Shown piece after piece: positions 1-64,000 of a stretch of DNA of 64,000 nt (the stretch's first letter is position 1; every line of letters begins with the position of its first letter). The notes under the pieces were generated by a model. The model made no database searches. It was not told the origin of the DNA and saw only the letters and a program-made list of their open reading frames with translations. Both the position numbers and the translations under genes were made by a program. The stretch comes from Proteiniborus sp. MB09-C3 (GTDB lineage: Bacteria > Bacillota > Clostridia > Tissierellales > Proteiniboraceae), in contig NZ_CP127161.1 in the NCBI RefSeq assembly GCF_030263895.1, forward strand, positions 1,178,001 through 1,242,000, in the 5' to 3' direction.

Positions 1-1
1 T

Positions 2-73
2 AGTAATCTTGGTTATGTCGAAGGTGATTACTCTATAATTTGTGATAGTTGTGGATTATTAAACAGAAGATAA
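2..73 (+). CDS. 3' end of an unknown small gene
   Basis: The window opens inside an open frame that ends with TAA at 71-73. The last 23 residues contain a C-x2-C pair (ICDSCG), which suggests a zinc-binding tail. A hairpin follows at once and a new ribosome-binding site lies at about 126-133, so a gene ending here is reasonable. The rest lies outside the window and no function can be given. Confidence 0.4.
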   Translation, partial: SNLGYVEGDYSIICDSCGLLNRR

Positions 74-81
74 AAACAAAT

Positions 82-117
82 GGTCACTTGGTTAGTTTAA
101 CAGCTAATCAAGTGACC
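82..117 (+). terminator. Intergenic hairpin
   Basis: Arms of 14 bases (GGTCACTTGGTTAG and CTAATCAAGTGACC) pair with one G-T wobble around an 8-base loop. No U-tract follows, so this may be an RNA-stabilising or processing hairpin rather than a true terminator. Confidence 0.45.
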
Positions 118-141
118 TACAAGATAAGGAGGTACAAGCTT

Positions 142-657
142 ATGGGTGAACTAATACTTCCTGATATTAAAATAATATACGATATTAGAGAAGAACTAAG
201 ACAAGACCCAATATATTGGGCATTATCACTTAGCATTACTCATGTAATAGTAGAGAATTATTCAATGGATGCAAAGATGATAAAGCAGCTTGAAAGTGAT
301 AATTCATTTAGTGATGAAGTTAGTTTAATGTTCATAGTAGAAAAAGATGGAGAAAGAATAAGTTTAGTTGCATTTGCTGTAGAAGATAATACTGGCTTAT
401 ATATAAGAGTTCAGCATTTACAAGATGATTATTACTTTAAAGTAGAGAAAAACAGTCACTTTCAATCATTAGACATTGTAACTGAAGAATCATTTAAACA
501 TGATGTAAGATTACTGAAATTAATAAAGAATCCGAGCAATGAGACATTAGAGAAGTTTGGAATAGGAAAGCAAGTTGATTATAGGCTATTTGACGGAAAA
601 AGGAAGTTGAGATTAGACCAATCAACAGTGAAACTATTTAAGAGTTTATTTGATTAA
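142..657 (+). CDS. Hypothetical prophage protein (171 aa)
   Basis: I do not recognise the family. The open frame extends upstream to 49, but ATG 142 is preferred because a strong AAGGAGGT lies at 126-133; the upstream part would run through the hairpin at 82-117. The protein is soluble, rich in Glu, Lys and Ile, with no membrane segment and no clear motif. It is followed 17 bases later by another small gene with its own ribosome-binding site, so the two are probably co-transcribed. By position it belongs to the early or middle genes ahead of the packaging cluster. Confidence 0.6.
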   Translation: MGELILPDIKIIYDIREELRQDPIYWALSLSITHVIVENYSMDAKMIKQLESDNSFSDEVSLMFIVEKDGERISLVAFAVEDNTGLYIRVQHLQDDYYFKVEKNSHFQSLDIVTEESFKHDVRLLKLIKNPSNETLEKFGIGKQVDYRLFDGKRKLRLDQSTVKLFKSLFD

Positions 658-674
658 TAGCAGGGGGCGATAAT

Positions 675-1001
675 ATGATACAAATTCTAATGTTAGATAC
701 TGAATTAAGTAATGAAGACGCTGCTAAATGGATGATTGACATATTAGATAAATACCCACATATCAACATAGGATTTAGAGCTACTACATTTCAGGTTGAA
801 GAAGTTAAGAAGATTATAAAAGAAAGAATGGTTATCTCAAAAGCAATAAATGACCTAGTTAAAAATACAGAATTACTTGAGGATAAATTAAACAGTGCTT
901 CTGATAATCAACTAGATAAGCTTGAAGAATTAGAAAAAAGCATTAAAGAGTTATATGCAGGTATACAGATTGTAAAGTTGAATAAATCGCAAGTTGTTTA
1001 A
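675..1001 (+). CDS. Hypothetical prophage protein (108 aa), coiled-coil C-terminus
   Basis: ATG 675 follows a GGGGGCG ribosome-binding site by about 7 bases. The N-terminal 45 residues are mixed alpha/beta (DTELSNEDAAKWMIDILDKY). Residues 50-95 are Lys/Glu/Leu rich with heptad-like spacing, which suggests a short coiled coil. No known domain is recognised. It lies in line with the preceding gene and probably shares its transcript. Confidence 0.55.
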   Translation: MIQILMLDTELSNEDAAKWMIDILDKYPHINIGFRATTFQVEEVKKIIKERMVISKAINDLVKNTELLEDKLNSASDNQLDKLEELEKSIKELYAGIQIVKLNKSQVV

Positions 1002-1082
1002 TACATTACATTTACTAGTGGAAAAGTTAGTCTATTGGCTAAAGGTGAATGTGGTGTAAATTACCAGATACTCAATAATAAC

Positions 1083-1110
1083 TAGTGGTGTACTTCAAAG
1101 TACATCACTA
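1083..1110 (+). other. Hairpin ahead of a small membrane gene
   Basis: Arms TAGTGGTGTACTT and AAGTACATCACTA pair over 13 bases with one wobble and a 2-base gap. The GTGTACTT core recalls the repeated hairpins at 10484-10712, so this may be a recurring prophage RNA element. It lies 26 bases before the start of the small gene at 1136. Confidence 0.5.
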
Positions 1111-1135
1111 AATTAAAAATTAGGAGGACACTAAC

Positions 1136-1306
1136 ATGACAAACTCAATAATTACTTTAATGGTACTATTCTTCATAATGATATTCGTTGGATACTTGGC
1201 AATAATGTTTTACAGTTTAACTGCTAAACTAAGACGTAGCTGCTACTCAATAGAGGATGACTCTTATAATTACAGAAGACACATGAAAATGTACTATAAT
1301 TATTAA
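1136..1306 (+). CDS. Small single-pass membrane protein (56 aa)
   Basis: A short frame starts at ATG 1136 after a good TTAGGAGGA site. Residues about 4-29 are strongly hydrophobic (SIITLMVLFFIMIFVGYLAI) and form one membrane helix. They are followed by a positively charged stretch (KLRRS) and a polar, Tyr-rich tail ending in YNY, so an N-out/C-in topology is likely. The strong ribosome-binding site and helix make it credible as a real gene. The function is unknown; phage membrane peptides of this size may act in superinfection exclusion or as antiholins, but nothing here proves either. Confidence 0.6.
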   Translation: MTNSIITLMVLFFIMIFVGYLAIMFYSLTAKLRRSCYSIEDDSYNYRRHMKMYYNY

Positions 1307-1501
1307 ACATTGATTTAAAAGAAGTAAGAACCATTTATCAACTGAAAAATGACACTAATAGAATTAGTTAGTAAGAATTTAGTTAACTAACTAAATTTGA
1401 AACTAATTGAGTGGTAAAAATGGAGATGTAAATGTAGAAAACAAGGTATTTAGAAATAAAATGATAAGAAATTAAAATAAATTTAAGATGGAGGTAATGG
1501 T
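1307..1501 (+). other. AT-rich spacer, no gene seen
   Basis: About 195 bases with stops in all frames. It contains a short hairpin made by the repeated motif TTAGTTAACTAACTAA at about 1378-1398. I see no further feature. Confidence 0.5.
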
Positions 1502-1891
1502 ATGAAGACAAATGAGAATCTTACACTAGAAAGCATTAAAGAAACGTTAGATGAAATCTTTGCAGGACAGGAAATACTGCTTATGAGTCTTGGATTAAAT
1601 AAAGGCGGTAAGATTAAAGGAAATAAACTTGAAAAAAAAGTAGGGGAACTTACAGCAGAAGGTAATTCTATAGCTAGAATAAAAGTAAAGCTTGGTTGCT
1701 CAAGTAGTATAGTATCAGGTTACAGAAGACAAATTAAAAACAAGATAAGAAAGCTTATGGCTAAAGGTTATAGTGAACAGCATATAGCTGAAGAACTTGA
1801 ATACTCTGAATTAGTAGTATCACATTTTAAGAAACTGGTAGAAAAAGATATAGCTAAAGAATTAGCTAAAGAGGAAGAAATAGACTTCTAA
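1502..1891 (+). CDS. HTH-containing prophage regulator (129 aa)
   Basis: ATG 1502 follows GATGGAGG. An N-terminal amphipathic region (residues 1-40) is followed by two HTH-like segments: residues about 55-80 (EGNSIARIKVKLGCSSSIV) and about 90-115 (KGYSEQHIAEELEYSELVV). The second has the classical G-x-S-x-x-x-I-A-x-x-L spacing of resolvase or sigma-type HTHs. A DNA-binding regulator or small-terminase-like helper is likely. A clear terminator follows at 1911. Its N-terminal half resembles the product at 2133 (S-I-x-E-x-L/F-x-G), so they may be paralogous. Confidence 0.6.
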   Translation: MKTNENLTLESIKETLDEIFAGQEILLMSLGLNKGGKIKGNKLEKKVGELTAEGNSIARIKVKLGCSSSIVSGYRRQIKNKIRKLMAKGYSEQHIAEELEYSELVVSHFKKLVEKDIAKELAKEEEIDF

Positions 1892-1910
1892 ACTAAATAG
1901 TATTACATGA

Positions 1911-1947
1911 ATACCACTCAATACGTTTATTGTGTGGTATTTTTTTA
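1911..1947 (+). terminator. Rho-independent terminator
   Basis: Arms ATACCAC and GTGGTAT, extended by TCAATA/TATTGT, are followed by a run of T residues. It lies 20 bases after the HTH gene. Confidence 0.85.
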
Positions 1948-2132
1948 TTGAAAAATAATTTTTAAAATATAGGCTATAGACGTTTCTATTAACTTCAATA
2001 TGTAAAAAATGTATTCATTCTTATATACGTTCTTATTTAAAGCGGCTATACGTGTTGAGTTTGCTGGAGTTGGAGGGGTTGCAAAAAATAGTTGTCCGCG
2101 TTATGGTAAAAAATAAGGAGGTGTTTGAGTAA

Positions 2133-2516
2133 ATGGCGGAAGAGGTTAAAAAAGTTACTAAACAAAGTAATAAGCCAACTAAAGCAGCGGATAAGGAAAT
2201 TAATATAATTGAGTTGAGTGATAAACTTGATTCAATATATGAACTATTCACTGGTTTAACTGAAAGACTTGATAGTGTACTCAGTGAAGTTGAATTAACC
2301 AATCATGTAAATAGAATTTTAATTGAATTGGTTGGTGGTGTTGATCCAGGACGGAAGAACTTAAGCGATATCGAATTAGTTAAACTTCGTAATGAAGGTG
2401 TTAAGGTCAAGGATTTAGCTAGAATGCAGGGTATTAGTCAATGTGCAATGAGTAGAAAATTAAAAGAACTTAGAGAGGAAGGTGTATTACATGACCAAGG
2501 AAGAGAGAACGATTGA
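2133..2516 (+). CDS. HTH-containing prophage protein (127 aa)
   Basis: ATG 2133 follows AAGGAGGTG by 8-10 bases. The N-terminus is Lys-rich (residues 1-25), the centre has heptad-type leucines (residues 30-70), and the C-terminus has an HTH (residues about 92-118, NEGVKVKDLARMQGISQCAM), a likely DNA-binding element. The gene overlaps the next one by 26 bases, indicating translational coupling. It could be a regulator of the late operon, but no family is recognised. Confidence 0.6.
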   Translation: MAEEVKKVTKQSNKPTKAADKEINIIELSDKLDSIYELFTGLTERLDSVLSEVELTNHVNRILIELVGGVDPGRKNLSDIELVKLRNEGVKVKDLARMQGISQCAMSRKLKELREEGVLHDQGREND

Positions 2517-3039
2517 ATGTGCAATAAGTTATATGGTAAACAATCAATCAAAGCAGTTTAGTAAAGAATTAGTTTTATGTGCTGAAATTTTAAAACAGAT
2601 TAAAGAGAAAGGGACGGTATATGATTATACAAAGTTTAGTATGACGGATCAAGAGCTTGTAAGTGATATAGCGTATAATATTTATAAGCTTGAGCAAGAT
2701 GTAGACAATAATAAATGGGTAGAACCAGAAGATTTATTCTGTTCAGACGAAGAAATTGGAGAGTTATATACTGGTGATGAAGAAGATGAGCCAGAGTTAG
2801 ATTTTGAGGACATTGGAGACTTCATGCCTGTTACTACTGATGAATTATATAACTTGTATTCAGTGCTTAGTGGTATTGGAGTACCTAATATTATTTTTGA
2901 TGGTATAGGGTATTGTTTTAATAACGGATATTATAAAATTAAAGACGTTGGTATTGAAAAAATGGTTTTAGCTGTAACTCAAGTAGAGAAAAGTGAGCTA
3001 GACCCAATGTGTATAAAGCTATTGGAAAATCAAATGTAG
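2491..3039 (+). CDS. Hypothetical acidic prophage protein (182 aa)
   Basis: The open frame begins at GTG 2482, but ATG 2491 is spaced correctly from AGAGGAAGG (2474-2482) and is preferred. The protein is acidic, with a very Asp/Glu-rich stretch at about residues 75-110 (SDEEIGELYTGDEEDEPELD). No domain is recognised. It begins inside the end of the preceding HTH gene, so the two are translationally coupled. A strong terminator follows at 3094. Confidence 0.55.
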   Translation: MTKEERTIECAISYMVNNQSKQFSKELVLCAEILKQIKEKGTVYDYTKFSMTDQELVSDIAYNIYKLEQDVDNNKWVEPEDLFCSDEEIGELYTGDEEDEPELDFEDIGDFMPVTTDELYNLYSVLSGIGVPNIIFDGIGYCFNNGYYKIKDVGIEKMVLAVTQVEKSELDPMCIKLLENQM

Positions 3040-3093
3040 CGGATGTTTATTTGCAGACATAATTCAATCTTACATAATATATTACAAAACAAT

Positions 3094-3140
3094 AAGTAGG
3101 TAGATAGTACAGTTAGTGTATTATCTACCTACTTTTATTT
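3094..3140 (+). terminator. Rho-independent terminator
   Basis: A 13-base perfect stem (AAGTAGGTAGATA / TATCTACCTACTT) is followed by TTATTTTG. The rest of the gap to 3311 holds no gene; a small GGATCC...GATCC hairpin lies at about 3249-3268. Confidence 0.85.
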
Positions 3141-3311
3141 TGCTTAAAATTACGTGCTTATGTACGTGGATATGAATTATAAATATAAATTAAATAAATA
3201 AAAGCAATAAAGAATTAAGGAGGTTAAACAGTAACAAGTTGTATAACGGATCCTGGAAAAGATCCTATCATTGAATTAAAAATAAAAAACATAATTTAGG
3301 AGGAAATAACA

Positions 3312-3980
3312 ATGAAAGAAAACATGGAAAAACTGATGGATAACTTAACAATGGCTGCTGAACTGGAGGCTATTAGTAACTACGAAACTGATGAAGAAAT
3401 TGGTGTAAAGGGTAGATACTTTACTAATATTAAATTAGTAAAGAAAGTAACAAATGTAGATGAACAAAATCGTACTGTAGTAACTCATATGGCTTTAGAA
3501 GGTAATGATGACATAATTGTAATAAGTCATATTCCAAATACAAATCTACTTGGAATATACACTGTATCAGCTAGTGGTAAAAAGCAAGTACTAACACCTA
3601 GTATTAGAAATAATAGAACTTCAATTAACAGAGATAATACAAGTGTTTGTGTGAATGAGTTAATATGGCAGTTCGATAGAATTGCAAATGGACTAGATGT
3701 AGTAATAGGTCAATACAATCACTACTTACCTGTAAGTTTTATTGAAAGACTTAATATTAACGAGTTGTTCGGTGTGGATTCTGGTGATGTAGTTGATAGA
3801 AACCAGAACATGTTACATTGGAACATATGTAATAAAATTAGGATTAAGACTGGACTACTTTGTAAGATATCATCTTACAGTAATATAATGGATGTAGCAA
3901 AAGAAAGAGATGTAACAGTGGAAGATGTACTTAAATATAAACATATTAAAAGAAATGGATATATCGAAGTACTTGAATAA
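3312..3980 (+). CDS. Hypothetical prophage protein (222 aa)
   Basis: ATG 3312 follows TTAGGAGGA with ideal spacing. The product is soluble and alpha/beta, without a signal peptide or recognisable catalytic motif. Residues 65-85 are beta-rich (ALEGNDDIIVISHIPNT). The C-terminus (residues about 180-220) contains a possible HTH (DVAKERDVTVEDVLKYK). The gene stands alone between two terminators, so it is probably a separate transcription unit just upstream of the packaging genes. Confidence 0.55.
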   Translation: MKENMEKLMDNLTMAAELEAISNYETDEEIGVKGRYFTNIKLVKKVTNVDEQNRTVVTHMALEGNDDIIVISHIPNTNLLGIYTVSASGKKQVLTPSIRNNRTSINRDNTSVCVNELIWQFDRIANGLDVVIGQYNHYLPVSFIERLNINELFGVDSGDVVDRNQNMLHWNICNKIRIKTGLLCKISSYSNIMDVAKERDVTVEDVLKYKHIKRNGYIEVLE

Positions 3981-4012
3981 TTAAGATAGTCTCCTAAAAA
4001 TTAAATATAAAC

Positions 4013-4055
4013 ACTAAAAGGCACTAATTTCCATAGGTTAGTGCCTTTTAGTTTG
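4013..4055 (+). terminator. Rho-independent terminator
   Basis: A perfect 15-base stem (ACTAAAAGGCACTAA / TTAGTGCCTTTTAGT) encloses a 10-base loop and ends in TTTG. Its A/T-rich base makes it potentially bidirectional. Confidence 0.85.
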
Positions 4056-4151
4056 TCTATTTACAGTTATAGTTTATTAGTAAATACATCGTTTCAATCG
4101 TTATATATAAATAGATATATCTGAATGAAATAGTTATAGGAGGTACTGGAT

Positions 4152-4502
4152 ATGAGAGGGAAAAAACGATTAGGCACAGAGATGGCAATGAATAGATTAG
4201 GATTCGACACCTACAAAGAGGTCAATGATGCATGTAATTACTACTGTGAGAAAAGGGGACTTGACATAAGATTCTATGAGAAAAATGTAGAGCATTATAT
4301 AAATTGTAGAACTGGTTTAAGTGTAGAAAAATTAGTGGTATTAGCGGATGTATTAAAGGTTAGAGACTTAAGAGATTTAGATGAGATTTTTACACCTCCT
4401 GTACCAGCAAACGTAGGTAAATATTGGATTGGTAACAGGGGAAATAAAGCACAAGACATGGATTGTTCCACTATTGACATTGGAAAGTTGAAAGACCTGT
4501 AG
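4152..4502 (+). CDS. Hypothetical protein upstream of the terminase genes (116 aa)
   Basis: ATG 4152 follows TAGGAGGTA. The product is basic at the N-terminus (RGKKRLGTEMAMNRLGF) and mixed afterwards. Residues 55-80 look like an Xre-type half (GLSVEKLVVLADVLKVRDL). It lies 32 bases before the predicted small terminase gene and probably shares its transcript. It may be a transcriptional activator of the late operon; no family is recognised. Confidence 0.5.
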   Translation: MRGKKRLGTEMAMNRLGFDTYKEVNDACNYYCEKRGLDIRFYEKNVEHYINCRTGLSVEKLVVLADVLKVRDLRDLDEIFTPPVPANVGKYWIGNRGNKAQDMDCSTIDIGKLKDL

Positions 4503-4534
4503 GGATGTTCAAAATGTGAAAGGAGGTGGATTAG

Positions 4535-5035
4535 ATGCATGGATCAAAGGCTAATACCAATTCTAGAAAGCGTAAAGCTAAATATGAAAAGCTTAAAGGT
4601 ATGTTATGTATGTCACAAGTAGCAGCTGATGTATACGATAAACTTACAAAGAATGGCAGGCAGAAAAGATTGTTATCATTAATTAGAATGTGTTCTTCTA
4701 AAGCTTTATCAGAAGAAGAAACAGCTAAAACAATAGTGAAATATTTTAATAGCTTTATAACAGAGAAAGAACTTGGATATGAGACTTTTTTAGCTCTTGT
4801 AGAAACATATCCAGACATTTATGAAGCCTGGATGTACGGTGAGATTGGGGATGAATTAAATGCTCAGATGATAAAAGACAGAGCCTTTGAGATGGCTATG
4901 CAATCAGATGATGTTAGTAAGATAGTACAATACACTAAAACATATGTAGACCAAGAGGATGAGGAACAATCTAATTCAATGAGTGCTGATATATCTTTCA
5001 ATATAGAAGTTAGGACAGGTGATAATAATGAGTAA
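4535..5035 (+). CDS. Putative terminase small subunit
   Basis: The assignment is mainly positional: the gene lies directly before the large terminase gene and overlaps it by 8 bases (ATGAGTAA). AAAGGAGG precedes ATG 4535. The 166-residue size fits. The N-terminus is strongly basic (SKANTNSRKRKAKYEKLK), which could bind pac or cos DNA, and residues 100-150 are acidic and helical, as in oligomerisation and TerL-contact regions. No diagnostic HTH is obvious. TerS would recognise the packaging site and load the large subunit. Confidence 0.6.
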   Translation: MHGSKANTNSRKRKAKYEKLKGMLCMSQVAADVYDKLTKNGRQKRLLSLIRMCSSKALSEEETAKTIVKYFNSFITEKELGYETFLALVETYPDIYEAWMYGEIGDELNAQMIKDRAFEMAMQSDDVSKIVQYTKTYVDQEDEEQSNSMSADISFNIEVRTGDNNE

Positions 5036-6428
5036 ACGGAATAAATCATCTGGACTACAGATAAATATGAACAATTTAATAATAGATACATTTACAAATG
5101 TAGTTAGTCTTGTAATGAATAGGAAAGTTGATAGGTTAGCACTTAAAGGTGGAAGAAGTAGTACAAAATCACAGATTGCAGCTTATATAATACTTATGTT
5201 CTGTATGATATTTAATGTAAGTGCTATAGCTATAATTAAAATTGACAGTAGAGTAAGAGAAAGACTTGTACCTACATTTATATCAGCTATGAATTATATG
5301 GGAATTAGGCATAGGTGGAAATATAGAAAATCACCTGATGAATTCGTATTACTTGATAAGTTTGGTAGAGAAACAGATGTATCAATTAGAATGATGGGGT
5401 GTAAAGACCCTGAATTAGTTAGATCAGCAAGATCAAGAAGTGGTCAACCATTTGGAATAGTATGGTTTGAAGAGGCTGCTAACTTCGCTTCATATAAAGT
5501 AGTTAAAGATATGGAAGACACTTTATATCGTGGTGGAGCTATTATTATTTATACTTATAACCCTCCAAGAAGTACAAGTGCTTGGGTTAACGAATTGTTT
5601 AACAAGCCATGTGGTAAAGTTTTGGGATATGATAGTAATGAACATCATTCAGAATTTATTAGTGAATATGAAGAACCAGAGCTTGATTCAGATGGTAATA
5701 AAACAGGTAATATGAGAACTGTACAAGTAGTTGAAAGACTTGTAGTACATCATTCAACATACAAGGATGTTATAGATTCTGGACATGCTAGTTGGTTACA
5801 GCCTTCTTTTATAGCCTCAATACTAAAATCAGAAAAGGAAAACTATGATTTCTACAGGTGGAACTACTTAGGTGAGGTAATTGGTACAGATGCTAATATC
5901 TTTAGTAATGTATATGACATTAATATTGATGAAGTTAAAGAACAGTTAGACATAGATAGAGTTTATAGGGGACTTGACTGGGGTTATGGCGGACCAGACC
6001 CTACATCATACACTGAATGGTTCATTGATAGAAAGAATAATGACTTATATTTATTAGCAGGGTTTCATAGACCAAACATGTCACCTGAAGAAGTAGCAGA
6101 GAAGATAAAAGAGCTCAATAAATTTAACTTTCAAGTTATAGCTGATTGCGGTGTTCCATTACTTAATACAGGTTTAATGAATAATGGAGTAAATGTAAGA
6201 CCTGTTAAGAAACAGCGAATAGATATAGGAATAAGAGTGTTGCAGAGTTTTAATCATATTTATATAGACAAGAGAAAATTTCCAGAGCAATTTAATGAAT
6301 TTAAGAATGCAGAATGGAAGGTGGATGAGAAAACTGATTCTATTACATCAACACCTGTAGATAAGAATAATCACTCAATAGATAGTTGTAGATATAGTTT
6401 AGAAGAATATATCAAGAATTTAACGTAG
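5028..6428 (+). CDS. terL: Terminase large subunit (PBSX/Terminase_3 type)
   Basis: This is the packaging ATPase and nuclease that pumps DNA into the procapsid. Start ATG 5028 is chosen over GTG 5019 because it has a spaced AGGACAGG. The 466-residue length is usual. Features are a Walker A variant GGRSSTKS at about residues 41-48, Walker B IVWFEEA at about 146, and TYNPP in the coupling region. The C-terminal RNase H-like nuclease shows GLDWGYGGPDPT, VIADCG and the closing HSIDSCRYSLE. The gene sits between the putative terS and the portal gene, as in many Firmicute siphophages. Confidence 0.92.
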   Translation: MSKRNKSSGLQINMNNLIIDTFTNVVSLVMNRKVDRLALKGGRSSTKSQIAAYIILMFCMIFNVSAIAIIKIDSRVRERLVPTFISAMNYMGIRHRWKYRKSPDEFVLLDKFGRETDVSIRMMGCKDPELVRSARSRSGQPFGIVWFEEAANFASYKVVKDMEDTLYRGGAIIIYTYNPPRSTSAWVNELFNKPCGKVLGYDSNEHHSEFISEYEEPELDSDGNKTGNMRTVQVVERLVVHHSTYKDVIDSGHASWLQPSFIASILKSEKENYDFYRWNYLGEVIGTDANIFSNVYDINIDEVKEQLDIDRVYRGLDWGYGGPDPTSYTEWFIDRKNNDLYLLAGFHRPNMSPEEVAEKIKELNKFNFQVIADCGVPLLNTGLMNNGVNVRPVKKQRIDIGIRVLQSFNHIYIDKRKFPEQFNEFKNAEWKVDEKTDSITSTPVDKNNHSIDSCRYSLEEYIKNLT

Positions 6429-6441
6429 GGAGGTGCAAGGT

Positions 6442-7896
6442 ATGGAATTAAACGACAATTTTATATATAGGAGTGACTCTAAAGGTCAATATGATACTAA
6501 CCTTAATATACTTAAGCCTGGTAATGTATTTCCAAGCAATGAGGTCAGGGGGAGAAATAGAGTATACAGATATTGTAAGAAATTGTACAGTGGAGAGTAT
6601 GCTAAAAATAAAAAGATTATAGCATTAGTAAATAATAAAGAGACTGAAATACCTTATAGAGTACTTTCTATGAATCAATTCAAACTGATAGTAAATAAAA
6701 TGTTTAGTTTGATGTTCCAGAATGAAATAAGTATTAAGACTGGTGATGTTGAAAGAGATAAAACAGTAGTAAGTTTAGCTGAAAGAACTAACTGGTTTAA
6801 TTCAATTGGTAGAGCAATTAAAATGGTAGAAACTTGTGGTGATGCATTTTTAAAGACATATATAAATGGTGTTAGTCCAGTATCTCCATTGAATTGTTTT
6901 AAGGTAGTACACCCAAGTGATATTAATACTACATTAGCATTTGTGTTATACGAGTATTTAACTAATGAAGAAGAAACAAAGTACACGCACATGAGAGTTG
7001 AAATACATACTAAAGGATTTATATACGAGAAGGTATTTCATTATTCTGGTGATGGTAAAAGTGGTGTACTTGGAGAGTCTGTAGATTACGAATACAGAGG
7101 AAGGTTAATCAGTAAAGACTGGACAATAACAGAAACTGATATAGAAGATGCTTGTTGTATACAGCATTTAGGTGTTGATATAGAGGCAGATGGTGTTTAT
7201 GGGTCTTCTCCCTTACTTGATATACAAAACATAGTGTTTATGTTGGAGGCAAGGGTATCAAGTGAGTATCACGTTATAGCAAACCATGAGAACCCATTAT
7301 TAATAATGGGACAAGAAATGTTTATGCCTGATGAAAAGACTGGTGGCTATAAACTAAGAGAAGTAAACGGTAAATTTATAGTTAAAAACGCTGGTGATAA
7401 TAGCTCACCTGAATATGTAACATGGGATGGTAAGCTAGATAATTCAAGTGAACTTAGAGAAGATTTAATGGACTATTTGTATGAATTATCTGAAATGTGT
7501 AAGCCATTTATGACTGGTGAATACACAGGTAATATAAGTGAGGAAACACTTAACAATACAATCAAGTCAGCTATTGATAAAGCGAATAGACACGTAACAG
7601 AAATGTGGAGTGCAATTAGAGAAAGTTTATATGTATTATGTAGACTAAACGATATAGATGTAAGTATTCAAGAGATAAATATAGAGTTCAACATTGGTAG
7701 AACTGATGATGACAAAGTAGTTTCTGAAATAGCTGAAACTTATATAAAGAATAACATATTTAGTATTGGAACTATTCTTGAAAAATATCATGGATACACA
7801 TCAGCACAGGCTAAAGCAGAGATTGAGAAAATTATAGCTGAAAAACGACTATTAAATGGTTTAGAAAAGGAGGAAGAAAGTTATGAAACTGATTGA
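6442..7896 (+). CDS. Portal protein (SPP1 gp6-like)
   Basis: This dodecameric ring is the vertex through which DNA enters the capsid. ATG 6442 has AGGGAGGTG at 6427-6435. The product is 484 residues, typical of the family, with an N-terminal docking region, a central beta-rich wing, and a long helical crown rich in Glu/Lys near the C-terminus. The segment around residues 360-390 (MTGEYTGNISEETLNNTI) resembles the conserved portal channel region. It directly follows terL and overlaps the scaffold gene by 14 bases, consistent with a head-assembly operon. Confidence 0.85.
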   Translation: MELNDNFIYRSDSKGQYDTNLNILKPGNVFPSNEVRGRNRVYRYCKKLYSGEYAKNKKIIALVNNKETEIPYRVLSMNQFKLIVNKMFSLMFQNEISIKTGDVERDKTVVSLAERTNWFNSIGRAIKMVETCGDAFLKTYINGVSPVSPLNCFKVVHPSDINTTLAFVLYEYLTNEEETKYTHMRVEIHTKGFIYEKVFHYSGDGKSGVLGESVDYEYRGRLISKDWTITETDIEDACCIQHLGVDIEADGVYGSSPLLDIQNIVFMLEARVSSEYHVIANHENPLLIMGQEMFMPDEKTGGYKLREVNGKFIVKNAGDNSSPEYVTWDGKLDNSSELREDLMDYLYELSEMCKPFMTGEYTGNISEETLNNTIKSAIDKANRHVTEMWSAIRESLYVLCRLNDIDVSIQEINIEFNIGRTDDDKVVSEIAETYIKNNIFSIGTILEKYHGYTSAQAKAEIEKIIAEKRLLNGLEKEEESYETD

Positions 7897-8548
7897 TGTA
7901 CTTAAGAAGTTGTTAGGAGACAGTCTAGATGAAGAGATTGAAACATCAGAGAAAGAAGAGGATGCTACAAAAGATGCAGGTGATGTAGATAAGGATATTG
8001 AAGGTGGTAAAGAAGACGAATCTGATGATAAACCAGATGATAATAAAGAAACAGCTGGGGAATCAGATGAGACAAATGGTGAAGATACAAGCGGAGGTGA
8101 AGATATGGCAGATAAAACAAGGTTAATCTTTGAAGATGGTTGGTATAATACTGAAACTGGTGCTATTGATAAAACTAAAATACATGATGAGTCAGTAGTA
8201 AATGCAGTTACAATGCTAAGTAATATCATTGAAACAAATAACAATAATCAATTAATTTCTAATGCTATCAATGATGCTATTAGAACTAACAATGTAAAAG
8301 TAAAACCTGAAACATTTAGAAAATGCTTAGATACTACTAATGTTAAAGTGGAAGATGGTAAGGTAGTTGGTTTAACAGAGGCTATTGAAGCTCTTAGGGC
8401 AAGTGAACCTACATTCTTTACAAAAACTAGAGAAAGCAGCCCATTAAATGAGGGGTTCAGTAAATCAGATAATATTAAACCTAAAGCTACATCAGAATTA
8501 TCTAATGTAGATTTAGCATTAAAGGCTATTGAATCAATAGAAGAATAA
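7883..8548 (+). CDS. Capsid scaffolding protein
   Basis: The 221-residue protein is extremely acidic in residues 15-80 (runs of Glu, Asp and Gly, such as DKDIEGGKEDESDDKPDD), as are many scaffold proteins. It lies between the portal and the major capsid genes. AAAGGAGGAAG inside the portal gene provides its ribosome-binding site, so translation is coupled. Scaffolds fill the procapsid and are expelled before DNA packaging. No protease motif is seen. Confidence 0.75.
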   Translation: MKLIDVLKKLLGDSLDEEIETSEKEEDATKDAGDVDKDIEGGKEDESDDKPDDNKETAGESDETNGEDTSGGEDMADKTRLIFEDGWYNTETGAIDKTKIHDESVVNAVTMLSNIIETNNNNQLISNAINDAIRTNNVKVKPETFRKCLDTTNVKVEDGKVVGLTEAIEALRASEPTFFTKTRESSPLNEGFSKSDNIKPKATSELSNVDLALKAIESIEE

Positions 8549-8566
8549 GAAAGGTGGTAATAAATT

Positions 8567-9583
8567 ATGATAGGTGCATTAAATACTTTAACTACAGCAC
8601 AATTACAAGAGGGTTCTAATCCTGCTCTATTAGCACTTGGAGCAAGGACAGCAGTACAAAACGAACTATTTAATATGTTCGACATGACTCAGGATGGATT
8701 TGCTACTATTAGTGAGATAGCTCCTGGACAATCTGGTGGACAAATTATTAAAGTTGTTTACAGGGATGAAAATACTGGAGCAGCTTTTAGAAAGATTGGA
8801 GAAGAATACACTCCAAAGAATGTAACTCAAAAGTCAGAACTTTATGAACAAAAACTTTTGGGTGGGGCATTTAATTATGACTACGCTATGGATCGTTTTT
8901 CTGTGGCTAACGCTACTACTAGAGCATATTGGTTAGCGGATCAGATTAATGATAAAGTTGAGTCTATTATAAATGGTTTTGCTAACAGTATTATAAAGGG
9001 TAAAGTAGCAGATAACCCATTAAGTGTTAATGGATTAGATTACTACTTATCAGCTGGTCAGTCATTAGCTAATATGAGTGATAACAATGTGCTTGAAATT
9101 GCGACTTCTACTTTGCATACTTACGAGGGTGCTTCTAAGTTCGAGGAAAAGATTAGAGTTAACATTAATAAAATGAAGGGAGCTGCTCCTAACGTAATAA
9201 TTACTACTGAGGATGGTAAAACAGCACTACAGACAGTTAACAGAACTCTTAATAAGGGAATCATGTTAATTAAGTATGGTAGCCTTGAATATTATCAGTT
9301 CCTTGGTTTAAATATTATAGCACTTCCAGACAGTTACTTTGATGAAGATGAACTTGCTAAGGGTATTCCATTCTACATGACTAGAGTTGGTAGAAAAGGT
9401 GTATCAGTTGTAATTCCAGATGATGGGCAAATTATTGCAATTAAGCCTCCTAAGTTTGCGACTGGTAAACTTGTAGAAGTTGGCTCTTGTGAAATGATTT
9501 ATGTTCCTGTAATTCAATCTATATACTGTGTGTCTAGATGTTATATAGATATAGTTGCTGATCCTGAAGTACCTGGGGTTTAA
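8567..9583 (+). CDS. Major capsid protein
   Basis: The 338-residue protein follows the scaffold gene after 18 bases and AAGGTGG. An N-terminal helical arm is followed by a region rich in Gly/Ala and beta strands, with a closing segment of alternating beta strands (MIYVPVIQSIYCVSRCYIDI). This composition and the genomic position match coat proteins of the HK97-like fold. No cleaved N-terminal delta domain is evident, which agrees with a separate scaffold. A hairpin follows directly at 9591 and may end or attenuate the very abundant capsid transcript. Confidence 0.85.
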   Translation: MIGALNTLTTAQLQEGSNPALLALGARTAVQNELFNMFDMTQDGFATISEIAPGQSGGQIIKVVYRDENTGAAFRKIGEEYTPKNVTQKSELYEQKLLGGAFNYDYAMDRFSVANATTRAYWLADQINDKVESIINGFANSIIKGKVADNPLSVNGLDYYLSAGQSLANMSDNNVLEIATSTLHTYEGASKFEEKIRVNINKMKGAAPNVIITTEDGKTALQTVNRTLNKGIMLIKYGSLEYYQFLGLNIIALPDSYFDEDELAKGIPFYMTRVGRKGVSVVIPDDGQIIAIKPPKFATGKLVEVGSCEMIYVPVIQSIYCVSRCYIDIVADPEVPGV

Positions 9584-9590
9584 TCATAAT

Positions 9591-9620
9591 AAAGGAGATG
9601 GTGTAAAAGCCATCTCCTTT
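9591..9620 (+). terminator. Post-capsid hairpin
   Basis: A perfect 11-base stem (AAAGGAGATGG / CCATCTCCTTT) encloses 8 bases and has only a weak T-run after it. It may partly terminate transcription or stabilise the capsid mRNA 3' end. Confidence 0.65.
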
Positions 9621-9641
9621 AAGATATAAGGAGGTGTAAAG

Positions 9642-10082
9642 GTGGGAACATATTTTGATATTGAATATGCAGATACATTAGTTAAAAGTCTATTTAAAAC
9701 AAATTCAGATGAAAGAAAATTGTGGGATGCTCTTGTAGATGAAGATAAACAGATACTAATAAATGAACATTCAGACATCATAAACAATTGTATGTTTATT
9801 GGATATAAAGTAAACATTAATTCATCTTTACAGTTTCCGAGATATATCAATTGTAGGGTAGTTGAGTGCCCTGAAGATATAAAGAAAGCAATAGTATCAA
9901 ATGCTTTAATCAAAGAGAATAGATCAAGTAAGCAGGAGACTAAATATCAAGAACTTAATGTTGAAGAAATGTCTACAGAAGGTTCTAAAATCAAGTTTGA
10001 TTTAAGTAAAAAGTCAAATATGTATATAAACGGTGTAGACAAAGAAATTTATAACAAATACCTTAGAAAATGGTGTTATTAA
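9642..10082 (+). CDS. Putative head-tail connector protein (146 aa)
   Basis: GTG 9642 is preceded by AAGGAGGTG. The protein is soluble and small; by position after the capsid gene it should be the head-tail adaptor (gp15/gp6-like). No motif proves this. The last four codons run up to the AAAGGAGGTA of the next gene, so they are co-translated. An alternative is an unrelated head accessory protein. Confidence 0.55.
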   Translation: MGTYFDIEYADTLVKSLFKTNSDERKLWDALVDEDKQILINEHSDIINNCMFIGYKVNINSSLQFPRYINCRVVECPEDIKKAIVSNALIKENRSSKQETKYQELNVEEMSTEGSKIKFDLSKKSNMYINGVDKEIYNKYLRKWCY

Positions 10083-10096
10083 AGGAGGTAACATAT

Positions 10097-10432
10097 ATGG
10101 AATGGATAAATGTAATACAAACAGTTGGAGTTACGACAGCGGCATTAATTGCTTGTGCTTGGTTTATATATAATAAAGATAAACAAATATCAGATGGTGC
10201 TAAAGAAAGAGAAGACAAGGCTTACGCAAGGGAAGACAAGCTCATGGAAGTAAATTCAGCGAATGCTAAGGCACTTGATAAAGTAGCAGATACAATTAAT
10301 GATAGTAATGCTATCAATAAAGAATTATCAGAAACAAATAGAATGTTAGTAAGCAAGATAGATAACCAGTTAAATAAGATTGATTCTATTGATGGTAATG
10401 TGAACAAGATACTTGACAAGCTTAATACTTAA
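10097..10432 (+). CDS. Small membrane protein with coiled coil, BhlA/UviB-holin-like
   Basis: ATG 10097 lies 8 bases after AAAGGAGGT; the upstream start at 10070 lacks such a site. Residues 5-25 form one hydrophobic helix (VIQTVGVTTAALIACAWFIY) and the remaining 85 are highly charged with heptad-spaced Leu/Ile (a long coiled coil). This layout resembles BhlA/UviB-type phage holins. Its position in the connector cluster, far from the endolysin at 29.9 kb, is unusual for a holin. It could instead be a membrane-anchored morphogenesis factor. Confidence 0.5.
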   Translation: MEWINVIQTVGVTTAALIACAWFIYNKDKQISDGAKEREDKAYAREDKLMEVNSANAKALDKVADTINDSNAINKELSETNRMLVSKIDNQLNKIDSIDGNVNKILDKLNT

Positions 10433-10483
10433 GTTAATTACAGGGACTTTTCCACCCTGTTATTATATCCTCCTAATTATATA

Positions 10484-10556
10484 TAGTTGGTACACTTCGA
10501 AAGAGGTGTACTGGCATAGGATAATTAATAGAGTTTAATTGTTCTATGTCAGTACA
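10484..10556 (+). repeat. Intergenic hairpin repeat, copy A
   Basis: This sequence recurs at 10638-10712. It begins with GGTACACTT...AGGTGTACT (first hairpin) and continues with a second inverted repeat, CTGGCATAG...CTATGTCAG. The two stems share the GTGTACT strand, so only one can form at a time, as in attenuators. Confidence 0.7.
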
Positions 10557-10572
10557 TTTCAATTTAATAATT

Positions 10573-10598
10573 ACAGTGAAAACTACGCACTGTTTTTA
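10573..10598 (+). terminator. Short terminator between the two hairpin repeats
   Basis: ACAGTG and CACTGT pair around a 9-base loop and are followed by TTTTA. A weaker hairpin (ACAGGG / CCCTGT) lies just upstream at about 10440-10460. Together they suggest the transcript is broken between the head and tail gene blocks. Confidence 0.6.
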
Positions 10599-10637
10599 TA
10601 TAAGATAGTTCTTTTTCATGCATCACACCTATTCTAA

Positions 10638-10712
10638 AGTTAGTACACTTCGTAAAGAGGTGTACTGACATAGTGGAATCAATAGTTTAATTGGTTCTAC
10701 TATGTCAGTACA
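10638..10712 (+). repeat. Intergenic hairpin repeat, copy B
   Basis: Near copy of 10484-10556. The second stem here is perfect over 14 bases (TGTACTGACATAGT / ACTATGTCAGTACA). It ends about 10 bases before the ribosome-binding site of the gene at 10738, so it could control that gene. Confidence 0.7.
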
Positions 10713-10737
10713 TATCTAAACGAAAGGAGTGAGTGAT

Positions 10738-11025
10738 TTGTTTAATTTTGATGACATTGTAGTTTATGAGAAATCTAAAGGTAAAGATAGAACTGGTGAT
10801 TCGTTAGGATATGAGCCGCCTGAAAATAGAAAAATGAGAATTGCTTATGATGGATATGAAGAAGTCACTAAAGATGGTAATACAGCACGAATATGGAAAA
10901 GGGTATATCACTCACCTTTTGAAGTATTTGAAGATGATAAAACAGATGGTTTTGTATTAAAAGACATAACAGTTTGTAAAGTACCTTTAATAGGTAAAGT
11001 TTATTGGCGAATCGAGGTGAGATAG
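10738..11025 (+). CDS. Putative head-tail connector/stopper protein (95 aa)
   Basis: TTG 10738 is chosen because AAAGGAG (10723-10729) sits 8 bases upstream. The alternative GTG 10729 would overlap that site. The small beta-rich protein contains W-K-R-V-Y and ends in VYWRIEVR, typical of small minor capsid or stopper proteins. It opens the neck gene series (10738-12151) and abuts the next gene without a gap, indicating coupled translation. Confidence 0.6.
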   Translation: MFNFDDIVVYEKSKGKDRTGDSLGYEPPENRKMRIAYDGYEEVTKDGNTARIWKRVYHSPFEVFEDDKTDGFVLKDITVCKVPLIGKVYWRIEVR

Positions 11026-11730
11026 TTGAGAGCCAGTGATATAAAGCGTGGGACAGACACTATATTTGATGTAATACAGAAAAACTTCAATATAGAAGAC
11101 ACTGGTTACAAGTCTATGATAGCTGAACTGGAGAGTTTAGCGGCTATATTAAAAACTAACCAAGATAAAAACAATACTATCAGAGTTAGAGAAGTAGAAG
11201 AACTATTAAGGAATAAGGGACAAGCTCAATTAATAGAAGACAAGCAAATGTTTAATAGAATTGTTGACATAAGTAAAAATATCAATCTTGAACAAGGAAA
11301 ATTGAAACAAGTAATTAGAATGGCTGATGACCTTATATTCGACATAAAGAATACAAGAGATTGGTTGAATAAGTATCAATCTATTATGAAAAGAGGCTAT
11401 TATACTTCTCAAGATAAACTTGAATTATTGGGTAAAGCAATACTTGGTAGAGCTATAGAACTATGTCCAATAGATACAGGTTTATTGAGAACTTCTGGCT
11501 CATTATTAATTGGTAATGGCTTTATAGTAATAGTATTTACTGCTCCATATGCTTCATATGTTCATGAGAATATGGCAGTTTATCACCCTGTAGGTCAAGC
11601 TAAATTCTTGGAGTTAGCATTAAGTGAGTTCATACCAAACAAGACTACGTGGGTAGAGACTCATGGTAAAAATATAGTGTACGCTCGTATAGATTTAGCT
11701 ATGAATGTTAAATACAAACACTACGATTAA
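11026..11730 (+). CDS. HK97 gp10-like tail completion protein with N-terminal extension
   Basis: TTG 11026 directly follows the stop of the previous gene, with GAGGTGAG upstream. The C-terminal half (residues about 135-205) carries the family signature: CPIDTGLLRTSGS, APYASYVHE and GQAKFLELAL. The N-terminal 130 residues are helical and Lys/Glu-rich and are not part of the usual 100-140 residue family, so this is an extended version. The role is joining head and tail. Confidence 0.75.
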   Translation: MRASDIKRGTDTIFDVIQKNFNIEDTGYKSMIAELESLAAILKTNQDKNNTIRVREVEELLRNKGQAQLIEDKQMFNRIVDISKNINLEQGKLKQVIRMADDLIFDIKNTRDWLNKYQSIMKRGYYTSQDKLELLGKAILGRAIELCPIDTGLLRTSGSLLIGNGFIVIVFTAPYASYVHENMAVYHPVGQAKFLELALSEFIPNKTTWVETHGKNIVYARIDLAMNVKYKHYD

Positions 11731-11743
11731 GGGGGGTGATAAC

Positions 11744-12151
11744 ATGTTGAGGTTGTATGATGATATAGAAAAGAAGTTACGTAAAGATAATACTTATGAA
11801 ACTATAATGATTAATGGTCTTGAAGTAGATAAGCCTGGTATCGTTGGTATATTCTTCTATCCAGGTAGAGAAGATGAAGAAACAATGGATGCAGAGGTTG
11901 GAGAGTTTATCAAGTGTCACGTACAAGTAAATAATAGACCTGGAGAGGCTGGTATACAGGAGTCTTCTGATTACTTAAGGAAGTTTATCAAGGAGATTGA
12001 AAGAGAGATCAGTGAAACAGAGGGGTTGGAGTATGTGTACTGTAAACATTTGGGTGCTAAAGTAAAACCCATACAAAAAAACGTTCATGGCGTAGCTGGA
12101 GCTAGTTGTGATATAGAAATTCAATATATTTTAACTGAAAGGACAAGGTGA
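11744..12151 (+). CDS. Tail terminator / minor capsid protein (135 aa)
   Basis: ATG 11744 follows GGGGGGTG. The protein is mixed alpha/beta with a conserved-looking centre (VQVNNRPGEAGIQESSDYL) like small tail-terminator proteins that cap the tail tube and meet the connector. It lies between the gp10-like and tail-tube genes, as expected. Confidence 0.65.
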   Translation: MLRLYDDIEKKLRKDNTYETIMINGLEVDKPGIVGIFFYPGREDEETMDAEVGEFIKCHVQVNNRPGEAGIQESSDYLRKFIKEIEREISETEGLEYVYCKHLGAKVKPIQKNVHGVAGASCDIEIQYILTERTR

Positions 12152-12155
12152 TAAT

Positions 12156-12611
12156 ATGAAGAAAATCATTTTTAAGGGTGATAATGGTAGAGCCTATATT
12201 GGTACATCAGAGACTCTTACAGCTGAGGATAAGTTAGTTGGTTTGATATCAGTTGGAGAAACTGGTGCAGAAACAGAGGACATTGATGTAACTGATTTAG
12301 GTTCTGATACAAGAGAAACAGAGAATGGTTATAAAGAGCTTGGTACTTGCGAGATTGAAGTTTTCCTTGATAAGGAACAATTCACAAGACTTAAAGGTTA
12401 TAACAATGAGGACACAGATATTTATCTGGGTACTTTCATCATTGATAAGAAAACAGGTGAGGCTATTTATTCAGCTGGTTTCAAAGGCAAAATTGGTAGT
12501 GTTAAAGCTGGGGCTATGGGAATTGGTGAATCTGCTAGATACACAGTGTCAGTTAAGTTAAACAAAGAAGTTGAATTAACTGAACCTGAAGATGAACCTG
12601 TAGAAGGTTAA
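12156..12611 (+). CDS. Major tail tube protein
   Basis: The 151-residue protein is beta-rich with the characteristic beginning G-x-x-G-x-A-Y-I-G and a D-V-T-D-L-G-S-D-T-R-E-T segment (residues about 45-57) seen in siphophage tube proteins. The C-terminal strand (SARYTVSVKL) also fits. It follows the terminator gene after 4 bases, with AAAGGACAAGGTG as ribosome-binding site. A hairpin follows at 12621, typical after highly expressed tube genes. Confidence 0.75.
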   Translation: MKKIIFKGDNGRAYIGTSETLTAEDKLVGLISVGETGAETEDIDVTDLGSDTRETENGYKELGTCEIEVFLDKEQFTRLKGYNNEDTDIYLGTFIIDKKTGEAIYSAGFKGKIGSVKAGAMGIGESARYTVSVKLNKEVELTEPEDEPVEG

Positions 12612-12620
12612 GATACTTAA

Positions 12621-12652
12621 AGGACTTGGAATGTTTAAATGTTCCAAGTCCT
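12621..12652 (+). terminator. Post-tube hairpin
   Basis: Perfect 11-base stem (AGGACTTGGAA / TTCCAAGTCCT) with a 10-base loop and no real U-tract. It may attenuate read-through or protect the tube mRNA. Confidence 0.6.
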
Positions 12653-12688
12653 AAAAATTAATTAGAACACTATAAGGAGGATGTTACT

Positions 12689-13111
12689 ATGAGTAGAAAA
12701 TTAACTAAGTTTTTTGGTTCATATACATTAGATCAATATACAGCTAAGACTGGAAAGGGTTTATTAGATATCATTGATGTTGGTGATCTCAATATTAGTA
12801 GTATTATAGACCTTGCTGAATTAGGTAATAAAGGCATGAAGAGGGAAGATGTTTGCGATAAGATTGATACTTATTTAGCAGCAAGTGATGATAATAGTTA
12901 CGTATCAGTTTATTTTGACTTACTTAAAGAGTTTGATATGGATACAAAGCTATTAAGAGCTTCTGGTATTAAAGTACAGGATTTAATTGATGATTACAAT
13001 AACAAATTGAAAGAAGAAAGGGATGCAATCAATAAAAAGATTGAGTCCACTGTTAATTCAGTAACTGAACAAGAAGAAAAACAAGTTGAAAATATAAATG
13101 ATGCATTATAA
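12689..13111 (+). CDS. Tail assembly chaperone, first copy
   Basis: The 140-residue protein lies between the tail tube and tape-measure genes, where the gpG-type chaperone is expected. Residues 10-85 form the common domain (KTGKGLLDIIDVGDL, LGNKGMKREDVCDKIDTYL). The C-terminus is charged and helical. The next gene encodes a paralogous N-terminal domain, so the usual frameshifted gpG/gpGT pair seems to be replaced here by two separate genes. TAAGGAGG precedes ATG 12689. Confidence 0.65.
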   Translation: MSRKLTKFFGSYTLDQYTAKTGKGLLDIIDVGDLNISSIIDLAELGNKGMKREDVCDKIDTYLAASDDNSYVSVYFDLLKEFDMDTKLLRASGIKVQDLIDDYNNKLKEERDAINKKIESTVNSVTEQEEKQVENINDAL

Positions 13112-13137
13112 GAAAATTATAAAGCATTGAAACAGTC

Positions 13138-13177
13138 AAGGGACATTAATGCTACCATCATTAATGTCCCTTTTTTA
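13138..13177 (+). terminator. Rho-independent terminator
   Basis: A perfect 14-base stem (AAGGGACATTAATG / CATTAATGTCCCTT) is followed by TTTT. It separates the two chaperone-like genes. Confidence 0.85.
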
Positions 13178-13191
13178 AAGGTGGTGAAAAT

Positions 13192-13821
13192 ATGATTGTA
13201 AAGCAATTTTTTATAAAAGACTTAAAAAATTATGAAACTGACACAGGAGATAGTGTAATTAAACTGTTCAATGAATTTGATATACGTAACCTATTAATCC
13301 TTATTAGTTTAGGAAATGGGTGTTGTAGTATAGAAGATGCAAGCATTATATTAGATAATTACTTAATTGAAAGTGAAGAAAACAGTGTAATTTCAGCACT
13401 ACAAGATATCAGAAAGTGTTTATTAGGTGAGACAGCAAGTGAAACAGATGATACTCAAGAAGGAATAGATATAACAAAATATAGAAATATAACTGCTTTA
13501 TATAATGAAATATGTTCTCAACTTATGAGTTCTGGTATCAATTGGAGTGAATTCTGGGACATGACTACTACTGATATATACTTAGCTTATGATGGGATTA
13601 GAACTAAAAATAATAATGAATTAAACAAGGAATTAGCTATGTATCATAATTTAGCACATATGGTTGGAGCGGCTGTATGGGGTAAACTTGGTAACGAAAT
13701 ACCTAGAGTATCTGAAGAACAAGAGAATAGAATTATTGAAACAGAGGAATATGGTGAAATAGACTTAGAAACTTATAATGCTATAGCTAATTTAGAGGCA
13801 TTAAAAAGAAGTGTTGGATAG
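13192..13821 (+). CDS. Tail assembly chaperone, second (longer) copy
   Basis: Residues 10-80 resemble the product of 12689-13111 (TG-x5-L, LGN...S-x-E-D-A, LD-x-YL, NSV). Residues 95-165 add a second domain (TALYNEICSQLMSSG, WSEFWDMTTTDIYLAYDGI), as in gpGT-type T domains that bind the tape measure. In phage lambda-like systems the long form comes from a programmed frameshift; here it is an independent gene with its own AAAGGTGG and an intervening terminator. It ends 16 bases before the tape-measure gene. Confidence 0.65.
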   Translation: MIVKQFFIKDLKNYETDTGDSVIKLFNEFDIRNLLILISLGNGCCSIEDASIILDNYLIESEENSVISALQDIRKCLLGETASETDDTQEGIDITKYRNITALYNEICSQLMSSGINWSEFWDMTTTDIYLAYDGIRTKNNNELNKELAMYHNLAHMVGAAVWGKLGNEIPRVSEEQENRIIETEEYGEIDLETYNAIANLEALKRSVG

Positions 13822-13837
13822 AAAGGCGGTGTAACTA

Positions 13838-15712
13838 ATGGATAAAAGCCAAAATGAATTAAATAAGCAAATAGATAGTTTAGATACACTTATAGATAAA
13901 GTAAATATATTAAGTAGGAACATGGATGTACTAAATAAAACTAAGTTAAATCTTGGTAATGTAGATAGTACGTATTCTAACATGTTTAATAGTGTGCTTC
14001 ATAGTTTTAATCAGCTTAGAAGTTCACTTATGGAGTCTATAGAAATAGATATAGAAGGACTAGAAGAAAATACAGAAGAACTTGAGAAATTCACTGAACA
14101 AGTTAGAGAACTTGATAATCAAATGCAATCGCTTTATAAAACATTTGAAAGTGTAAAAAATCATAAGACAGAGAGTTTGACTAACAGGAAAAAAGAAGTT
14201 GAGGAATATAGGAAAACACTTAAAGAGAAAGATGATTTAGCAAAAGAGTATATGGATAAAGCATCTAAAAGTAATATTAACGTATATGACATATCAAAAA
14301 GAATGGATGCAGTTAGAAATACATTACAAAAGGCTTTTACATCTGGTGATACTGAAAAACAGAACCAACTAATGAATGAATATGGAAATATAATAGATAA
14401 GCTTAAAAATAAATATGAGGGATCAACTAAAGCAAGGGATATAGCTACTAAAAACAATATAGCAATGCTAGAGGCTCAAAGTAAAGCTGAACAAAGATTG
14501 GCTAGAGAAACAGAAATAGCAGAAAGTAAGCGTGCAGATGCTACAAAACAAGCGAGTGATAAAATTAGACAAGCACATCAGCAAATAAGAGATACGCTAC
14601 AAAGTGCTTTTACATTTGTAAATCAGGCTGTAAATAAAATAGTTAGTATTATTAGAACAGCAGTAAATCTAGTTATAAAATCTGTTACAGCAATTAGTAG
14701 AGTATTAACTGGATTGAAGAATATAGTAACAAGGATTATAAGCTTGTTTGGGAACTTAGGAAATAGAGTTCGGGATTTATTTAGTGGTGCCGTATCTGGT
14801 AGTAATAACACTAATAATTCTTTTAATATACTAAAAGGAACAGCTACTGAACTTAGAAGTAAAATACTATTATTAAAAGGTGCGTTTAACAGTATATTTA
14901 ATAACTCATTGAATAAACAAGCTATGACATTATATCAATCAGTTTATAGTTTGAAAAATATAGTAGGTGCTGATTTAACACAAGACACTATAGACTGGGC
15001 GAATAATATGGAAAGAGCCTTTGGTATTAGTGCTAAAGAATTGATAAGTGACCTTAATGAATTGTCTGGAGTATTATATGGACTTGGAATGAGAGCAGAG
15101 CATGTTGCTGTTGGTTCTCAGAATATATTAATGATATCACGTTATCTAGCATTCATGGGAGCAGCTGGTGGAGATGTAAACCTTGTAATGAATAAACTTA
15201 ACAGTGGTATGAAAGGTATGACACAGGCTATTGATGACTTAGGTTTATCAGTTCGTGAGGCTGAAATGAATAGTTATCTGAAGAGTTTAAAAGCACAGGG
15301 TGGAGAGTTTGCTAACATTGGTACAAGCTTTGCTAACTTGAATGAAGAGGCTCGTGTATATATAAGATACGCTTCATTGATTAGTCAATTTACAAGTAAA
15401 TATAATATGGAAGACTTGGCTAAAACATTTGATACTGTAACTGGTAGATTATCAATACTAAATCAGAGAATAAGAAACTTAGGAACTACAATAGGACAAG
15501 TGTTTATTAAATTAGCTTCTGCTATAGCACCTTATGTAACTTATATAGTTTCAGTTATTGAGCAGGGAGTATATAGAATAGCAAGTCTTATTGGAAGTTT
15601 AACTGGTATTGACATGAGTATAGAAATGTCACAAGGAATGAATGATAGTACGAATGCTGCGGATCAGTTAACTGGGTCATTAGGAAATGTAGAGGATGAA
15701 CTTAAAAAGTAA
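13838..15712 (+). pseudogene. Tape measure protein, 5' part (interrupted by IS66)
   Basis: This part encodes 624 residues: an N-terminal coiled coil rich in Lys, Glu and Asn, then a hydrophobic region from about residue 270 (VNKIVSIIRTAVNLVIKSV). The tape measure sets tail length and enters the host envelope. The frame stops inside the IS66 left end. Removing 15709-18337 joins ...DELKK to VEEQ..., giving a 1481-residue protein. AAAGGCGG precedes ATG 13838. As it stands a truncated, probably non-functional protein would be made. Confidence 0.9.
15701..15708 (+). repeat. IS66 target-site duplication, left
   Basis: CTTAAAAA lies immediately before GTAAGCG and is repeated at 18330-18337. An 8-bp duplication is the rule for the IS66 family. 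Confidence 0.93.
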
Positions 15713-15761
15713 GCGATCAATAATCGATGTATTGGATCAATTGCTAATAAGGTATATGATT

Positions 15762-15792
15762 TAAGGGAGATGATCATATGGTCATCTCCCTT
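15762..15792. terminator. Palindromic terminator at the IS66 left end
   Basis: The palindrome AAGGGAGATGA...TCATCTCCCTT has a very short loop (arms 13 bases). It lies just beyond the stop of tnpC and probably ends the transposase transcript. It could also block transcription entering from the phage side. Confidence 0.65.
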
Positions 15793-15800
15793 AGATTGAT

Positions 15801-17377
15801 TTAGTCTGCTTTACATGTTTTTTGAATTAATGAATCCCATGGCATCATAAGATTCAGTACTTTCGGGTTAGTCTTTAAATTAGAACCAGGTATTCTGGAT
15901 AAAATGAACTCTAAATATTTGTAGGGATTTAAGCCATTTGCCTTTGCGGTTTCCACTAATGTATATACGCATGCACTTGCTTTGGCTCCTTCAGGGCTTC
16001 CGCAAAACTCCCAGTTCTTTCTCCCTACGGTAAATGGTTTGATACTGTTTTCTGCAATGTTGTTGGATATTACACAGTTCCCATCTTCTAGGTATGTTTG
16101 AAGCTTTTCCTTATGATTTATCGCATATTGAAGAGCTGTTCCAATTTTAGATTTTGGCAGTACTTGTGTGAGTACTGTTTCTGCCCACGACCAAAAGGCA
16201 TCAAGAATTGGTTTTTCCTTTTCTAGACGCTTAATTTTTCTCTCTTCAGGCGAGAGGTCTTTAAGTTTTCTTTCCCAGTCAAATAGTTGATTACAGTATG
16301 CTATTCCTGTGGCAGGTAGAGCTCCTTCCTGACTTTTCGTATCTTTTGGCATAGCATCATTAAAGTATCTCCTGACATGGGCCCAGCACAAGCAGTGGTG
16401 GATATCTTTTACTTTTCCATAACCTGAGAAAGCATCCGTATGTAAAAATCCACTGAACCCTTTAAGAAATTTGCTTGCGTTTTCTCCAGCTCTTCCTGTA
16501 GCATATTTAAATATCCTAATGCCACGATTTGCATGGGTGGATGTAGAGTAAACCCACATGTATGATTTAGTAGTGTTTTTCTTTCCAGGTTCATTTAGTA
16601 CTTGAACTGGAGTTTCGTCAGCATGCAAATACTTCTCCTTTAAGAGTTCTTCCTGAAGTCTTTCCACTACAGGCATTAGCCATTCTTCTGATGTCTTTAG
16701 TATCCAATTGGATAGTGTTGCACGGCTAATTGGAAAGCCCATCTGCTTCCAATCTTTTTCTTGGCGATATAGGGGAACTGCTTGTACAAATTTTTGATAC
16801 ATAGTCCAAGCAACGCTTGATGCAGTGGCATATGAATGTTGTAATACTGGCTCTGGAGTATATGGATTAAAAATAGAAGGCAGACCTTCTTTTTTGCATT
16901 TTCTGCACTCATAGGTCTCTTGATATATATTTACAATGCTGATTTCGGCTGGAATATATTTAATTTCAGAACGTAAGAATTTCTTACCTACAACTGATAG
17001 ATTATCTCCACATTTAGGACAGTTCCTTTGAGTTTCTTCTAATTTGTATACTTGGTCTTGCTGAGGAATATTTTTAAATGCTGCCTTCCTTTGTAACCTG
17101 AACGTGTTCTTCTTACAGGTTCTTCGAATGGAACTGGTTCTAGCTCTGTAAAATCTGCAGCTACCTCTGCTTCATTAAAAAGACCAAGAGCCACTTCCTC
17201 AATTACAAGTTGTCCATTAATTGCAGATGTTTTTTCGGTCTTTCTGCCATATAGTTTCTTTAATAGAAATTCTACATTTTCATTAGCACGCTGAAGCTCT
17301 TTTCTTAGAGATTCTATTATTTCATTTTGTGATTCAATTGTCTTTTGAAGTGTTTGTATTAATATGTTTTCAGTCAC
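15801..17377 (-). pseudogene. tnpC: IS66 transposase TnpC, frameshifted
   Basis: The N-terminal part (17039-17377) encodes the leucine-zipper-like region and stops early. The C-terminal part (open from 16802 to 15801) holds the DDE domain, with LHADETPVQVL, HTDAFSGY and NNIAENSIKP. Between them the second frame encodes the zinc finger (CPKCGD and CRKCKKEG). The frame change lies at about 17083-17092, where GGAAGGC stands in place of an expected GGAAGGAAGGC, consistent with loss of 4 bases from a short tandem repeat. The intact protein would be about 520 residues, normal for the family. The dependent start at 16802 is not a real start. Confidence 0.85.
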
Positions 17378-17489
17378 TTTAAATTAGCCTTCTCTCTAAG
17401 TTTTTATCTATCTTAATTATACCATTTTTTGTTTGAAAAAGCTACTAAAAAAAGGCTTAAAATACGCTTTTTGGTGCGTTTTTTAGCCT

Positions 17490-17846
17490 TTAAATTACTC
17501 TCTTTTTCTCTAATTTTGGTATGGTATTTTTCTGATGGATAGATAGACCTTCCATTAACCAACGATATTGCTGAGGAGTTATCTCTAATACTTCCTGAGG
17601 GTCTTTTGGCCAGTTAAAAGAACCGCCTTCAAGTCTTTTGTATAGTAGTAAAAACCCATCTCCCTCCCATAACAATCCCTTCAATCTGTCACGTCTTCTC
17701 CCACAGAATAAAAACAGACTCTTTTCAAATGGATCAAGATGAAAATTTTGAGCTACAATGGTTGCAAGACCATCGATTGATTTCCGCATATCCGTATGTC
17801 CGCATGCAACGTAAATATGGACAAAGCCGTTAAATTCTGCTAACAT
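17490..17846 (-). CDS. tnpB: IS66 accessory protein TnpB
   Basis: The 118-residue product shows the classic IS66 Orf2 features: VACGHTDMRKSIDGLA near the N-terminus, LFLFCGRRRDRLKGL in the middle, and the W-E-G-D-G-F-L-L-L-Y-K-R segment. It overlaps tnpA by 7 bases, as is usual for the family. The protein is required with TnpC for transposition. Confidence 0.93.
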   Translation of the reverse strand: MLAEFNGFVHIYVACGHTDMRKSIDGLATIVAQNFHLDPFEKSLFLFCGRRRDRLKGLLWEGDGFLLLYKRLEGGSFNWPKDPQEVLEITPQQYRWLMEGLSIHQKNTIPKLEKKRVI

Positions 17847-18202
17847 AAGCTATCTAATATCTGGAGAACCTGCTCCAATGTTTTAGGATTAGCAGCATTC
17901 TTAATTTCGATGGAAAATGAACTAGTTTTTATTACTGCACAGGTACCAGCCTCATCAGTATCTGTATTGTTCATTTCAGAAACTTTAACAGCTGCAAAAG
18001 AAGGTTGAACTACCTGCGGTTCTCTTGGTATCAATGCCAGGGACTCATTGCGAATCACCCTTAGCCAGTAATAGAATTGACTTGGTTTAATTCCATTTTC
18101 GCTACACCATTCTCGTACTGGCATACCACTATTTCTACATCTAGAGATAATTTCACGCCATTCCTGAACCTTAACCTGATGGCTTATAGATCTCATATCC
18201 AT
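17840..18202 (-). CDS. tnpA: IS66 accessory protein TnpA (HTH)
   Basis: The 120-residue product has the Tnp_8-type HTH: EWREIISRCRNSGMPVREWC followed by GIKPSQFYYWLRVIR. It is the first gene of the IS operon, and GGAGGGATCC lies upstream on the minus strand. TnpA binds DNA within the element and assists transposition. Confidence 0.93.
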   Translation of the reverse strand: MDMRSISHQVKVQEWREIISRCRNSGMPVREWCSENGIKPSQFYYWLRVIRNESLALIPREPQVVQPSFAAVKVSEMNNTDTDEAGTCAVIKTSSFSIEIKNAANPKTLEQVLQILDSLC

Positions 18203-18329
18203 ATGGATCCCTCCTTGAGACTTTTATAGTGTTTGTAACACTTGTAAACACTTTAAAAGTGTTCACAAGTTTACTTTATTATCTCATTTGGGGATTAGTT
18301 ATAAAATCCATCAATTATTATACGCTTAC

Positions 18330-18337
18330 CTTAAAAA
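18330..18337 (+). repeat. IS66 target-site duplication, right
   Basis: CTTAAAAA, identical to 15701-15708, directly after CGCTTAC. Confidence 0.93.
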
Positions 18338-20912
18338 AGTAGAGGAACAGTCTAAGAAAACAAACAATAGTTTATTTGGTTCTGATAGTAGACTTAATGT
18401 TTATAATACAAAGACTGATTCTGGTGCAAGTGGAGATGATTTTGATTACAGTAAGTTAATGACTTCTGCATTAGATGGTTTAAATGAGTTAGCTAAAGAG
18501 GCTAATGCTACTTATTTAGATAAACTTAAAAATAAATTTAATACAAGATTATCTGAAATAAAGCAATCAATAGACAAGTTTATTAAAGATATAACTGGTA
18601 GACCTGACTTTGATATTGGCTTTGATACTGATAAGTTTAAATCGTCACTTAAAGAAATGACGGAGTATACTGGAAAGTTTATAAAGAATACTGCTTCATT
18701 AATTGCTGAATTCACTTTAAAGATAGCAGATGATATAAACATAGGGAACATAGTAGTAAAAATCACAGAACTATTTGCTCAGTTAGCTAAGACTATAAAT
18801 ACAATAATTGAAGTATCTACACCTGGGTTAAGGAAGTTTTATGATATTGCACTTAAGCCAATCATAGAGGGGTTAGGAATAATACTTGCTGATAGGATTC
18901 AGTTCTTAAATGATAAGTTAAACGAACTTGGAAACTGGTTTACAAGTAATCAAGAAACAGTTACAAATTGGTTTGTAAACTTAGCTAATAAATTTAATGA
19001 ACTTAAAGGAATGTTAGCGTCAGCAATAACTGGAAAAGGGTTCGAATTGGTGGATGAAAATACCACTGGTATATTAAATCAGGTACTGAATATTATAAGA
19101 AGTCTATCAGAGGTAGGAAAGAAATTACTAACAGATGTAATAAAGCCATTACTACAGAGCTTTGGTGAATTTGCGAAGAACGAATTAATACCATGGCTTG
19201 CTGAAAAAATGAAAGAACTAAGTGATTGGGTAAATGCAAACAGTGATAAAATTGTAGAGTTTATTAAGTACGTAGCTAATGAAATTTGGAAACTAGTCAA
19301 ACTGATAACTGAAAAATTAGTACCTGTTATTGGATGGATTATTGAACACCCAAAAGCAATAAAAGCGGCACTTGTTGGGTTAATGGGATTAAAGATTATA
19401 TCTTGGATTGGAAACTTAGCACTCGGAGTATGGAAAGCTGTTGAGGCATTTCAAGGACTTAAAGGGGCAATTGGTGCAATCAGTGGAGCTAAAGGTGCTG
19501 GTGGACTATTAAGTGGAGCTAAGACCGCTATAGGTGGTGCAGGTAAGGCATTAGCTGGAGCAGCACCAATGTTAGCAGGGGTTGCTGGTCTTGGTATGGG
19601 TGTAGTTGATGCAGTTAAATCTGTAAATAGAACTGAAGAAATACTTGGAGATAATAAATTTACTTCTAAAATAACTGCTGGACTTAGTGGGTTCATTGGT
19701 GGTCAAGGTAGAGGTGTAACTGATGAGAATAGAACTACAGGACAAAAAGTCGGTGGTGTTTTAGGAAATACAGCTAAATGGGCTGGAATGGGAGCAGCTG
19801 TTGGTTCAATAATACCTGGTGTTGGAACTGCTGTTGGAGCAGCTGTAGGAGGTGCTGGAGGTTTAATTGGAGGACTTATTGGTGGAGATAACATAGCCAA
19901 TATGATTAAAAGCACTCAAACATTTATTAAAGACCAAATTAAGAAGATACCAGAGACAGTTAAAACAGTTACAAGTACAGTTGGAAATACATTCCAAAAT
20001 ATAGCTACTAAAGCACAAGATGGATTTACTAACATAACTACTAATGCACTTGAGAATTTTAAAAGCGTAGGAACTATTGTATTAGATGTATTCAATGGAA
20101 TTGGAACTAAGGCATTTGAAGTATTTAGTAATCTATCAAGTAAGTTCTTTGAAACTGTATCGAAAATAATAACTGGAGCATTAAAGTCATTTAATACGGT
20201 AACAAGTAGGATATCTGAAACATTATCAAATGTAGTAAAGAACATAATGAATACATTCTCAAGTATTGGAACTACAGCATTGAACGCTTTCAATAATATA
20301 GCTACAAGTGTATTAAATACATTCAGTAATATATCTTCTAAAGTATTTGAGACATTTAGTAATATAGCAAATAATGTAGTGAATATGTTCAGTAACATAG
20401 CTGATAATGTAGCTAAAACATTAAGAACTATAATTGATAAAATAGTCAATGTGTTCAGTGATATAAGAAATACTGCATTTAACTTTATAAAAGATACAGC
20501 AAGTAATTTTGTAGAGTCTGGTAAAACTAAGGTGAAGAGTGCAGCGAGTAAGTTTGGTATAACAAATGTTCCATTCTTAGCAAGCGGTGGTACAGTTAGA
20601 AGTGGTCAGTTGTTTGTTGCTAATGAGAATGGTAAATCTGAATTAATCGGTGACTTTGGTTTAGGTGGTACTTCTGTAGCTAACGGAGATCAGATTATGG
20701 AGGCCATGAAGACTGGTATATTTGAGGCTGTATATAATGCTATGGCTGAAATATATGGACAAGGCTTTGGCAATAAAGATGCTATCAGAGATATAATACT
20801 AAACCTTAATGGATTGAACATGGTAGATAAACACTCTATCAAGAAGATTGTAAGAGATGTGCTTATGCCAGAGATAAAGGCTAACAATAACGGCAAGGTT
20901 TACGGCTATTAA
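18338..20912 (+). pseudogene. Tape measure protein, 3' part (interrupted by IS66)
   Basis: The open frame resumes after the IS66 duplication and encodes 857 tape-measure residues. It contains a Gly/Ala-rich hydrophobic stretch (about 19440-19890) with membrane-type helices. A long run of roughly 11-residue repeats follows (about 19980-20480; variants of N-T-F-S-N-I-A/S-x-x-V), characteristic of tape measures. A Gly-rich C-terminal domain (FLASGGTVRSGQLFVANENG) closes it. Any start inside the IS (such as 18288) would be artificial. Confidence 0.88.
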
Positions 20913-20929
20913 ATAATCAATAATTATAA

Positions 20930-20970
20930 TAAAGACTATTAGGTGTAGAATCCTGATAGTCTTTATTTAT
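20930..20970 (+). terminator. Rho-independent terminator
   Basis: Arms TAAAGACTAT and ATAGTCTTTA enclose a 16-base loop and are followed by TTTAT. It lies directly after the tape-measure gene. Confidence 0.75.
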
Positions 20971-20987
20971 AGAAAGGAGGACATAAC

Positions 20988-21428
20988 ATGTCAATATATA
21001 CAAGACCTAAAAGTGGGGATTTTATGATTGATGGTGTGGTTATGCCAGACCCTCATATTTGGGATATTTATGACGTTGTACAAGTAAAAGATCCTGAAAG
21101 ATTACCTGGGAATGGTAAATTAATAGCTCCTTACTTTTGTTCAATTAAAGAGATTTATTGGAAATATAAATGGATGAGTCAAGCAGATTTCAAATTATTA
21201 TATAACACTTATATTAGAGGAACTATCAATAATAGAGATACTGAACATCTTTTAAAAACTAGGGATAATATATCAGAAGAAGACGTAATAACTGATGGTT
21301 ATAAAACAATTGAGGTAGTTGTATCTACTGATGGTCAATTTAAGCCTAAGCCATATATGATTAAAAATGGTGTAATTTATTATAAAGACATAGAAATAGT
21401 CTTTGTTGGTGTGGGTGGTGAAGAATAA
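20988..21428 (+). CDS. Distal tail-associated protein, DUF6711-like (146 aa)
   Basis: ATG 20988 has GAAAGGAGG. The sequence (RPKSGDFMIDGVVMPDPH, then Y-D-V-V-Q-V-K-D, and R-G-T-I-N-N) resembles DUF6711-type proteins found between the tape measure and baseplate genes of Firmicute siphophages. A distal-tail or tape-measure cap role is inferred. The gene overlaps the next by one base (TAATG), so expression is coupled. Confidence 0.6.
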   Translation: MSIYTRPKSGDFMIDGVVMPDPHIWDIYDVVQVKDPERLPGNGKLIAPYFCSIKEIYWKYKWMSQADFKLLYNTYIRGTINNRDTEHLLKTRDNISEEDVITDGYKTIEVVVSTDGQFKPKPYMIKNGVIYYKDIEIVFVGVGGEE

Positions 21429-22789
21429 TGAGTGTAGTACATTCGGTTAAGGTTGTAGTAAACATAAACTTTTCAGATGGAAGAACAAAAGAACTTATAT
21501 TAGATCAGACATCAAGTCAAAGTGTAGCTGGTGAGGTACTTACAAGATGTGAAATAAGCAGAAAGCTTAGTAAAGAAGACAATATGCCAGTTGGTAACGT
21601 ATGTGCGAATAACATTATAATTAAAATACTATCAGAAGGGGAACTAATACCTGATAATACTCAATCAATTTATTATGGATACATGGATAATACAGCAGTT
21701 CTAACAGTAACTATAACTGATGCATTAGGAAATATTGATTTTGGAGTTTATTTTGTTGACAGTTGGATTGGAACTGTTAGCAGTTCATCAGCTACTGAGG
21801 TATCAATAGATGCTTATGATATATTTTCTATAGTTGGTAAGGGGAAAACACTTGGTAATATGATGCCTTTAAATACTTTAACTAAAGACTATGTAATTAT
21901 GCTTATAGATGAACTTAATGAGGGTAGAGATGACAAGTATAAGATAAAGTATAGAACATCAGATTTAAACTTTGGGAAATATAGTAATATGCAATGTTGT
22001 GGTGGTATTGGTTCATCTACTTTATATGATGCCCTCAATACTATAAGTCAATGTACCTTAACAAATATTTTTATTGATAGAGATAATTATATTAAAACAA
22101 TTGATTGTTTAGATAGTAGCACTGTATCAGTTGGAGAATTAAGCGATTGTACTAATACATTTAAAGCAGAAACACAATCTGGAACATTAGTTAATTATGA
22201 TGACGTAAATGTTAAATATATAATGGCTAATTTATCAGAAATAGAAACACTCTTTGAACTTCAATCCACATACACTGATGGTGAGTATTTCAATATAGAT
22301 ACTGGTTGTAACTTGGAAAGAGTTGTAGATGTACAAGTTAGTGAGGAAGATGGAACTACTGAATTAGATGGTACGCTTAATTATCTCAAATATACAAGAG
22401 ATAAATTAGATATGCAAATAGATGATGTTGAAGTGGACAGGGATATTATTATTAAAATCAATGGAATTAAGGTAAATGAAATAACTAAAGAGACTGGTAT
22501 AGCTAAGACTTCTAACAATGAATTAAGTGTAAGCAATCCGATAATCAAACAAAACATGATAGGGGAATATAGAACAGATTTACTTACATTAATTAAAATG
22601 AAAAACAAGAGTTTATTAGTCAAAGGTTTTATTGACCCAAGGCTGAAGGTTGGAGATGTAGTTCATGTTGATGTAGAAAGAACTATTGGTATATCAGGAT
22701 ACTATAGGATTATAGAAGAAAACTGGGAGTTTGAGAGTACCTCTAACGGAACATTCATACTTTCTGAGATAACTACAGGGGGTGAGTAG
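21428..22789 (+). CDS. Tail hub / baseplate protein (453 aa)
   Basis: The protein is beta-rich. Residues 1-140 resemble the first domains of baseplate hub proteins, and the end (PRLKVGDVVHVDVE, GYYRIIEENWEFES) matches the closing strands of gp27/Tal-like hubs that receive the tail tube. Its place after the DUF6711-like gene supports this. No peptidase or lysozyme domain is visible. Confidence 0.6.
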   Translation: MSVVHSVKVVVNINFSDGRTKELILDQTSSQSVAGEVLTRCEISRKLSKEDNMPVGNVCANNIIIKILSEGELIPDNTQSIYYGYMDNTAVLTVTITDALGNIDFGVYFVDSWIGTVSSSSATEVSIDAYDIFSIVGKGKTLGNMMPLNTLTKDYVIMLIDELNEGRDDKYKIKYRTSDLNFGKYSNMQCCGGIGSSTLYDALNTISQCTLTNIFIDRDNYIKTIDCLDSSTVSVGELSDCTNTFKAETQSGTLVNYDDVNVKYIMANLSEIETLFELQSTYTDGEYFNIDTGCNLERVVDVQVSEEDGTTELDGTLNYLKYTRDKLDMQIDDVEVDRDIIIKINGIKVNEITKETGIAKTSNNELSVSNPIIKQNMIGEYRTDLLTLIKMKNKSLLVKGFIDPRLKVGDVVHVDVERTIGISGYYRIIEENWEFESTSNGTFILSEITTGGE

Positions 22790-22790
22790 A

Positions 22791-23474
22791 ATGGCAGAGT
22801 ATAGTGTAAAAGCACTTAATAAAATTAGTACAGATACAATAGTACAGCAGAGCAATGTTATTGAGCAAGGAGCTAATGGATTAAAATTAGGTTCTAAAGG
22901 ATATGCTGTATTTTTATATACGTATGACAAGGTTAAAAAATTCTTACAAACTAATACTCTTAAAATCTACTACAATATTAGTAGTTTGTCTGGGGTAGAT
23001 CAATATAAAACTATATGTAAGATTAAATTAACTATACAGTATTATGATGAAACAAAGGATGCAAATGGAGAAACAATAGGACTTGTAGAGGGGACTACTT
23101 CTACTTACACAGTTTACCCAGTTTATAGTAACCAAGCAAATGGATATATAGGTGATAGCATTGTAGCTATTAGAAACCAGCCTATCAAAAGTCTTAAGTT
23201 AGAAATATATAATAACACTGCCAATCAAATAGATATAAGAAATGTACAATTATATCCAGAGAATACTGTTAAAAGAGCAATTGAAGATATGGGTGTAACG
23301 ATTACATTAGAGAATGTTGAGATGTACGATGATGGAATGACTTGTAACTTTACAGGTGGTGGAAGGCTTGATTTATGGTTTATAGGAGAACAGGAAGATA
23401 ACCCAAGAGCAATAGATGTTAATCATACAAGACTTGTGACAATAGTGAAAATACCAGGTACTAAGCCAATTTAG
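22791..23474 (+). CDS. Hypothetical tail/baseplate protein (227 aa)
   Basis: ATG 22791 (GGGGGTGAG upstream) is better placed than the earlier frame start at 22782. The protein has many Asn, Thr and Tyr residues and alternating beta strands (LKLEIYNNTANQIDIRNVQL), as do baseplate or fibre-attachment proteins. It lies in the middle of the distal-tail cluster with gaps of 1-16 bases. No specific family is recognised. Confidence 0.55.
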   Translation: MAEYSVKALNKISTDTIVQQSNVIEQGANGLKLGSKGYAVFLYTYDKVKKFLQTNTLKIYYNISSLSGVDQYKTICKIKLTIQYYDETKDANGETIGLVEGTTSTYTVYPVYSNQANGYIGDSIVAIRNQPIKSLKLEIYNNTANQIDIRNVQLYPENTVKRAIEDMGVTITLENVEMYDDGMTCNFTGGGRLDLWFIGEQEDNPRAIDVNHTRLVTIVKIPGTKPI

Positions 23475-23490
23475 GAGGGGGTGATAATTC

Positions 23491-25869
23491 ATGAGTATAA
23501 ATATGACTAACGATGAATTATTCCTTCTTGGTATGGCTATTACAGGTGGAAAACAGATATTTGATGGTGAAAGCAATTCTAATAAACGAATGACTAATAC
23601 TGTATTAGATGAGCAAGTGGAGGTTGAAACTTCTACTACCAATCCAATGTATGATGACACTGGAGAACTAATAAACAAGCCAATTAAGGTTAATTTTACA
23701 GATGACCAATTAAATAATTTAATATCTGGAATGATTACAGGATTAGCATATAAGAACAATGAATTCAATATGAAGATGACTATGGATAGGATATATTCAG
23801 ACAAAGATGCTACTATAGGACTTGGTATTGGAGATTATATATTTGGGGAAGATGAACAAGTTACTTATATAATGCTACCTGTATTTGTTCACCATGTAAA
23901 CATAAACTGGCATGGGTTTACTTGTAGAATTAAATACGATTATAACAGGTGTAGAGTAACTGAACTAATACCAGCTGACTTTGGAACTGTTGGTATGTAT
24001 ATAGAAGACAATCCAGATATATTATATAGCTTACAAACAAATGGTGAGGTTTATTGTCAAGGAAGACTGAATACTACGGAGTTTACAGAGGACAAGATAT
24101 TGTTCTATATGAGAGTAAGGATGATAGACTACTCACTTAAGAACAATCCAATAGATTTTAATTTTGTAAACCCTAAAGTATATGATGACTTTGATTATAC
24201 TACTTTATTAACGCATGGAGACCAAGGGTTTAATGAGGAATTCTTTGTAACTCCACTTAATAACATAGGCGGTATGATTTTATTAGAAGGTGAAGAGGAA
24301 GAACCACCAGCATCATCAATAACAGAGGGTGAAAAGTTTCAAACTAAAGCTTCACCCACTGGTATATTTTTAAATAGAGTTAAGACAGCACCTGGTGAAA
24401 TTGGTGTTATGCCAATAATGACAAATAGCAGAGCAGAGGAAAACTTTCCATATAAGAGTTTTCATGTAAGAATACGTGTGGATACATTAGGTTTAATGTC
24501 GTTTATAGGTGTTCATCGTATGGATGGGTGGGCAATAACAAGTAGCATTGAGCCAGTAGAGGGTACAAGCTCATGGTTAATAAATATACATGGTAGACGT
24601 GGAATGTCAGCTATAGATAGTGCGACACCTTGTTATATTCAATATGCAATATCAGAATTAGCAGGTGAATATGAAATTAGATTTATAAATGAATATAGTC
24701 AGCTTAGTAATGATGACTTAACAAGGAATGATATAATACATGGAAATGGTGTTGTATTCTATTCTGTTGGTGAATATGAACCAGATAATGACTTTGATTG
24801 TGGGTCAATAACAGGTAGTGGGGCTGTATATTCTCCATCTGGTGGAGGGATTGGGTTTATAGAGTTTAATGGTGCTCCTCCAATACCAGTATGGATACCA
24901 GAAGAAGGTGAGTTATACTTCCACATACCAATAATATTACCTGAAGATGAGGCAAGTGAGGCAGAGCTTGTATTAAAAACTAACAAGTATGTACTTATAA
25001 AGACAGGCTTTAAATACAGTATATATCTATCAAGACTTGCAAATAACGTTGTGTTTAGTTTTATGAGGTCAGCTGGTGTAGTTTTAAGACTTCTAAATAA
25101 TTATAATTATGAAGTCATTGAAAGAGAAGGAGACAAGGTAGTATCAATAGGTAATAAAGCTAATATCACGAGTGGTTATATTGATGAACTTAGAACAGTG
25201 GAAACTGATTATTTAGAAGATGAATTAAAAGTAAGTTTATCTAGTGGATACAATAATATGTTAAAAAACATTGAAACAAAACTAAGTAATTTAGAGATAA
25301 AACTTAGAGTTATGTCTGGTTACACTTATAGTTTTGAGGGTGAAGAAGTAATAGAAGATGTATACATTACTCAAGGAGCTAAACTGAAATTATTTACAGA
25401 TTATAGTAAAACATTAGTAGAAATAAATACAGATAAGCCTATGAAAAGTACATCAAGAATGAGTTCTGGGTTTGAAAGTATAATTAGAACAATAGAAACT
25501 GGACAAACATTAATTGGAACTAAGTTAAATGTTTTAAGTGGCTATAATTATAAAACAAGTACAATAGAAACTAAATGTTTATCTGCTGGGATAAGAGCTA
25601 AAGTTTCAAGTGGGTACACATTTAATAAGGAAGGTATTGACTTTGAAGAATTCTTATATAACATTACTGGTTCAGAAGTTAACTTAAATGTAAATTATGA
25701 TAGTAACCTTAGGTCAATAGTGACAGATGATGAGTTAGATGGAAACACTTCAAAAATGAGTACAGGCTATAAATATGATACACGTAACATAGTAACTGAA
25801 ACAATTGTAGCCATGTCAAAAGCAAGTATTTTAAATGGTTATAATTATATTTTAGAGGAGGTAATTTAG
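23491..25869 (+). CDS. Tail fibre-like protein with C-terminal tandem repeats (792 aa)
   Basis: TAGGAGGGGGTG precedes ATG 23491. Residues 1-500 form a large beta-rich region. Residues about 540-792 contain about ten degenerate units of 20-30 residues built on S-G-Y-x-Y/N and I-E-T (TSGYIDELRTVETD, SSGYNNMLKNIETK, LSGYNYKTSTIETK and others). Repeats of this type usually make extended, surface-exposed fibres and can vary in number. Receptor binding or a baseplate upper protein role is inferred from position and architecture. Confidence 0.6.
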   Translation: MSINMTNDELFLLGMAITGGKQIFDGESNSNKRMTNTVLDEQVEVETSTTNPMYDDTGELINKPIKVNFTDDQLNNLISGMITGLAYKNNEFNMKMTMDRIYSDKDATIGLGIGDYIFGEDEQVTYIMLPVFVHHVNINWHGFTCRIKYDYNRCRVTELIPADFGTVGMYIEDNPDILYSLQTNGEVYCQGRLNTTEFTEDKILFYMRVRMIDYSLKNNPIDFNFVNPKVYDDFDYTTLLTHGDQGFNEEFFVTPLNNIGGMILLEGEEEEPPASSITEGEKFQTKASPTGIFLNRVKTAPGEIGVMPIMTNSRAEENFPYKSFHVRIRVDTLGLMSFIGVHRMDGWAITSSIEPVEGTSSWLINIHGRRGMSAIDSATPCYIQYAISELAGEYEIRFINEYSQLSNDDLTRNDIIHGNGVVFYSVGEYEPDNDFDCGSITGSGAVYSPSGGGIGFIEFNGAPPIPVWIPEEGELYFHIPIILPEDEASEAELVLKTNKYVLIKTGFKYSIYLSRLANNVVFSFMRSAGVVLRLLNNYNYEVIEREGDKVVSIGNKANITSGYIDELRTVETDYLEDELKVSLSSGYNNMLKNIETKLSNLEIKLRVMSGYTYSFEGEEVIEDVYITQGAKLKLFTDYSKTLVEINTDKPMKSTSRMSSGFESIIRTIETGQTLIGTKLNVLSGYNYKTSTIETKCLSAGIRAKVSSGYTFNKEGIDFEEFLYNITGSEVNLNVNYDSNLRSIVTDDELDGNTSKMSTGYKYDTRNIVTETIVAMSKASILNGYNYILEEVI

Positions 25870-25871
25870 AT

Positions 25872-27452
25872 ATGAGAGACATTAAAATGAAAGGCGTTTA
25901 TAAGTATAGACTTGAGAATGCAGATGGTTCGGTCGCATCTGAAGGAGTAATCGAAAACTGCTTAAGTAATGCTAACATAGGATTACTTATGAGTACTTGG
26001 GGAGATATGTCACTTGGTGAGTTGGATTCAGTATTATTTGGTAAGAAACAGTACACAGGATTTGATAAACAAACTAATATAACTGGTACTGGTAGTCATA
26101 CAAGAGATGTGAAGAAAACTAATTGTAATACATTACTACTATTAAATATGCCTTTAGAGGATTCAGATGTAGTACCAAGTACACCAATGTTAAACATATA
26201 TGACCATGTAAATGGTAAATTTGATGATACAAAGGTACTTGGAATTGGAACTACAAATAAAGCTGTTGATAACTCTAATACTCAAATAGGTATACTTATG
26301 AATGATAAGACTGGTACATTTGAGAATAAGCCTGAAGAGTTTATTAGTGATATGAACTCAAGATGTATATGTACTTGGTTCTTTGACGAGGACAAGGCAG
26401 TTGGAAATATAAATAAGATGGCACTTGTAAATGGAATAGATATAGCTAATGCTGGTGGAGCATGGACTTGTATATCAAGAAGTAACACACAGACTAACCA
26501 TCTACCACCTAATGTACCAAACGTAACAGGTGAAAATGAAATACTTGTAGCCAATGAATACACAGGTGTTTTATACTATAAGATTAACTTTGTAACTAAA
26601 AAGATTACAAACATAACAGCTGTTCCAATTGGTATAGATACAATATTATCAAATAATTATCTTAATATAATTAATTACGATAACATTGTAGTTGGTATAA
26701 AGGATTATAGAAATGCGGATATTTGGGAAATAGATAATATTACTGGTGAGGCAATACTAATTAAAACAGTATCTTTAGCATATAACAATAATTATAATGG
26801 TAGTATTATTGGACTGTATCAAGATAATGACTTTATATACGCTACAGTATCAACTACAAATAGTACTGACCATTCAAGTTATTACTCACGTTTGACTAAA
26901 ATAGCAAAATCAAACTATGCGGTTATTAACAGTAATACAATAGATTCTGTTGGTAATCTACCAAAGGTAATTACAGATGATGCAGGTTATAAATGTAGGC
27001 TAATTATAAATCAAGTATCAAACGGTAAGTACGCTGTAAGTAATGGTATGACAGGACTAACATATATTTGTACAGACCTATTGGATATAGCTGGAACTAC
27101 TGTGGGAACAATGTATGTTGGAACAAATAACGATACGGGCACAAGTGGGATGGCATTAAATAGTTATTTCTTCGTAGTAGATGGTGTTGAATATTGTTTA
27201 AGCAGGATGTTAAGAAATAAATATACTAGAAACTATCAATCTAGAAACAGCTACAAGATTTATGATGATAACACAAATGATTCTGCCTTTACTAACTTGG
27301 AAGTATCAAGAGACGTGCTTTGGCTCTCAAGAGTACAAGACCATCAGCATTGGTTAAGCTTCGGAGATGATGGTAATGATCCAATACCAAAAGCAGATAA
27401 TCAGAAGTTATATGTAAGTTACTATATAAAAGCAGATGGTAGCGATATATAA
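25872..27452 (+). CDS. Distal tail / receptor-binding candidate (526 aa)
   Basis: GAGGAGG precedes ATG 25872, two bases after the previous stop. The protein is rich in Asn, Thr and Gly, without membrane segments. Residues about 225-430 contain alternating strands (ILVANEYTGVLYYKINF, NIVVGIKDYRNADIWEI) like a beta-propeller or lectin-type domain. Being the last large structural gene before the lysis region, it is a reasonable receptor-binding protein. No family is recognised. Confidence 0.55.
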   Translation: MRDIKMKGVYKYRLENADGSVASEGVIENCLSNANIGLLMSTWGDMSLGELDSVLFGKKQYTGFDKQTNITGTGSHTRDVKKTNCNTLLLLNMPLEDSDVVPSTPMLNIYDHVNGKFDDTKVLGIGTTNKAVDNSNTQIGILMNDKTGTFENKPEEFISDMNSRCICTWFFDEDKAVGNINKMALVNGIDIANAGGAWTCISRSNTQTNHLPPNVPNVTGENEILVANEYTGVLYYKINFVTKKITNITAVPIGIDTILSNNYLNIINYDNIVVGIKDYRNADIWEIDNITGEAILIKTVSLAYNNNYNGSIIGLYQDNDFIYATVSTTNSTDHSSYYSRLTKIAKSNYAVINSNTIDSVGNLPKVITDDAGYKCRLIINQVSNGKYAVSNGMTGLTYICTDLLDIAGTTVGTMYVGTNNDTGTSGMALNSYFFVVDGVEYCLSRMLRNKYTRNYQSRNSYKIYDDNTNDSAFTNLEVSRDVLWLSRVQDHQHWLSFGDDGNDPIPKADNQKLYVSYYIKADGSDI

Positions 27453-27533
27453 AGAACATATAAAATTAAAGTGTCTATAAGTTGGTATTGAAAAAAATTA
27501 ATAAAAAATTAGGTAGTAAGTACCTATATTAAG

Positions 27534-27579
27534 AGGGTATACAGTGGGTGATTTTTAGCTGTATACCCTTTCTATTTTT
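27534..27579 (+). terminator. Rho-independent terminator ending the tail operon
   Basis: Perfect 11-base stem (AGGGTATACAG / CTGTATACCCT) with a 14-base loop and a T-rich tail. The rest of the gap 27453-27738 contains no gene. Confidence 0.85.
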
Positions 27580-27738
27580 CAGTGGTACAGTGGGTGCATT
27601 TTCAACTTCCAGAAAAAAGTTAATATAGGTGTGAGTAAATGGAGGAAAGGTAAAATTTAGGTAATAGCAATTGAAAAAAGAGTAAGCAGTTGATATACTT
27701 TATATAAGAAAAATACTTATATGGAGTGTATAATACAT

Positions 27739-28119
27739 ATGGATAATAAGAATATAATGAAATTAAATATGGTACAGAATGTAAATGCCGTATACTTGGA
27801 AGATAGCGGAAGGATAATCGAGTTTATCGGTGATGAAATAAAATATTCTACAAAAGAAGATGAGGTTAGGTCTATAAATATATATTATAGAGATGCTGAT
27901 ATTAAACAAGACATTGAAAAACTACTAAACATTAAAAATGATGATATAAGAAATAAGTATGGCTTTGTTGAGGTATTTTTACATGGAGAAATTTATCATA
28001 ACACTAATGTATATAAAATATACAGTATAACAATTAGTGAAGATGATATGGATGATAATTTTAATGACGTAGATATTTTAATTTTCAGGCTTCATGATGA
28101 TGGTGCTTACACAGATTAA
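27739..28119 (+). CDS. Hypothetical prophage protein (126 aa)
   Basis: The open frame begins at ATG 27721; ATG 27739 is a possible alternative with GGAG 12 bases upstream, so the start is uncertain. The product is acidic and soluble, with a pattern of beta strands then helices (SGRIIEFIGDEIKYS, IKQDIEKLLNIK). It stands alone between two terminators. No family is recognised. Confidence 0.5.
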   Translation: MDNKNIMKLNMVQNVNAVYLEDSGRIIEFIGDEIKYSTKEDEVRSINIYYRDADIKQDIEKLLNIKNDDIRNKYGFVEVFLHGEIYHNTNVYKIYSITISEDDMDDNFNDVDILIFRLHDDGAYTD

Positions 28120-28152
28120 TCGTATGAAATGAATAGAACATAAATAACAAAC

Positions 28153-28190
28153 ACCCACTGATTTGGTAAACAAGTCAGTGGGTTTTATTA
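28153..28190 (+). terminator. Rho-independent terminator
   Basis: Perfect 13-base stem (ACCCACTGATTTG / CAAGTCAGTGGGT, one wobble) with a 5-base loop and TTTTATTA. Confidence 0.85.
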
Positions 28191-28252
28191 TACTAGGATA
28201 TAAACGTTGAATGTATATAGAAGTAAATATAAAAATTTAGGAGGTAATTGAA

Positions 28253-28576
28253 ATGATATCAATTAAATTAAACGGTAAGGAACTAAAGCACGTTAAAGAA
28301 GTAGTAATGGAACCAGGTGAGATAACAATAAAGCAGCATAGAACTAATAAAGAAACAGGTAGAGTAATAGCGGGTGGACAAGAAGTAACAAAAATACATT
28401 ACGAGTTCAAAGGTGAAGATAATATTGAACTTAATATGGAAATAAAAAGCGGAGATATAAATAATCAAACTGAACATAATCTTAATTTCAACAATGGAAT
28501 AATTACTGTGAATACTGATAGTTTGAGACAGTTAGCAGCTGATATAGCAAAAGAACTTGAAATGAATAATTATTAG
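28253..28576 (+). CDS. Hypothetical prophage protein (107 aa)
   Basis: TAGGAGGTA precedes ATG 28253 at good spacing. The protein has short beta strands (ISIKLNGKELKHVKEVVM) then a helical C-terminus (LRQLAADIAKELEM). No domain is recognised. It opens a run of small genes between the tail operon and the lysis gene, each with a consensus ribosome-binding site. Confidence 0.55.
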   Translation: MISIKLNGKELKHVKEVVMEPGEITIKQHRTNKETGRVIAGGQEVTKIHYEFKGEDNIELNMEIKSGDINNQTEHNLNFNNGIITVNTDSLRQLAADIAKELEMNNY

Positions 28577-28596
28577 AAATAACAAATAAGGTTCAT

Positions 28597-28643
28597 ATGT
28601 AATAACTCTCTTAATGTAATACATAATGAGAGAGTTATTACAT
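28597..28643 (+). terminator. Intergenic hairpin
   Basis: Arms ATGTAATAACTCTCT and AGAGAGTTATTACAT form a perfect 15-base stem with a 17-base loop. No T-run follows, so it may be a transcript-stabilising hairpin. Confidence 0.6.
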
Positions 28644-28666
28644 TATATAATTAGGAGGAAACTGAT

Positions 28667-29050
28667 ATGAATGATATGACTGAAATGATTGGTATGAGAT
28701 ATGAAGAATTATATAAATTAGTATCAGAAGACAGAACTATATGGGAGTGCTTAAATAATACATTACTATCTGATTATTTGTTAACAGAGTTTATTATGTC
28801 ATTAAGAGTTGATAACGTACTAAATATTATAAGATATGAAGAGGCGTATGAAACAAAATATGCAGATGCTACTACTGGTAAAATTACAGAACTAACAGAT
28901 ATAGAACTAATGTTAAGTGATTTTAAAGAACCTGATAGTTCATTTAGAGAAATGATAGTAAACTTAATTAAAATTAAAATAGACTATAAAAAAATTGATA
29001 AAATAAATAACACACCTATTAAAGAATTACGTATGCAATACAATTGGTAA
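28667..29050 (+). CDS. Hypothetical prophage protein, member of a duplicated pair (127 aa)
   Basis: TAGGAGGAA precedes ATG 28667. The C-terminal half (YADATTGKITELTDIELML) is clearly related to the product of 29068-29454 (YLDLKTGKLRDISDVELVI), so the two genes arose by duplication. No known motif is visible. The pair sits between the tail and lysis genes. Confidence 0.55.
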   Translation: MNDMTEMIGMRYEELYKLVSEDRTIWECLNNTLLSDYLLTEFIMSLRVDNVLNIIRYEEAYETKYADATTGKITELTDIELMLSDFKEPDSSFREMIVNLIKIKIDYKKIDKINNTPIKELRMQYNW

Positions 29051-29067
29051 TTAAGGAGGGAACTAAT

Positions 29068-29454
29068 ATGAATGGAAACTTGTTTATATGTGGAGATAAT
29101 CAAGCACCAGAGGCTGTTATACCATTAAAATATGATATAGAAAAAGAATTAAATGATTTAGTTGTATCATTTAACTGTAATGAACTCAAAGAGGACTTTA
29201 ATATTAATATTGATGAAAAAACAATGGCTAATATGACAGGCCATAATTTTAAAGTAGATAACATACTTTATTTAGCTTCATTCGAAACTAATGAAGGTAC
29301 AAAATATTTAGATTTGAAGACAGGTAAATTAAGAGATATATCGGATGTTGAGTTAGTAATTAGTGATTTAAGACCATACGGATGTACTGGTGAAGATTTA
29401 TATAATTTAGCTAAAGCGTCAGACATATTAAGATATGCAGCAATGTTAATATAA
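29068..29454 (+). CDS. Hypothetical prophage protein, paralogue of the preceding gene (128 aa)
   Basis: ATG 29068 is chosen because AAGGAGGG lies just upstream; the frame's first start (29044) overlaps the previous gene. The central region repeats the T-G-K-[IL]-x-[ED]-[LI]-[TS]-D-[IV]-E-L motif of its neighbour. The N-terminal half differs. The function is unknown. Confidence 0.55.
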   Translation: MNGNLFICGDNQAPEAVIPLKYDIEKELNDLVVSFNCNELKEDFNINIDEKTMANMTGHNFKVDNILYLASFETNEGTKYLDLKTGKLRDISDVELVISDLRPYGCTGEDLYNLAKASDILRYAAMLI

Positions 29455-29476
29455 AACAATATAGGAGGATAATACA

Positions 29477-29704
29477 ATGGAAGAAAAAGTTAAGGTGTTT
29501 CTAAAAGAGCTAGAGGAATTAACTAATAAACATGGAATGTATATTTCAAGTTGTGGTTGTTGTCAGAGTATTAGAGTGGGTGAAGTTGGTACTGATAATG
29601 AATTAGCAGATTACTTATCATACGATGAAAAAGAAAATAAATATACTTGTAATATTTATGATAAGCTTAATAATTGGAAGATGGTTACATTAAGCAGTAA
29701 ATAA
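29477..29704 (+). CDS. Small Cys-containing protein (75 aa)
   Basis: TAGGAGGA precedes ATG 29477. The sequence HGMYISSCGCCQSIRV contains C-x-C-C, a possible metal or thiol site. The rest is charged. It resembles short uncharacterised Clostridia phage proteins. The triple 34-bp repeat begins 9 bases after its stop. Confidence 0.5.
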   Translation: MEEKVKVFLKELEELTNKHGMYISSCGCCQSIRVGEVGTDNELADYLSYDEKENKYTCNIYDKLNNWKMVTLSSK

Positions 29705-29713
29705 GTTATATGT

Positions 29714-29815
29714 TAATAGAGGTTTACGAATCCTACTAAAATCGGTCTAATAGAGGTTTACGAATCCTACTAAAATCGGTCTAATAGAGGTTTACGAATC
29801 CTACCAAAATCGGCT
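29714..29815 (+). repeat. Three tandem 34-bp repeats
   Basis: Units 29714-29747, 29748-29781 and 29782-29815 are identical except near the end of the third. Each starts TAATAGAGGTTTACGAATCC. The array is non-coding and lies directly upstream of the endolysin leader. It could be a binding site for a regulator, a phage origin or packaging-related iterons; none is proven. Confidence 0.85.
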
Positions 29816-29830
29816 TAATAGCTTAGAATA

Positions 29831-29876
29831 AAGCCTCCTAGTGAATATAAATAAAAATTTATTCATAGGAGGTTTT
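29831..29876 (+). promoter_or_regulatory. Hairpin that hides the endolysin ribosome-binding site
   Basis: AAGCCTCCTA (29831-29840) can pair with TAGGAGGTTT, which contains the AGGAGG of the endolysin gene; the stem continues with TGAAT/ATTCA after a one-base bulge. The arrangement would lower endolysin translation until the hairpin is opened. Confidence 0.7.
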
Positions 29877-29879
29877 GTT

Positions 29880-30587
29880 ATGAAACTAAAGCAGTTATTC
29901 TTGAAAAATAATGAATGCTATATAAGAAATGAAAAGATGACACCTAAAGGAATAATGGTACACAGTACAGGTGCTAACAATCCAAGTCTTAAAAGATATG
30001 TAGGACCTGATGATGGAGAGCTTGGAGTAAACAAATATAATAACCATTGGAACCAATATAGACCAAGTGGTAGACAGGTTTGTGTTCATGCTTTCATAGG
30101 GAAATTAGATAATGGTAACATTGCTACATATCAAACATTGCCTTGGGATATAGTAGGTTGGCACAGTGGAAGTGGAAGTAAAGGATCAGCTAATAGATTA
30201 GGTTACATTGGTTTTGAGATATGTGAAGACGGACTAAATGATAAAACATACTTTGACAAGGTTTATTTAGAGGCTGTAGAACTATGTGTATACCTTTGTA
30301 AGATGTATAAGCTAACAGAGAAAGATATCATATGTCATAGTGAGGGGCATAAACAAGGAATTGCTTCTAATCACGCTGATGTGATGCATTGGTTCCCAAG
30401 ACATGGTAAGTCAATGGACACATTTAGAGCAGATGTTAAAAAACTATTAGAAGTTAAGCCAACAGAAACTGAAAAACCAAAATACTATAGAGTACAAGTT
30501 GGTGCTTTTAGTAATAAAGCAAATGCAGAGAAATTAGCAGCAGAACTAAAGGCTAAAGGATATAGTACTTATATAGTGTACTCTTAA
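29880..30587 (+). CDS. Endolysin: N-acetylmuramoyl-L-alanine amidase with SPOR domain
   Basis: The enzyme cuts the bond between MurNAc and L-Ala in the cell wall at the end of the lytic cycle. ATG 29880 follows TAGGAGG; the upstream frame start at 29841 is inside the leader hairpin and rejected. Amidase_2 features are GIMVHSTGA (zinc His), VGWHSGSGS, YIGFEICED and DVMHWFPRHGK (second His). The last 40 residues (YYRVQVGAFSNKANAEKLAAEL) form a SPOR-type peptidoglycan-binding domain, a frequent Clostridia phage arrangement. No classical holin gene is adjacent. Confidence 0.9.
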   Translation: MKLKQLFLKNNECYIRNEKMTPKGIMVHSTGANNPSLKRYVGPDDGELGVNKYNNHWNQYRPSGRQVCVHAFIGKLDNGNIATYQTLPWDIVGWHSGSGSKGSANRLGYIGFEICEDGLNDKTYFDKVYLEAVELCVYLCKMYKLTEKDIICHSEGHKQGIASNHADVMHWFPRHGKSMDTFRADVKKLLEVKPTETEKPKYYRVQVGAFSNKANAEKLAAELKAKGYSTYIVYS

Positions 30588-30718
30588 AAGTATATCCTGA
30601 TAGTATATGTGATTGGTATAACTCAATAGTATAATGAGATAATCGTACGAATAGTACAGTCTAAAGGGTTGATTTCAGTGGGTTTCTGGTTTGCAATTAT
30701 AGAGAGAGAGGTGTTTAT

Positions 30719-30865
30719 ATGGTGAAATATGTAAGTGAAACAATTAGAGGGAAAAATGTACCATTTGAAAGAATAAGAAGAATCACAGGTTATTTAGTTG
30801 GAGGCATGAATAGATGGAATTCAGCTAAATCAGCAGAAGAAAAAGATAGAGTTAAACATACTTAA
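30719..30865 (+). CDS. Small NrdD-tail-like phage protein (48 aa)
   Basis: ATG 30719 follows GAGAGAGGTG. The peptide (RIRRITGYLVGGMNRWNSAK, then E-E-K-D-R-V-K-H) resembles the C-terminal R-x-T-G-Y-L region of anaerobic ribonucleotide reductases. Free-standing versions of this peptide are common in Firmicute phages and are often annotated as such. It lacks the reductase itself and the Cys zinc site, so catalysis is excluded. The role is unknown. Confidence 0.65.
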   Translation: MVKYVSETIRGKNVPFERIRRITGYLVGGMNRWNSAKSAEEKDRVKHT

Positions 30866-30872
30866 TACATTC

Positions 30873-30907
30873 AATACCCACTGACATACTGTTGGTGGGT
30901 ATTTTTA
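30873..30907 (+). terminator. Rho-independent terminator
   Basis: Arms AATACCCAC and GTGGGTATT enclose a 13-base loop and are followed by TTT. From here to 31161 no gene is seen; short AGATCC/AGATCT repeats and one GATC hairpin (about 31141-31160) occur. Confidence 0.85.
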
Positions 30908-31161
30908 CATCTATATAAACGTTAAATATACATTATACTAAAACACACATAATCATATAATTTCACAAAAATGACTGCTAATAGATCTAATATAGTATTA
31001 TGATTAGAGCCTCAGAGAAATAGAGTTAATTAGATAAAATATAAAAATAAATGGTTAGATCCTATTGGTATATTGTTTTAAGAAGAAGGACACCGAGAAT
31101 TGAATTAGTCTAACAGATCCTATAAATTGAATACGTAGATCCATGAAAAGATCTCCTTTAG

Positions 31162-31195
31162 ATAACTTCCTGTAAAGAAAAACACAGGAGGTTAT
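31162..31195 (+). promoter_or_regulatory. Hairpin that hides the ribosome-binding site of the excisionase-like gene
   Basis: ATAACTTCCTGT pairs with ACAGGAGGTTAT over 12 bases (one G-T), enclosing 10 bases and burying AGGAGG. ATG follows at 31200. The design is the same as at 29831-29876. Confidence 0.65.
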
Positions 31196-31199
31196 TTTT

Positions 31200-31478
31200 A
31201 TGTTAACAAACAAGTATGGAAACAAAGCAGAAGTAGTGAATGGAATGGTCTGTGGGAATTGTGGCTCAGAAGATGTTTACACTGTAACCCCATATACAAT
31301 GGACGTTATACAGACAGCAGTTTTCTTAGGATGTTCAGAATACAAGGTAAAAGATATGTGTAGGAAAAGGGAAATACCACATCTAAGATACGGAAACAAA
31401 CCCCAAGGAAAGATATATTTCACTCAGAAGGCATTGATTGAGTGGTTAGAAAAGCAGGAACGAAGGAACTGGAGGTAA
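31200..31478 (+). CDS. Excisionase-like DNA-binding protein with N-terminal zinc ribbon (92 aa)
   Basis: Residues 16-26 contain a C-x2-C knuckle (VCGNCGSEDVY). Residues about 35-88 form a MerR/HTH_17-type excisionase fold: AVFLGCSEYKVKDMCRKREI, a P-H-L-R-Y-G-N turn and KIYFTQKALIEWLEKQ. It lies upstream of the integrase on the same strand, as xis often does. It may direct excision or control int. The single C-x2-C would need a partner to bind zinc. Confidence 0.7.
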   Translation: MLTNKYGNKAEVVNGMVCGNCGSEDVYTVTPYTMDVIQTAVFLGCSEYKVKDMCRKREIPHLRYGNKPQGKIYFTQKALIEWLEKQERRNWR

Positions 31479-31811
31479 TGAACATCTAAGCATTATAGAA
31501 CCTTGAAAACTAAATAAAATAGTAGAATATGGAAATAAAATATGTTGGGATGTGGTGATTGGAAGGGGGTGTAGCCAAAATAGCACCAGAGCAATTTAAA
31601 GGGTGTTTCCAGGGATTTTAAGGTTGAATTGGTATGGAAGTATGGGTAGGGGTGTAAAAGTGGTTTAAAACAAATTCTGTGGGTTGGGTGTTTTTGTAAA
31701 GTGAAAAAAGAAAGAAATATTTATAGGTTTCTATTGAAAATGTGTAATTTCTCAGTTACAATCCCACACCTAGTTGTAGGAAGTTTAAAACAAATAAGGA
31801 GGATATAAACA
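31479..31811 (+). other. Intergenic leader of the integrase gene, no gene seen
   Basis: Stops interrupt all frames. The region is unusually G-rich on the + strand from about 31550 to 31690 (several GGGTGT and GGGTTGGG tracts), unlike its AT-rich surroundings. It could be a structured leader or protein-binding region. A strong TAAGGAGG leads into the integrase. Confidence 0.45.
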
Positions 31812-33134
31812 ATGGCAAGTATAGAACACAGAGGTGGAAAGAGTTACAGAGCTTCCTTTTATCATAAAGGAAACAGAGCTACTAAGGTATTCGAGGCAAA
31901 GGATGAGAAAGATGCAAAACTAAAAGCAGCAGTCATGGAAGTTAGATTTAGAGAAACAGGTAGTGTAGATGGAGAAACAAAGGCTGATAAAGAGGGTTTA
32001 CTGGTAGCTGACTTAGCACAGGAATACATGAACATTAAAACAAGGGGAGATGACCCAATAAAAGAGAAGACTAGACAGAAATATCAAGACCTATTAGATA
32101 ACTATATACTTCCATATTGGAAAGGACGTATAGCAAACTCAATTACACCTTTTGAGGTAGAAAAGTTTAAACAGTTTCTATGTACACCAGAGGCAAGAGT
32201 AAATAAAAATAAGAAAGAACCATTTGCTAAGAGTACAATATCAGAGATATATAAGCTGTTTGCTTACATGATGAATAAAGCTGAAATATGGGAATTCATA
32301 GATAAGAACCCCTGTAGAAAGATAGAAATGCCTAAAGTACCAAAGAGGGAGAAAATATATTATAGACCTGAAGAAATAACGGAGTTGCTAAGTTTAATCA
32401 AAAGGGATACTCAATTAGAGTTAGCTAGGACAGAGCTAATGAAGGAACAGACTAATTTTAAACCATTCACGGTACAGAAAAAAATAATAACAGCATTGAA
32501 AAATCAATTGGTAATAAACATTGCAATTAAAACTGGGTCAAGACGTGGAGCAATTGCAGCATTGAGAAGAGGTGATATTAATCTAACAGATAAGTATATT
32601 ACATTTAGTAGGCAGGTAGTGTATACACCAGGTAAAGGAACATATTTAGAAGAAGGATTAAAGACACAGGATAAGAACACAGTATTTATCAATGACAGTT
32701 TAGTTGAGATGATAGAGAGATACTATGTAGAGCTTGATAAATTGTTTGAACTATCAGATGGAAAAATACCGAAGACTGATTTGTTATTTATGAAAATGAG
32801 TGATACACAGAAATACAAAGCAGGTGATTTATTAAATCCAGATAATATCAGTAGTGAATTTAAACGGTATATTAAAAGGAAAGGCTTAAGGGAGATACCA
32901 TTTCATAAACTTAGGAGTACAAATATAACCTATCTTGCAAATAGTGGGGTAGATTTAGTAACTGTATCTGAATTAGCTGGACATAGTGATACTTCTGTAA
33001 CTAAGGACTATTATGTGGCAAGTTATGATTCGTCAAAAGTGGATGCAGCTAACAAGTTCAATACAATAGATGAAATGGTTAAGAACTATGGTAAGGAAGA
33101 TAACTCAAGTGGTTTATTAGAAGAAAGACTATAG
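31812..33134 (+). CDS. int: Tyrosine-type phage integrase
   Basis: The protein (440 residues) would integrate and excise the prophage by site-specific recombination. It begins with an AP2-like arm-binding domain (MASIEHRGGKSYRASFYHKG). A SAM-like core-binding domain follows (about residues 60-170, VADLAQEYMNIKTRGD). The catalytic domain has R at about 243 (TGSRRGAI), H-x-L-R at about 365-368 (HKLRSTN), H at about 391 (AGHSDTS) and the Tyr nucleophile near 400 (KDYYVA). All are present, so it should be active. TAAGGAGG precedes ATG 31812. Confidence 0.92.
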   Translation: MASIEHRGGKSYRASFYHKGNRATKVFEAKDEKDAKLKAAVMEVRFRETGSVDGETKADKEGLLVADLAQEYMNIKTRGDDPIKEKTRQKYQDLLDNYILPYWKGRIANSITPFEVEKFKQFLCTPEARVNKNKKEPFAKSTISEIYKLFAYMMNKAEIWEFIDKNPCRKIEMPKVPKREKIYYRPEEITELLSLIKRDTQLELARTELMKEQTNFKPFTVQKKIITALKNQLVINIAIKTGSRRGAIAALRRGDINLTDKYITFSRQVVYTPGKGTYLEEGLKTQDKNTVFINDSLVEMIERYYVELDKLFELSDGKIPKTDLLFMKMSDTQKYKAGDLLNPDNISSEFKRYIKRKGLREIPFHKLRSTNITYLANSGVDLVTVSELAGHSDTSVTKDYYVASYDSSKVDAANKFNTIDEMVKNYGKEDNSSGLLEERL

Positions 33135-33154
33135 TTTACAAGGTACACATGAAC

Positions 33155-33480
33155 ACTAATAGGACAAGTCAATATTGGTGTTCATTGTGTACATATATAA
33201 TAGGAAGGAATTGCAAGTACGAACAGAACGAAACAATATTGGTGAAGACTATATACAATCTATGTAATGAGAAATATCAAGACCTAATAGGACAGAACAA
33301 TATTAGTGAAAACTATGAACTATGGTATTGATGGTAGATATAGGAGTAACTAATAGGACGAAACAATATTGGTGAAAACTGTAGACTATGGTAGTAATGA
33401 ATGTACATTTAGTAATCAAGTGTTGTTTAATTGTTACCTATATATAATAGAACAAAACAATATTGTGGAAAAAGCTAAAC
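33155..33480 (+). repeat. Five degenerate direct repeats downstream of the integrase
   Basis: The core AATAGGACGAAACAATATTG (variants) recurs with its CAATATT at 33169, 33234, 33298, 33364 and 33458, that is every 64-66 bases and then 94. The sequences between are also partly alike. Position next to int suggests arm-type integrase sites of attP/attR. A short open frame through it (33149-33331) has no ribosome-binding site and is not called. Confidence 0.7.
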
Positions 33481-33557
33481 AATGGTAAATGAAAATCGGC
33501 TAATAAACAGACATAGTTTTTATTATTAAATAAATCAATTATTAGGAGGAAGAAACT

Positions 33558-33911
33558 ATGGATGACTTAACTAAACTATTAAAGTATATTGAGGGAGAAA
33601 ATTGTGAAAAGAGTTACGAGGAAACTTTAAAAGAAAGGATAACAGAGTTAGAGAACCAGATAACATTAAAGGATATGGAGATTAAGCAATTAAAAGAAGA
33701 AAATGTTGAATTAGAAAAGAAGTTGAACCATAAGAATTCATCAGACAAGCCTAAAACAATGCGTGGTTACAATAATAGAGTACCAGAGCATAAGGTGAAA
33801 TATATGGTTGAGCAATACAGTAAAGGTGATTCAATTGCTTCAATTCATAGAGCTATTGGTGTTAGTGAAAATACAATTAGTAAGATACTAAAGAAACAAG
33901 GCTTGAAATAA
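33558..33911 (+). CDS. Small protein with coiled coil and C-terminal HTH (117 aa)
   Basis: TAGGAGGAA precedes ATG 33558. Residues 20-65 form a heptad-rich coiled coil (LKERITELENQITLKDMEIK). Residues about 80-117 are a resolvase-type HTH (MVEQYSKGDSIASIHRAIGV, then ENTISKIL). Dimerisation plus DNA binding indicates a regulator. Its style matches the HTH proteins at the start of the window, so it probably belongs to the phage. Confidence 0.6.
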   Translation: MDDLTKLLKYIEGENCEKSYEETLKERITELENQITLKDMEIKQLKEENVELEKKLNHKNSSDKPKTMRGYNNRVPEHKVKYMVEQYSKGDSIASIHRAIGVSENTISKILKKQGLK

Positions 33912-33933
33912 TAATCATTAGGAGGAGATTAGA

Positions 33934-34314
33934 ATGAAAGTAGTTTATATAGAACCAAATAAGAATGCAGAGATTAGAGAGATTGGTTCAAGACTTGAAG
34001 ATATGCAAGGCATAGTAGGTGGTAGTATAGAAATGACACGTCCATTTAATGATCCAGTTGCTATAATAAGTAACGATGAAGGAAAATTGATGGGTTTAGA
34101 ACCAAACAGAGGGTTAACATATAACAATGGAGAATTATACGATATAATAGTAGGAACATTCTTCATATGTTTAGCAAGACCAGATAGTGAAGATTTTGAA
34201 AGCTTAACAGATGAATTAGCCAGCAAGTATTTAAAAATGTTTTACGAGTCAGAGAAATTTATGGTAGTCAATGGAGTGTTATTATCATTCAAATGTGATA
34301 CAGAGCATATATAA
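33934..34314 (+). CDS. DUF3846 family protein (126 aa)
   Basis: The sequence shows the DUF3846 pattern: an N-terminal strand (KVVYIEPNKNAEIREI), LEDMQGIVGGSIE, PVAIISNDEGKLMGLEPNR and the later IIVGTFFICL. Members occur in phages and mobile elements; their function is unknown. TAGGAGGAG precedes ATG 33934. A terminator follows at 34325. Confidence 0.75.
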   Translation: MKVVYIEPNKNAEIREIGSRLEDMQGIVGGSIEMTRPFNDPVAIISNDEGKLMGLEPNRGLTYNNGELYDIIVGTFFICLARPDSEDFESLTDELASKYLKMFYESEKFMVVNGVLLSFKCDTEHI

Positions 34315-34324
34315 TTTAAACGTG

Positions 34325-34360
34325 AAGACAGCAGCTATATCAGTTGCTGTCTTTGTGTTT
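34325..34360 (+). terminator. Rho-independent terminator
   Basis: Arms AAGACAGCAGCT and AGTTGCTGTCTT (one wobble) with a 5-base loop are followed by a T-rich stretch. Confidence 0.8.
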
Positions 34361-34429
34361 AGAAAATTAAAGATTGAAATAATTGTTTAGTTGTGATAAA
34401 ATTATACGTTGACGAAGGAGACTGATAAA

Positions 34430-35356
34430 ATGGAATTATTAGACTTTAGATATGAATGTGAAGACGCTTTAGAATTTAGTAAAAAATTAGAGGATAACTC
34501 TGTTAAATTGATTATAACATCACCACCATATAATATAGGAAAAGAATATGAAACGAAAACAAGTATAGAAGAATATATATCAAATATGGAACCAATGATA
34601 GCTGAATTTGTTAGAATACTCAGAGAAGATGGTAGTATATGCTGGCAAGTAGGAAATTACGTAGATAACGGAGAAGTGTTCCCATTAGATATATACTTCT
34701 ACATGATGTTTAAGAAACATGGCTTGAAATTAAGGAATAGAATCATCTGGCATTTTGGTCATGGACTACATTGCACTAATAGGTTTAGCGGAAGATATGA
34801 AACAATACTATGGTTTACTAAGAGTGATGACTACACGTTTAACTTAGATGACGTAAGAGTTCCAGCTAAATACCCAGGTAAGAGATATTACAAAGGAGAT
34901 AAAAAAGGACAAGTTAGTGGAAATCCAAAAGGAAAGAACCCTGAGGACGTATGGGAAATGACATTAGATAGATTATATGATGACTGGGAGAAGTTAGTTT
35001 GGAATATACCAAATGTTAAGGCTAACCATGTAGAGAAAGTGGATCACCCTTGTCAATTTCCAATAGAACTTGTAGAGCGTTGTGTTTTAGCAATGACAAA
35101 TGAGAATGACATAGTATATGACCCCTTTGCAGGTGTTGGTTCTACATTACTTGGAGCATTGAAGAATAACAGAGTTGCATATGGAACAGAACTTGAGCAG
35201 AAATACATTGACACTGGTTTATCCAGAATAGACCAATTAAAACAAGGCACCTTAAAGACTAGACCTATATATAAAGAAATTCATAAGCCGAAACCGACGG
35301 ATAAGGTTGCTCAGATACCAGAGGAGTGGAAGGATGAAAATAGCACAGGTATATAG
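34430..35356 (+). CDS. DNA methyltransferase of a restriction-modification pair
   Basis: The 308-residue enzyme has the catalytic S-P-P-Y at residues 31-34 (ITSPPYNIGKEY) near the N-terminus. The AdoMet site DPFAGVGSTLLGA lies at about residue 230, and E-L-E-Q-K-Y-I follows. This order is the beta class, which modifies exocyclic amines (N4-cytosine or N6-adenine). ATG 34430 is preferred with AAGGAGA upstream. It overlaps the BglII-like nuclease gene by 23 bases, so it should protect that nuclease's site. With SPPY, N4-methylcytosine is likely but not certain. Confidence 0.85.
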   Translation: MELLDFRYECEDALEFSKKLEDNSVKLIITSPPYNIGKEYETKTSIEEYISNMEPMIAEFVRILREDGSICWQVGNYVDNGEVFPLDIYFYMMFKKHGLKLRNRIIWHFGHGLHCTNRFSGRYETILWFTKSDDYTFNLDDVRVPAKYPGKRYYKGDKKGQVSGNPKGKNPEDVWEMTLDRLYDDWEKLVWNIPNVKANHVEKVDHPCQFPIELVERCVLAMTNENDIVYDPFAGVGSTLLGALKNNRVAYGTELEQKYIDTGLSRIDQLKQGTLKTRPIYKEIHKPKPTDKVAQIPEEWKDENSTGI

Positions 35357-35948
35357 TCATTTGAATGGACTTGAGTTTTTAATGGTACACAAGCCTCAAT
35401 TATGGGAAGAAATAAAACAGGCAATAGAGGCTGTTGATGCTTCTTTAGTTATGGATAAGATAAGCAAAGAGAAAACTATGGTAGGCAGAAAGTTATATAG
35501 TCCATCTGGTTTAAATAAGTTATTCAAAGCAGAGTTTAAACAGAGAGATTGGGAAGAGGTCAGAGTACCATATTGTGTAAACGAGGATTTAGATACTACA
35601 AGACAGATTGCCAACATTTTAGATAGAAACGAGCAAAGAAAGATTATAGAAGAGAATGGGTTTAGAAGTTTCAATACATATAATCAAATTGACTTCGTTA
35701 AGGATAGAGTAGCAATCGAGATACAATTTGGTAAGTACTTTTCAGTTCAATATGACTTACACGTAAAGCATACTTTCTTCTATGGTATAGGAGATATAGA
35801 CGTAGGAATTGAAATAATACCAAATCATAATCTTATGAGTCAAATGTCTACAGGTGTAGCTTGGTACGAGAACGAGCTAATGAATATAGTTCGTGAGGGT
35901 AGGTCAAATCCATCAGTGCCAATTATACTTATAGGTATAGAACCTTGA
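35334..35948 (+). CDS. Type II restriction endonuclease, BglII/BstYI-like
   Basis: The 204-residue protein has the motif IDFVKDRVAIEIQF. D120, E129 and Q131 match BglII D84, E93 and Q95 with identical spacing. Other family-like segments are PQLWEEIKQAIEAV and YSPSGLNKLFKAEF. BglII cuts AGATCT and BstYI cuts RGATCY, so a GATC-centred target is probable; the exact specificity cannot be read. It begins inside the methyltransferase gene, so modification is translated first. It is the last gene before the Tn7-like region. Confidence 0.85.
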   Translation: MKIAQVYSHLNGLEFLMVHKPQLWEEIKQAIEAVDASLVMDKISKEKTMVGRKLYSPSGLNKLFKAEFKQRDWEEVRVPYCVNEDLDTTRQIANILDRNEQRKIIEENGFRSFNTYNQIDFVKDRVAIEIQFGKYFSVQYDLHVKHTFFYGIGDIDVGIEIIPNHNLMSQMSTGVAWYENELMNIVREGRSNPSVPIILIGIEP

Positions 35949-36134
35949 GAAATAAATATGAACATTTGGAGTTAAAAATAAGGATTTTTGAAAAACTACC
36001 CATAGATCTCACATTTTTAAAGTGTGTAGAAAAAAATTAAGAAATTGAGAAGTGTTGAAAGCATTGATATGGCTGGTTTGTAGAAGTTATATTAATGAAA
36101 AAATAATTTGATACCACAGTTCTCAAAGAGATAG
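35949..36134 (+). other. Spacer between prophage-type genes and the Tn7-like region
   Basis: No gene, no clear tRNA or terminator is seen. The prophage right end and attR may lie between about 33.5 kb and here. I could not find a core repeat because the other prophage end is outside the window. Confidence 0.4.
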
Positions 36135-36139
36135 AAAAG
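36135..36139 (+). repeat. Target-site duplication, left of the Tn7-like region
   Basis: AAAAG lies directly before TGTCGACA. The same five bases follow the right end at 57441-57445. Tn7-type elements duplicate 5 bp. Confidence 0.7.
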
Positions 36140-36599
36140 TGTCGACATACACAAAAGTATGTTTACAATTACAAAGATTGTTCACGAAAGATACAGAGCG
36201 TCAGACTGGGAAACCAGCCTGGCGTTTTTTAGTTGTGTAAAACCAGATCCTCCCGCCTCAAACATTTCCGAAATCCCAAAACCCTATTTCCCCGCAGCCT
36301 AGTAAAATCAATATATATAAAAATATAAATAAATACCCCCCTATGCATATCGCACTTACATCTCATATAATTGTTCCTATTTTTCCACGAGCAAACTTTG
36401 TCATTCTTCACTGCTCATGAGCAAACTCGCTTGTCATTTTCTCATTTTTTATCTCTTTTTTTCTATTTTTTAAGTAAATGCAACCCACGAACAAACTTTG
36501 TCACTTAAAGTAACTTATGGGCGATAGGGCTTGCAACCACTCGCTTACCAGCCGAGCAAACATTGTCAGTGGATGAGCAAACTCGCGTGTAACTGGACA
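36140..36599 (+). mobile_element. 460-bp mini-element, copy 1
   Basis: The left terminus TGTCGACATACAC and the inverted right terminus TGTCCAGTTACAC agree at 17 of their first 24 positions. A second left site lies at 36169-36186 (TTACAAAGATTGTTCACG). On the right are five TnsB-like motifs pointing inwards, at 36388, 36418, 36488, 36553 and 36574 (minus-strand consensus TGACAA-x-GTTTGCTCG). A terminator (36199-36230) lies inside the left end. Start and stop agree with a terminal TGT...ACA. No gene is present; the 60-codon minus-strand frame inside is not supported. Confidence 0.8.
36199..36230 (+). terminator. Terminator inside the mini-element left end
   Basis: CGTCAGACTGG and CCAGCCTGGCG form a stem with a GAAA loop followed by TTTTTT. 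It would stop transcription entering from outside. The second mini-element has the same structure at about 57040-57071. Confidence 0.75.
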
Positions 36600-36782
36600 T
36601 AGTAGAAAAAATAAAAAGCATAAAAATAAAGTAAGATTCTGAAGAAATATTCCAATACCTGTTCTTTTGTATTTAGAAAAATTAATTGAACTAGTTAAAA
36701 TTTAATAAATACTATATATTGAAAACTTTTATGTTCTGCGTTAACATCACATCCAAGAAGTATGAAAGAAAGGAAGATTTAT

Positions 36783-37604
36783 ATGGCAAAAAGAGATACT
36801 ACTTGGACTGTGGCTAAGTATAAAAGGTTTTTGTCTGAAAATCGTGGTGGTGGTGAGTTATCCTCGTATAGGCCTTGGCTTTCAATACAAGACTTTCCGT
36901 CAAAAGGCAGAGTATCACGTGTAAAAGGCTGGAAGACAAATAGAATACATCATTTCTTTTCAGATATACAAACGAGATGTTTTTATATGTTTGAATGGAA
37001 TGATGAAGTATTAGATATTAGAGAGCATTATCCACTTTTAGATTTAGTAGAGGTAGTGAAAGAGGATAAAGACCTTAAATAAGATTTTTTTACTAATGAA
37101 GAGCCTCCATATATCCTTACTACTACATTTATACTTACTTTAAGAAATCATAAATATGTTGCAAGGACAGTAAAATCATCAAGTGAGTTAGAGAAAAAGT
37201 CTGTATTAGAAAGATTGGAAATAGAAAGGCGATACTGGACAGCAAAAGAAATTGATTTTGGAATAATTACTCAAAAAGAAATACCAATTAAAATGGTAAA
37301 AAATATAGAGTGGGTACATCAAAGTTTATATACTTTTGAAGAAAGAGGTTTAACAAAAAGTTTATTGGAGAATTATTGTACCATTCTAATTAATAAATTT
37401 AGAGACAGTAATTATTCAATAAGGAAAATAACTTCAGATTTTGATAAAGAAAATAATGTATCAGATGGCACAGGACTATACATATTTAAATACCTTCTAG
37501 CATCTAAATTTATAACTATTGAAATGAATGAATCAATAGATATAACAAAAAGTAATCCAAAAATAGTTATTGATTGGGGTGCAAGATATGCTTCGAATCA
37601 ATAG
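36783..37604 (+). pseudogene. tnsA: TnsA-like transposase endonuclease subunit, nonsense-interrupted
   Basis: In Tn7, TnsA nicks the 5' ends and gives cut-and-paste transposition. ATG 36783 follows AAGGAAG. The frame is closed by TAA at 37080-37082 (codon 100) and then continues in the same frame to 37604, for 273 codons in all, so one base change (for example CAA to TAA) explains it. Typical segments are SSYRPWLSIQDFPSKGR, KGWKTNRIHHFFSD, DIREHYPLL and LEIERRYW. Aligned with Tn7 TnsA, E63 is Q63, D114 is T115 and K132 is retained (K131). It may therefore have lost nuclease activity even before the stop arose. Confidence 0.85.
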
Positions 37605-39651
37605 TGTGATTTTATTTGAAACAAGTCAGGGTAAAAGATATGAACGAATTCTATACCGTTACAAGGATATTATTTACCTAATTGATATTTACGATAATTC
37701 AATGCCTACTGCAGTTCCAGAATCCTTTATTCGGAATGGGTTGAATGATGGGACAATACTTGTTTTGGAAAATGAACCATATATGATAATCAAAGATGAA
37801 GAGGATATTCTCCCTAAACATAAAGCCATAAGAGATAAGGCTTATAATGCCATTAAAAATATTGTTATATTTGAGCCTGATATATACATCTCTGATAAGA
37901 GAGTTAAACTTGTCAGAGAATATGTTGATAATATCCACGAAGCAACAGTTATGAGATATCTAAAGCGGTTTTGGCAGAGAGGTATGCATAAAAACTCCTT
38001 ACTACCTGACTATTATAAATGTGGGAAGACACAAGGTGATAAAGTAATCAATAATACTTTTATTATTACCCCAGAAACGGTAAAAATTTTCAATGCTGCT
38101 CTTAATAGATTTTATTATAATTCATCACAGAAGACATTGACATTAACCTATGAACTTATGATTAAGGAATACTTTAGTGAAAATGGAATAGTAAATGATG
38201 AAATTCCTACCCTAAGACAATTTAGATATTGGTTTAATAAGGAAAGAAATATCAAAAAGGAAGTATCGACTAGACAAAGTGCAAAGCGATATGAATTACA
38301 ACATAGGGGACTTACAGGATCTGCTACTGAAGAAGCCTTTGGTCCGGGAGCAATATTTCAAATAGATGCAACTGTGGGGGATGTGTATTTAGTGTCCCAA
38401 TATAATGGAAATTGGATTATAGGAAGACCAGTTATATATACTGTTATGGATGTATTTTCACGTTGTGTAGTAGGAATTAATATATCTTTGGAAGGACCAA
38501 GTTGGATTGGAGCAAGTATCGCCTTAATTAATGCTGCTACTGATAAAGTGTCATTTTGCAGGAAGTACAATATAGAGATTAATAATGATGAGTGGAATTA
38601 TTGTAGTACCTTACCTGAAGCAATTGTGGCAGATAGAGGAGAATTGGAAGGTGAAAATATAGAGTCCTTAATATCAGCATTTGGAATAAGGGTCCTAAAT
38701 ACTAGCCCATATAGAGGCGATATGAAAGGAATTATCGAAAGGTATTTTGATACACTAAACCAACATACTAAGCCATTTTTACCCGGAGCAATCAAAAGCC
38801 AATACCGTGAAAGAGGAGAACAAGATTATAGACTCTCAGCAACTCTTGATTTGAAACAGTTTACTCAAATTATAATTAAATGTGTATTGTATCATAACAA
38901 TCATCACTATTTAAAAAATTATACCAGAAGTGAAGATATGATTGCAGACGGAGTGGAGCCCATACCCAAGTTAATCTGGGAGTGGGGCATTGCTAATCGA
39001 ACAGGACGGTTAAGAACAGTCAATGAAGATTTATTGAAACTAAATCTACTACCAAATGACAAAGCAACTGTAACGCAGCACGGGATAAAATTTAAAGGTA
39101 TGCTCTTTGGTTCTAAAATTTCAGTAAAAGAACGATGGTTTGAGAAGGCTAGAAACAATGGGGCTTGGAAAGTTGACATATCATATGATCCACGAGATAT
39201 GAGTTATATTTATATTAAGTACGAAGATGGTAGAAAGTTCGATAAGTGTTTTTTACTAGAACATCAGTCAAGATATAGGGAAAAATCTATCGAAGAAATA
39301 ACCTATCTACTAGAATATGAAAAGATGCAGGCTAAAGCCTCAAAGAAGATAGAACTGCAAAATAAGATTAATCTATTAGAAGATATAGAGAATATTATAG
39401 AGCAGGCAAAAGATGATACTAAAAATGAAGTTGAAGAAGGTATAAGTAAAAAGAGGCGTATTCAAAATATTAGAGATAATCGTAATTTTGAGAAGCAACA
39501 GGAGAGGAAACAAAATATTATCGAAATAAGACCAGAAGAGACTAAGATAGTAGTTGAAGAAAAGTCTTATGGTGATACAGAGCAAGATATGGTTGAATTA
39601 CTGTTAAAAGTGCAGAAGGAGGGGAAAGACCGTGCAGGATTTGATACATAA
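37588..39651 (+). CDS. tnsB: TnsB-like DDE transposase
   Basis: TnsB binds the element ends and joins 3' ends to target DNA. The frame could begin at 37570, but ATG 37588 (inside the end of tnsA) is more likely. The 687-residue protein has an N-terminal HTH region. The RNase H-like core has D260 (IFQIDATVGD), D349 (IVADRGELEG) and E384 (DMKGIIERYF), giving the D-D-35-E spacing. The C-terminus is Lys/Glu-rich and helical, as in regions that bind TnsC. It is the only tns gene with no visible defect. It overlaps tnsC. Confidence 0.92.
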   Translation: MLRINSVILFETSQGKRYERILYRYKDIIYLIDIYDNSMPTAVPESFIRNGLNDGTILVLENEPYMIIKDEEDILPKHKAIRDKAYNAIKNIVIFEPDIYISDKRVKLVREYVDNIHEATVMRYLKRFWQRGMHKNSLLPDYYKCGKTQGDKVINNTFIITPETVKIFNAALNRFYYNSSQKTLTLTYELMIKEYFSENGIVNDEIPTLRQFRYWFNKERNIKKEVSTRQSAKRYELQHRGLTGSATEEAFGPGAIFQIDATVGDVYLVSQYNGNWIIGRPVIYTVMDVFSRCVVGINISLEGPSWIGASIALINAATDKVSFCRKYNIEINNDEWNYCSTLPEAIVADRGELEGENIESLISAFGIRVLNTSPYRGDMKGIIERYFDTLNQHTKPFLPGAIKSQYRERGEQDYRLSATLDLKQFTQIIIKCVLYHNNHHYLKNYTRSEDMIADGVEPIPKLIWEWGIANRTGRLRTVNEDLLKLNLLPNDKATVTQHGIKFKGMLFGSKISVKERWFEKARNNGAWKVDISYDPRDMSYIYIKYEDGRKFDKCFLLEHQSRYREKSIEEITYLLEYEKMQAKASKKIELQNKINLLEDIENIIEQAKDDTKNEVEEGISKKRRIQNIRDNRNFEKQQERKQNIIEIRPEETKIVVEEKSYGDTEQDMVELLLKVQKEGKDRAGFDT

Positions 39652-41018
39652 TGCAGAATATAAGGAACAGATTATTTCAGAATATAAAGGTAATCCATTT
39701 ATAGAAGCATTACCTGAGATTACATCGTCAAATGAAATAGTATCAAAGTTAGCATATTTTCCTCCCTATGATAAAGAGGAAAGACAATTAGATAGTCAAT
39801 ATAGAACTCATCTTGTTGGCCGTCTATATGATGTTTTTCAGCCTCTAATGATACATTTAGATTTGGAAAGCAGAATTAGTAGAGTTTTAAGGCAAGGATA
39901 TATAGGAAGAAATATATTGGATAAAGCCTATGTTTCAAACCATTATCGTAGCACTGCAGGCTCTTTCACACTTTTAGGAGTCTCAGGTATGGGGAAAACC
40001 ACTGTTGTAAATAGGATATTAACAAGGTATCCACAAGTTATTGTCCATAGCAAATATAAAGATAGAGAACTTTCAAGATATCAGGTAGTTTTCTTAAGAC
40101 TAGAATGCTCTTACGATGGAAGTATTAAAGGCTTATGTTTATCATTCTTTAATAAGGTTGACGAAGTATTAGGAACTGACTACTATTCAAGATTTGGCAG
40201 CGGTAAACTTTCAGTTGATAATATGCTTGTCGCTATGACTAATATTGCTAAAAATATTTCATTGGGACTTTTAGTAATTGATGAGATACAAAACCTTAGT
40301 AAATCCAAATCCGGAGAAGCCGATAGGATGTTGAACTTTTTTGTTAACTTAGTCAATACTATAGGATTGCCAGTATTGTTAATCGGGACTCCTGAGGCTA
40401 TGGGGGTATTACAAGGAAAGTTTAGACAGGCTAGGAGGGGCTCAGGGCAAGGAGATTTAGTATTTGAAAGGTTTAGATAATGATATGAACTTCAGATTAC
40501 TTATAAACGTAATATGGGGCTATCAATGGACTAAAAAACCTACTGTATTGACAGACGAACTGACAGATACTCTATATGATCAATCCCAAGGAATTATTGA
40601 TATAACAGTGAAACTTTATGACCTTGCTCAAACAAAGGCAATTTCAAGTGGGAAAGAGGCTCTTACTCCTGAATTAATAAAACAAGTGGCTAATGAAAGT
40701 TTAAGGTTAGTAAAGCCAATGTTAAATGCACTTCGTACAGGGAATGTAAGGGAGATAGCAAAATATCCTGACATATACACTGGAAATATTGATTTGAATT
40801 ATGAGGAGTCGCATAAAGATAAGTTTGTAATACCTACTATTAATAAACCATCTGTAGTAGAGAGTGATGAAAAGCCAGTAAAAATTAAAACAAAGAAGAT
40901 ACCTCCAAGTGAAGAAAATGATATTAGAGTTATTGTACAAAATGATGCAGGAGAAGGATTAACTACCTATGTGATATTAAAAAATTACGGATTAATTAAA
41001 GGGTTTGAGGTTGTATGA
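39632..41018 (+). pseudogene. tnsC: TnsC-like AAA+ ATPase, frameshifted
   Basis: TnsC is the ATP-dependent regulator linking target selection to TnsAB. GTG 39632 has AAGGAGGGG upstream. Walker A GVSGMGKT lies at residues 116-123 and Walker B LLVIDE at about 213-218. The frame fails at about 40471-40474: GAAAGGTTTAGAT gives a stop at 40478, whereas removal of one T continues as ERLDNDMNF in the frame that runs to 41018. The joined product would be about 460 residues. The stop overlaps the tniQ start (ATGA). Programmed frameshifting is possible but no stimulatory structure was recognised. Confidence 0.85.
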
Positions 41019-41032
41019 TGACATTCTTTCCT

Positions 41033-41037
41033 ACACC
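41033..41037 (+). repeat. IS21 target-site duplication, left
   Basis: ACACC precedes TGTGACTGG and recurs at 43526-43530 after CCAGTAACA. Confidence 0.85.
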
Positions 41038-41164
41038 TGTGACTGGTATAATAAAAGGGAGAAATTTTGGCAAACAAAAACGGAGAATATTTTCCAACTT
41101 AATACAATAATACCTTATCTTCTGATAAAATTAAAGATAAGTTTTATCAGGGGAGGAATACAGC

Positions 41165-42655
41165 TTGAAGGGATGGAATATGTTTGCTGAAATTAAGCAG
41201 TATAAATTAAAAGGATTCAATAAGTCTCAAGTAAGTAGATTTCTTAATATTAACTACAAAACAGTAGATAAATACTGGAACATGTCTTATGAAGAATATG
41301 CAGAACTAAAGGAGGATGCTAAGAGTAGAAGTAAAAAGGTTGATAAATATATGGAGCTAATATTATCTTGGATAAAGGAATTTAGAGATATTTCAACTGC
41401 TCAAATATTTGATTGGCTTAGAGAAAGGTATGGTGAAGTGGATTTTAGTGATAGAACATTAAGACTTTATGTAAAAGATTTAAGAGAAAAACATGGACTG
41501 CCTAAAGTTCCTTGTGCAAGGCAGTACGAGGAGATTCCAGAGCTTCCAATGGGATATCAAGCACAAGTAGATTTAGGTCAAACTTGGTTATCCAAGCGTG
41601 ATGGCTCAAAAATTAAAGCATATTGTTTTGCAATGGTACTTTCTCATTCAAGATATAAATTTCTATGGTGGAGAGACAAGCCTTTTAATACCCTATCATT
41701 CATAGAAGCTCATAATAAAGCTTTCGAATACTTTGGAGGCATGCCAAAAGAAATAGTATATGACCAAGATAGGATTTTGGCAGTATCAGAAAACCATGGA
41801 GATATTATCTTCACTGAAATGTTTCAAAACTACATAAGTAGCATGAAATTTAAGACTAGGCTATGCAGAGCTTTTGACCCAGAAAGCAAAGGAAAAATAG
41901 AAGCAGTAGTCAAATATGCAAAATATAACTTTGCAAAGCATAGAGCCTTTATAGATATTGATTTACTAAATGAAGACTCATTTAAATGGTTAGATAGAAC
42001 TGGTAATGCTAAAGTACATGAAATAACAAGAAAGGTACCTAAAGAAGTGTTTACTCTGGAAAAGGAACACTTACAGAAAGTACCTAGCCTGTTTGAAAAT
42101 ATTCAACTTAATGATAGTTTAACCTATTCTGTCAGAAAAAACAATACCATATCATACAAACAGAATAGATATCAGGTTCCAAAAGGTACATATAGACCAG
42201 GTAAAGAAGTTAGGCTAATAATAAAAGATAATAAAATGAGTATAGTTGATTTAGATACTGAATTAGTTATTGCAACTCACAGTATCAGTAATCAAAAGGG
42301 CAAGCTAATTCAAATATATCATCCAGAAAGAGAAAAAAAGAAAACCAAAGATCAAATGTATGATAAAGCCTTTAAAGCTCTTGGAATGACAGATGAAGCA
42401 AAAGAGCTATTAGATAACATACGAAAAGAAAAAGAGAGATATTGTAGAGATCAGTTTGGATTAATAATATCAGTAGTAAAGGATTATGACGAAAAGCTAG
42501 TAGGACAAGCAGTAGAATACTGTGTAAAACGAAAGCTATTTAGTGCAGGAATGTTTAAAGATACACTAGAATATTTGAGTATAAAAAAGAAACAGGTTCA
42601 GAAAAGAAATATGATAAAGCAAATCTATCCATCTCTTCAAAGTACCAAGATGTAA
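41165..42655 (+). CDS. istA: IS21 transposase IstA
   Basis: The 496-residue protein has an N-terminal HTH (FNKSQVSRFLNINYKTVDKYW). The DDE core is D in YQAQVDLGQTW, D in EIVYDQDRILAV and E in PESKGKIEAVVKYAK. A C-terminal beta domain follows. TTG 41165 has GGGGAGG at a good distance; ATG 41180 is an alternative. IstA cleaves and joins the IS ends. No frameshift is seen, so this IS may be active. Confidence 0.92.
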   Translation: MKGWNMFAEIKQYKLKGFNKSQVSRFLNINYKTVDKYWNMSYEEYAELKEDAKSRSKKVDKYMELILSWIKEFRDISTAQIFDWLRERYGEVDFSDRTLRLYVKDLREKHGLPKVPCARQYEEIPELPMGYQAQVDLGQTWLSKRDGSKIKAYCFAMVLSHSRYKFLWWRDKPFNTLSFIEAHNKAFEYFGGMPKEIVYDQDRILAVSENHGDIIFTEMFQNYISSMKFKTRLCRAFDPESKGKIEAVVKYAKYNFAKHRAFIDIDLLNEDSFKWLDRTGNAKVHEITRKVPKEVFTLEKEHLQKVPSLFENIQLNDSLTYSVRKNNTISYKQNRYQVPKGTYRPGKEVRLIIKDNKMSIVDLDTELVIATHSISNQKGKLIQIYHPEREKKKTKDQMYDKAFKALGMTDEAKELLDNIRKEKERYCRDQFGLIISVVKDYDEKLVGQAVEYCVKRKLFSAGMFKDTLEYLSIKKKQVQKRNMIKQIYPSLQSTKM

Positions 42656-42713
42656 AACCAGAGATCAGAAACATTGATGAATATATAAATGCTTTGAAGG
42701 GAGATAAAAAGAC

Positions 42714-43457
42714 ATGGATAAACTAGAGCAAATTAAAGAACATGCAAAAGAACTTAGCCTGAATTACTTAAGAATTAACGCAGATAAAATTATTGAGGAA
42801 GCTGATTTAAACGATTACTCATATCAAGATATATTAATAAAAATACTTGAAAATGAAATAGAAATAAGAGATAAAAAAGCACAAGAAAGAAGATTAAAGA
42901 ATGCAGGATTTCCGGTAATAAAGAAAATAGAAGACTTTGACTTAGATTTTCAAAAATCTATAACAAAGAAACAGATAAATAGGCTATTAGAAATGGAGTG
43001 GATAGATAGGATGTATAATCTTATCTTCCTAGGCCCTCCAGGTGTAGGAAAGACGCATCTATCAATTTCATTAGGATATAAAGCAGTAGAATTAGGGTAT
43101 AAGGTTAGCTTTGTAACAATGGATAACCTGATGCACGTACTAAAAACACACGAAATATCAAGAAAGAGCAAAGGAAAAATGAATAGAATACTATCTTCAA
43201 GCCTTGTAATAATAGACGAACTAGGTTACCTTCCAATAACAAGAGAAGAAGCAAATCTATTTTTTCAGTTAGTATCGGCACTTCATGAACAGGCTTCAAT
43301 TATTATCACATCTAATAAAGGCTTAGAAGATTGGACAGAGCTATTAGGAGATCCTGCTTTAACAACAGCAGTATTAGACAGAATTACATACAGATGTGAG
43401 CTTTTTAGCATGTCTGGCAAGAGCTATAGACTAGAACACAGAAAGTCATTATTCTAA
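42714..43457 (+). CDS. istB: IS21 ATP-binding helper IstB
   Basis: The 247-residue AAA+ protein has Walker A FLGPPGVGKTH, Walker B LVIIDELGYLP and sensor-type SIIITSNKGLEDW. It forms an oligomer that presents target DNA to IstA. ATG 42714 follows GGAGATAAAA. The gene appears complete and ends about 70 bases before the right terminus. Confidence 0.93.
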   Translation: MDKLEQIKEHAKELSLNYLRINADKIIEEADLNDYSYQDILIKILENEIEIRDKKAQERRLKNAGFPVIKKIEDFDLDFQKSITKKQINRLLEMEWIDRMYNLIFLGPPGVGKTHLSISLGYKAVELGYKVSFVTMDNLMHVLKTHEISRKSKGKMNRILSSSLVIIDELGYLPITREEANLFFQLVSALHEQASIIITSNKGLEDWTELLGDPALTTAVLDRITYRCELFSMSGKSYRLEHRKSLF

Positions 43458-43525
43458 TGTTCAAACTGGGAAAAATTCAGTAAAATTATTTGCCGAAATT
43501 TCTCCAAAAACACTTGCCAGTAACA

Positions 43526-43530
43526 ACACC
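43526..43530 (+). repeat. IS21 target-site duplication, right
   Basis: ACACC, copy of 41033-41037; the tniQ frame resumes here as CC-A (Pro), Tyr, Gln. Confidence 0.85.
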
Positions 43531-44773
43531 ATATCAAGATGAAATACTATACAGTGTTTTTGCTAGATATCACGATAAAAGTCCAAATTTCAATGGTAGT
43601 GAAACTGCAAGGGATCTATTTAGTGTAAATCGTATAGTGTGTAGTCTGGAAATTCCAACACTATTGGCTAATTTGCTCCAAAATATGCCCTTAAACAGTC
43701 CTTTCGATGCAGACAGGCTAATAGTCGAACATACACTATTTCCGTTTTATGCAGCCTTTTTAAGCCTTAAGAATAAGAATATAATAAGACAGTATTTGTT
43801 ATATGGAGATGTTGAGATATATAATAAAATTACAAGTATTATAAACCCATTGGCTGAAAATAAATTCTTAAGATTTTGCTCAAAGTGCAATAAAGAGGAT
43901 TTGGATATATATGGCGAACTATATTGGCATAGGATTCATCAGGTAAGAGGTATTTATATTTGTCCCATTCATAAAACACCTATTTATGATAGTAATGTAT
44001 CATTTGAAGAGAATAAATATAAATATGTAGTAGCAACGGAGAAAAACTGTATTGTTGAAAGTGAAATTGCGTATGAGCCAAAGACCTATGAAAGATTACT
44101 GATTATTGCAGAGGATATGGACTGGATTTTAAATAATCCAGTTATTAATACTAATATTAAGGACCAATACTTAAATCAGTTGAAGATATTGGAGTATGCT
44201 ACAGTCAATGGAGGCCTACGCCAAAGAAATCTTATTGCTGACTTTGAGGCCTTTTGGGGTAATGAAGTACTTCAAATGACACAAAATACGATTACTAAAA
44301 CTAATAACTGTAATTGGCTTTTTAAGATGGGATGGAATAAAGCAACTATAGAAGATCCATTAAAGCATATATTACTTATGAGGTTTTTAAGTCTACCACC
44401 AGATGTGCTATTTAACCATAATATAGAGTATCTTCCTTTTGGTAAAGGACCATATCCTTGTTTAAATCCTGTCTGTGTACAGTATGAGAATGAAATAATT
44501 GAAAATGTAGAAATTAGGAATAGTTATAAAACTAAAAGTCCAATCGGATATTTTACCTGTCCAGAATGTGGTTTTTCTTATTTAAGACGTGGTCCAGATG
44601 AGAAAATAGAAGATAGATATAGGTATTCAAGGATTGTGGATTACGGGTATTACTGGAGAGAAGAATTAATGCGGTTATTAAAATATAATAGCGTGCCAAA
44701 GGTTGCAAAGATAATGGGGACAACCCATACTACTGTTTATGATTATATAAGAAGGTTAGGAGTTAGAAAGTAA

Positions 44774-45044
44774 CTGAAGCAGTAATAGAATCTGACAAAT
44801 ATCTCGAAAAATATTGATATAAATATTTGACAAAAGAAAAATGTTGAGTTATTATCTAAGCATAAAACACTACAGATTCCATATTTGAAGATACTTTTGT
44901 TAATAGGTTGATAAATGACTTTATAAGATATGTAACTGAACTGTAATGTTACTGAGCAAGAAGTTGTGGTAATATATATATTAGTATATATTTTTTTATC
45001 GATTAGGTACAGACAATTAAATAATTAATAATTATAGAATTCTA
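44774..45044 (+). other. Spacer after tniQ, no gene seen
   Basis: Stops occur in all frames and the sequence is very AT-rich. There is no second tniQ, tnsE or CRISPR array adjacent, so the element appears to have a single target selector. Confidence 0.5.
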
Positions 45045-45102
45045 ACAGAGCAAAATTTAATCAGTGTTATGTAACACTGGTGTTTTGCTCTGTTTTTGTT
45101 TT
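45045..45102 (+). terminator. Long terminator hairpin
   Basis: The outer 11-base stem ACAGAGCAAAA / TTTTGCTCTGT encloses an inner hairpin (CAGTGTTATG / TAACACTG type), and TTTTGTTTT follows. It probably ends the tns transcript. Confidence 0.8.
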
Positions 45103-45170
45103 CTTAAAAGGAGGTGTAACCTAGTATGAAAATAAAAATGTTGTGAGTGTTTGGAAAGGAGGTTGAATAG

Positions 45171-45491
45171 ATGGCAATTATTTATGCTAATGAAAGTACA
45201 GGAGTTATAGCAAAAGCATCTGATCTAACTGGTATTAAAGAATTGGCAGGAGATCTTGGTTTCAAGATACTGATTAATAATTATAGGTCTTTCTTCTATG
45301 GAATCTATAGAAGATTCAATTCTGAAACCAAGAAATATGAGTTCAGAAAAGTATCTAAAATTAACGAGGAAAAAGAACAAGTGCTCTTAAATCAAGGATT
45401 CGAAAAGATAAAAGATGCTTATAGTAATCAAATTCCAAAGGAATTCTTATGGAAATGTGCCTATGAAAATAGCAACTCTAATATTTATTAA
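45171..45491 (+). CDS. Hypothetical cargo protein (106 aa)
   Basis: AAAGGAGGTTG precedes ATG 45171. The product is basic and mixed alpha/beta (NYRSFFYGIYRRFNSETKKY), with no recognised domain. It is followed after 12 bases by another small gene with AAGGGGG, so they form an operon. The pair resembles small plasmid or phage genes and stands between the tns genes and the broken IS4-type element. Confidence 0.5.
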   Translation: MAIIYANESTGVIAKASDLTGIKELAGDLGFKILINNYRSFFYGIYRRFNSETKKYEFRKVSKINEEKEQVLLNQGFEKIKDAYSNQIPKEFLWKCAYENSNSNIY

Positions 45492-45503
45492 GGGGGTTAT
45501 AGA

Positions 45504-45758
45504 ATGCGTGATGAGACAAGTATTATGGATGTACTTCGCTATATAGCGAGAAGAATGGAGGATATTGAAAATTGTGGAAAGGTTGTTGACAAGAAACAAG
45601 ATGATAAGTTTCTTATCCTCAAAAAAAGATATGATGAATTAGCAAAACAAATGGAAATTGTAGACTCCATATATTATGAGTATGCAATGTATATTCAGGA
45701 TCTAACTACTAAAATAATCTCAGAAGAAAAAACCATAACCAGTAATACTGAAATTTAG
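45504..45758 (+). CDS. Hypothetical cargo protein (84 aa)
   Basis: The product is largely helical and coiled-coil-like (RRMEDIENCGKVVDKKQDDK, then ILKKRYDELAKQMEIV). ATG 45504 follows AAGGGGG. No family is recognised. It probably shares a transcript with the gene at 45171. Confidence 0.5.
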   Translation: MRDETSIMDVLRYIARRMEDIENCGKVVDKKQDDKFLILKKRYDELAKQMEIVDSIYYEYAMYIQDLTTKIISEEKTITSNTEI

Positions 45759-45905
45759 ATTAATTATTTAATAGGGCAAAAGAAGAAAAACAAAAGTATG
45801 TAACATAATACAATGAAAGCATTCTATCAAAGCATAAAGAAAAAAGAAAACTATAGCATTCTAACATAGCAAGCCCTTTTGTGGTAAAGCAAAGGAGGTA
45901 AATAA

Positions 45906-46088
45906 ATGGAGGAAAAAAGATTCATTTCACAAGATGTAGACTATGATTATGATATAGCAGAAATAAACTTGCAAAGAAAATGGGATTCTCCATATGAATA
46001 CACTACATCTGAAGATTATTGTGATGAATATGGTTGCTTTATTTGTTTTAAGTGTAAAAGATTAATAAATATCACTAGTGTTCAATAA
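45906..46088 (+). CDS. Small Cys-rich cargo protein (60 aa)
   Basis: AAAGGAGGTA precedes ATG 45906 at good distance. The peptide is Tyr/Asp-rich at the start (SQDVDYDYDIAEINLQ). It ends with EYGCFICFKCKRLI, whose C-x2-C-x2-C could bind a metal. It lies about 75 bases before a broken IS4-type element, so its end might be altered, although a stop codon precedes the IS. The function is unknown. Confidence 0.45.
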   Translation: MEEKRFISQDVDYDYDIAEINLQRKWDSPYEYTTSEDYCDEYGCFICFKCKRLINITSVQ

Positions 46089-46162
46089 ATGGATAAAATA
46101 TCCATTAACAAAACCTAAGTACCATTCATTGAATCTATTACCATAAATTTAGATATAAAAAA

Positions 46163-46222
46163 GCTAGTAACCTTTGCTTTAATATAATTATCCCCAATTA
46201 CAATAAGCAGGAGGTTACTAGC
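46163..46222 (+). other. Hairpin in front of the IS4-type transposase
   Basis: GCTAGTAACC and GGTTACTAGC, extended by TTTGCTT/AAGCAGG, form a strong stem that buries the GGAGG of the transposase frame. Such structures often limit transposase translation from outside transcripts. Confidence 0.65.
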
Positions 46223-46224
46223 CA

Positions 46225-47086
46225 TTGAACAAGAATAATTATATCACTATTTTTGAAGAACTTTTAGATATCATTAATTGGAATTTATTGAAACAATCTA
46301 CTTACAAGCTAAACACTGACTATTTCGCTGCACAAAATCATTTGAAAGCCTTGATTTACTTTCATATAGCTAAGTTGGATAGTTTAAGAGACCTTCATAA
46401 TTTTATGCAATCTGATTCAGATATAAAAGAAATAATTCAAGGTGTTAGTCTTGGGTCGTTGTCTAACTACAACAACAATATTAAATTCGAAGCATATATG
46501 CCAATAATGAATGAAGTTATTAAAAAAGCTATGATTTTACTACCTATAAATAAAGATTTTCAAATACCGTACCCTGTTAAGTTAATAGATTCTTCTACTG
46601 TTGGTATGACTTTAACATATTTTAAATGGGCAGAATTTCGTTCAACTAAAGCTGGAATAAAGCTCCATACTAAATATGACCTTGGAAGAGGTATTCCAGA
46701 AGTTATTGTTGTCTCAAATGCCAAACATCACGATAAAAGTAAAATGAATCAGTTAATGACAGATAAAAATTGTATTTACGTTTGTGATAAGGGTTATGTC
46801 GATTATAAAAAGTTTGACCAATTTACTAATGATGAAAAACTCTTTGTAACAAGATTAAAAGATAATGCAGTAGTAGAAGAAGTTGAAAACCTTAAGGTTT
46901 CTCACTGTGATATACCACTTTTAGATAAAAACATAACTATTGTTTGTATATCTAGGCAATAAATATATAAATAAAACTAAAAACAAGTACAGAATTATCA
47001 AAGTGATAGATGCTGAAAATAAAGAATTAACTTTTGTAACAAATATCCAAGACTTATCTAGTGAAGAAATAGCATGGTTATACTGA
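46225..47086 (+). pseudogene. IS4-family transposase, frameshifted and truncated
   Basis: The first frame (46225 to about 46960) encodes the N-terminal region and the core with KLIDSSTVGMTLTYFKWAEF (first Asp) and NCIYVCDKGYVDYKKFDQF (second Asp region). A shift near 46955 puts the remaining homology (NKYRIIKVIDAENKELTFVT, then DLSSEEIAWLY) in another frame, which stops at 47084. The final part with the catalytic Glu is absent and a different remnant follows directly, so the element was cut by a deletion. Confidence 0.8.
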
Positions 47087-47426
47087 AAATGGATATAAGG
47101 TTGGTTTTGTAAAAGGAAGGTCTTTCGCCTATTTTATCTATTACAAAGAGATACCTCCTTTATATGAAAAAGTTAGCGGTATTGATAAGAATTTCTTAAT
47201 TCATCAGTGCAATACTCTTTTATTTATTATTAATATTCAAGAATTTTCAAAAAGAATACTTCATTTTTTTGAGAATACTAATGATAGAATAACATCAGAA
47301 GGTTTGAATACATTAATTTGTAATTATCTAACTCTTGTTTATGGTAGCGTGGAAAATTATCAAAAGAAAAAAGAAGAATTTAGAGAATTGTATGAGGAAA
47401 AAATTAGGGAAGAGAGTGAAGAGTAA
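47073..47426 (+). pseudogene. C-terminal remnant of an unknown gene
   Basis: An open frame without a start codon runs from the broken IS4 end to TAA 47424-47426, about 117 residues. The content is gene-like (GYKVGFVKGRSFAYFIYY, then a Lys/Glu-rich end EEFRELYEEKIREESEE). The missing N-terminus was presumably lost with the IS deletion. No family is recognised. Confidence 0.55.
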
Positions 47427-47681
47427 TCTCCATTTCTTTTACTATAGCCTAGGGATACTAGAAAAATATATTTCATTCGATATCCTCAACATAATATAAA
47501 TTATGCTGCCGAAGGATGCTTTCTACTGTAATACATTATATATATACTGAAAATTCTTCATAGTTTACAGGTTGTATAAGGTTTAAAGTGCAACATAACT
47601 TATAGGGTTTACTTTTGAATAAATTTTTTCCCTCGTAAAATTGCATATTAGAAATTATTGTGAGTTGATTTGAATAAAAAG

Positions 47682-47716
47682 TTGCTAAAATAGAAATAAT
47701 AGAATATACTATTATT
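47682..47716 (+). promoter_or_regulatory. Promoter and palindromic operator of the Xre operon
   Basis: TTGCTA (47682-47687) and TATACT (47705-47710) are 17 bases apart. A perfect palindrome with arms AATAATAG and CTATTATT around AATATA (47695-47716) covers the -10 box. This is where an Xre repressor would sit, so autoregulation is likely. The predicted transcript start is very near the ribosome-binding site (47717-47722). Confidence 0.65.
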
Positions 47717-47730
47717 GAGGAGTGATGATT

Positions 47731-48063
47731 ATGAAGACTATTGGTGAAAAAATTAAAGAGTTAAGAGAGTCTAAAGATTTAAGCGCGAAAGACCTCTGTG
47801 CTTTTATTGATATTAATACTTCAACTTACAGTAAATTAGAAAACGATAAAAAATCAATCGATGTTGAGGAACTTAAAAAACTTACAAATTTTTATGATGT
47901 GTCTGCAGATTATATATTAGGCACTAATGATATCCAAGAAGATATTGTTATGTATATGAAAAGAGATAAGAATTTAAATAATAGTGATATTGAAGAAGTT
48001 CAAATGATATTATCAATGATGGATGAAGCAATAACACTTCAAAATATGAGAGAACGAATCTAG
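47731..48063 (+). CDS. Xre-family repressor/antitoxin (110 aa)
   Basis: Residues 5-60 form a Cro/CI-type HTH (GEKIKELRESKDLSAKDLCA, NTSTYSKLENDKKSIDVEEL, LTNFYDVSADYILG). The C-terminal 45 residues are helical and acidic, probably for dimerisation or partner contact. ATG 47731 is preferred with GAGGAG 8 bases upstream. It leads a three-gene operon with an ImmA/IrrE protease and a PIN-like protein; Xre plus COG2856-type protease pairs are known toxin-antitoxin or phage-repressor controls. Confidence 0.85.
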   Translation: MKTIGEKIKELRESKDLSAKDLCAFIDINTSTYSKLENDKKSIDVEELKKLTNFYDVSADYILGTNDIQEDIVMYMKRDKNLNNSDIEEVQMILSMMDEAITLQNMRERI

Positions 48064-48072
48064 GAGGTTTTT

Positions 48073-48942
48073 ATGTTATCACCACAAGAGATAGAAAGAA
48101 TTGAGAAGAAGGCTGTTGAGCAGCGTAAGATATATGATTTAGGTGATGAATCTCCAATTGGGCTCAAAATATTTAGTTATATAGAAAATATTTTCGATTC
48201 GTATATATTACTTTATCCACTAAAGACGAGAAAAATTGCTGGATTTACGAGAAAGCAAGGAGAGACAATCCAAATCTTTGTAAATACAAGTTTTAATTTG
48301 AGTTTTCAGGTATTTGCTGCTGCGCATGAACTATATCATTTGATTGATTTAAAAGAAAAGAGAATAGATAAATTTATAGTTTGCAATGATGAAGATATTT
48401 CTGAAAGTATCGATGATAGTGGTTCAAGTATTGAAGAGATAAAGGCAAACTATTTCGCGGCTGCATTTTTAATGCCAAAAGTTGTAATAGAAAATAGATT
48501 TAGCAATCTTAAAAGTAAAAAGTGTTTAGAAGTAGATCTTGTTCTTGAAATTATGAAACTCCAATATGAATATGAAATTCCTTATAAAACAATCTTAAAA
48601 AGACTTAAAGAATTAAGAATAATAGGCAATGAAGAATTTCAAAAACTTAAGGACTATGATGAACAGATCTTAGAATATTGTAAGATGTTGGATGAAGAAA
48701 TGCGCAAGCGTGTTGATGAACTTGAGCATACCAACGGAAGGAAATATCATTCTTTAAATGTCCCCAAGATCGCTTATGATGTATATCGTAATAATATCAT
48801 TTCAATTAGCAAACTAGAAAGTATAGTTAATAAATATGATAAGACACTTGATGATTTTAAGGTTGTAAAGCCAGAAGTAAACACAATAAAAATAGACTTT
48901 TCGAATTTCGGGACAGGAGATGATAAAGATGAGGAAGATTAG
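48073..48942 (+). CDS. ImmA/IrrE-family metallopeptidase (289 aa)
   Basis: A zinc-protease helix HELYH (AAAHELYHLIDLKEK) lies at about residues 87-91. ETIQIFVNTSFNLSFQVFAA lies before it, and the family Glu and AAAFLMPK after it (residues about 120-137). The C-terminal half is helical (residues 160-230). Such proteins cleave or regulate the neighbouring Xre repressor. AGGAGG precedes ATG 48073, 9 bases after the xre stop, and the gene overlaps the next by 14 bases, so the three are coupled. Confidence 0.85.
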   Translation: MLSPQEIERIEKKAVEQRKIYDLGDESPIGLKIFSYIENIFDSYILLYPLKTRKIAGFTRKQGETIQIFVNTSFNLSFQVFAAAHELYHLIDLKEKRIDKFIVCNDEDISESIDDSGSSIEEIKANYFAAAFLMPKVVIENRFSNLKSKKCLEVDLVLEIMKLQYEYEIPYKTILKRLKELRIIGNEEFQKLKDYDEQILEYCKMLDEEMRKRVDELEHTNGRKYHSLNVPKIAYDVYRNNIISISKLESIVNKYDKTLDDFKVVKPEVNTIKIDFSNFGTGDDKDEED

Positions 48943-49786
48943 TTCTCCTGTCCTTTTTGATGCTAATATACTTATAAATTTTAAAGGACAGTTAAAATTC
49001 CTGTTCAGTTTTTTTGAAAATGTAATAATACATAGAAAAGTTTTTAATGAAATTGTTGGACAAGCACTTAAGGATGAGTTAATATCGGTATCAAATGTTT
49101 CTAATATTATTTATGTAGAAGACAATTTCCCGACCGATGAGGTTGGAAAGAAATTACTTGAAGAATGTGATAAAGAACTGAAAGATTCTTTTAATATAGA
49201 AGATTTAAAAGATCTGGGTGAATATAAAACTCTACTATACGCTAAATTTAATAATGTATTTATTCTTTCTTCACAAGATACAACAGTTTGGAGATTTGTT
49301 ACTGAATCAAAATACTTTAAAGGATTGAAATGTATAACAGTGCAAGACTTTGCCTATTTATTGTTTTTAAATGCCGAAAATAAAAGTGATAGAAAAATTG
49401 CTAGAAATCTTTACAAGGCTTTCGCCAGAGAAGAACATCCATTTGAATGTTTTAAAATATTTATGGAGCGAAATGATAATGAAATCCCGGTATTTATAGA
49501 ATTTGAAAATAATAGGATAAGTAATTTTCAACAATTGGTTCAGGGATATTTTAACTATTATGTAGATACATCGTATTGTGAAAGTAAAGAGGTAGAATAT
49601 GAGATATCCAATTTAGCAAGTAACAATACAGGAAATTGCTTAAGTTGTATTTACTCTAGGATTGATAAAAATAATGTAGATTATTCTATAAGAAAATGTT
49701 TGTTTGATTATTCATTAAATGATGAGCAATGCTCTGAAATTCGAGAAGGATTTTCTATGAGGATTAGAAATAGAATCAAAGAATAA
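48929..49786 (+). CDS. PIN-like domain protein with C-terminal Cys cluster (285 aa)
   Basis: Residues 1-145 have a PIN-like nuclease layout: VLFDANILINF (first Asp), DLGEYKTLLYAK (Glu), ILSSQDTTVWRFV (Asp) and KCITVQDFAYLL. Residues about 235-265 contain C-x2-C and two later Cys (GNCLSCIYS, KCLFDYSLNDEQC), probably a zinc site. PIN proteins are usually RNases. ATG 48929 is chosen over 48920 because GGAG then lies 9 bases upstream. Being last in an Xre/ImmA operon, it is a good candidate for the effector. The exact family is not recognised. Confidence 0.65.
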   Translation: MRKISSPVLFDANILINFKGQLKFLFSFFENVIIHRKVFNEIVGQALKDELISVSNVSNIIYVEDNFPTDEVGKKLLEECDKELKDSFNIEDLKDLGEYKTLLYAKFNNVFILSSQDTTVWRFVTESKYFKGLKCITVQDFAYLLFLNAENKSDRKIARNLYKAFAREEHPFECFKIFMERNDNEIPVFIEFENNRISNFQQLVQGYFNYYVDTSYCESKEVEYEISNLASNNTGNCLSCIYSRIDKNNVDYSIRKCLFDYSLNDEQCSEIREGFSMRIRNRIKE

Positions 49787-49794
49787 TTATCTAT

Positions 49795-49817
49795 AGCCCG
49801 TAAATTCGGGCTTTTAC
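49795..49817 (+). terminator. Short terminator after the Xre-protease-PIN operon
   Basis: AGCCCG and CGGGCT pair around 6 bases and are followed by TTTAC. The region 49818-50069 contains no gene. Confidence 0.7.
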
Positions 49818-50069
49818 TATATCAGTTAGTATTTTATCCAGACATAAAACCCTTTAAAATAATATAAATTGTATCGTCATAAAAAAGAAAAGGTGACTAG
49901 CTTGACTTTTAATTTTTATATAATCTTCAACTCGAGTGTAACACAATTAAAAAAGAGTTAATCTCATAAAATGGCTTAAAGCCTTGAAAAATAAACATTC
50001 CTTTAATAATGCCATAATTTATGTCTTATTAGTGTAACATATTGGGCTGCCTTATAACAGTAAGCGTGA

Positions 50070-50324
50070 TATAATGAGACAAGCATTAAGAATAGTAAAG
50101 AAATTAGCGGTCGCCTATATTATCTATATGAAAACATTGAGGGATTTACCAAAGAAGACATTATAAATAAAGCCAAAGAGATTCAACATTGTATATATGA
50201 AAGAAGAAAAAACTATGCCCCTATTCCAAATATATTCTATCACTTGAACAGGAAGAAGTACCAAAGTTTCTCTAACCAGTATATTTTGGATCTAAAGAAA
50301 AAATTACAAAATTCATCTGAATGA
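50070..50324 (+). pseudogene. C-terminal remnant of an unknown gene
   Basis: An open frame of 84 codons with gene-like content (EISGRLYYLYENIEGFTKED, then NYAPIPNIFYHLNRKKYQSF) runs from just after a TGA to TGA 50322-50324, without an in-frame start or ribosome-binding site. Its shape recalls C-terminal parts of replication-type proteins, but this is only an impression. Confidence 0.45.
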
Positions 50325-50372
50325 TATTTATATATAAGAATAATTGAATTAAAATTATGGATTCATTATTAC

Positions 50373-50583
50373 ACTATATATAATGTAGGAAAATTTTATT
50401 AATAGTAAAATCTAATATTATATTATTACAATAGATTTATTGTTCATTGCCAACATACACAAAAGTATGTTTACAATTACAAACTTTATTCACGAAAGAT
50501 ACAGAGCATCAGACTGGGAAACTAATTTAGTGCATTTTATTTTTGTAAAAGAACACTCTCCCGCTAGAAAGAAATCCAATATT
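50373..50583 (+). repeat. Diverged partial copy of a mini-element left end
   Basis: From TGCCAACATACACAAAAGTA at 50448 the sequence follows the mini-element left end as far as CTCCCGC (about 50567), with many changes, then diverges. The 75 bases before it match the bases before copy 2 (about 56900-56980), so the homology includes flanking DNA. No right end is present. Confidence 0.7.
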
Positions 50584-50594
50584 ATTTTAGAACG

Positions 50595-50637
50595 AATAGA
50601 AGACGGTGATTAATATTAGTCAGTCTTCTATTTTTTG
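50595..50637 (+). terminator. Rho-independent terminator
   Basis: AATAGAAGAC and GTCTTCTATT form a 10-base stem followed by TTTTTG. From here to 50808 no gene is seen; a promoter for the kinase-helicase gene should lie in this stretch but is not clear. Confidence 0.75.
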
Positions 50638-50808
50638 TGGCAAGAATTTACAATATCATATATAATTATAATAATAGATTTAGTCGATACCAAGTATAAA
50701 AGTATAACTATGTATCATTATGTTGTATTGGTCGCGTTAATTCGTCATTTTATTAGAACAAGATGTATTGAATGAATGCAATAAAGAAGTAAGGAGGGGT
50801 TGGGTAGG

Positions 50809-53800
50809 ATGGTACTAAGCAAATATGAAGTCGTAAGAATATTAAAGCCAGGAAATAACAGTTATTCAGAGGTATCTAAGATTAAGGATATATCCACAGA
50901 GAAACATTATGCTATGAAAATAATTAAGGGAATTAATACTCCTTTGTATAATGTAATTTTTGAAAGAGAAGTAGGGGCATTAACAAAATTAAGAATGTGT
51001 AGTAATATTGTCAGATTAGAACATTATGATATTCACAATGATGATAATTATGGAAAATGTGGACGAGTATTTCTAGAATATATTGAAGGGGAACAACTGC
51101 AAAAAATTGATGTTCTAGAATTAAATACTATTGAAAAAGTCAAAATTATAGAGCAATTGATAAGTGCTATTCAGATAGCACACGAAAATAATATAATACA
51201 TAGAGATATAAATCCTAAGAACATAATGATTACTCCAGATAAACAAGTTAAATTAATTGATTTTGGAATTAGTAAAATAAAAGATATGGTAAACTCTGAT
51301 ACATTATTTCAGTTTGCCACCAATAAATATGCTGCCCCAGAAGTCCATACTCATAGTGAGAATGCTACGGAAAAAAGTGATATATATTCATTAGGAGCAG
51401 TATTATATTTTATATTTACGGGAGAAGAGCCACCAATAGCAAATGAGTTTGAAGCAAAATTAGAAAAGACTGGTGGAATTGATATAGAATTTAAAGAAAT
51501 AATCAAAAAAATGGTAAAGTTATCGCCTGAGGATAGATACAATAATATTTTTGAAGTTAGAAAGGTATTAATAAAGTTATTTAATAGATTTACTAAGCAA
51601 AATAGAACTTATATCTTTTCAATTGATTCAAGTAAAATAGTACATATGAGAAATCTTTCTTTAGTTCCTAATAATGATAATTTTGCTGACATAATAGAAA
51701 ATTACATTAATGAAGATTTTTTGGAAGCCTATATATTTATTGAAAATGATGATAAAGAAGATAAAACAGAGGAGTTATATACGCTTTATGGTATTCACTA
51801 TTATTTTGAGTGTTATTATGATGATAAGAACCAGATATTCCGTATTACTAAAGTAGATAAGTTACAACCTTATAAAAGAGAGCATATTAAGAGAAAAGCA
51901 ATGTATGTTAATGGGGATGTTAAGTTTATTTTGAGTGGAAAAAGAATACCTTCTAATAATAATTTTGAATTAACAATTAGTACTAAAGATAGCAAAAAGG
52001 ACTTCTTATCTTCTTCTAATGTCAATAACGAATACACGAAGAAGTTTTTCGCGTGGCATAAATTACTGGATATAATGGAAATAGAATATAAGAAGAATGT
52101 TATTAGAGTAAACTATGATTCATTTAAAATAGAAGATAATGTTTGTGTTTTTTCTATTAATGAACAGGATTATTATTTACTTGATGAAAATAAGGATGAA
52201 ATTACATTTATATATGAAAATACGAAGGGCAAAAGAAATAAGGTTGTTGAGATAGGAAATCTAAAGAGTATTTATATTGATAATGAAAAATTCTATTTAA
52301 AATTAAATAATATAAATACAGGGTTGAAGTCAAAGTTACCTAAAAGTGGAGTTATATGTGAAGATTATAGAAGAAATCTTTCTTTGATTAATAGAGAAAA
52401 AAAGGCCTTAAATTCTTTTAATAATGAAGACTATGTAAGTCCCTCAAATTTAAAAAGCATCTTTTCTGGCATACAATCAGCAAGTTTTTTTAATGCACCT
52501 ACAGGAAGAGTTTATTTTAACGAATTACTAGATGGAACACAGAAAAAGGCAGTTACTAAAGCGTTAAATTCTCAAGATATATCACTTATACAAGGGCCAC
52601 CGGGTACAGGAAAAACTAATGTAATAATCGAGATTTTAAGACAAATACTTGAAATGAACAACCAAGGGCAAATATTTAAACAGAAAATTTTGCTAGTATC
52701 TCAAGCACACGCTGCTGTGGACAAGATGCTTGAAGATTTAGATCAAACTTCTAGTGATAATATAAAAGTTATTAGAATAGGAAGAGATGAAAATTTATCA
52801 GATACTGTTAGGGAGAAATATGCCGTAGATTATGCACAATCAAGATGGGTTAATAGAATTATTGACGGTAGTAATAATTTTGCACAAAATTTGTTATCAT
52901 CTTTAGAAGTTGATAAGGAAGAGTTCGATAAGTATTGTGAAGCGATTATGGAAACTAAGTTTTCTAAGGGAGAAGATGAAAAATCATATGAAAGTGCTAT
53001 GTCTTTTATAACATATTTCGAAGAAAAGTATAAAGAACTATTAGAGACAAAGGACTTCAAATCTCTTCAAATACAAAAAGATTGGGTAAATAGAATTGTT
53101 GGTAGAATGGATATTCAGCAGCACTTTATAAAAAATGCTGAGATTGTTTCAGGAACTTGTACAGGTGTTATATCCAATTATGTAATAAATGATATGGTAT
53201 TTGACTATGTAATAATCGATGAAGCAGCAAAAGCAACATTTCCAGAATTATTAATATCCATTATTAGAGCAAAAAAAATTATAATGGTTGGCGATCATAA
53301 GCAACTTCCACCAGTATTGGACGAAGAACTAATAAAGAATAGTAAGCAAACATTTATTGAGAGCAACTTAGATTTTAATACATTATATAATAGTATATTT
53401 ATGAAACTATTTGAACATCTTCCTAGTGAAAATAAGCAAGTGTTAAATACACAATATAGAATGCACCCCACTATTGGAACAATGATAAGTCAACTTTTTT
53501 ATGATAATCAAATTTTAAATGGAGTTTCAATAAAAGATAGAAAGCATAATATCAAGAAGTATATGGACTTAGCCATTGTTTGGCTAGATACCTCAAAGTC
53601 ACCAGATAGATTTGAGGAGAATATTTCAACTACGTATAGGAATTTGCTAGAGGCAAATATTGTAAAAGAACAATTAAAACTTATAAATAACAGTATAGAT
53701 AGTTCTGAGTATGATGTAGGGGTTATTACACCATACAGTGGGCAAAAGAATTTAATTCGTAATGAAATACAGCAAAATACCTATGATAACATAAATAGTA

Positions 53801-54105
53801 ATGTAGTAGTGAATTCAGTTGATGCTTTTCAGGGCGGTCAAAAGGATATAATAATTTATTCTACTGTCAGAAGCAGTGATAAACACAAAAATATTGGATT
53901 TCTAAAATCCGAAGAAAGATTAAATGTTGCATTTTCAAGAGCGAAAAGACTTTTAATAATAATTGGAGATGCTGAGTTTTTAAGTGATACAAGCATTAAT
54001 GACAACAAGTTTCCATTAATAATAAAATATATAAAGGAAAATCCGGAACATTGCAGGATCATTGATTATCTTTCTTTAAATGCAGACGGAAAGAGGGAGG
54101 TTTAA
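50809..54105 (+). CDS. Ser/Thr protein kinase fused to an SF1 (UPF1-like) helicase (1098 aa)
   Basis: ATG 50809 follows AAGGAGGGG. Residues 6-260 are a complete eukaryotic-type kinase: catalytic Lys at 37 (YAMKIIKG), HRDINPKN at 131-138, DFG at 151-153 and YAAPEVH as an APE-type loop end. Residues 270-570 are an unassigned, partly beta-rich linker. Residues about 575-1090 are an SF1B helicase: GPPGTGKT at about 596, Walker B DEAA at about 804, GDHKQLPP, QYRMHP at about 882, VDAFQGGQ and VAFSRAKR at about 1040. All key residues are present. A nucleic-acid translocase controlled by phosphorylation, in mobile cargo next to a toxin-like operon, suggests phage defence; this is inference. The next gene follows after 2 bases. 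Confidence 0.88.
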   Translation: MVLSKYEVVRILKPGNNSYSEVSKIKDISTEKHYAMKIIKGINTPLYNVIFEREVGALTKLRMCSNIVRLEHYDIHNDDNYGKCGRVFLEYIEGEQLQKIDVLELNTIEKVKIIEQLISAIQIAHENNIIHRDINPKNIMITPDKQVKLIDFGISKIKDMVNSDTLFQFATNKYAAPEVHTHSENATEKSDIYSLGAVLYFIFTGEEPPIANEFEAKLEKTGGIDIEFKEIIKKMVKLSPEDRYNNIFEVRKVLIKLFNRFTKQNRTYIFSIDSSKIVHMRNLSLVPNNDNFADIIENYINEDFLEAYIFIENDDKEDKTEELYTLYGIHYYFECYYDDKNQIFRITKVDKLQPYKREHIKRKAMYVNGDVKFILSGKRIPSNNNFELTISTKDSKKDFLSSSNVNNEYTKKFFAWHKLLDIMEIEYKKNVIRVNYDSFKIEDNVCVFSINEQDYYLLDENKDEITFIYENTKGKRNKVVEIGNLKSIYIDNEKFYLKLNNINTGLKSKLPKSGVICEDYRRNLSLINREKKALNSFNNEDYVSPSNLKSIFSGIQSASFFNAPTGRVYFNELLDGTQKKAVTKALNSQDISLIQGPPGTGKTNVIIEILRQILEMNNQGQIFKQKILLVSQAHAAVDKMLEDLDQTSSDNIKVIRIGRDENLSDTVREKYAVDYAQSRWVNRIIDGSNNFAQNLLSSLEVDKEEFDKYCEAIMETKFSKGEDEKSYESAMSFITYFEEKYKELLETKDFKSLQIQKDWVNRIVGRMDIQQHFIKNAEIVSGTCTGVISNYVINDMVFDYVIIDEAAKATFPELLISIIRAKKIIMVGDHKQLPPVLDEELIKNSKQTFIESNLDFNTLYNSIFMKLFEHLPSENKQVLNTQYRMHPTIGTMISQLFYDNQILNGVSIKDRKHNIKKYMDLAIVWLDTSKSPDRFEENISTTYRNLLEANIVKEQLKLINNSIDSSEYDVGVITPYSGQKNLIRNEIQQNTYDNINSNVVVNSVDAFQGGQKDIIIYSTVRSSDKHKNIGFLKSEERLNVAFSRAKRLLIIIGDAEFLSDTSINDNKFPLIIKYIKENPEHCRIIDYLSLNADGKREV

Positions 54106-54107
54106 AT

Positions 54108-55442
54108 ATGTGGAATATTGCTTATGATTTAAATAGATTAATTCCTCCTATAAAAAGTGGCTATAACTTTATTAAATCGATAAAGTTATATATACCGTAT
54201 AAAGAAATAGGACTTAAGACATTGGTTAGAAAAGAACAACCATTACCCTTTTTTTATGAAATAATACTGAAGTTAGTTGACTGTAAATATAATGAAATAC
54301 ATAATATTTCAGAATTGACTGGTGTAGAAGAAGAAATTTTAAATGATGTAGTAGGTGAGATGTCAGGGAGCGACTTATTATACATCAAGAGTAACATAAT
54401 TACTTTAACACCTAAAGGAAAGGAATCATTGAATAAATTAAAAAGGACTGTTATTGAAAAAGAGGAATTAAATAGGATTTATATAAATGCTATTACTGGT
54501 GAAATCAAGGATTTAGATCGTACATATAAAAAACCTGATTATATGTGTCCTTGTTTAGACGAAAAAATTAAAATTACTGATGAATTTATTACAAACCATT
54601 TTAGTGATTTTGATGAATATTACCAAAAGAGACAGGAAGACTACGAAGTTAAAGAACAACACAATAGTGTTAGAAATGAAATTTACCAGATTATTGGGAA
54701 AGAATATGAAAAATTATGTTATGTTGAAGAAAGAGCATTTATATATAAGAATATAAGAGATAATGATTTATTATTTGAATGTGAAAATGATCCAGAGAAT
54801 ATATATGGAAACACTCTTGCAAGACAAGTATATGACTGCACTGGCGCAAGAAGTTTTTTAGTTCCTCCTTTTCATTGTGATAAGTATTTAGATATACAAG
54901 TTGGTATAGATGGTGAAAAAAAGGAGAATACTGAAAAGTTAGTACAAGTTTTATCGAATAATGCTACTTTAGACAATAAAGATAAGGAAGAGATAGAAGA
55001 ATACTTTTTTATGGATAGATATTTATTAGAGAATGAGTATTTCGATATCCTAACTTCATTAAAAAATATTAAACCATCGGAAGTTGTAATATCATCAGGA
55101 GAATTATCGAAGATATTAAATGATGAAGTTATTTCAGCATTACAATCAATTATTAATAAAACTAAAATTTATATTATATGTGATAAGAATGAATATAAGA
55201 TTAGTCAATTAAAAAGTAGATTTATGAATTATATTAAGAAAAATCGAAATAGAATACAGTGGATTGAACAAGAGAACATTACTCAAACGGATATAGTATT
55301 ATATCCTCAATGTTTAATTAACATTGAATATAACCCTATTCCAGTTGGAAAAGACTATTTAATAGAAGAGGTTCCAGAGATAATCTTTGATAGAGAAAAG
55401 ATAAAGATTAAGAAAGATAGTCTATTAACCAAGAGTAAATGA
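54108..55442 (+). CDS. Winged-helix partner of the kinase-helicase (444 aa)
   Basis: The start lies 2 bases after the kinase-helicase stop, with GAGGGAGG inside that gene, so the two are an operon. Residues 50-110 look like a winged helix (ISELTGVEEEILNDVVGEM, LTPKGKESLNKL). The middle is charged and helical (residues 150-220). The C-terminal part (residues about 315-425) alternates strands and helices (EVVISSGELSKIL, KIYIICDKNEYKI, TDIVLYPQCLINIEYN), as in sensor or PLD-like folds, but HxK motifs are missing. I do not recognise the family; it is probably a DNA-binding subunit of the same system. Confidence 0.65.
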   Translation: MWNIAYDLNRLIPPIKSGYNFIKSIKLYIPYKEIGLKTLVRKEQPLPFFYEIILKLVDCKYNEIHNISELTGVEEEILNDVVGEMSGSDLLYIKSNIITLTPKGKESLNKLKRTVIEKEELNRIYINAITGEIKDLDRTYKKPDYMCPCLDEKIKITDEFITNHFSDFDEYYQKRQEDYEVKEQHNSVRNEIYQIIGKEYEKLCYVEERAFIYKNIRDNDLLFECENDPENIYGNTLARQVYDCTGARSFLVPPFHCDKYLDIQVGIDGEKKENTEKLVQVLSNNATLDNKDKEEIEEYFFMDRYLLENEYFDILTSLKNIKPSEVVISSGELSKILNDEVISALQSIINKTKIYIICDKNEYKISQLKSRFMNYIKKNRNRIQWIEQENITQTDIVLYPQCLINIEYNPIPVGKDYLIEEVPEIIFDREKIKIKKDSLLTKSK

Positions 55443-55534
55443 TTCTTTATCAATTTTAAAACTAGTTTGCTTGGAATTTACTAATAATCATTTATATTGG
55501 TAACTGAAAATACGAATCTAGAAGGGGGATATAA

Positions 55535-56014
55535 ATGAAGTATGATTGTGGATTTACCAAAGACAATGGATGGTTCAGATATAAAGCAGCAGCAATAATT
55601 ATTGAAAATGGGAGTGTACTTTTTGCTAAAAACGATAGGGATGATTATTACTATCCAGTTGGAGGAGGTGTTCATATAGGTGAAATGGCTGAAGAGGCTG
55701 TTGTGAGAGAGGTATATGAAGAAACAGGTATACACTATGAAATTGATAGGTTAGCATTTATTCACGAGAAATTCTTTACTGGTAGTGGTAGTCTTGAAGG
55801 TTATAATTGCCACGAAATTGCATTTTACTTTTTAATGAAGCCAAGGGGAACACAAAAACTTAATTGTAATAGTTATTCAGGTGGGTTTAAAGAGTATATG
55901 CATTGGCTACCAATAAATAACCTATCAAATTACAAGGCATTTCCTACTTTTTTTATTGATAAATTATCAAATATACAAAGATACGTAGAACATATTGTTA
56001 CGGATGAAAGATAG
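55535..56014 (+). CDS. NUDIX hydrolase (159 aa)
   Basis: The NUDIX box is complete: GGGVHIGEMAEEAVVREVYE followed by ETG, matching G-x5-E-x7-R-E-x2-E-E-x-G. The enzyme would hydrolyse a nucleoside diphosphate linked to another group. GAAGGGGGAT precedes ATG 55535. It lies 92 bases after the winged-helix gene, so a link to that operon is possible but not shown; it may be independent cargo. Confidence 0.88.
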   Translation: MKYDCGFTKDNGWFRYKAAAIIIENGSVLFAKNDRDDYYYPVGGGVHIGEMAEEAVVREVYEETGIHYEIDRLAFIHEKFFTGSGSLEGYNCHEIAFYFLMKPRGTQKLNCNSYSGGFKEYMHWLPINNLSNYKAFPTFFIDKLSNIQRYVEHIVTDER

Positions 56015-56115
56015 ATAGATAAATTGTAAGTTTATGGTTAGGTTAATACGCAATCTTTACATCTTATGTCATAGTGCTAGATTTATATTGACTCAAGAAT
56101 AGTTTTAATAATTAA

Positions 56116-56262
56116 ATAAATGGATCACAAATAGATTATTCAGATAAATTTTGTTTTATTGGAAAAACAGATGAGGAGTTATCATTGGTATGCAACACAA
56201 GATTGGTACCCCAAAATGCAATTGAATGTGATAATGGTTGGAGGCTTTTTATTTTGGGATAA
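56116..56262 (+). pseudogene. ACT-domain protein remnant
   Basis: A 48-codon open stretch without a start encodes YSDKFCFIGKTDEELSLVC, then NTRLVPQNAIECDNGWRLF and a stop. This matches the first part of small ACT_7-type proteins. The beginning and end are gone. It indicates that the cargo segment has decayed. Confidence 0.6.
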
Positions 56263-56305
56263 TTAAAAATGAAGCAAAACCCATTAATTTTTGGAGGGAG
56301 AGGCT

Positions 56306-56895
56306 ACGAAAAGAATTATTGCATTTGTATCTACTTTATTGGTTATGACATTACTCTATGCTGGATGTTCTAATACCATAGAGAGTCCTGAAACAATAAT
56401 ATTTCCAATTATATCATTGAAAAGTACAGGGGAAGAAATAAATCCTAAATACTATGAAAATGGATTCGATTTTAATTATGACAATCTTCCAACATTAGAA
56501 CTAATAGAAAATGAAGACATATTAGAGATATATTCATTAGATGACTTTTCTAAAACGGTTGTTATTGGTGAGGATTATTACGAATATACAGAAAATACAG
56601 GAACCGTATATAAGGAAACTTATGAACTAGATAAAGAAAGCAATAATATCGTTTCACTTCCTATTAATAGACGCGGTAATGTGAAAAATGAACAGGCAAT
56701 TTATTATCTAGCAAATGGCGAAGCAAGACTTGTTTTTCGAGTGATACTGCCAATAGGTAAAACAGGTTAAGACAACGTAACATTAATTTTGATTTTGTTT
56801 TTATTATTCCTAAAGGTATTCTATACTTTAAAGACGAAGGAGTAACAACCATAAACTATCTGATGTTAAGATTTATAAATACCCTATATATATAA
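56306..56895 (+). pseudogene. Lipoprotein gene without start codon and with a frameshift
   Basis: Codons from 56306 encode a lipoprotein signal: KRIIAFVSTLLVMTLLYAGC, with lipobox LYAGC. The triplet where ATG is expected, 7 bases after GGAGGG, is ACG. TTG 56291 lies within the ribosome-binding site and is unlikely. The first frame stops at 56768-56770, but coding-like sequence (RNINFDFVFIIPKGILYFKD) continues in another frame to 56895, so a shift occurred near 56755-56775. The product would be a secreted lipoprotein of unknown function. Confidence 0.6.
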
Positions 56896-56980
56896 ATACC
56901 CTATATATAATGTAGGAAAATTTTTATTAATGATAAAGATCTAATAATTGAAATTTGTTACAATAGATTTATTTGTTCAT

Positions 56981-57440
56981 TGTCGACATACACAAAAGTA
57001 TGTTTACAATTACAAAGATTGTTCACGAAAGATACAGAGCGTCAGACTGGGAAACCAGCCTGGCGTTTTTTAGTTGTGTAAAACCAGATCCTCCCGCCTC
57101 AAACATTTCCGAAATCCCAAAACCCTATTTTCCCGCAGCCTAATAAAATCAATATATATAAAAATATAAATAAATACCCCCCTATGCATATCGCACTTAC
57201 ATCTCATATAATTGTTCGTATTTTTCCACGAGCAAACTTTGTCATTCTTCACTGCTCACGAGCAAACTCGCTTGTCATTTTCTCATTTTTTATCTCTTTT
57301 TTTCTATTTTTTAAGTAAATGCAACCCACGAACAAACTTTGTCACTCAAAGTAACTTATGGGCGATAGGGCTTTCAACCACTCGCTTACCAGCCGAGCAA
57401 ACATTGTCAGTGGATGAGCAAACTCGTGTGTAACTGGATA
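56981..57440 (+). mobile_element. 460-bp mini-element, copy 2
   Basis: Same length and orientation as 36140-36599 and differs at 8 positions by my count, one of them in the terminal trinucleotide (GGATA here, GGACA in copy 1). It contains the same two left sites, the terminator (about 57040-57071) and five right-end motifs. Frames on either strand are not genes. AAAAG follows at 57441. Confidence 0.8.
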
Positions 57441-57445
57441 AAAAG
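57441..57445 (+). repeat. Target-site duplication, right of the Tn7-like region
   Basis: AAAAG, matching 36135-36139, directly follows the right end. Confidence 0.7.
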
Positions 57446-57453
57446 AGTTTAAA

Positions 57454-57484
57454 GCGTCAGAGGAAAACACCTCTGGCGTTTTTT
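57454..57484 (+). terminator. Host terminator upstream of glmS
   Basis: GCGTCAGAGG and CCTCTGGCG form the stem, with TTTTTT after it. It presumably ended the gene that lay upstream of glmS before insertion. The insertion lies 9 bases before the stem and leaves it intact. Confidence 0.85.
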
Positions 57485-57542
57485 GTAGAATTTTATATAA
57501 AAAAGGTTTATATAAAAAAATTAAAAGAATTTCGCTAAATTG

Positions 57543-57571
57543 TTGCAAAATCATGAAAAATAACATATAAT
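57543..57571 (+). promoter_or_regulatory. glmS promoter
   Basis: TTGCAA and TATAAT are separated by 17 bases. The start would fall about 75 bases before the ribozyme core. The promoter lies to the right of the inserted element, so glmS expression should be unaffected. Confidence 0.75.
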
Positions 57572-57654
57572 ACTATTACTGTGTTTTAATTACTGATTCC
57601 CGATTATTTTAGGAGGTGAGGCTTATAGAATACGAGACGACAATTAAATATTAA

Positions 57655-57800
57655 GCGCCAGAACTCAATAATTTGAGTTGACGAGGTCATGGTTTATCGA
57701 AAAATTCGGCGGGTGCCATGCGGTGTTACTACCACCGTCAACGGTTGTACAAAATCCATAAGCAATTATGGGGACAAAAACGACTAGGTAGGCTTAAGCT
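57655..57800 (+). ncRNA. glmS ribozyme (GlcN6P-activated)
   Basis: The RNA shows the conserved blocks in order: GCGCCAGAACT after the cleavage site (about 57654/57655), the hairpin AACTCAATAATTTGAGTT, GACGAGG, GTTTATCGA, TTCGGCGGGTGCC, GGTGTTACTACCACCG and the final GGACAAAAACGACTAGGTAGGC region. In Firmicutes this ribozyme cuts the glmS mRNA when glucosamine-6-phosphate is abundant. It lies about 120 bases before the glmS start. Confidence 0.95.
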
Positions 57801-57918
57801 CATTAATCAATGGGCTTGTTTGTCATGTCTAAAAAAGACATTTATTTGAAAGACTAAGAATATAGGAATCTAGAGTATTATAAAAAGATATAAAACGAAT
57901 TATAAGGAAGTGATAATT

Positions 57919-59745
57919 ATGTGTGGAATAATAGGATATATAGGAGCTAAGGAGGCTTCACAAATACTAATAGATGGATTAGAAAAGTTAGAATATAGAG
58001 GATATGATTCAGCAGGAGTTGCAATATTAAATGAAGGAAAAATTGAAGTAAGGAAATTCAAAGGAAGATTATCTGTACTAGAAGAGAATATAAAAGAAAA
58101 ACCTGTAAAGGGCAGTATGGGCATAGGACATACTAGATGGGCAACTCATGGGGAGCCATCTGATGTAAATTCCCATCCTCATAAGAGTAATGATAATAAA
58201 ATAGCAGTAGTTCATAATGGAATAATCGAAAACTACATGGAAATAAAGGAAGAGCTTCAGAAACTAGGATATAGCTTCATATCGGAGACGGATACAGAAG
58301 TAATATCACATTTATTAGATCATTACTATAATGGGGACATTTTAGACACAGTGAAAAAAGTAATAAATAAAATTGATGGAGCATATGCACTAGGAATAAT
58401 CCATGCAGACAATCCAGATATGCTCATAGCAGTGAAAAAAGATAGTCCACTGATAGTAGGCATAGGAGAAGATGAAAACTTCATAGCATCAGACATACCT
58501 GCTGTATTGAAGTATACAAGAAAGGTATATATATTAGAAAGCGGAGAAATGGCTATAGTAAAGAAGGATAGCATAAGCCTAATGAAAACAGACGGTACTC
58601 CAATCACTAAGGATATATATGATGTGACATGGGATATAGAGGCAGCAGAAAAAGGTGGATATGAGCATTTTATGCTAAAAGAAATCTATGAACAGCCAAA
58701 GGCGATTAAAGACACATTATTACCAAGAGTAAGTAATAATGGGGAGGTTAAGCTTGACTCTATTAATCTATCAAAAGAATATATAAAAGGCACTAAAAGA
58801 ATCTATATAGTTGCATGTGGAACAGCTTATCACGCTGGCCTGCTTGGTAAGGACATGATAGAAAAGTATGCTAAGATCCCAGTGATAGTAGATGTAGCAT
58901 CAGAATTTAGATATAGTGAACCATTCATAGACCAAAATACACTTGTAATAGTAGTAAGTCAATCAGGAGAGACAGCCGATACGTTAGCTGCCTTGAGACT
59001 ATCTAAAGAAAAAGGCGCTAGAGTTTTAGCAATAACTAATGTGGTGGGTAGTTCCATCTCTAGAGAGTCAGATGATGTATTATATACTTGGGCTGGTCCA
59101 GAGATTGCAGTAGCCTCTACAAAAGCATATACTACGCAGATAGTAGCCTTGGCTCTAGTAGCATTAGAAATGGCTAAAAAGAAAAATAGTATAACTGATG
59201 AAGAGATAAACATGATTATTAAAAGCTTAAAAAAACTTCCCAGCAGACTTGAGGAAGTATTATCAAATGTTGAAAGCATAAAAGATACTGCCGAAAGAAT
59301 CTATAGCTCACAAAGCATATTCTATATCGGTAGAGGGATAGATTATGATGTATCTAGAGAAGGCTCCCTTAAGCTAAAAGAAATATCCTATATACATTCT
59401 GAAGCCATAGCAGCAGGTGAATTAAAACATGGTACATTAGCATTGATAGAAGAAGGCACACCAGTAATTGCATTGGTAACACAGGATAAATTATACGATA
59501 AGATGCTAAGCAATATTAAAGAAGTAAAGGCAAGAGGCGCATATGTCGTAGCAATAGCAAAGGAAGGAAATATAGAAATTGAAAAATCAGCTGATAGGGT
59601 GATTTTCATTCCAAAGACAATAGATGAAGTTTCTTCAGTACTAAGCATAGTTCCCCTCCAACTGCTGTCATATTATGTAGCATATAAAAGGGGCTGTGAC
59701 ATAGATAAACCGAAAAATTTAGCTAAAAGTGTAACTGTAGAATAA
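57919..59745 (+). CDS. glmS: Glutamine-fructose-6-phosphate aminotransferase
   Basis: GlmS makes glucosamine-6-phosphate from fructose-6-phosphate and glutamine, the first step to UDP-GlcNAc. ATG 57919 is fixed by the need for Cys directly after Met (MCGIIGYIGA), the amidotransferase nucleophile; GTG 57910 is rejected. The 608 residues include HTRWATHGEPSDVNSHPH, two SIS domains (VACGTAYHAG, VSQSGETADT, GRGIDYDVSREGSLKLKE) and the typical end LAKSVTVE. The ribozyme upstream controls it. The conserved 3' end, used by Tn7 as attachment target, is unoccupied here. Confidence 0.98.
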   Translation: MCGIIGYIGAKEASQILIDGLEKLEYRGYDSAGVAILNEGKIEVRKFKGRLSVLEENIKEKPVKGSMGIGHTRWATHGEPSDVNSHPHKSNDNKIAVVHNGIIENYMEIKEELQKLGYSFISETDTEVISHLLDHYYNGDILDTVKKVINKIDGAYALGIIHADNPDMLIAVKKDSPLIVGIGEDENFIASDIPAVLKYTRKVYILESGEMAIVKKDSISLMKTDGTPITKDIYDVTWDIEAAEKGGYEHFMLKEIYEQPKAIKDTLLPRVSNNGEVKLDSINLSKEYIKGTKRIYIVACGTAYHAGLLGKDMIEKYAKIPVIVDVASEFRYSEPFIDQNTLVIVVSQSGETADTLAALRLSKEKGARVLAITNVVGSSISRESDDVLYTWAGPEIAVASTKAYTTQIVALALVALEMAKKKNSITDEEINMIIKSLKKLPSRLEEVLSNVESIKDTAERIYSSQSIFYIGRGIDYDVSREGSLKLKEISYIHSEAIAAGELKHGTLALIEEGTPVIALVTQDKLYDKMLSNIKEVKARGAYVVAIAKEGNIEIEKSADRVIFIPKTIDEVSSVLSIVPLQLLSYYVAYKRGCDIDKPKNLAKSVTVE

Positions 59746-59832
59746 ATATCATATTTCCTAGGAAATAGTGTCGAATGTCCCATAAAAAGATTTCTCAAAA
59801 CTAATCTATAAATATTAAAAACTCGTATAAAA

Positions 59833-59894
59833 AAATAAAAAAGTCATGGTGAAAATAGAGTAGAAGACCTATTAGAGCCATGGCTTTTTATTTT
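59833..59894 (+). terminator. glmS terminator
   Basis: A-rich AAAAAAGTCATGG pairs with CCATGGCTTTTT, with a 28-base loop and TATTTT after. The rest of the gap 59895-60126 holds no gene. Confidence 0.7.
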
Positions 59895-60126
59895 GCATAA
59901 GGAATAAATCTGAAATCATTAAAATTAAAGGGCATGAAGGGCATGGAGTTTTGACATGAGCTTTTTATTTGCATATATAGTTAGGGTAGAGAGATAAGGG
60001 AAAAATAAAGAAACTTATGTCAAAAATAATAAAGCTGTATCAAATAAATAATGAAGTTATGGTAATAAATTTAATATATAATAGTATATAGTGTGACCAA
60101 TTTGTTTATTGAAATGGAGGACTATT

Positions 60127-60240
60127 ATGGAGATAAATACCATCAAAGAGAATAATATTGAAATTGCTATTGTAAGAAGTAGCGAAATATTCATAAAAGA
60201 TGCTCAGTCGGCATTGGATTTTATGGCGACAGTAAGATAA
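60127..60240 (+). pseudogene. DUF4180 protein, N-terminal remnant (37 codons)
   Basis: ATG 60127 with TGGAGGA upstream starts a frame encoding EIAIVRSSEIFIKDAQSALD, the opening of DUF4180 proteins (usually about 115-120 residues). A stop comes after 37 codons and the NUDIX gene begins immediately. The missing part indicates a deletion. Confidence 0.65.
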
Positions 60241-60263
60241 AATCGGAGGTGTCATATAGAATT

Positions 60264-60707
60264 ATGATTAAATATCCTGAACCAACTGTAAGTGCTATTA
60301 TTTATAATCCTGAAGGGAAAATATTACTATGCAAATCTCATAAATGGGAAAACAAATATGTAATTCCTGGAGGCCATATTGAATTAGGAGAAAAAATGGA
60401 GGAAGCATTGAAAAGAGAGATACTAGAAGAGACAGGTTTAGATATTTATGATATTAAGTTGATTGGCTTAAAAGAAAGTATATATAGCGATACGTTCTAC
60501 GAGAAGAAACACTTTATTTTCATTGATTATCTATGTAGGACAGACTCAAACCATGTTTCCTTAAATGATGAAGCAGAAGAATATGAATGGGTTGATATAA
60601 AGGAAATTGAAAATTATGATTTAGGGGGATTTACAAAAGAATTATTATTGAGATTAAGAAATAAGAATGAACCTCAAGATTATATAGAGATATTTTATAA
60701 TTATTAG
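60264..60707 (+). CDS. NUDIX hydrolase (147 aa)
   Basis: The NUDIX motif GGHIELGEKMEEALKREILE followed by ETG is complete, and P-T-V-S-A-I-I-Y at the start is the common first strand. The substrate may be an oxidised nucleotide or ADP-ribose derivative. ATG 60264 lies 13 bases after CGGAGGTG; GTG 60249 overlaps that site and is less likely. The gene is apparently complete. Confidence 0.88.
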   Translation: MIKYPEPTVSAIIYNPEGKILLCKSHKWENKYVIPGGHIELGEKMEEALKREILEETGLDIYDIKLIGLKESIYSDTFYEKKHFIFIDYLCRTDSNHVSLNDEAEEYEWVDIKEIENYDLGGFTKELLLRLRNKNEPQDYIEIFYNY

Positions 60708-60821
60708 AGGTAGTTTTTCTTTCAAGGTGACACAACATAAAGAAAAATATTTAGAGTTAGAGTTTAAGACAAGAAATAGGTATGGTAAATAAGTAATAAA
60801 TGCATAATTCATTTGGGGATA

Positions 60822-60880
60822 TGCTTATTGCTATTTTTCAAACAACAAATAAAGTGAAAAATAGCAATAAGCAACTTTTT
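60822..60880 (+). terminator. Strong terminator
   Basis: Perfect 18-base arms (TGCTTATTGCTATTTTTC / GAAAAATAGCAATAAGCA) with a 16-base loop and ACTTTTTT after. Another hairpin (ACCTTCTTTG / CAAAGAAGGT, about 60990-61022, containing TATAAT) precedes the next gene. Confidence 0.85.
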
Positions 60881-61109
60881 TGATGTTAACATTTTATATC
60901 TATTGTTTATCTATGATCAATTGACGTTGTAGGAATTAAACAATGTTTGCATTTAATAATTGATGCTTTGAGATAGTATGTAAGCTATTACCTTCTTTGT
61001 GTTATAATATGCCAAAGAAGGTGATTTTTCATATTAAAAGAGAGATACGACTTTATCATTTTTTAAAGCAGAGAAGTAAATTACTGAATATTAACTGGGA
61101 GTGTTTTTA

Positions 61110-62192
61110 ATGGCTTCAAATAAGTGGGATACTATTGATATAGATACCAGTGAAGGTAGAGTAAAGGGGATTGCACCAATTATTATTTCAGCGAGCCGTT
61201 CAACAGATATACCTGCATTTTATTCTGAGTGGTTTATTAATAGATTAAAAGAAGGATATGTTAAATGGATAAATCCCTTCAATGGGAAGCCACAATATGT
61301 ATCTTTCCACAAGACTCGAGTAATAGTATTTTGGACGAAGGATGCTGAGCCTATTATCCCACATCTGAAAGAGATTGACAGTAGAAGAATCAATTATTAT
61401 TTCACATTTACAATAAATGATTATGAAAAAGAAGGTTTTGAGCTAGGGGTAAGGAGATTGGACAGAAGAATAGATACCTTTAAGAGGCTTTCAGAAAAGA
61501 TAGGGAAAGAGAAAATGATTTGGAGATTTGATCCACTAATAATTACGGATAAAATTAACGTGGAAGCCTTATTAGATAAGATTGCTAAGATTGGAAATGG
61601 GCTTCCAGATTATACCAATAAACTTGTAATAAGCTTTGCAGATATTTCTGCATATAGAAATGTACAAAATAATTTGAGAAAAAATAATGTTAACTATATT
61701 GAGTTTACTCCTGAGACGATGGAAGCTGTAGCTAAAGGATTGTACGAGATTAATAAAGATTGGAAGCTAGAAATAGCAACTTGCTCAGAAGGCATTGATT
61801 TAAGCAGATATAATATTAAAAAGAATAAGTGTATTGATGACGATTTAATGATTAATGTGTTTTCAGATGATAAAGAACTAATGGATTTTTTAGATTATGA
61901 TAATATTGGCAGCACAACGAAAGCTAATGAGCAAATACAATTAAACTTTATTGAAAACACGTACGAGTACATCCTAGGAAAGAATGCTGATAATAGCTTT
62001 GATAGATGGAGAAGGCTTAAAGACAAAGGGCAAAGGGAATGCTGTGGATGCATAATAAGTAAGGACATTGGGCAATACGATACTTGTAGCCATCACTGTA
62101 TATACTGTTATGCCAACAAAACACCACATATTGCAAAGAATAATTATCAAAGATATTTAAAGTCTAATAAAAATGGGGAGTCAATAATTTGA
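61110..62192 (+). CDS. DUF1848 family protein (360 aa)
   Basis: The protein shows PIIISASRSTDIPAFYSEWF near the N-terminus and CGCIISKDIGQYDTCSHHC followed by IYCYANK near the C-terminus, typical of DUF1848. The Cys pattern suggests an iron-sulfur cluster, and the fold is thought to resemble radical-SAM barrels; its reaction is unknown. ATG 61110 has GGGAGTG 8 bases upstream. It stands alone between terminators. Confidence 0.85.
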   Translation: MASNKWDTIDIDTSEGRVKGIAPIIISASRSTDIPAFYSEWFINRLKEGYVKWINPFNGKPQYVSFHKTRVIVFWTKDAEPIIPHLKEIDSRRINYYFTFTINDYEKEGFELGVRRLDRRIDTFKRLSEKIGKEKMIWRFDPLIITDKINVEALLDKIAKIGNGLPDYTNKLVISFADISAYRNVQNNLRKNNVNYIEFTPETMEAVAKGLYEINKDWKLEIATCSEGIDLSRYNIKKNKCIDDDLMINVFSDDKELMDFLDYDNIGSTTKANEQIQLNFIENTYEYILGKNADNSFDRWRRLKDKGQRECCGCIISKDIGQYDTCSHHCIYCYANKTPHIAKNNYQRYLKSNKNGESII

Positions 62193-62235
62193 TATAGGTG
62201 TAAATTATAAAATATGATTTTTAAGGAAAGCACGG

Positions 62236-62268
62236 CGTCAGATTGTATATCAATTTGACGTTTTTTTA
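62236..62268 (+). terminator. Rho-independent terminator
   Basis: CGTCAGATTG and CAATTTGACG pair (one mismatch) and are followed by seven T. It belongs to the same GCGTCAG-type terminators seen at 36199, 57040 and 57454. Confidence 0.85.
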
Positions 62269-62397
62269 TTATGTATAAAAGCTTAAGATTGTAGCATTCT
62301 AAATATTCCCATAACATAATAGTAATATCGCCATCAATATAAAAATAGTATTAAGTATCATCTTTTTTAGGTAAATATGTTAAGGGGTGTTATTTTA

Positions 62398-63111
62398 ATG
62401 AGGTTAGTAATGATAAGAAAAGAAGTACTATTAGTTTTACCTTTACTTATAATAGGGATAGTCTTTGTGTTTATGGAAAAAAACGATTCAGTTCCTACAA
62501 TGTATCTGCCTATTACTGATAAAATAATAGCCATAGATGCAGGGCATGGGGGAATTGATCCAGGGGCAGTAGGGAAGCAAGGAGTTGAAGAAGATGAAAT
62601 AAACCTTCAAATAGCTTTAAAGCTTAGAAAGTTAATAGAGGAAAATGGTGGGATAGCTATACTCACAAGAAATGATGGAGAAGGTCTATATACTGGAGAA
62701 TCAAAAACCGTCAGAGATAAAAAGAATGAAGATCTTAGAAATAGAAAAATAGAAGTCAATAATAGTGAACCAGATGTATTATTGTCAATTCACTTAAATA
62801 GTTTTCCAAAATCACAATATTATGGAGCACAGACCTTCTATAAAGCTGGATGTGAGAAAAGCAAAAATCTAGCATACTTAATTCAAGAAGAGCTTAAGAA
62901 TGTATTAGATAAAAATAATAAAAGAATTCCTCAGTCAAGAGACAATATTTATTTAATAAGAGAAGCAGAAGTCCCAGCAGTTTTAGTTGAATGCGGTTTT
63001 TTATCAAATCTCCAAGAAGAAAGCAAGCTAAAAGATCCTAAGTATCAACAAAAAATAGCATGGGGAATTTATATAGGAGTTATGAGATACTTTAATGAAT
63101 ATGAAAAATGA
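62398..63111 (+). CDS. cwlD: N-acetylmuramoyl-L-alanine amidase CwlD
   Basis: CwlD acts in spore cortex maturation, helping to form muramic lactam. ATG 62398 follows AAGGGGTG; the frame opens at 62377 but that ATG precedes the ribosome-binding site. Residues 5-25 are a signal anchor (MIRKEVLLVLPLLIIGIVFV). The Amidase_3 domain has AIDAGHGGIDPGA (zinc His), E-x-x-I-N-L (Glu), LLSIHLNSF (second His) and AVLVECGFLSN (catalytic Glu). The 237-residue length is normal. Confidence 0.9.
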   Translation: MRLVMIRKEVLLVLPLLIIGIVFVFMEKNDSVPTMYLPITDKIIAIDAGHGGIDPGAVGKQGVEEDEINLQIALKLRKLIEENGGIAILTRNDGEGLYTGESKTVRDKKNEDLRNRKIEVNNSEPDVLLSIHLNSFPKSQYYGAQTFYKAGCEKSKNLAYLIQEELKNVLDKNNKRIPQSRDNIYLIREAEVPAVLVECGFLSNLQEESKLKDPKYQQKIAWGIYIGVMRYFNEYEK

Positions 63112-63196
63112 CTGTGAATCAGAAATACTAAAAATGCCATTTCAATAGATAATGAAAATCATAATTTGCTGTGTTAATAATATGTGAATAATATTT

Positions 63197-63330
63197 TGTG
63201 GATAACTTCAAAGACTGTGGAAAACCTATTATTATGTAAAGTATAGCCTTGTATTACTTTTAAATTAGATATTAGTTATGTTTACATAAGTTATCCACCA
63301 CCGATTGTGGATAATGTGGATAAAGTGGAT
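63197..63330 (+). promoter_or_regulatory. Cluster of DnaA boxes
   Basis: Perfect TGTGGATAA (the reverse of TTATCCACA) occurs at 63197, 63306 and 63315. Near matches are TGTGGAAAA at 63216, TTATCCACC at 63291 and AGTGGATAG at about 63324. The surrounding DNA is AT-rich and gene-free (63112-63531). It may be a DnaA-binding reservoir, a DnaA-regulated promoter region or part of an origin. Confidence 0.75.
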
Positions 63331-63531
63331 AGAAAATTGAGAATCTATATCAACTGAAAGAACTAGGAATTAAGTACTAATTATCTTAGATATTTAGTTG
63401 CAAAGATATAATGGAATTTTTCTATAAATAAAACTTTGATAATTTTAGATTCTATAATAGAATATGAATAAGGCAATGGATAAAAATTTATGCTACTTTG
63501 GCGACAAATGAATCATAAGGTGGTTGATAGA

Positions 63532-64000
63532 ATGATAAAAAATAAATCTACTATAATTGGGGCTATAATTTCTCTAATATTATTAACAGTATTCGTTTTT
63601 TTAGCTATAAAGGTATCAGCAATAGATGGAGGAATATTATTTGATCATAAGATTATTTCTTCTGTTCATGAAAATATTAATCCAGTTGTAAAGAATTTTA
63701 TGATTGCAATTAGTTTTATGGGATCAGCCAAATTTTACTTTATTATAGCACCATTTTTAATATGGTATTTACTAAAGAAAAAGCATTGGATAGAGCTTTG
63801 TGCCTTAATAATATCTATATTGGGAAGTGTATTAATAAATCATTTATTAAAAATATCCCTTGAAAGAGCTAGACCCTATGAATTCTTTTTAGTTGAGCAA
63901 GGTGGCTTTAGCTTTCCCAGCGGGCACTCAATGAATACTCTTAGCTTTTATGGAATGGCTGCATATCTTTACTTAAGGAACAAAAAGTTGGACTTAAGCA
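63532..64000 (+). CDS. PAP2-family phosphatase, 5' part
   Basis: ATG 63532 follows AAGGTGG. The visible 156 residues contain several membrane helices (TIIGAIISLILLTVFVFLAI; FYFIIAPFLIWYLL; CALIISILGSVLI). The first PAP2 motif is K-x6-R-P (KISLERARP) and the second P-S-G-H (FPSGHSMN). Such enzymes remove phosphate from lipids, for example undecaprenyl pyrophosphate or phosphatidic acid derivatives. The third motif lies beyond the window. Confidence 0.9.
   Translation, partial: MIKNKSTIIGAIISLILLTVFVFLAIKVSAIDGGILFDHKIISSVHENINPVVKNFMIAISFMGSAKFYFIIAPFLIWYLLKKKHWIELCALIISILGSVLINHLLKISLERARPYEFFLVEQGGFSFPSGHSMNTLSFYGMAAYLYLRNKKLDLS

Follow-up and report, generated by a model that had tools for sequence, protein, structure and literature searches.

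The window analysed here is a 64,000-nucleotide stretch of the Proteiniborus sp. MB09-C3 genome (G000). A prophage spans positions 1-36114, beginning about 900 bp to the left of the window, and is inserted in the 3′ end of rpsI; it encodes a terminase, portal, tape measure, endolysin and tyrosine integrase (31812-33134), and at its right edge (34409-35948) a DNA methyltransferase and then a member of a type II restriction endonuclease family. Next to it, positions 36115-36134 (plus strand) carry the final 20 nt of the frame of rpsI (ribosomal protein S9), CACAGTTCTCAAAGAGATAG; this duplicate of the gene's end, 19-20 bp long, was left by the prophage. The intact rpsI is found at G000:C1:1176715-1177101, about 900 bp left of the window: the remainder of the gene lies 36 kb leftward of the element described below because the prophage later entered the rpsI 3′ end. 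Two unrelated kinds of element, a prophage and a Tn7-like element, thus use one spot at rpsI.

The Tn7-like element begins with a gene-free unit of 460 bp (unit 1, 36140-36599, plus strand) bounded by TGT...ACA; read directly, its first bases are TGTCGACA and its last TGGACA. The unit is made up of a left end (LE) of about 103 bp, an AT-rich middle and a right end (RE) of 217 bp, and the outer ~45 bp of LE and RE are related in inverted orientation. The LE (36140-36242, plus strand), defined by an nhmmer LE profile and an alignment with 23 other LEs, holds two TnsB-like sites: a clear one, with a single mismatch, at 36168-36189, and a terminal, more divergent one at 36145-36165, recognisable because relatives show TTACACACGAGTTTG at the same place. 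The RE (36383-36599, minus strand) holds five (minus-strand positions 36385-36403, 36415-36434, 36485-36503, 36550-36568 and 36574-36592), which come in two spacing flavours, ACAA-N-GTTTGYTC and ACAMGYGAGTTTGCTC. The initial annotation had described two left and five right sites of two flavours, unequal in number like those of Tn7 ends, and direct reading located every one of them. The predicted sites are far above chance: the window has 8 matches to ACAANGTTTGYTC at no more than one mismatch (0.72 expected; none of 100 shuffles reached 8), the second flavour occurs 4 times (0.00 expected), and all 12 matches of both flavours in the window scan fall inside the two copies of the unit. The built-in left-end terminator reported earlier is also there: an intrinsic terminator lies within the LE at 36196-36232 (plus strand; -19.1 kcal/mol, z -4.3) and runs into TTTTTT, and it is retained in other unit subtypes and in relatives at a second attachment site, recR. 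A search within the unit for inverted repeats that might form a recombinase site gave nothing convincing. With LE, terminator and RE, the unit has all the parts of a minimal Tn7-like transposon.

A second unit of the same kind, overlooked in the initial annotation, lies at 56981-57440 (unit 2, plus strand): it is again a 460-bp LE+RE unit, in direct orientation and 98.3% identical to unit 1, with ATA at its right terminus where unit 1 has ACA. Also overlooked was the decayed LE of a third unit (50448-50564, plus strand), whose RE is lost and which stands between the tns module and a second module of cargo genes. A search of the whole genome returned no unit matches beyond these three, all at the rpsI locus. 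Between units 1 and 2 lie tnsA, tnsB, tnsC, an IS21-like pair, tniQ and cargo. Outside the pair, the 5-bp target-site duplication AAAAG at 36135-36139 matches that at 57441-57445 (both plus strand); the inner flanks differ, with TAGTA after unit 1 and TTCAT before unit 2. The TAGTA opens the tns leader (36600-36761, plus strand), a junction shared with three relatives (G061, which is Tissierella pigra, G084 and G515a). The flank to the left of unit 2 (56897-56980, plus strand) is conserved and ends in TTGTTCAT; the left flank of the decayed internal unit (50370-50447, plus strand) has the same ending, matches it at 83%, and is also present in G056 and G061. Since units 1 and 2 are direct, their outer duplications are alike and their inner flanks are unlike, the 460 bp serve as the long terminal direct repeat that bounds a 21.3-kb TnsA-dead Tn7-like element, and the earlier description of a free-standing mini-element is not supported.

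The tns genes all lie on the plus strand. In tnsA (36762-37604), E63 is replaced by Q and D114 by T while K132 is kept, and a TAA interrupts the frame at 37080-37082. The DDE transposase gene tnsB (37588-39651) is followed by the AAA+ regulator tnsC (AAA_22/TniB; 39632-41018), which carries a frameshift near 40464-40480, and by the target selector tniQ/tnsD (43490-44773; PF06527 TniQ, 2.7e-15; PF15978 TnsD, 7.2e-54); TnsB matches Tn7 TnsB (7pik) at E 1e-105 with the D/D/E positions aligned. An IS21-like istA/istB pair (41165-43457, plus strand) sits between tnsC and tniQ and is absent in G061 and G084. In these two relatives the positions of the tnsA and tnsC disruptions are intact, with tnsC in a single frame; the tnsABC-tniQ set of T. 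pigra (WCA3-693-APC-4) is intact as a whole. Given the tnsA stop, the tnsC frameshift, the operon split by IS21 and the ATA right terminus of unit 2, the window's element is now probably immobile. The cargo on the tns side (47722-49786) comprises an XRE regulator, a peptidase of the ImmA/IrrE type and one further protein that matches no Pfam family. Beyond the decayed LE, 50800-55442 (plus strand) encodes a Ser/Thr kinase-SF1 helicase (AAA_11/AAA_12) fusion of 1101 aa and a 444-aa partner, the latter assigned to no known family. The same pair, with near-identical starts, is part of the T. pigra element (G061 C36:54020-58686) and may be a defence module that passes from species to species.

Insertion behind rpsI is not peculiar to this genome: the end of the gene (...QFSKR*) precedes an LE by a few bases past the stop in at least 13 other genomes (at least 14 with the window). 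At four of four empty rpsI sites (G001, G008, G016, G023) a terminator stands immediately behind the stop. In the window the native rpsI terminator is displaced to 57455-57487 (plus strand; -17.7 kcal/mol, z -5.5); the element parts rpsI from its own terminator, and the LE terminator plausibly replaces it. A lone unit in G096, a genome where no close tnsB was found, reads rpsI-TTGGT-[unit]-TTGGT, its 5-bp duplication being perfect. The glmS ribozyme of the downstream host gene (57643-57795, plus strand; RF00234, 103.5 bits) lies outside the element. As a target, glmS, suggested by the adjoining ribozyme, is rejected: in many genomes it is the rpsI stop that the LE adjoins, and what lies to the right changes from genome to genome (glmS here, the cwlD region elsewhere). 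The literature searched, itself of limited reach, gave no report of rpsI or recR attachment for Tn7-like elements, and no earlier account of rpsI/S9, MITE or long-terminal-repeat Tn7-like elements.

The order unit-tns-cargo-unit at rpsI recurs in T. pigra (G061), in G084 and in the complete genome G515. In these three further genomes a unit again lies about 160 bp upstream of tnsA, with the TAGTA junction; the link to tns loci proposed earlier is thereby borne out, TnsB being in addition a clear Tn7 homologue. A host repeat unrelated to tns is ruled out by the same unit standing beside tnsA in other genomes. Relatives of the unit in other genera are full-length and 90-92% identical, and the distal units share a preceding flank that ends in TTGTTCAT, with the exception of G515a (GTTCTT). 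Draft assemblies often break within the unit, as expected of a repeated sequence, and in G061 the outer duplications (ATAAT/ATAAT) were read from two contigs.

A second Tn7-like element with a dead TnsA is present in the genome of the window itself (G000b; G000:C1:725253-781469, 56 kb, at the 3′ end of recR). Its 461-bp direct repeats are 99% identical, with GATTT on both sides. The two repeats (at 725253 and 781009) differ mainly in their first ~8 bases, TGTGTATC against TGTCTCCA, and the outer tip instead matches that of a neighbouring older element, which suggests recombination or an exchange of end tips. More distant dead-TnsA elements (among them G000b and G515b, at recR) are unlike the window's element in sequence (46-53% TnsA identity), and the recR relatives are bounded by TGT...ACA direct repeats of 449-461 bp with an internal terminator and a conserved TAGTT at the junction where rpsI-site elements have TAGTA. 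On the donor side the flanks lengthen the inverted repeat, to CTA[TGT...ACA]TAG in the recR family and CAT[TGT...ACA]TAG in the rpsI family; this extension is possibly part of what TnsB recognises. Putative donor DNA flanked by two direct units, with one outer target-site duplication, is seen in the window, in G061 and in G000b. Insertions at one attachment site copy the same 5 bp and true tandems (RE]5 bp[LE) do exist, in G002 (RE]ATTGG[LE) and beside the G084 array, so matching outer duplications are not proof of a single event. Units 1 and 2 as two tandem simple insertions are rejected: the 5-bp duplicate expected between neighbours is missing, and donor-type flanks stand there instead.

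What the elements have in common is the state of TnsA. The G061 protein aligns with Tn7 TnsA over 205 residues (E 3e-33) and has Q at E63 and T at D114; across the clade D114 is replaced (by T, S or N) in 26 of 26 TnsA sequences and E63 is lost in most, mostly to Q, with K132 kept. Outgroup TnsA proteins (n = 8, 30-41% identity) retain both E63 and D114. The catalytic acids of TnsA are lost across the clade and, judged from the alignments, cutting is presumably lost with them. In a profile search, 9 of 9 dead-TnsA regions held full or nearly full LE+RE units of about 450-460 bp, in most cases arranged as direct repeats; the four controls with an intact TnsA gave no units beyond one weak partial match, a silence that is partly by construction as the profiles were built from dead-TnsA relatives. 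A model-free search for direct repeats found pairs flanking tnsA in the window, G000b, G016a, G515a and G515b, a pair away from tnsA in G016b and an array beside tnsA in G581, and no flanking pair in G462 or in the four intact-TnsA controls; it agrees with the profile search, although the numbers are small. In G016b, G462 and G581 there are units near tnsA and no clean flanking pair in the stretch examined. Studies of related systems describe what such a loss does: replicative transposition persists in TnsA active-site mutants (Benler et al., PMC8649781), and a TnsA active-site mutant integrates the whole donor backbone between duplicated mini-transposons (Vo et al., PMC8188705). By analogy, the layout of the window, with a putative donor backbone between two mini-transposon copies, matches the product of a TnsA mutant.

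We therefore consider it likely that a circular donor with one 460-bp unit integrates by replicative (cointegrate) Tn7-like transposition and that solo units arise from it by recombination; within this scheme we infer the circle, the cointegrate step, its resolution and the recognition of the target by TniQ. The mobile form would be a circle with the dead tnsA, tnsB, tnsC, tniQ, cargo and a single unit. TniQ would guide the complex to the 3′ end of rpsI, where TnsB would nick both ends of the unit and join them to the target. As TnsA cannot cut the other strands, the unit would be copied by replication, and the entire circle would land between two copies with one 5-bp duplication outside, the LE terminator taking over from the rpsI terminator that the insertion displaces. 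Homologous recombination between the units, or the action on them of the family's tyrosine recombinase, could later free the circle and leave a solo unit; recombination at units may, in addition, build up stacks of circles. The conservation of the inner flanks between genera (TAGTA; TTGTTCAT) is expected if the unit occupies one position in the donor. In 6 of 8 elements (the window, G061, G000b, G016a, G016b and G515b) each unit of a pair has the other as its nearest relative, which in sequence terms fits copying at each insertion followed by recombination in crowded arrays; gene conversion would yield a similar signal. G084 and G515a break a strict sister rule: their paired units are about 15% different and are not each other's closest relatives, so recombination or separate insertions are needed there too.

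Three other readings have to be weighed. First, the whole could be a composite transposon that moves as a block by its outermost ends (the LE of unit 1 and the RE of unit 2), with gene conversion keeping the units alike. The matching outer duplications in the window, G061 and G000b would suit such a block, and fused cargo modules could travel together in it; yet cut-and-paste of a block is not expected from a TnsA without its catalytic acids, the distance from LE to RE is far shorter in the internal pairs than in the outer one, and the sisterhood of the units needs gene conversion as an extra, all of which makes this account unlikely. Second, only solo units might transpose, circles recombining homologously into a resident unit afterwards in the manner of Campbell integration. 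The stacked modules of G515b fit recombination between different units, as do unit chimaeras such as the left-end tips of G000b and the dissimilar unit pair of G084. But the first unit must still arrive by transposition, which with a dead TnsA itself inserts the donor, so that as a complete explanation this is improbable, and entry by recombination is probably a secondary route and not the whole story. Third, it is very doubtful that the unit is an independent, non-autonomous, MITE-like mini-Tn7 mobilised in trans, with copies near tns genes by chance: the 460 bp do have both ends, terminal inverted repeats and no genes, and the lone G096 copy has perfect duplications without a close tnsB, but the dispersal implied by the earlier MITE comparison is not seen (few copies per genome, confined to arrays at the rpsI attachment site: three at one locus in G000, one in G096, four at a single locus in G515), moving just the unit by clean cut-and-paste would require an intact TnsA, and the unit-tnsA (TAGTA) and TTGTTCAT-unit junctions are kept across genera, so the placement of the unit belongs to the element. 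Isolated units like that of G096 are more simply read, by analogy with solo LTRs, as solo remnants.

Among the closest known systems, Tn7 and Tn7-like elements (Benler 2021, PMC8649781; Faure 2023, PMC10293859) likewise have TnsA, TnsB, TnsC and TniQ/TnsD homologues, TGT...ACA termini, several TnsB-like sites in unequal numbers per end, 5-bp duplications, insertion directly behind an essential gene and defence-type cargo; here, in contrast, the TnsA acids are lost, both ends are doubled as 460-bp direct LE+RE repeats, and attachment is at rpsI or recR. The VchCAST TnsA D90A mutant and the type V-K ShCAST (PMC8188705) share the predicted replicative product, a backbone between two mini-transposon copies. 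However, the first is an engineered mutant and the second is without TnsA, whereas the present clade has retained an inactive TnsA throughout; and CAST tns genes lie on a plasmid or inside the ends, whereas here the tns genes and the cargo would themselves form the "donor backbone". Eukaryotic KolobokP transposons (PMC9587614) also have long terminal direct repeats of ~450 bp with inverted repeats of their own, solo repeats and multimers, (LTDR-INT)n-LTDR; they differ in relying on an animal Kolobok DDD/E transposase and a homing endonuclease, with no site-specific Tn7-like machinery. Tn3-derived TIME and TIME-COMP elements (PMC13367494, PMC4133298) and IS26 translocatable units are alike in the cointegrate logic and in having short units that bound DNA in composite arrangements. 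Their machinery is of the Tn3 or IS6 type, however, with the transposase in trans or inside the flanking unit, and they are mostly plasmid-borne and without a fixed attachment site.

More broadly, and with somewhat less assurance than for the transposition step, we lean towards regarding the clade as integrative plasmids: a non-cutting TnsA would be kept, the 460-bp unit would serve for docking, a circle of tns genes and cargo would be inserted whole behind rpsI or recR, and solo units and stacked modules would be by-products. If true, natural Tn7-like elements have evolved towards site-specific integration of whole circles by losing TnsA cutting, an outcome otherwise familiar chiefly as an engineered or undesired product of CASTs. 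Such elements would offer ready-made machinery for inserting entire plasmids and suggest how cargo modules come to be stacked at a single safe site; rpsI and recR would join the known attachment genes, solo "mini-Tn7" sequences would be explained as footprints, and there would be a parallel to the unexplained long-terminal-direct-repeat design of KolobokP.

No free circle, plasmid or phage form was found; PLSDB held no match to the unit, and the TnsB matches there are below 60% identity. The window's own element has no actin-like segregation protein (ALP), replication gene or recombinase. Among its relatives, an ALP is encoded in six dead-TnsA regions (and in none of four controls), a D5-like helicase in the G061 element and a tyrosine recombinase of ~287 aa in most; neither of the latter two occurs in the controls. 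In G515b, units and modules are stacked (unit-module-unit-module-unit), and its three units separate an ALP module from the tns module; the decayed middle LE suggests that the window shares this stacked history. In G016, a unit-to-unit segment with an ALP gene and without tns genes (C1:311274-327631) lies beside a tns-bearing element and resembles a non-autonomous version of such a circle.

Follow-up and report, generated by a model that had tools for sequence, protein, structure and literature searches.

A conserved non-coding DnaA-box cluster downstream of cwlD in Proteiniborus and related genomes: a candidate site for the control of available DnaA

The window analysed here, a 64-kb stretch (64,000 nucleotides) of the Proteiniborus sp. 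MB09-C3 chromosome, carries between its cwlD and PAP2 genes a compact element in which three perfect and four degenerate DnaA boxes and an inverted repeat are packed into 150 bp. From what was established directly (sequence, layout, conservation, copy number, addresses, and independence from neighbouring genes), we infer DnaA binding, complex formation and an effect on initiation. With a probability of roughly 0.55, our analysis favours reading the element as a lineage-specific, strictly organised form of the Firmicutes DnaA-box clusters outside oriC, which would control the amount of available DnaA. As such, it probably helps to set the timing of chromosome copying.

The element extends over approximately 63183-63332 of the window (plus strand), as delimited with a sequence model (R1) and an alignment (A2), each made from 26 elements, and consists of two DnaA-box groups around the inverted repeat and a variable linker. 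About seven boxes are predicted in it, and the stretch is non-coding. Three minus-strand boxes form the left group, with offsets counted relative to the facing box of the right group: TGTGAATAA, found by box scan with one mismatch (63183-63191, -108), an exact match to TGTGGATAA at a conserved position (63197-63205, -94), and TGTGGAAAA, again found by box scan with one mismatch (63216-63224, -75). In the right group, the facing box TTATCCACC (63291-63299) is on the opposite, plus strand, and has one mismatch and a non-consensus ninth base. It is followed 6 bp later, on the minus strand, by a perfect TGTGGATAA box (63306-63314), a second perfect box abutting the first (63315-63323), and a third, degenerate tandem box, AGTGGATAG, with two mismatches (63324-63332). 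Between the groups are the left arm of the inverted repeat, TTATGTAAA (63232-63240, plus strand), an AT-rich linker (63241-63279) and the right arm, TTTACATAA (63281-63289, plus strand), one base ahead of the facing box. This repeat, whose arms may be the site of a second protein, was absent from the first-pass annotation; the three perfect boxes reported there, two of them abutting, and the near matches around them were borne out by exact and mismatch scans. The neighbours that it named were likewise confirmed by Pfam, and both are outside the element: a cwlD-like N-acetylmuramoyl-L-alanine amidase gene upstream (62377-63111, plus strand; Amidase_3, 157 bits) and a PAP2-family gene downstream (63532-63999, plus strand; PAP2, 31.8 bits), which continues beyond the window end and has a full length of 216 aa, as seen in locus L092. 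Rfam gave no match in 60500-64000. Small open reading frames of 20-31 aa in the gap were considered and judged unconvincing, with no Sda-like peptide recognised by eye.

Exact matches to TTATCCACA/TGTGGATAA number three in the window, all on the minus strand and all inside the cwlD-PAP2 gap; three were also reached in 6 of 100 whole-window shuffles, and the count alone is thus weak evidence. With one mismatch allowed, the cluster holds six boxes inside 150 bp, and the maximum in 60 windows simulated with a first-order Markov model was three such boxes per 150 bp, attained once. Across the genome (3,881,360 bases, one contig) there were 63 exact boxes versus 73 in a reversed control, and hence no genome-wide excess. 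The cluster is the sole trio of perfect boxes inside 150 bp in this genome and, once oriC is excluded, also the sole trio inside 250 bp; the simulated frequency with which three of the 56 non-oriC boxes, placed randomly, fell inside 127 bp was 0.0002.

Absence of conservation, which the first-pass annotation had named among the grounds for dismissing the cluster, is not what was found. Of the 249 genomes of the order, 57 gave strong R1 matches (E ≤ 1e-6); a hand count places them in 32 genera and 12 of the 19 families. As the genomes share ancestry, such counts do not represent independent events. Elements from 26 of the 57 trained the model, and 31 therefore lie outside the training set; the match in the window itself (63181-63331, 88.2 bits) belongs to it. 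Each of these genomes has one strong locus, save one with two on a single contig. A stringent core pattern was found at 30 places in 29 of the 249 genomes, and not at all in the reversed control. In alignment A2, mean major-base frequencies were highest in the abutting pair (1.00 and 0.99) and the facing box (0.97). The left boxes gave 0.88, 0.93 and 0.88, and the third tandem box 0.77, so that six boxes are conserved at 0.88-1.00 whereas the linker reaches only 0.51; the 6-bp spacer gave 0.50 and the arms 0.78 and 0.91. The core spacer is 6 bp in 55 of 57 elements and 5 bp in two, and the third left box falls at -80 to -60 in 49 of 57, 44 of these placing it at -73 to -77. With up to one mismatch, the right arm is present in 39 of 57 elements and the left arm in 28, where it lies at -58 to -61 in all but one (-74 in G021). 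An argument from helical turns across the linker was abandoned, since in five armless elements the third left box lies at -64, -65, -65, -68 and -70, distances that do not all amount to a single turn.

The element is missing, at the same threshold, from 192 of the 249 genomes, and is thus dispensable. Among these are 33 of the 83 genomes that keep cwlD (10, plus 23 of family f14). Inspection of 1.5-2.3 kb downstream of cwlD at 16 loci without a strong match revealed a degenerate facing core in one (G239), and no three boxes inside 200 bp in the other 15. A second sample, of 37 loci found via cwlD in named genomes, showed the layout in Tissierella simiarum, [Clostridium] ultunense and a Thermohalobacteraceae MAG, and a more diverged version in two Anaeromonas species (5-bp spacer, another left group, no arms). 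Differently ordered clusters directly follow cwlD in Alkaliphilus, Anaerovirgula and a Clostridiaceae MAG, lie 0.3 kb past it in Thermotalea, and lie 1.5-1.6 kb past it in two Geosporobacter, an Anaerosolibacter MAG and Petromonas; the remaining 24 loci had no cluster beside cwlD. Another multi-box layout near cwlD, with a different order, is shared by loci L054, L055, L056, L058 and L063; in L063 it is flanked by an AMMECR1 gene and a radical-SAM gene, and L106, from the order, has the same neighbours by eye.

Relative to genes, the element has a preferred address rather than a fixed partner. In 46 of 57 genomes it shares a strand with cwlD and begins -36 to +155 bp from where the cwlD match ends; in four more it lies 1.5-1.64 kb downstream of cwlD, again on the same strand. 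The other seven have no cwlD at E ≤ 1e-40. The contig of one of the seven (G196) begins at the element, and neighbours were read in four (G201, G212, G219 and G222), G212 offering 538 bases of upstream sequence. In G219 the element follows rplM-rpsI (rpsI by Pfam, rplM by eye), and in G201 and G212 gcvT comes after it (by eye). Of 30 pattern loci, three, each from the window genus, have PAP2 beside the element; elsewhere the place of PAP2 is taken by ferredoxin-like, gcvT, DMT transporter, aldo-keto reductase or radical-SAM genes (by eye). Because some genomes have the element but lack cwlD or spo0A, and the gene after it varies, regulation of PAP2 or cwlD, one of the roles suggested in the first-pass annotation, is unlikely. 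Control of cwlD or of the next gene (PAP2 here) by a DnaA-regulated promoter or terminator would have precedent in B. subtilis, where DnaA represses or activates several genes, such as sda, according to the part of PMC4447404 drawn on here, and a promoter-like match does occur at 63436-63463. However, such matches are near shuffle level (16 versus 11.8, sd 3.8), no terminator-like site was found there, and the element, placed 3′ of cwlD, before a gene that depends on the family, and kept where cwlD is lost, differs from an sda-type promoter in having no fixed downstream target gene; we consider this reading quite improbable.

A link to sporulation was examined and rejected as a sufficient explanation. 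Spo0A was found in 28 of the 51 genomes tested, and 5 of the 19 element-bearing ones were without it; genus g79 (G219-G222) has the element with neither spo0A nor cwlD, and the element without a spo0A match is also seen in G203, a fragmented genome that is 90% complete. The reverse, spo0A without a strong element, occurs in G019, G020, G023, G024, G159, G160, G188 and G189, and likewise in five genomes of f14.

Nor is the element the replication origin, the third role that had been suggested. Seven perfect boxes flank the sole strong dnaA match in the genome, which is found at 510.9 kb, a distance of 730 kb from the cluster. The relative position of the cluster is 0.38 of half the genome; the earlier observation that the cluster is not next to dnaA thus holds genome-wide. 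GC skew, proposed there as a check, does not switch at the cluster: in twenty 10-kb samples, one of which was near zero at 1.8 Mb, the switches were at 505-515 kb and 2.41-2.60 Mb. A secondary or relic origin would account for a DnaA-box cluster with an AT-rich linker, and many boxes are a property shared with oriC; facing box pairs also exist in some oriC regions outside the order (L274, and L246 and L254, placed at dnaA by eye). Within the order, in contrast, the core layout was not found on the dnaA side, where its best match was 6-10 mismatches off in 13 loci of 12 genomes (three of which, L122, L126 and L222, begin at a contig edge and lack the upstream side), and R1 scored at most 16.9 bits versus 32-95 bits for the 57 strong matches. 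The arm sequence was present in one of the 13. Together with the skew and the poorly conserved linker, these results make a secondary or relic origin extremely unlikely. Clostridial oriC regions are treated in PMC7561715, as far as the portion consulted goes.

Outside the order, strong similarity fades while certain addresses recur. Among 391 genomes of the class, scores above 40 bits were confined to two members of the order itself, with E ≤ 1e-4 in 23 genomes; among 388 genomes of the phylum, only the window genome exceeded 40 bits, and 36 reached E ≤ 1e-4. All 40 weaker phylum places outside the order (23-35 bits) were examined with their neighbours, to which R1 is blind. Twelve, in eight families, are found no more than 0.7 kb downstream of tsaD (which we take to be the gene called gcp in B. 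subtilis), nine at dnaA, three upstream of a YqeG-like HAD gene (by eye), six by comFC and/or hpf (by eye), and ten elsewhere, including L284, which is probably oriC as judged by its neighbours. Pfam on representative neighbours returned HAD hydrolase, phosphoribosyltransferase (just below the cut-off) and S30AE. Seven of the 12 tsaD loci have a recognisable facing core, with ninth base A and spacer 5. The abutting pair is common to the weak phylum matches, partly because R1 rewards such a pair, and as R1 rewards the core as well, the independent evidence is the addresses rather than the core. Nor is the core exclusive to sites outside oriC, since L274, a dnaA locus, carries it with one mismatch. 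A looser pattern, TTATYCACBN{5,6}TGTGGATAR, matched 9 of the 391 class genomes, two of the nine in the order itself; among the other hits, L246 and L254 adjoin dnaA as judged by eye.

These addresses recall a known kind of locus. In the portion of PMC4447404 used here, B. subtilis DnaA has eight high-affinity regions, including those downstream of gcp and ydiF and upstream of yqeG and sda, and the gcp/ydiF region has 10 sites and a 16-fold difference between ATP- and ADP-DnaA. Like the gcp(tsaD)-ydiF and yqeG-sda clusters, the element is non-coding, lies outside oriC and holds several closely spaced DnaA boxes, as is characteristic of Firmicutes clusters, and R1 finds clusters beside tsaD and the YqeG-like gene in other Firmicutes. 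It differs from the B. subtilis clusters, as known from their published description, in its address at the end of cwlD, in its single layout of facing core and abutting pair across families, and in the inverted-repeat arms present in half or more of the elements. The recurrence at tsaD and yqeG supports this kind of site, but is no evidence for the particular locus at cwlD.

Control of available DnaA is the favoured function because related B. subtilis clusters behave in this way. Deletion of six of them led to early initiation (PMC5295017, PMC13220808), and restoring one gave partial relief (PMC5295017); that review terms their role in initiation not significant. Titration of DnaA also fits best among the three roles suggested in the first-pass annotation, judging from the sequence. 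The element would then be a selected non-coding assembly site for DnaA, the order-specific (Tissierella-type) form of the Firmicutes clusters. Binding is predicted to start at the two perfect abutting boxes and may then extend to the facing box on one side and the third tandem box on the other; DnaA on the left group, some 75 bp away, could join the complex, the geometry of which would be set by the arms and the linker. Its output would be exerted at a distance: by titrating active DnaA, the element may delay initiation until enough DnaA has accumulated, and its mid-replichore position would set the time at which this sink doubles. The DnaA of the source genome has GGRDHTTV near its C-terminus, presumably the motif that reads the box.

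Titration needs a number of boxes and not a strict spacing, and the fixed layout thus suggests something more. The element might act as a DARS-like site, where DnaA molecules bound head to head drive ADP release, raise the level of ATP-DnaA and promote initiation. Its topology is that of the E. coli DARS core, one box opposite two others, as described in the available part of PMC5742627 (DARS is also treated in the portion seen of PMC4245941), and these three boxes, one of them opposite, are present in 57 of 57 elements with 0-3 core mismatches. Like DARS1 and DARS2, the element is intergenic, has a non-consensus ninth base in the facing box and occupies an intermediate position between origin and terminus. 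The ninth base is T in 43, C in 11 and G in three of the 57 elements, and never A; outside the order, however, it is A in 25 of the 28 loci with a core. The core spacing differs too, being N6 then N0 (N5 then N0 in two of 57) as opposed to N5 then N3 in E. coli, where DARS1 reads TTATCCACT and DARS2 TTATTCACC (both by eye from E. coli sequence), and the left box group and the arms are extra features. The replichore position was 0.29-0.50 in eight of eight complete or nearly complete genomes (for G191, one of two contigs was used), compared with 0.41 for DARS2 and 0.66 for DARS1, although the eight values are not independent, coming as they do from relatives with a common gene order around cwlD. 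The E. coli positions depend on an oriC coordinate that we assumed. DARS2 was located through primers quoted in the accessible part of PMC4585315. A further point against is that no nucleotide-exchange regulator is known in B. subtilis, according to the sections of PMC13220808 considered here. On balance, a DARS-like role is doubtful, and slightly more so is its most specific version, a single mid-replichore Gram-positive centre at which DnaA swaps ADP for ATP while a second protein, bound to TTATGTAAA/TTTACATAA, replaces IHF/Fis.

The opposite activity, stimulation of ATP hydrolysis by DnaA after replication, would make the element resemble E. coli datA, likewise a locus outside oriC with separated DnaA boxes. 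The two box groups, whose intervening linker might be spanned by a bending protein, and the mostly uniform orientation of the boxes are compatible with this reading. In datA, however, the main boxes flank an IHF site and are separated by about 160 bp (PMC5742627, in the part available; the spacing was taken from positions 2745 and 2907 of L225, treated as boxes 2 and 3), a distance not seen in the element, and datA showed no abutting pair of near-consensus boxes. A datA-like function therefore seems quite improbable, and control of available DnaA by titration continues to be the reading that we prefer.

Within the open-access collection searched, there was no paper on cwlD with a DnaA box, on DnaA-box with Tissierella, or on DnaA ChIP-seq of DnaA boxes in Clostridi, and DnaA together with ydiF and gcp was treated only in PMC4447404. 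A 2026 review, in the passages drawn on, describes B. subtilis as being without datA and DARS, and leaves undecided whether this species has any regulators that balance ADP- and ATP-DnaA (PMC13220808). This question becomes testable with a compact, conserved locus whose core is DARS-like and, should the DARS-like reading hold, control of the nucleotide state of DnaA by non-coding DNA would not be confined to γ-proteobacteria. R1 moreover points to recurrent cluster addresses in Firmicutes, namely tsaD, a YqeG-like gene, comFC-hpf, dnaB and cwlD, of which tsaD and yqeG are already published sites in B. subtilis.

Some clusters have features of their own. The six clusters beside comFC and/or hpf (L298, L300, L301, L302, L303 and L278) include four with a facing core and a 6-bp spacer. 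In family f58 of the class (L160, L168, L169, L171 and L179), a facing core of TTATCCACA or a near match, N6 and TGTGGATAA is accompanied by a degenerate tandem box, and in L160 and L169 this core is upstream of a gene for a similar, secreted-looking protein. Loci of family f39, also of the class (L157, L162, L158, L159, L166, L175 and L176), share a near-identical CGAACATATGTGCATATCTC followed by TGTGGATAATGTGGATAA, the last base of the latter being G in L175; in L157 and L162 the stretch is downstream of dnaB (Pfam on L157). Its CGAACATATGTGC part resembles what we take to be a LexA/SOS box, and might link DnaA and SOS control. Elsewhere in the window, approximately 42999-43319 (C1:1220999-1221319) corresponds to one of seven 249-aa frames in the genome with weak Bac_DnaA matches of near-identical score, which we presume to be the helper ATPase of an insertion sequence, and positions 16001-18000 show a local reversal of both GC and AT skew in an otherwise positively skewed sequence.
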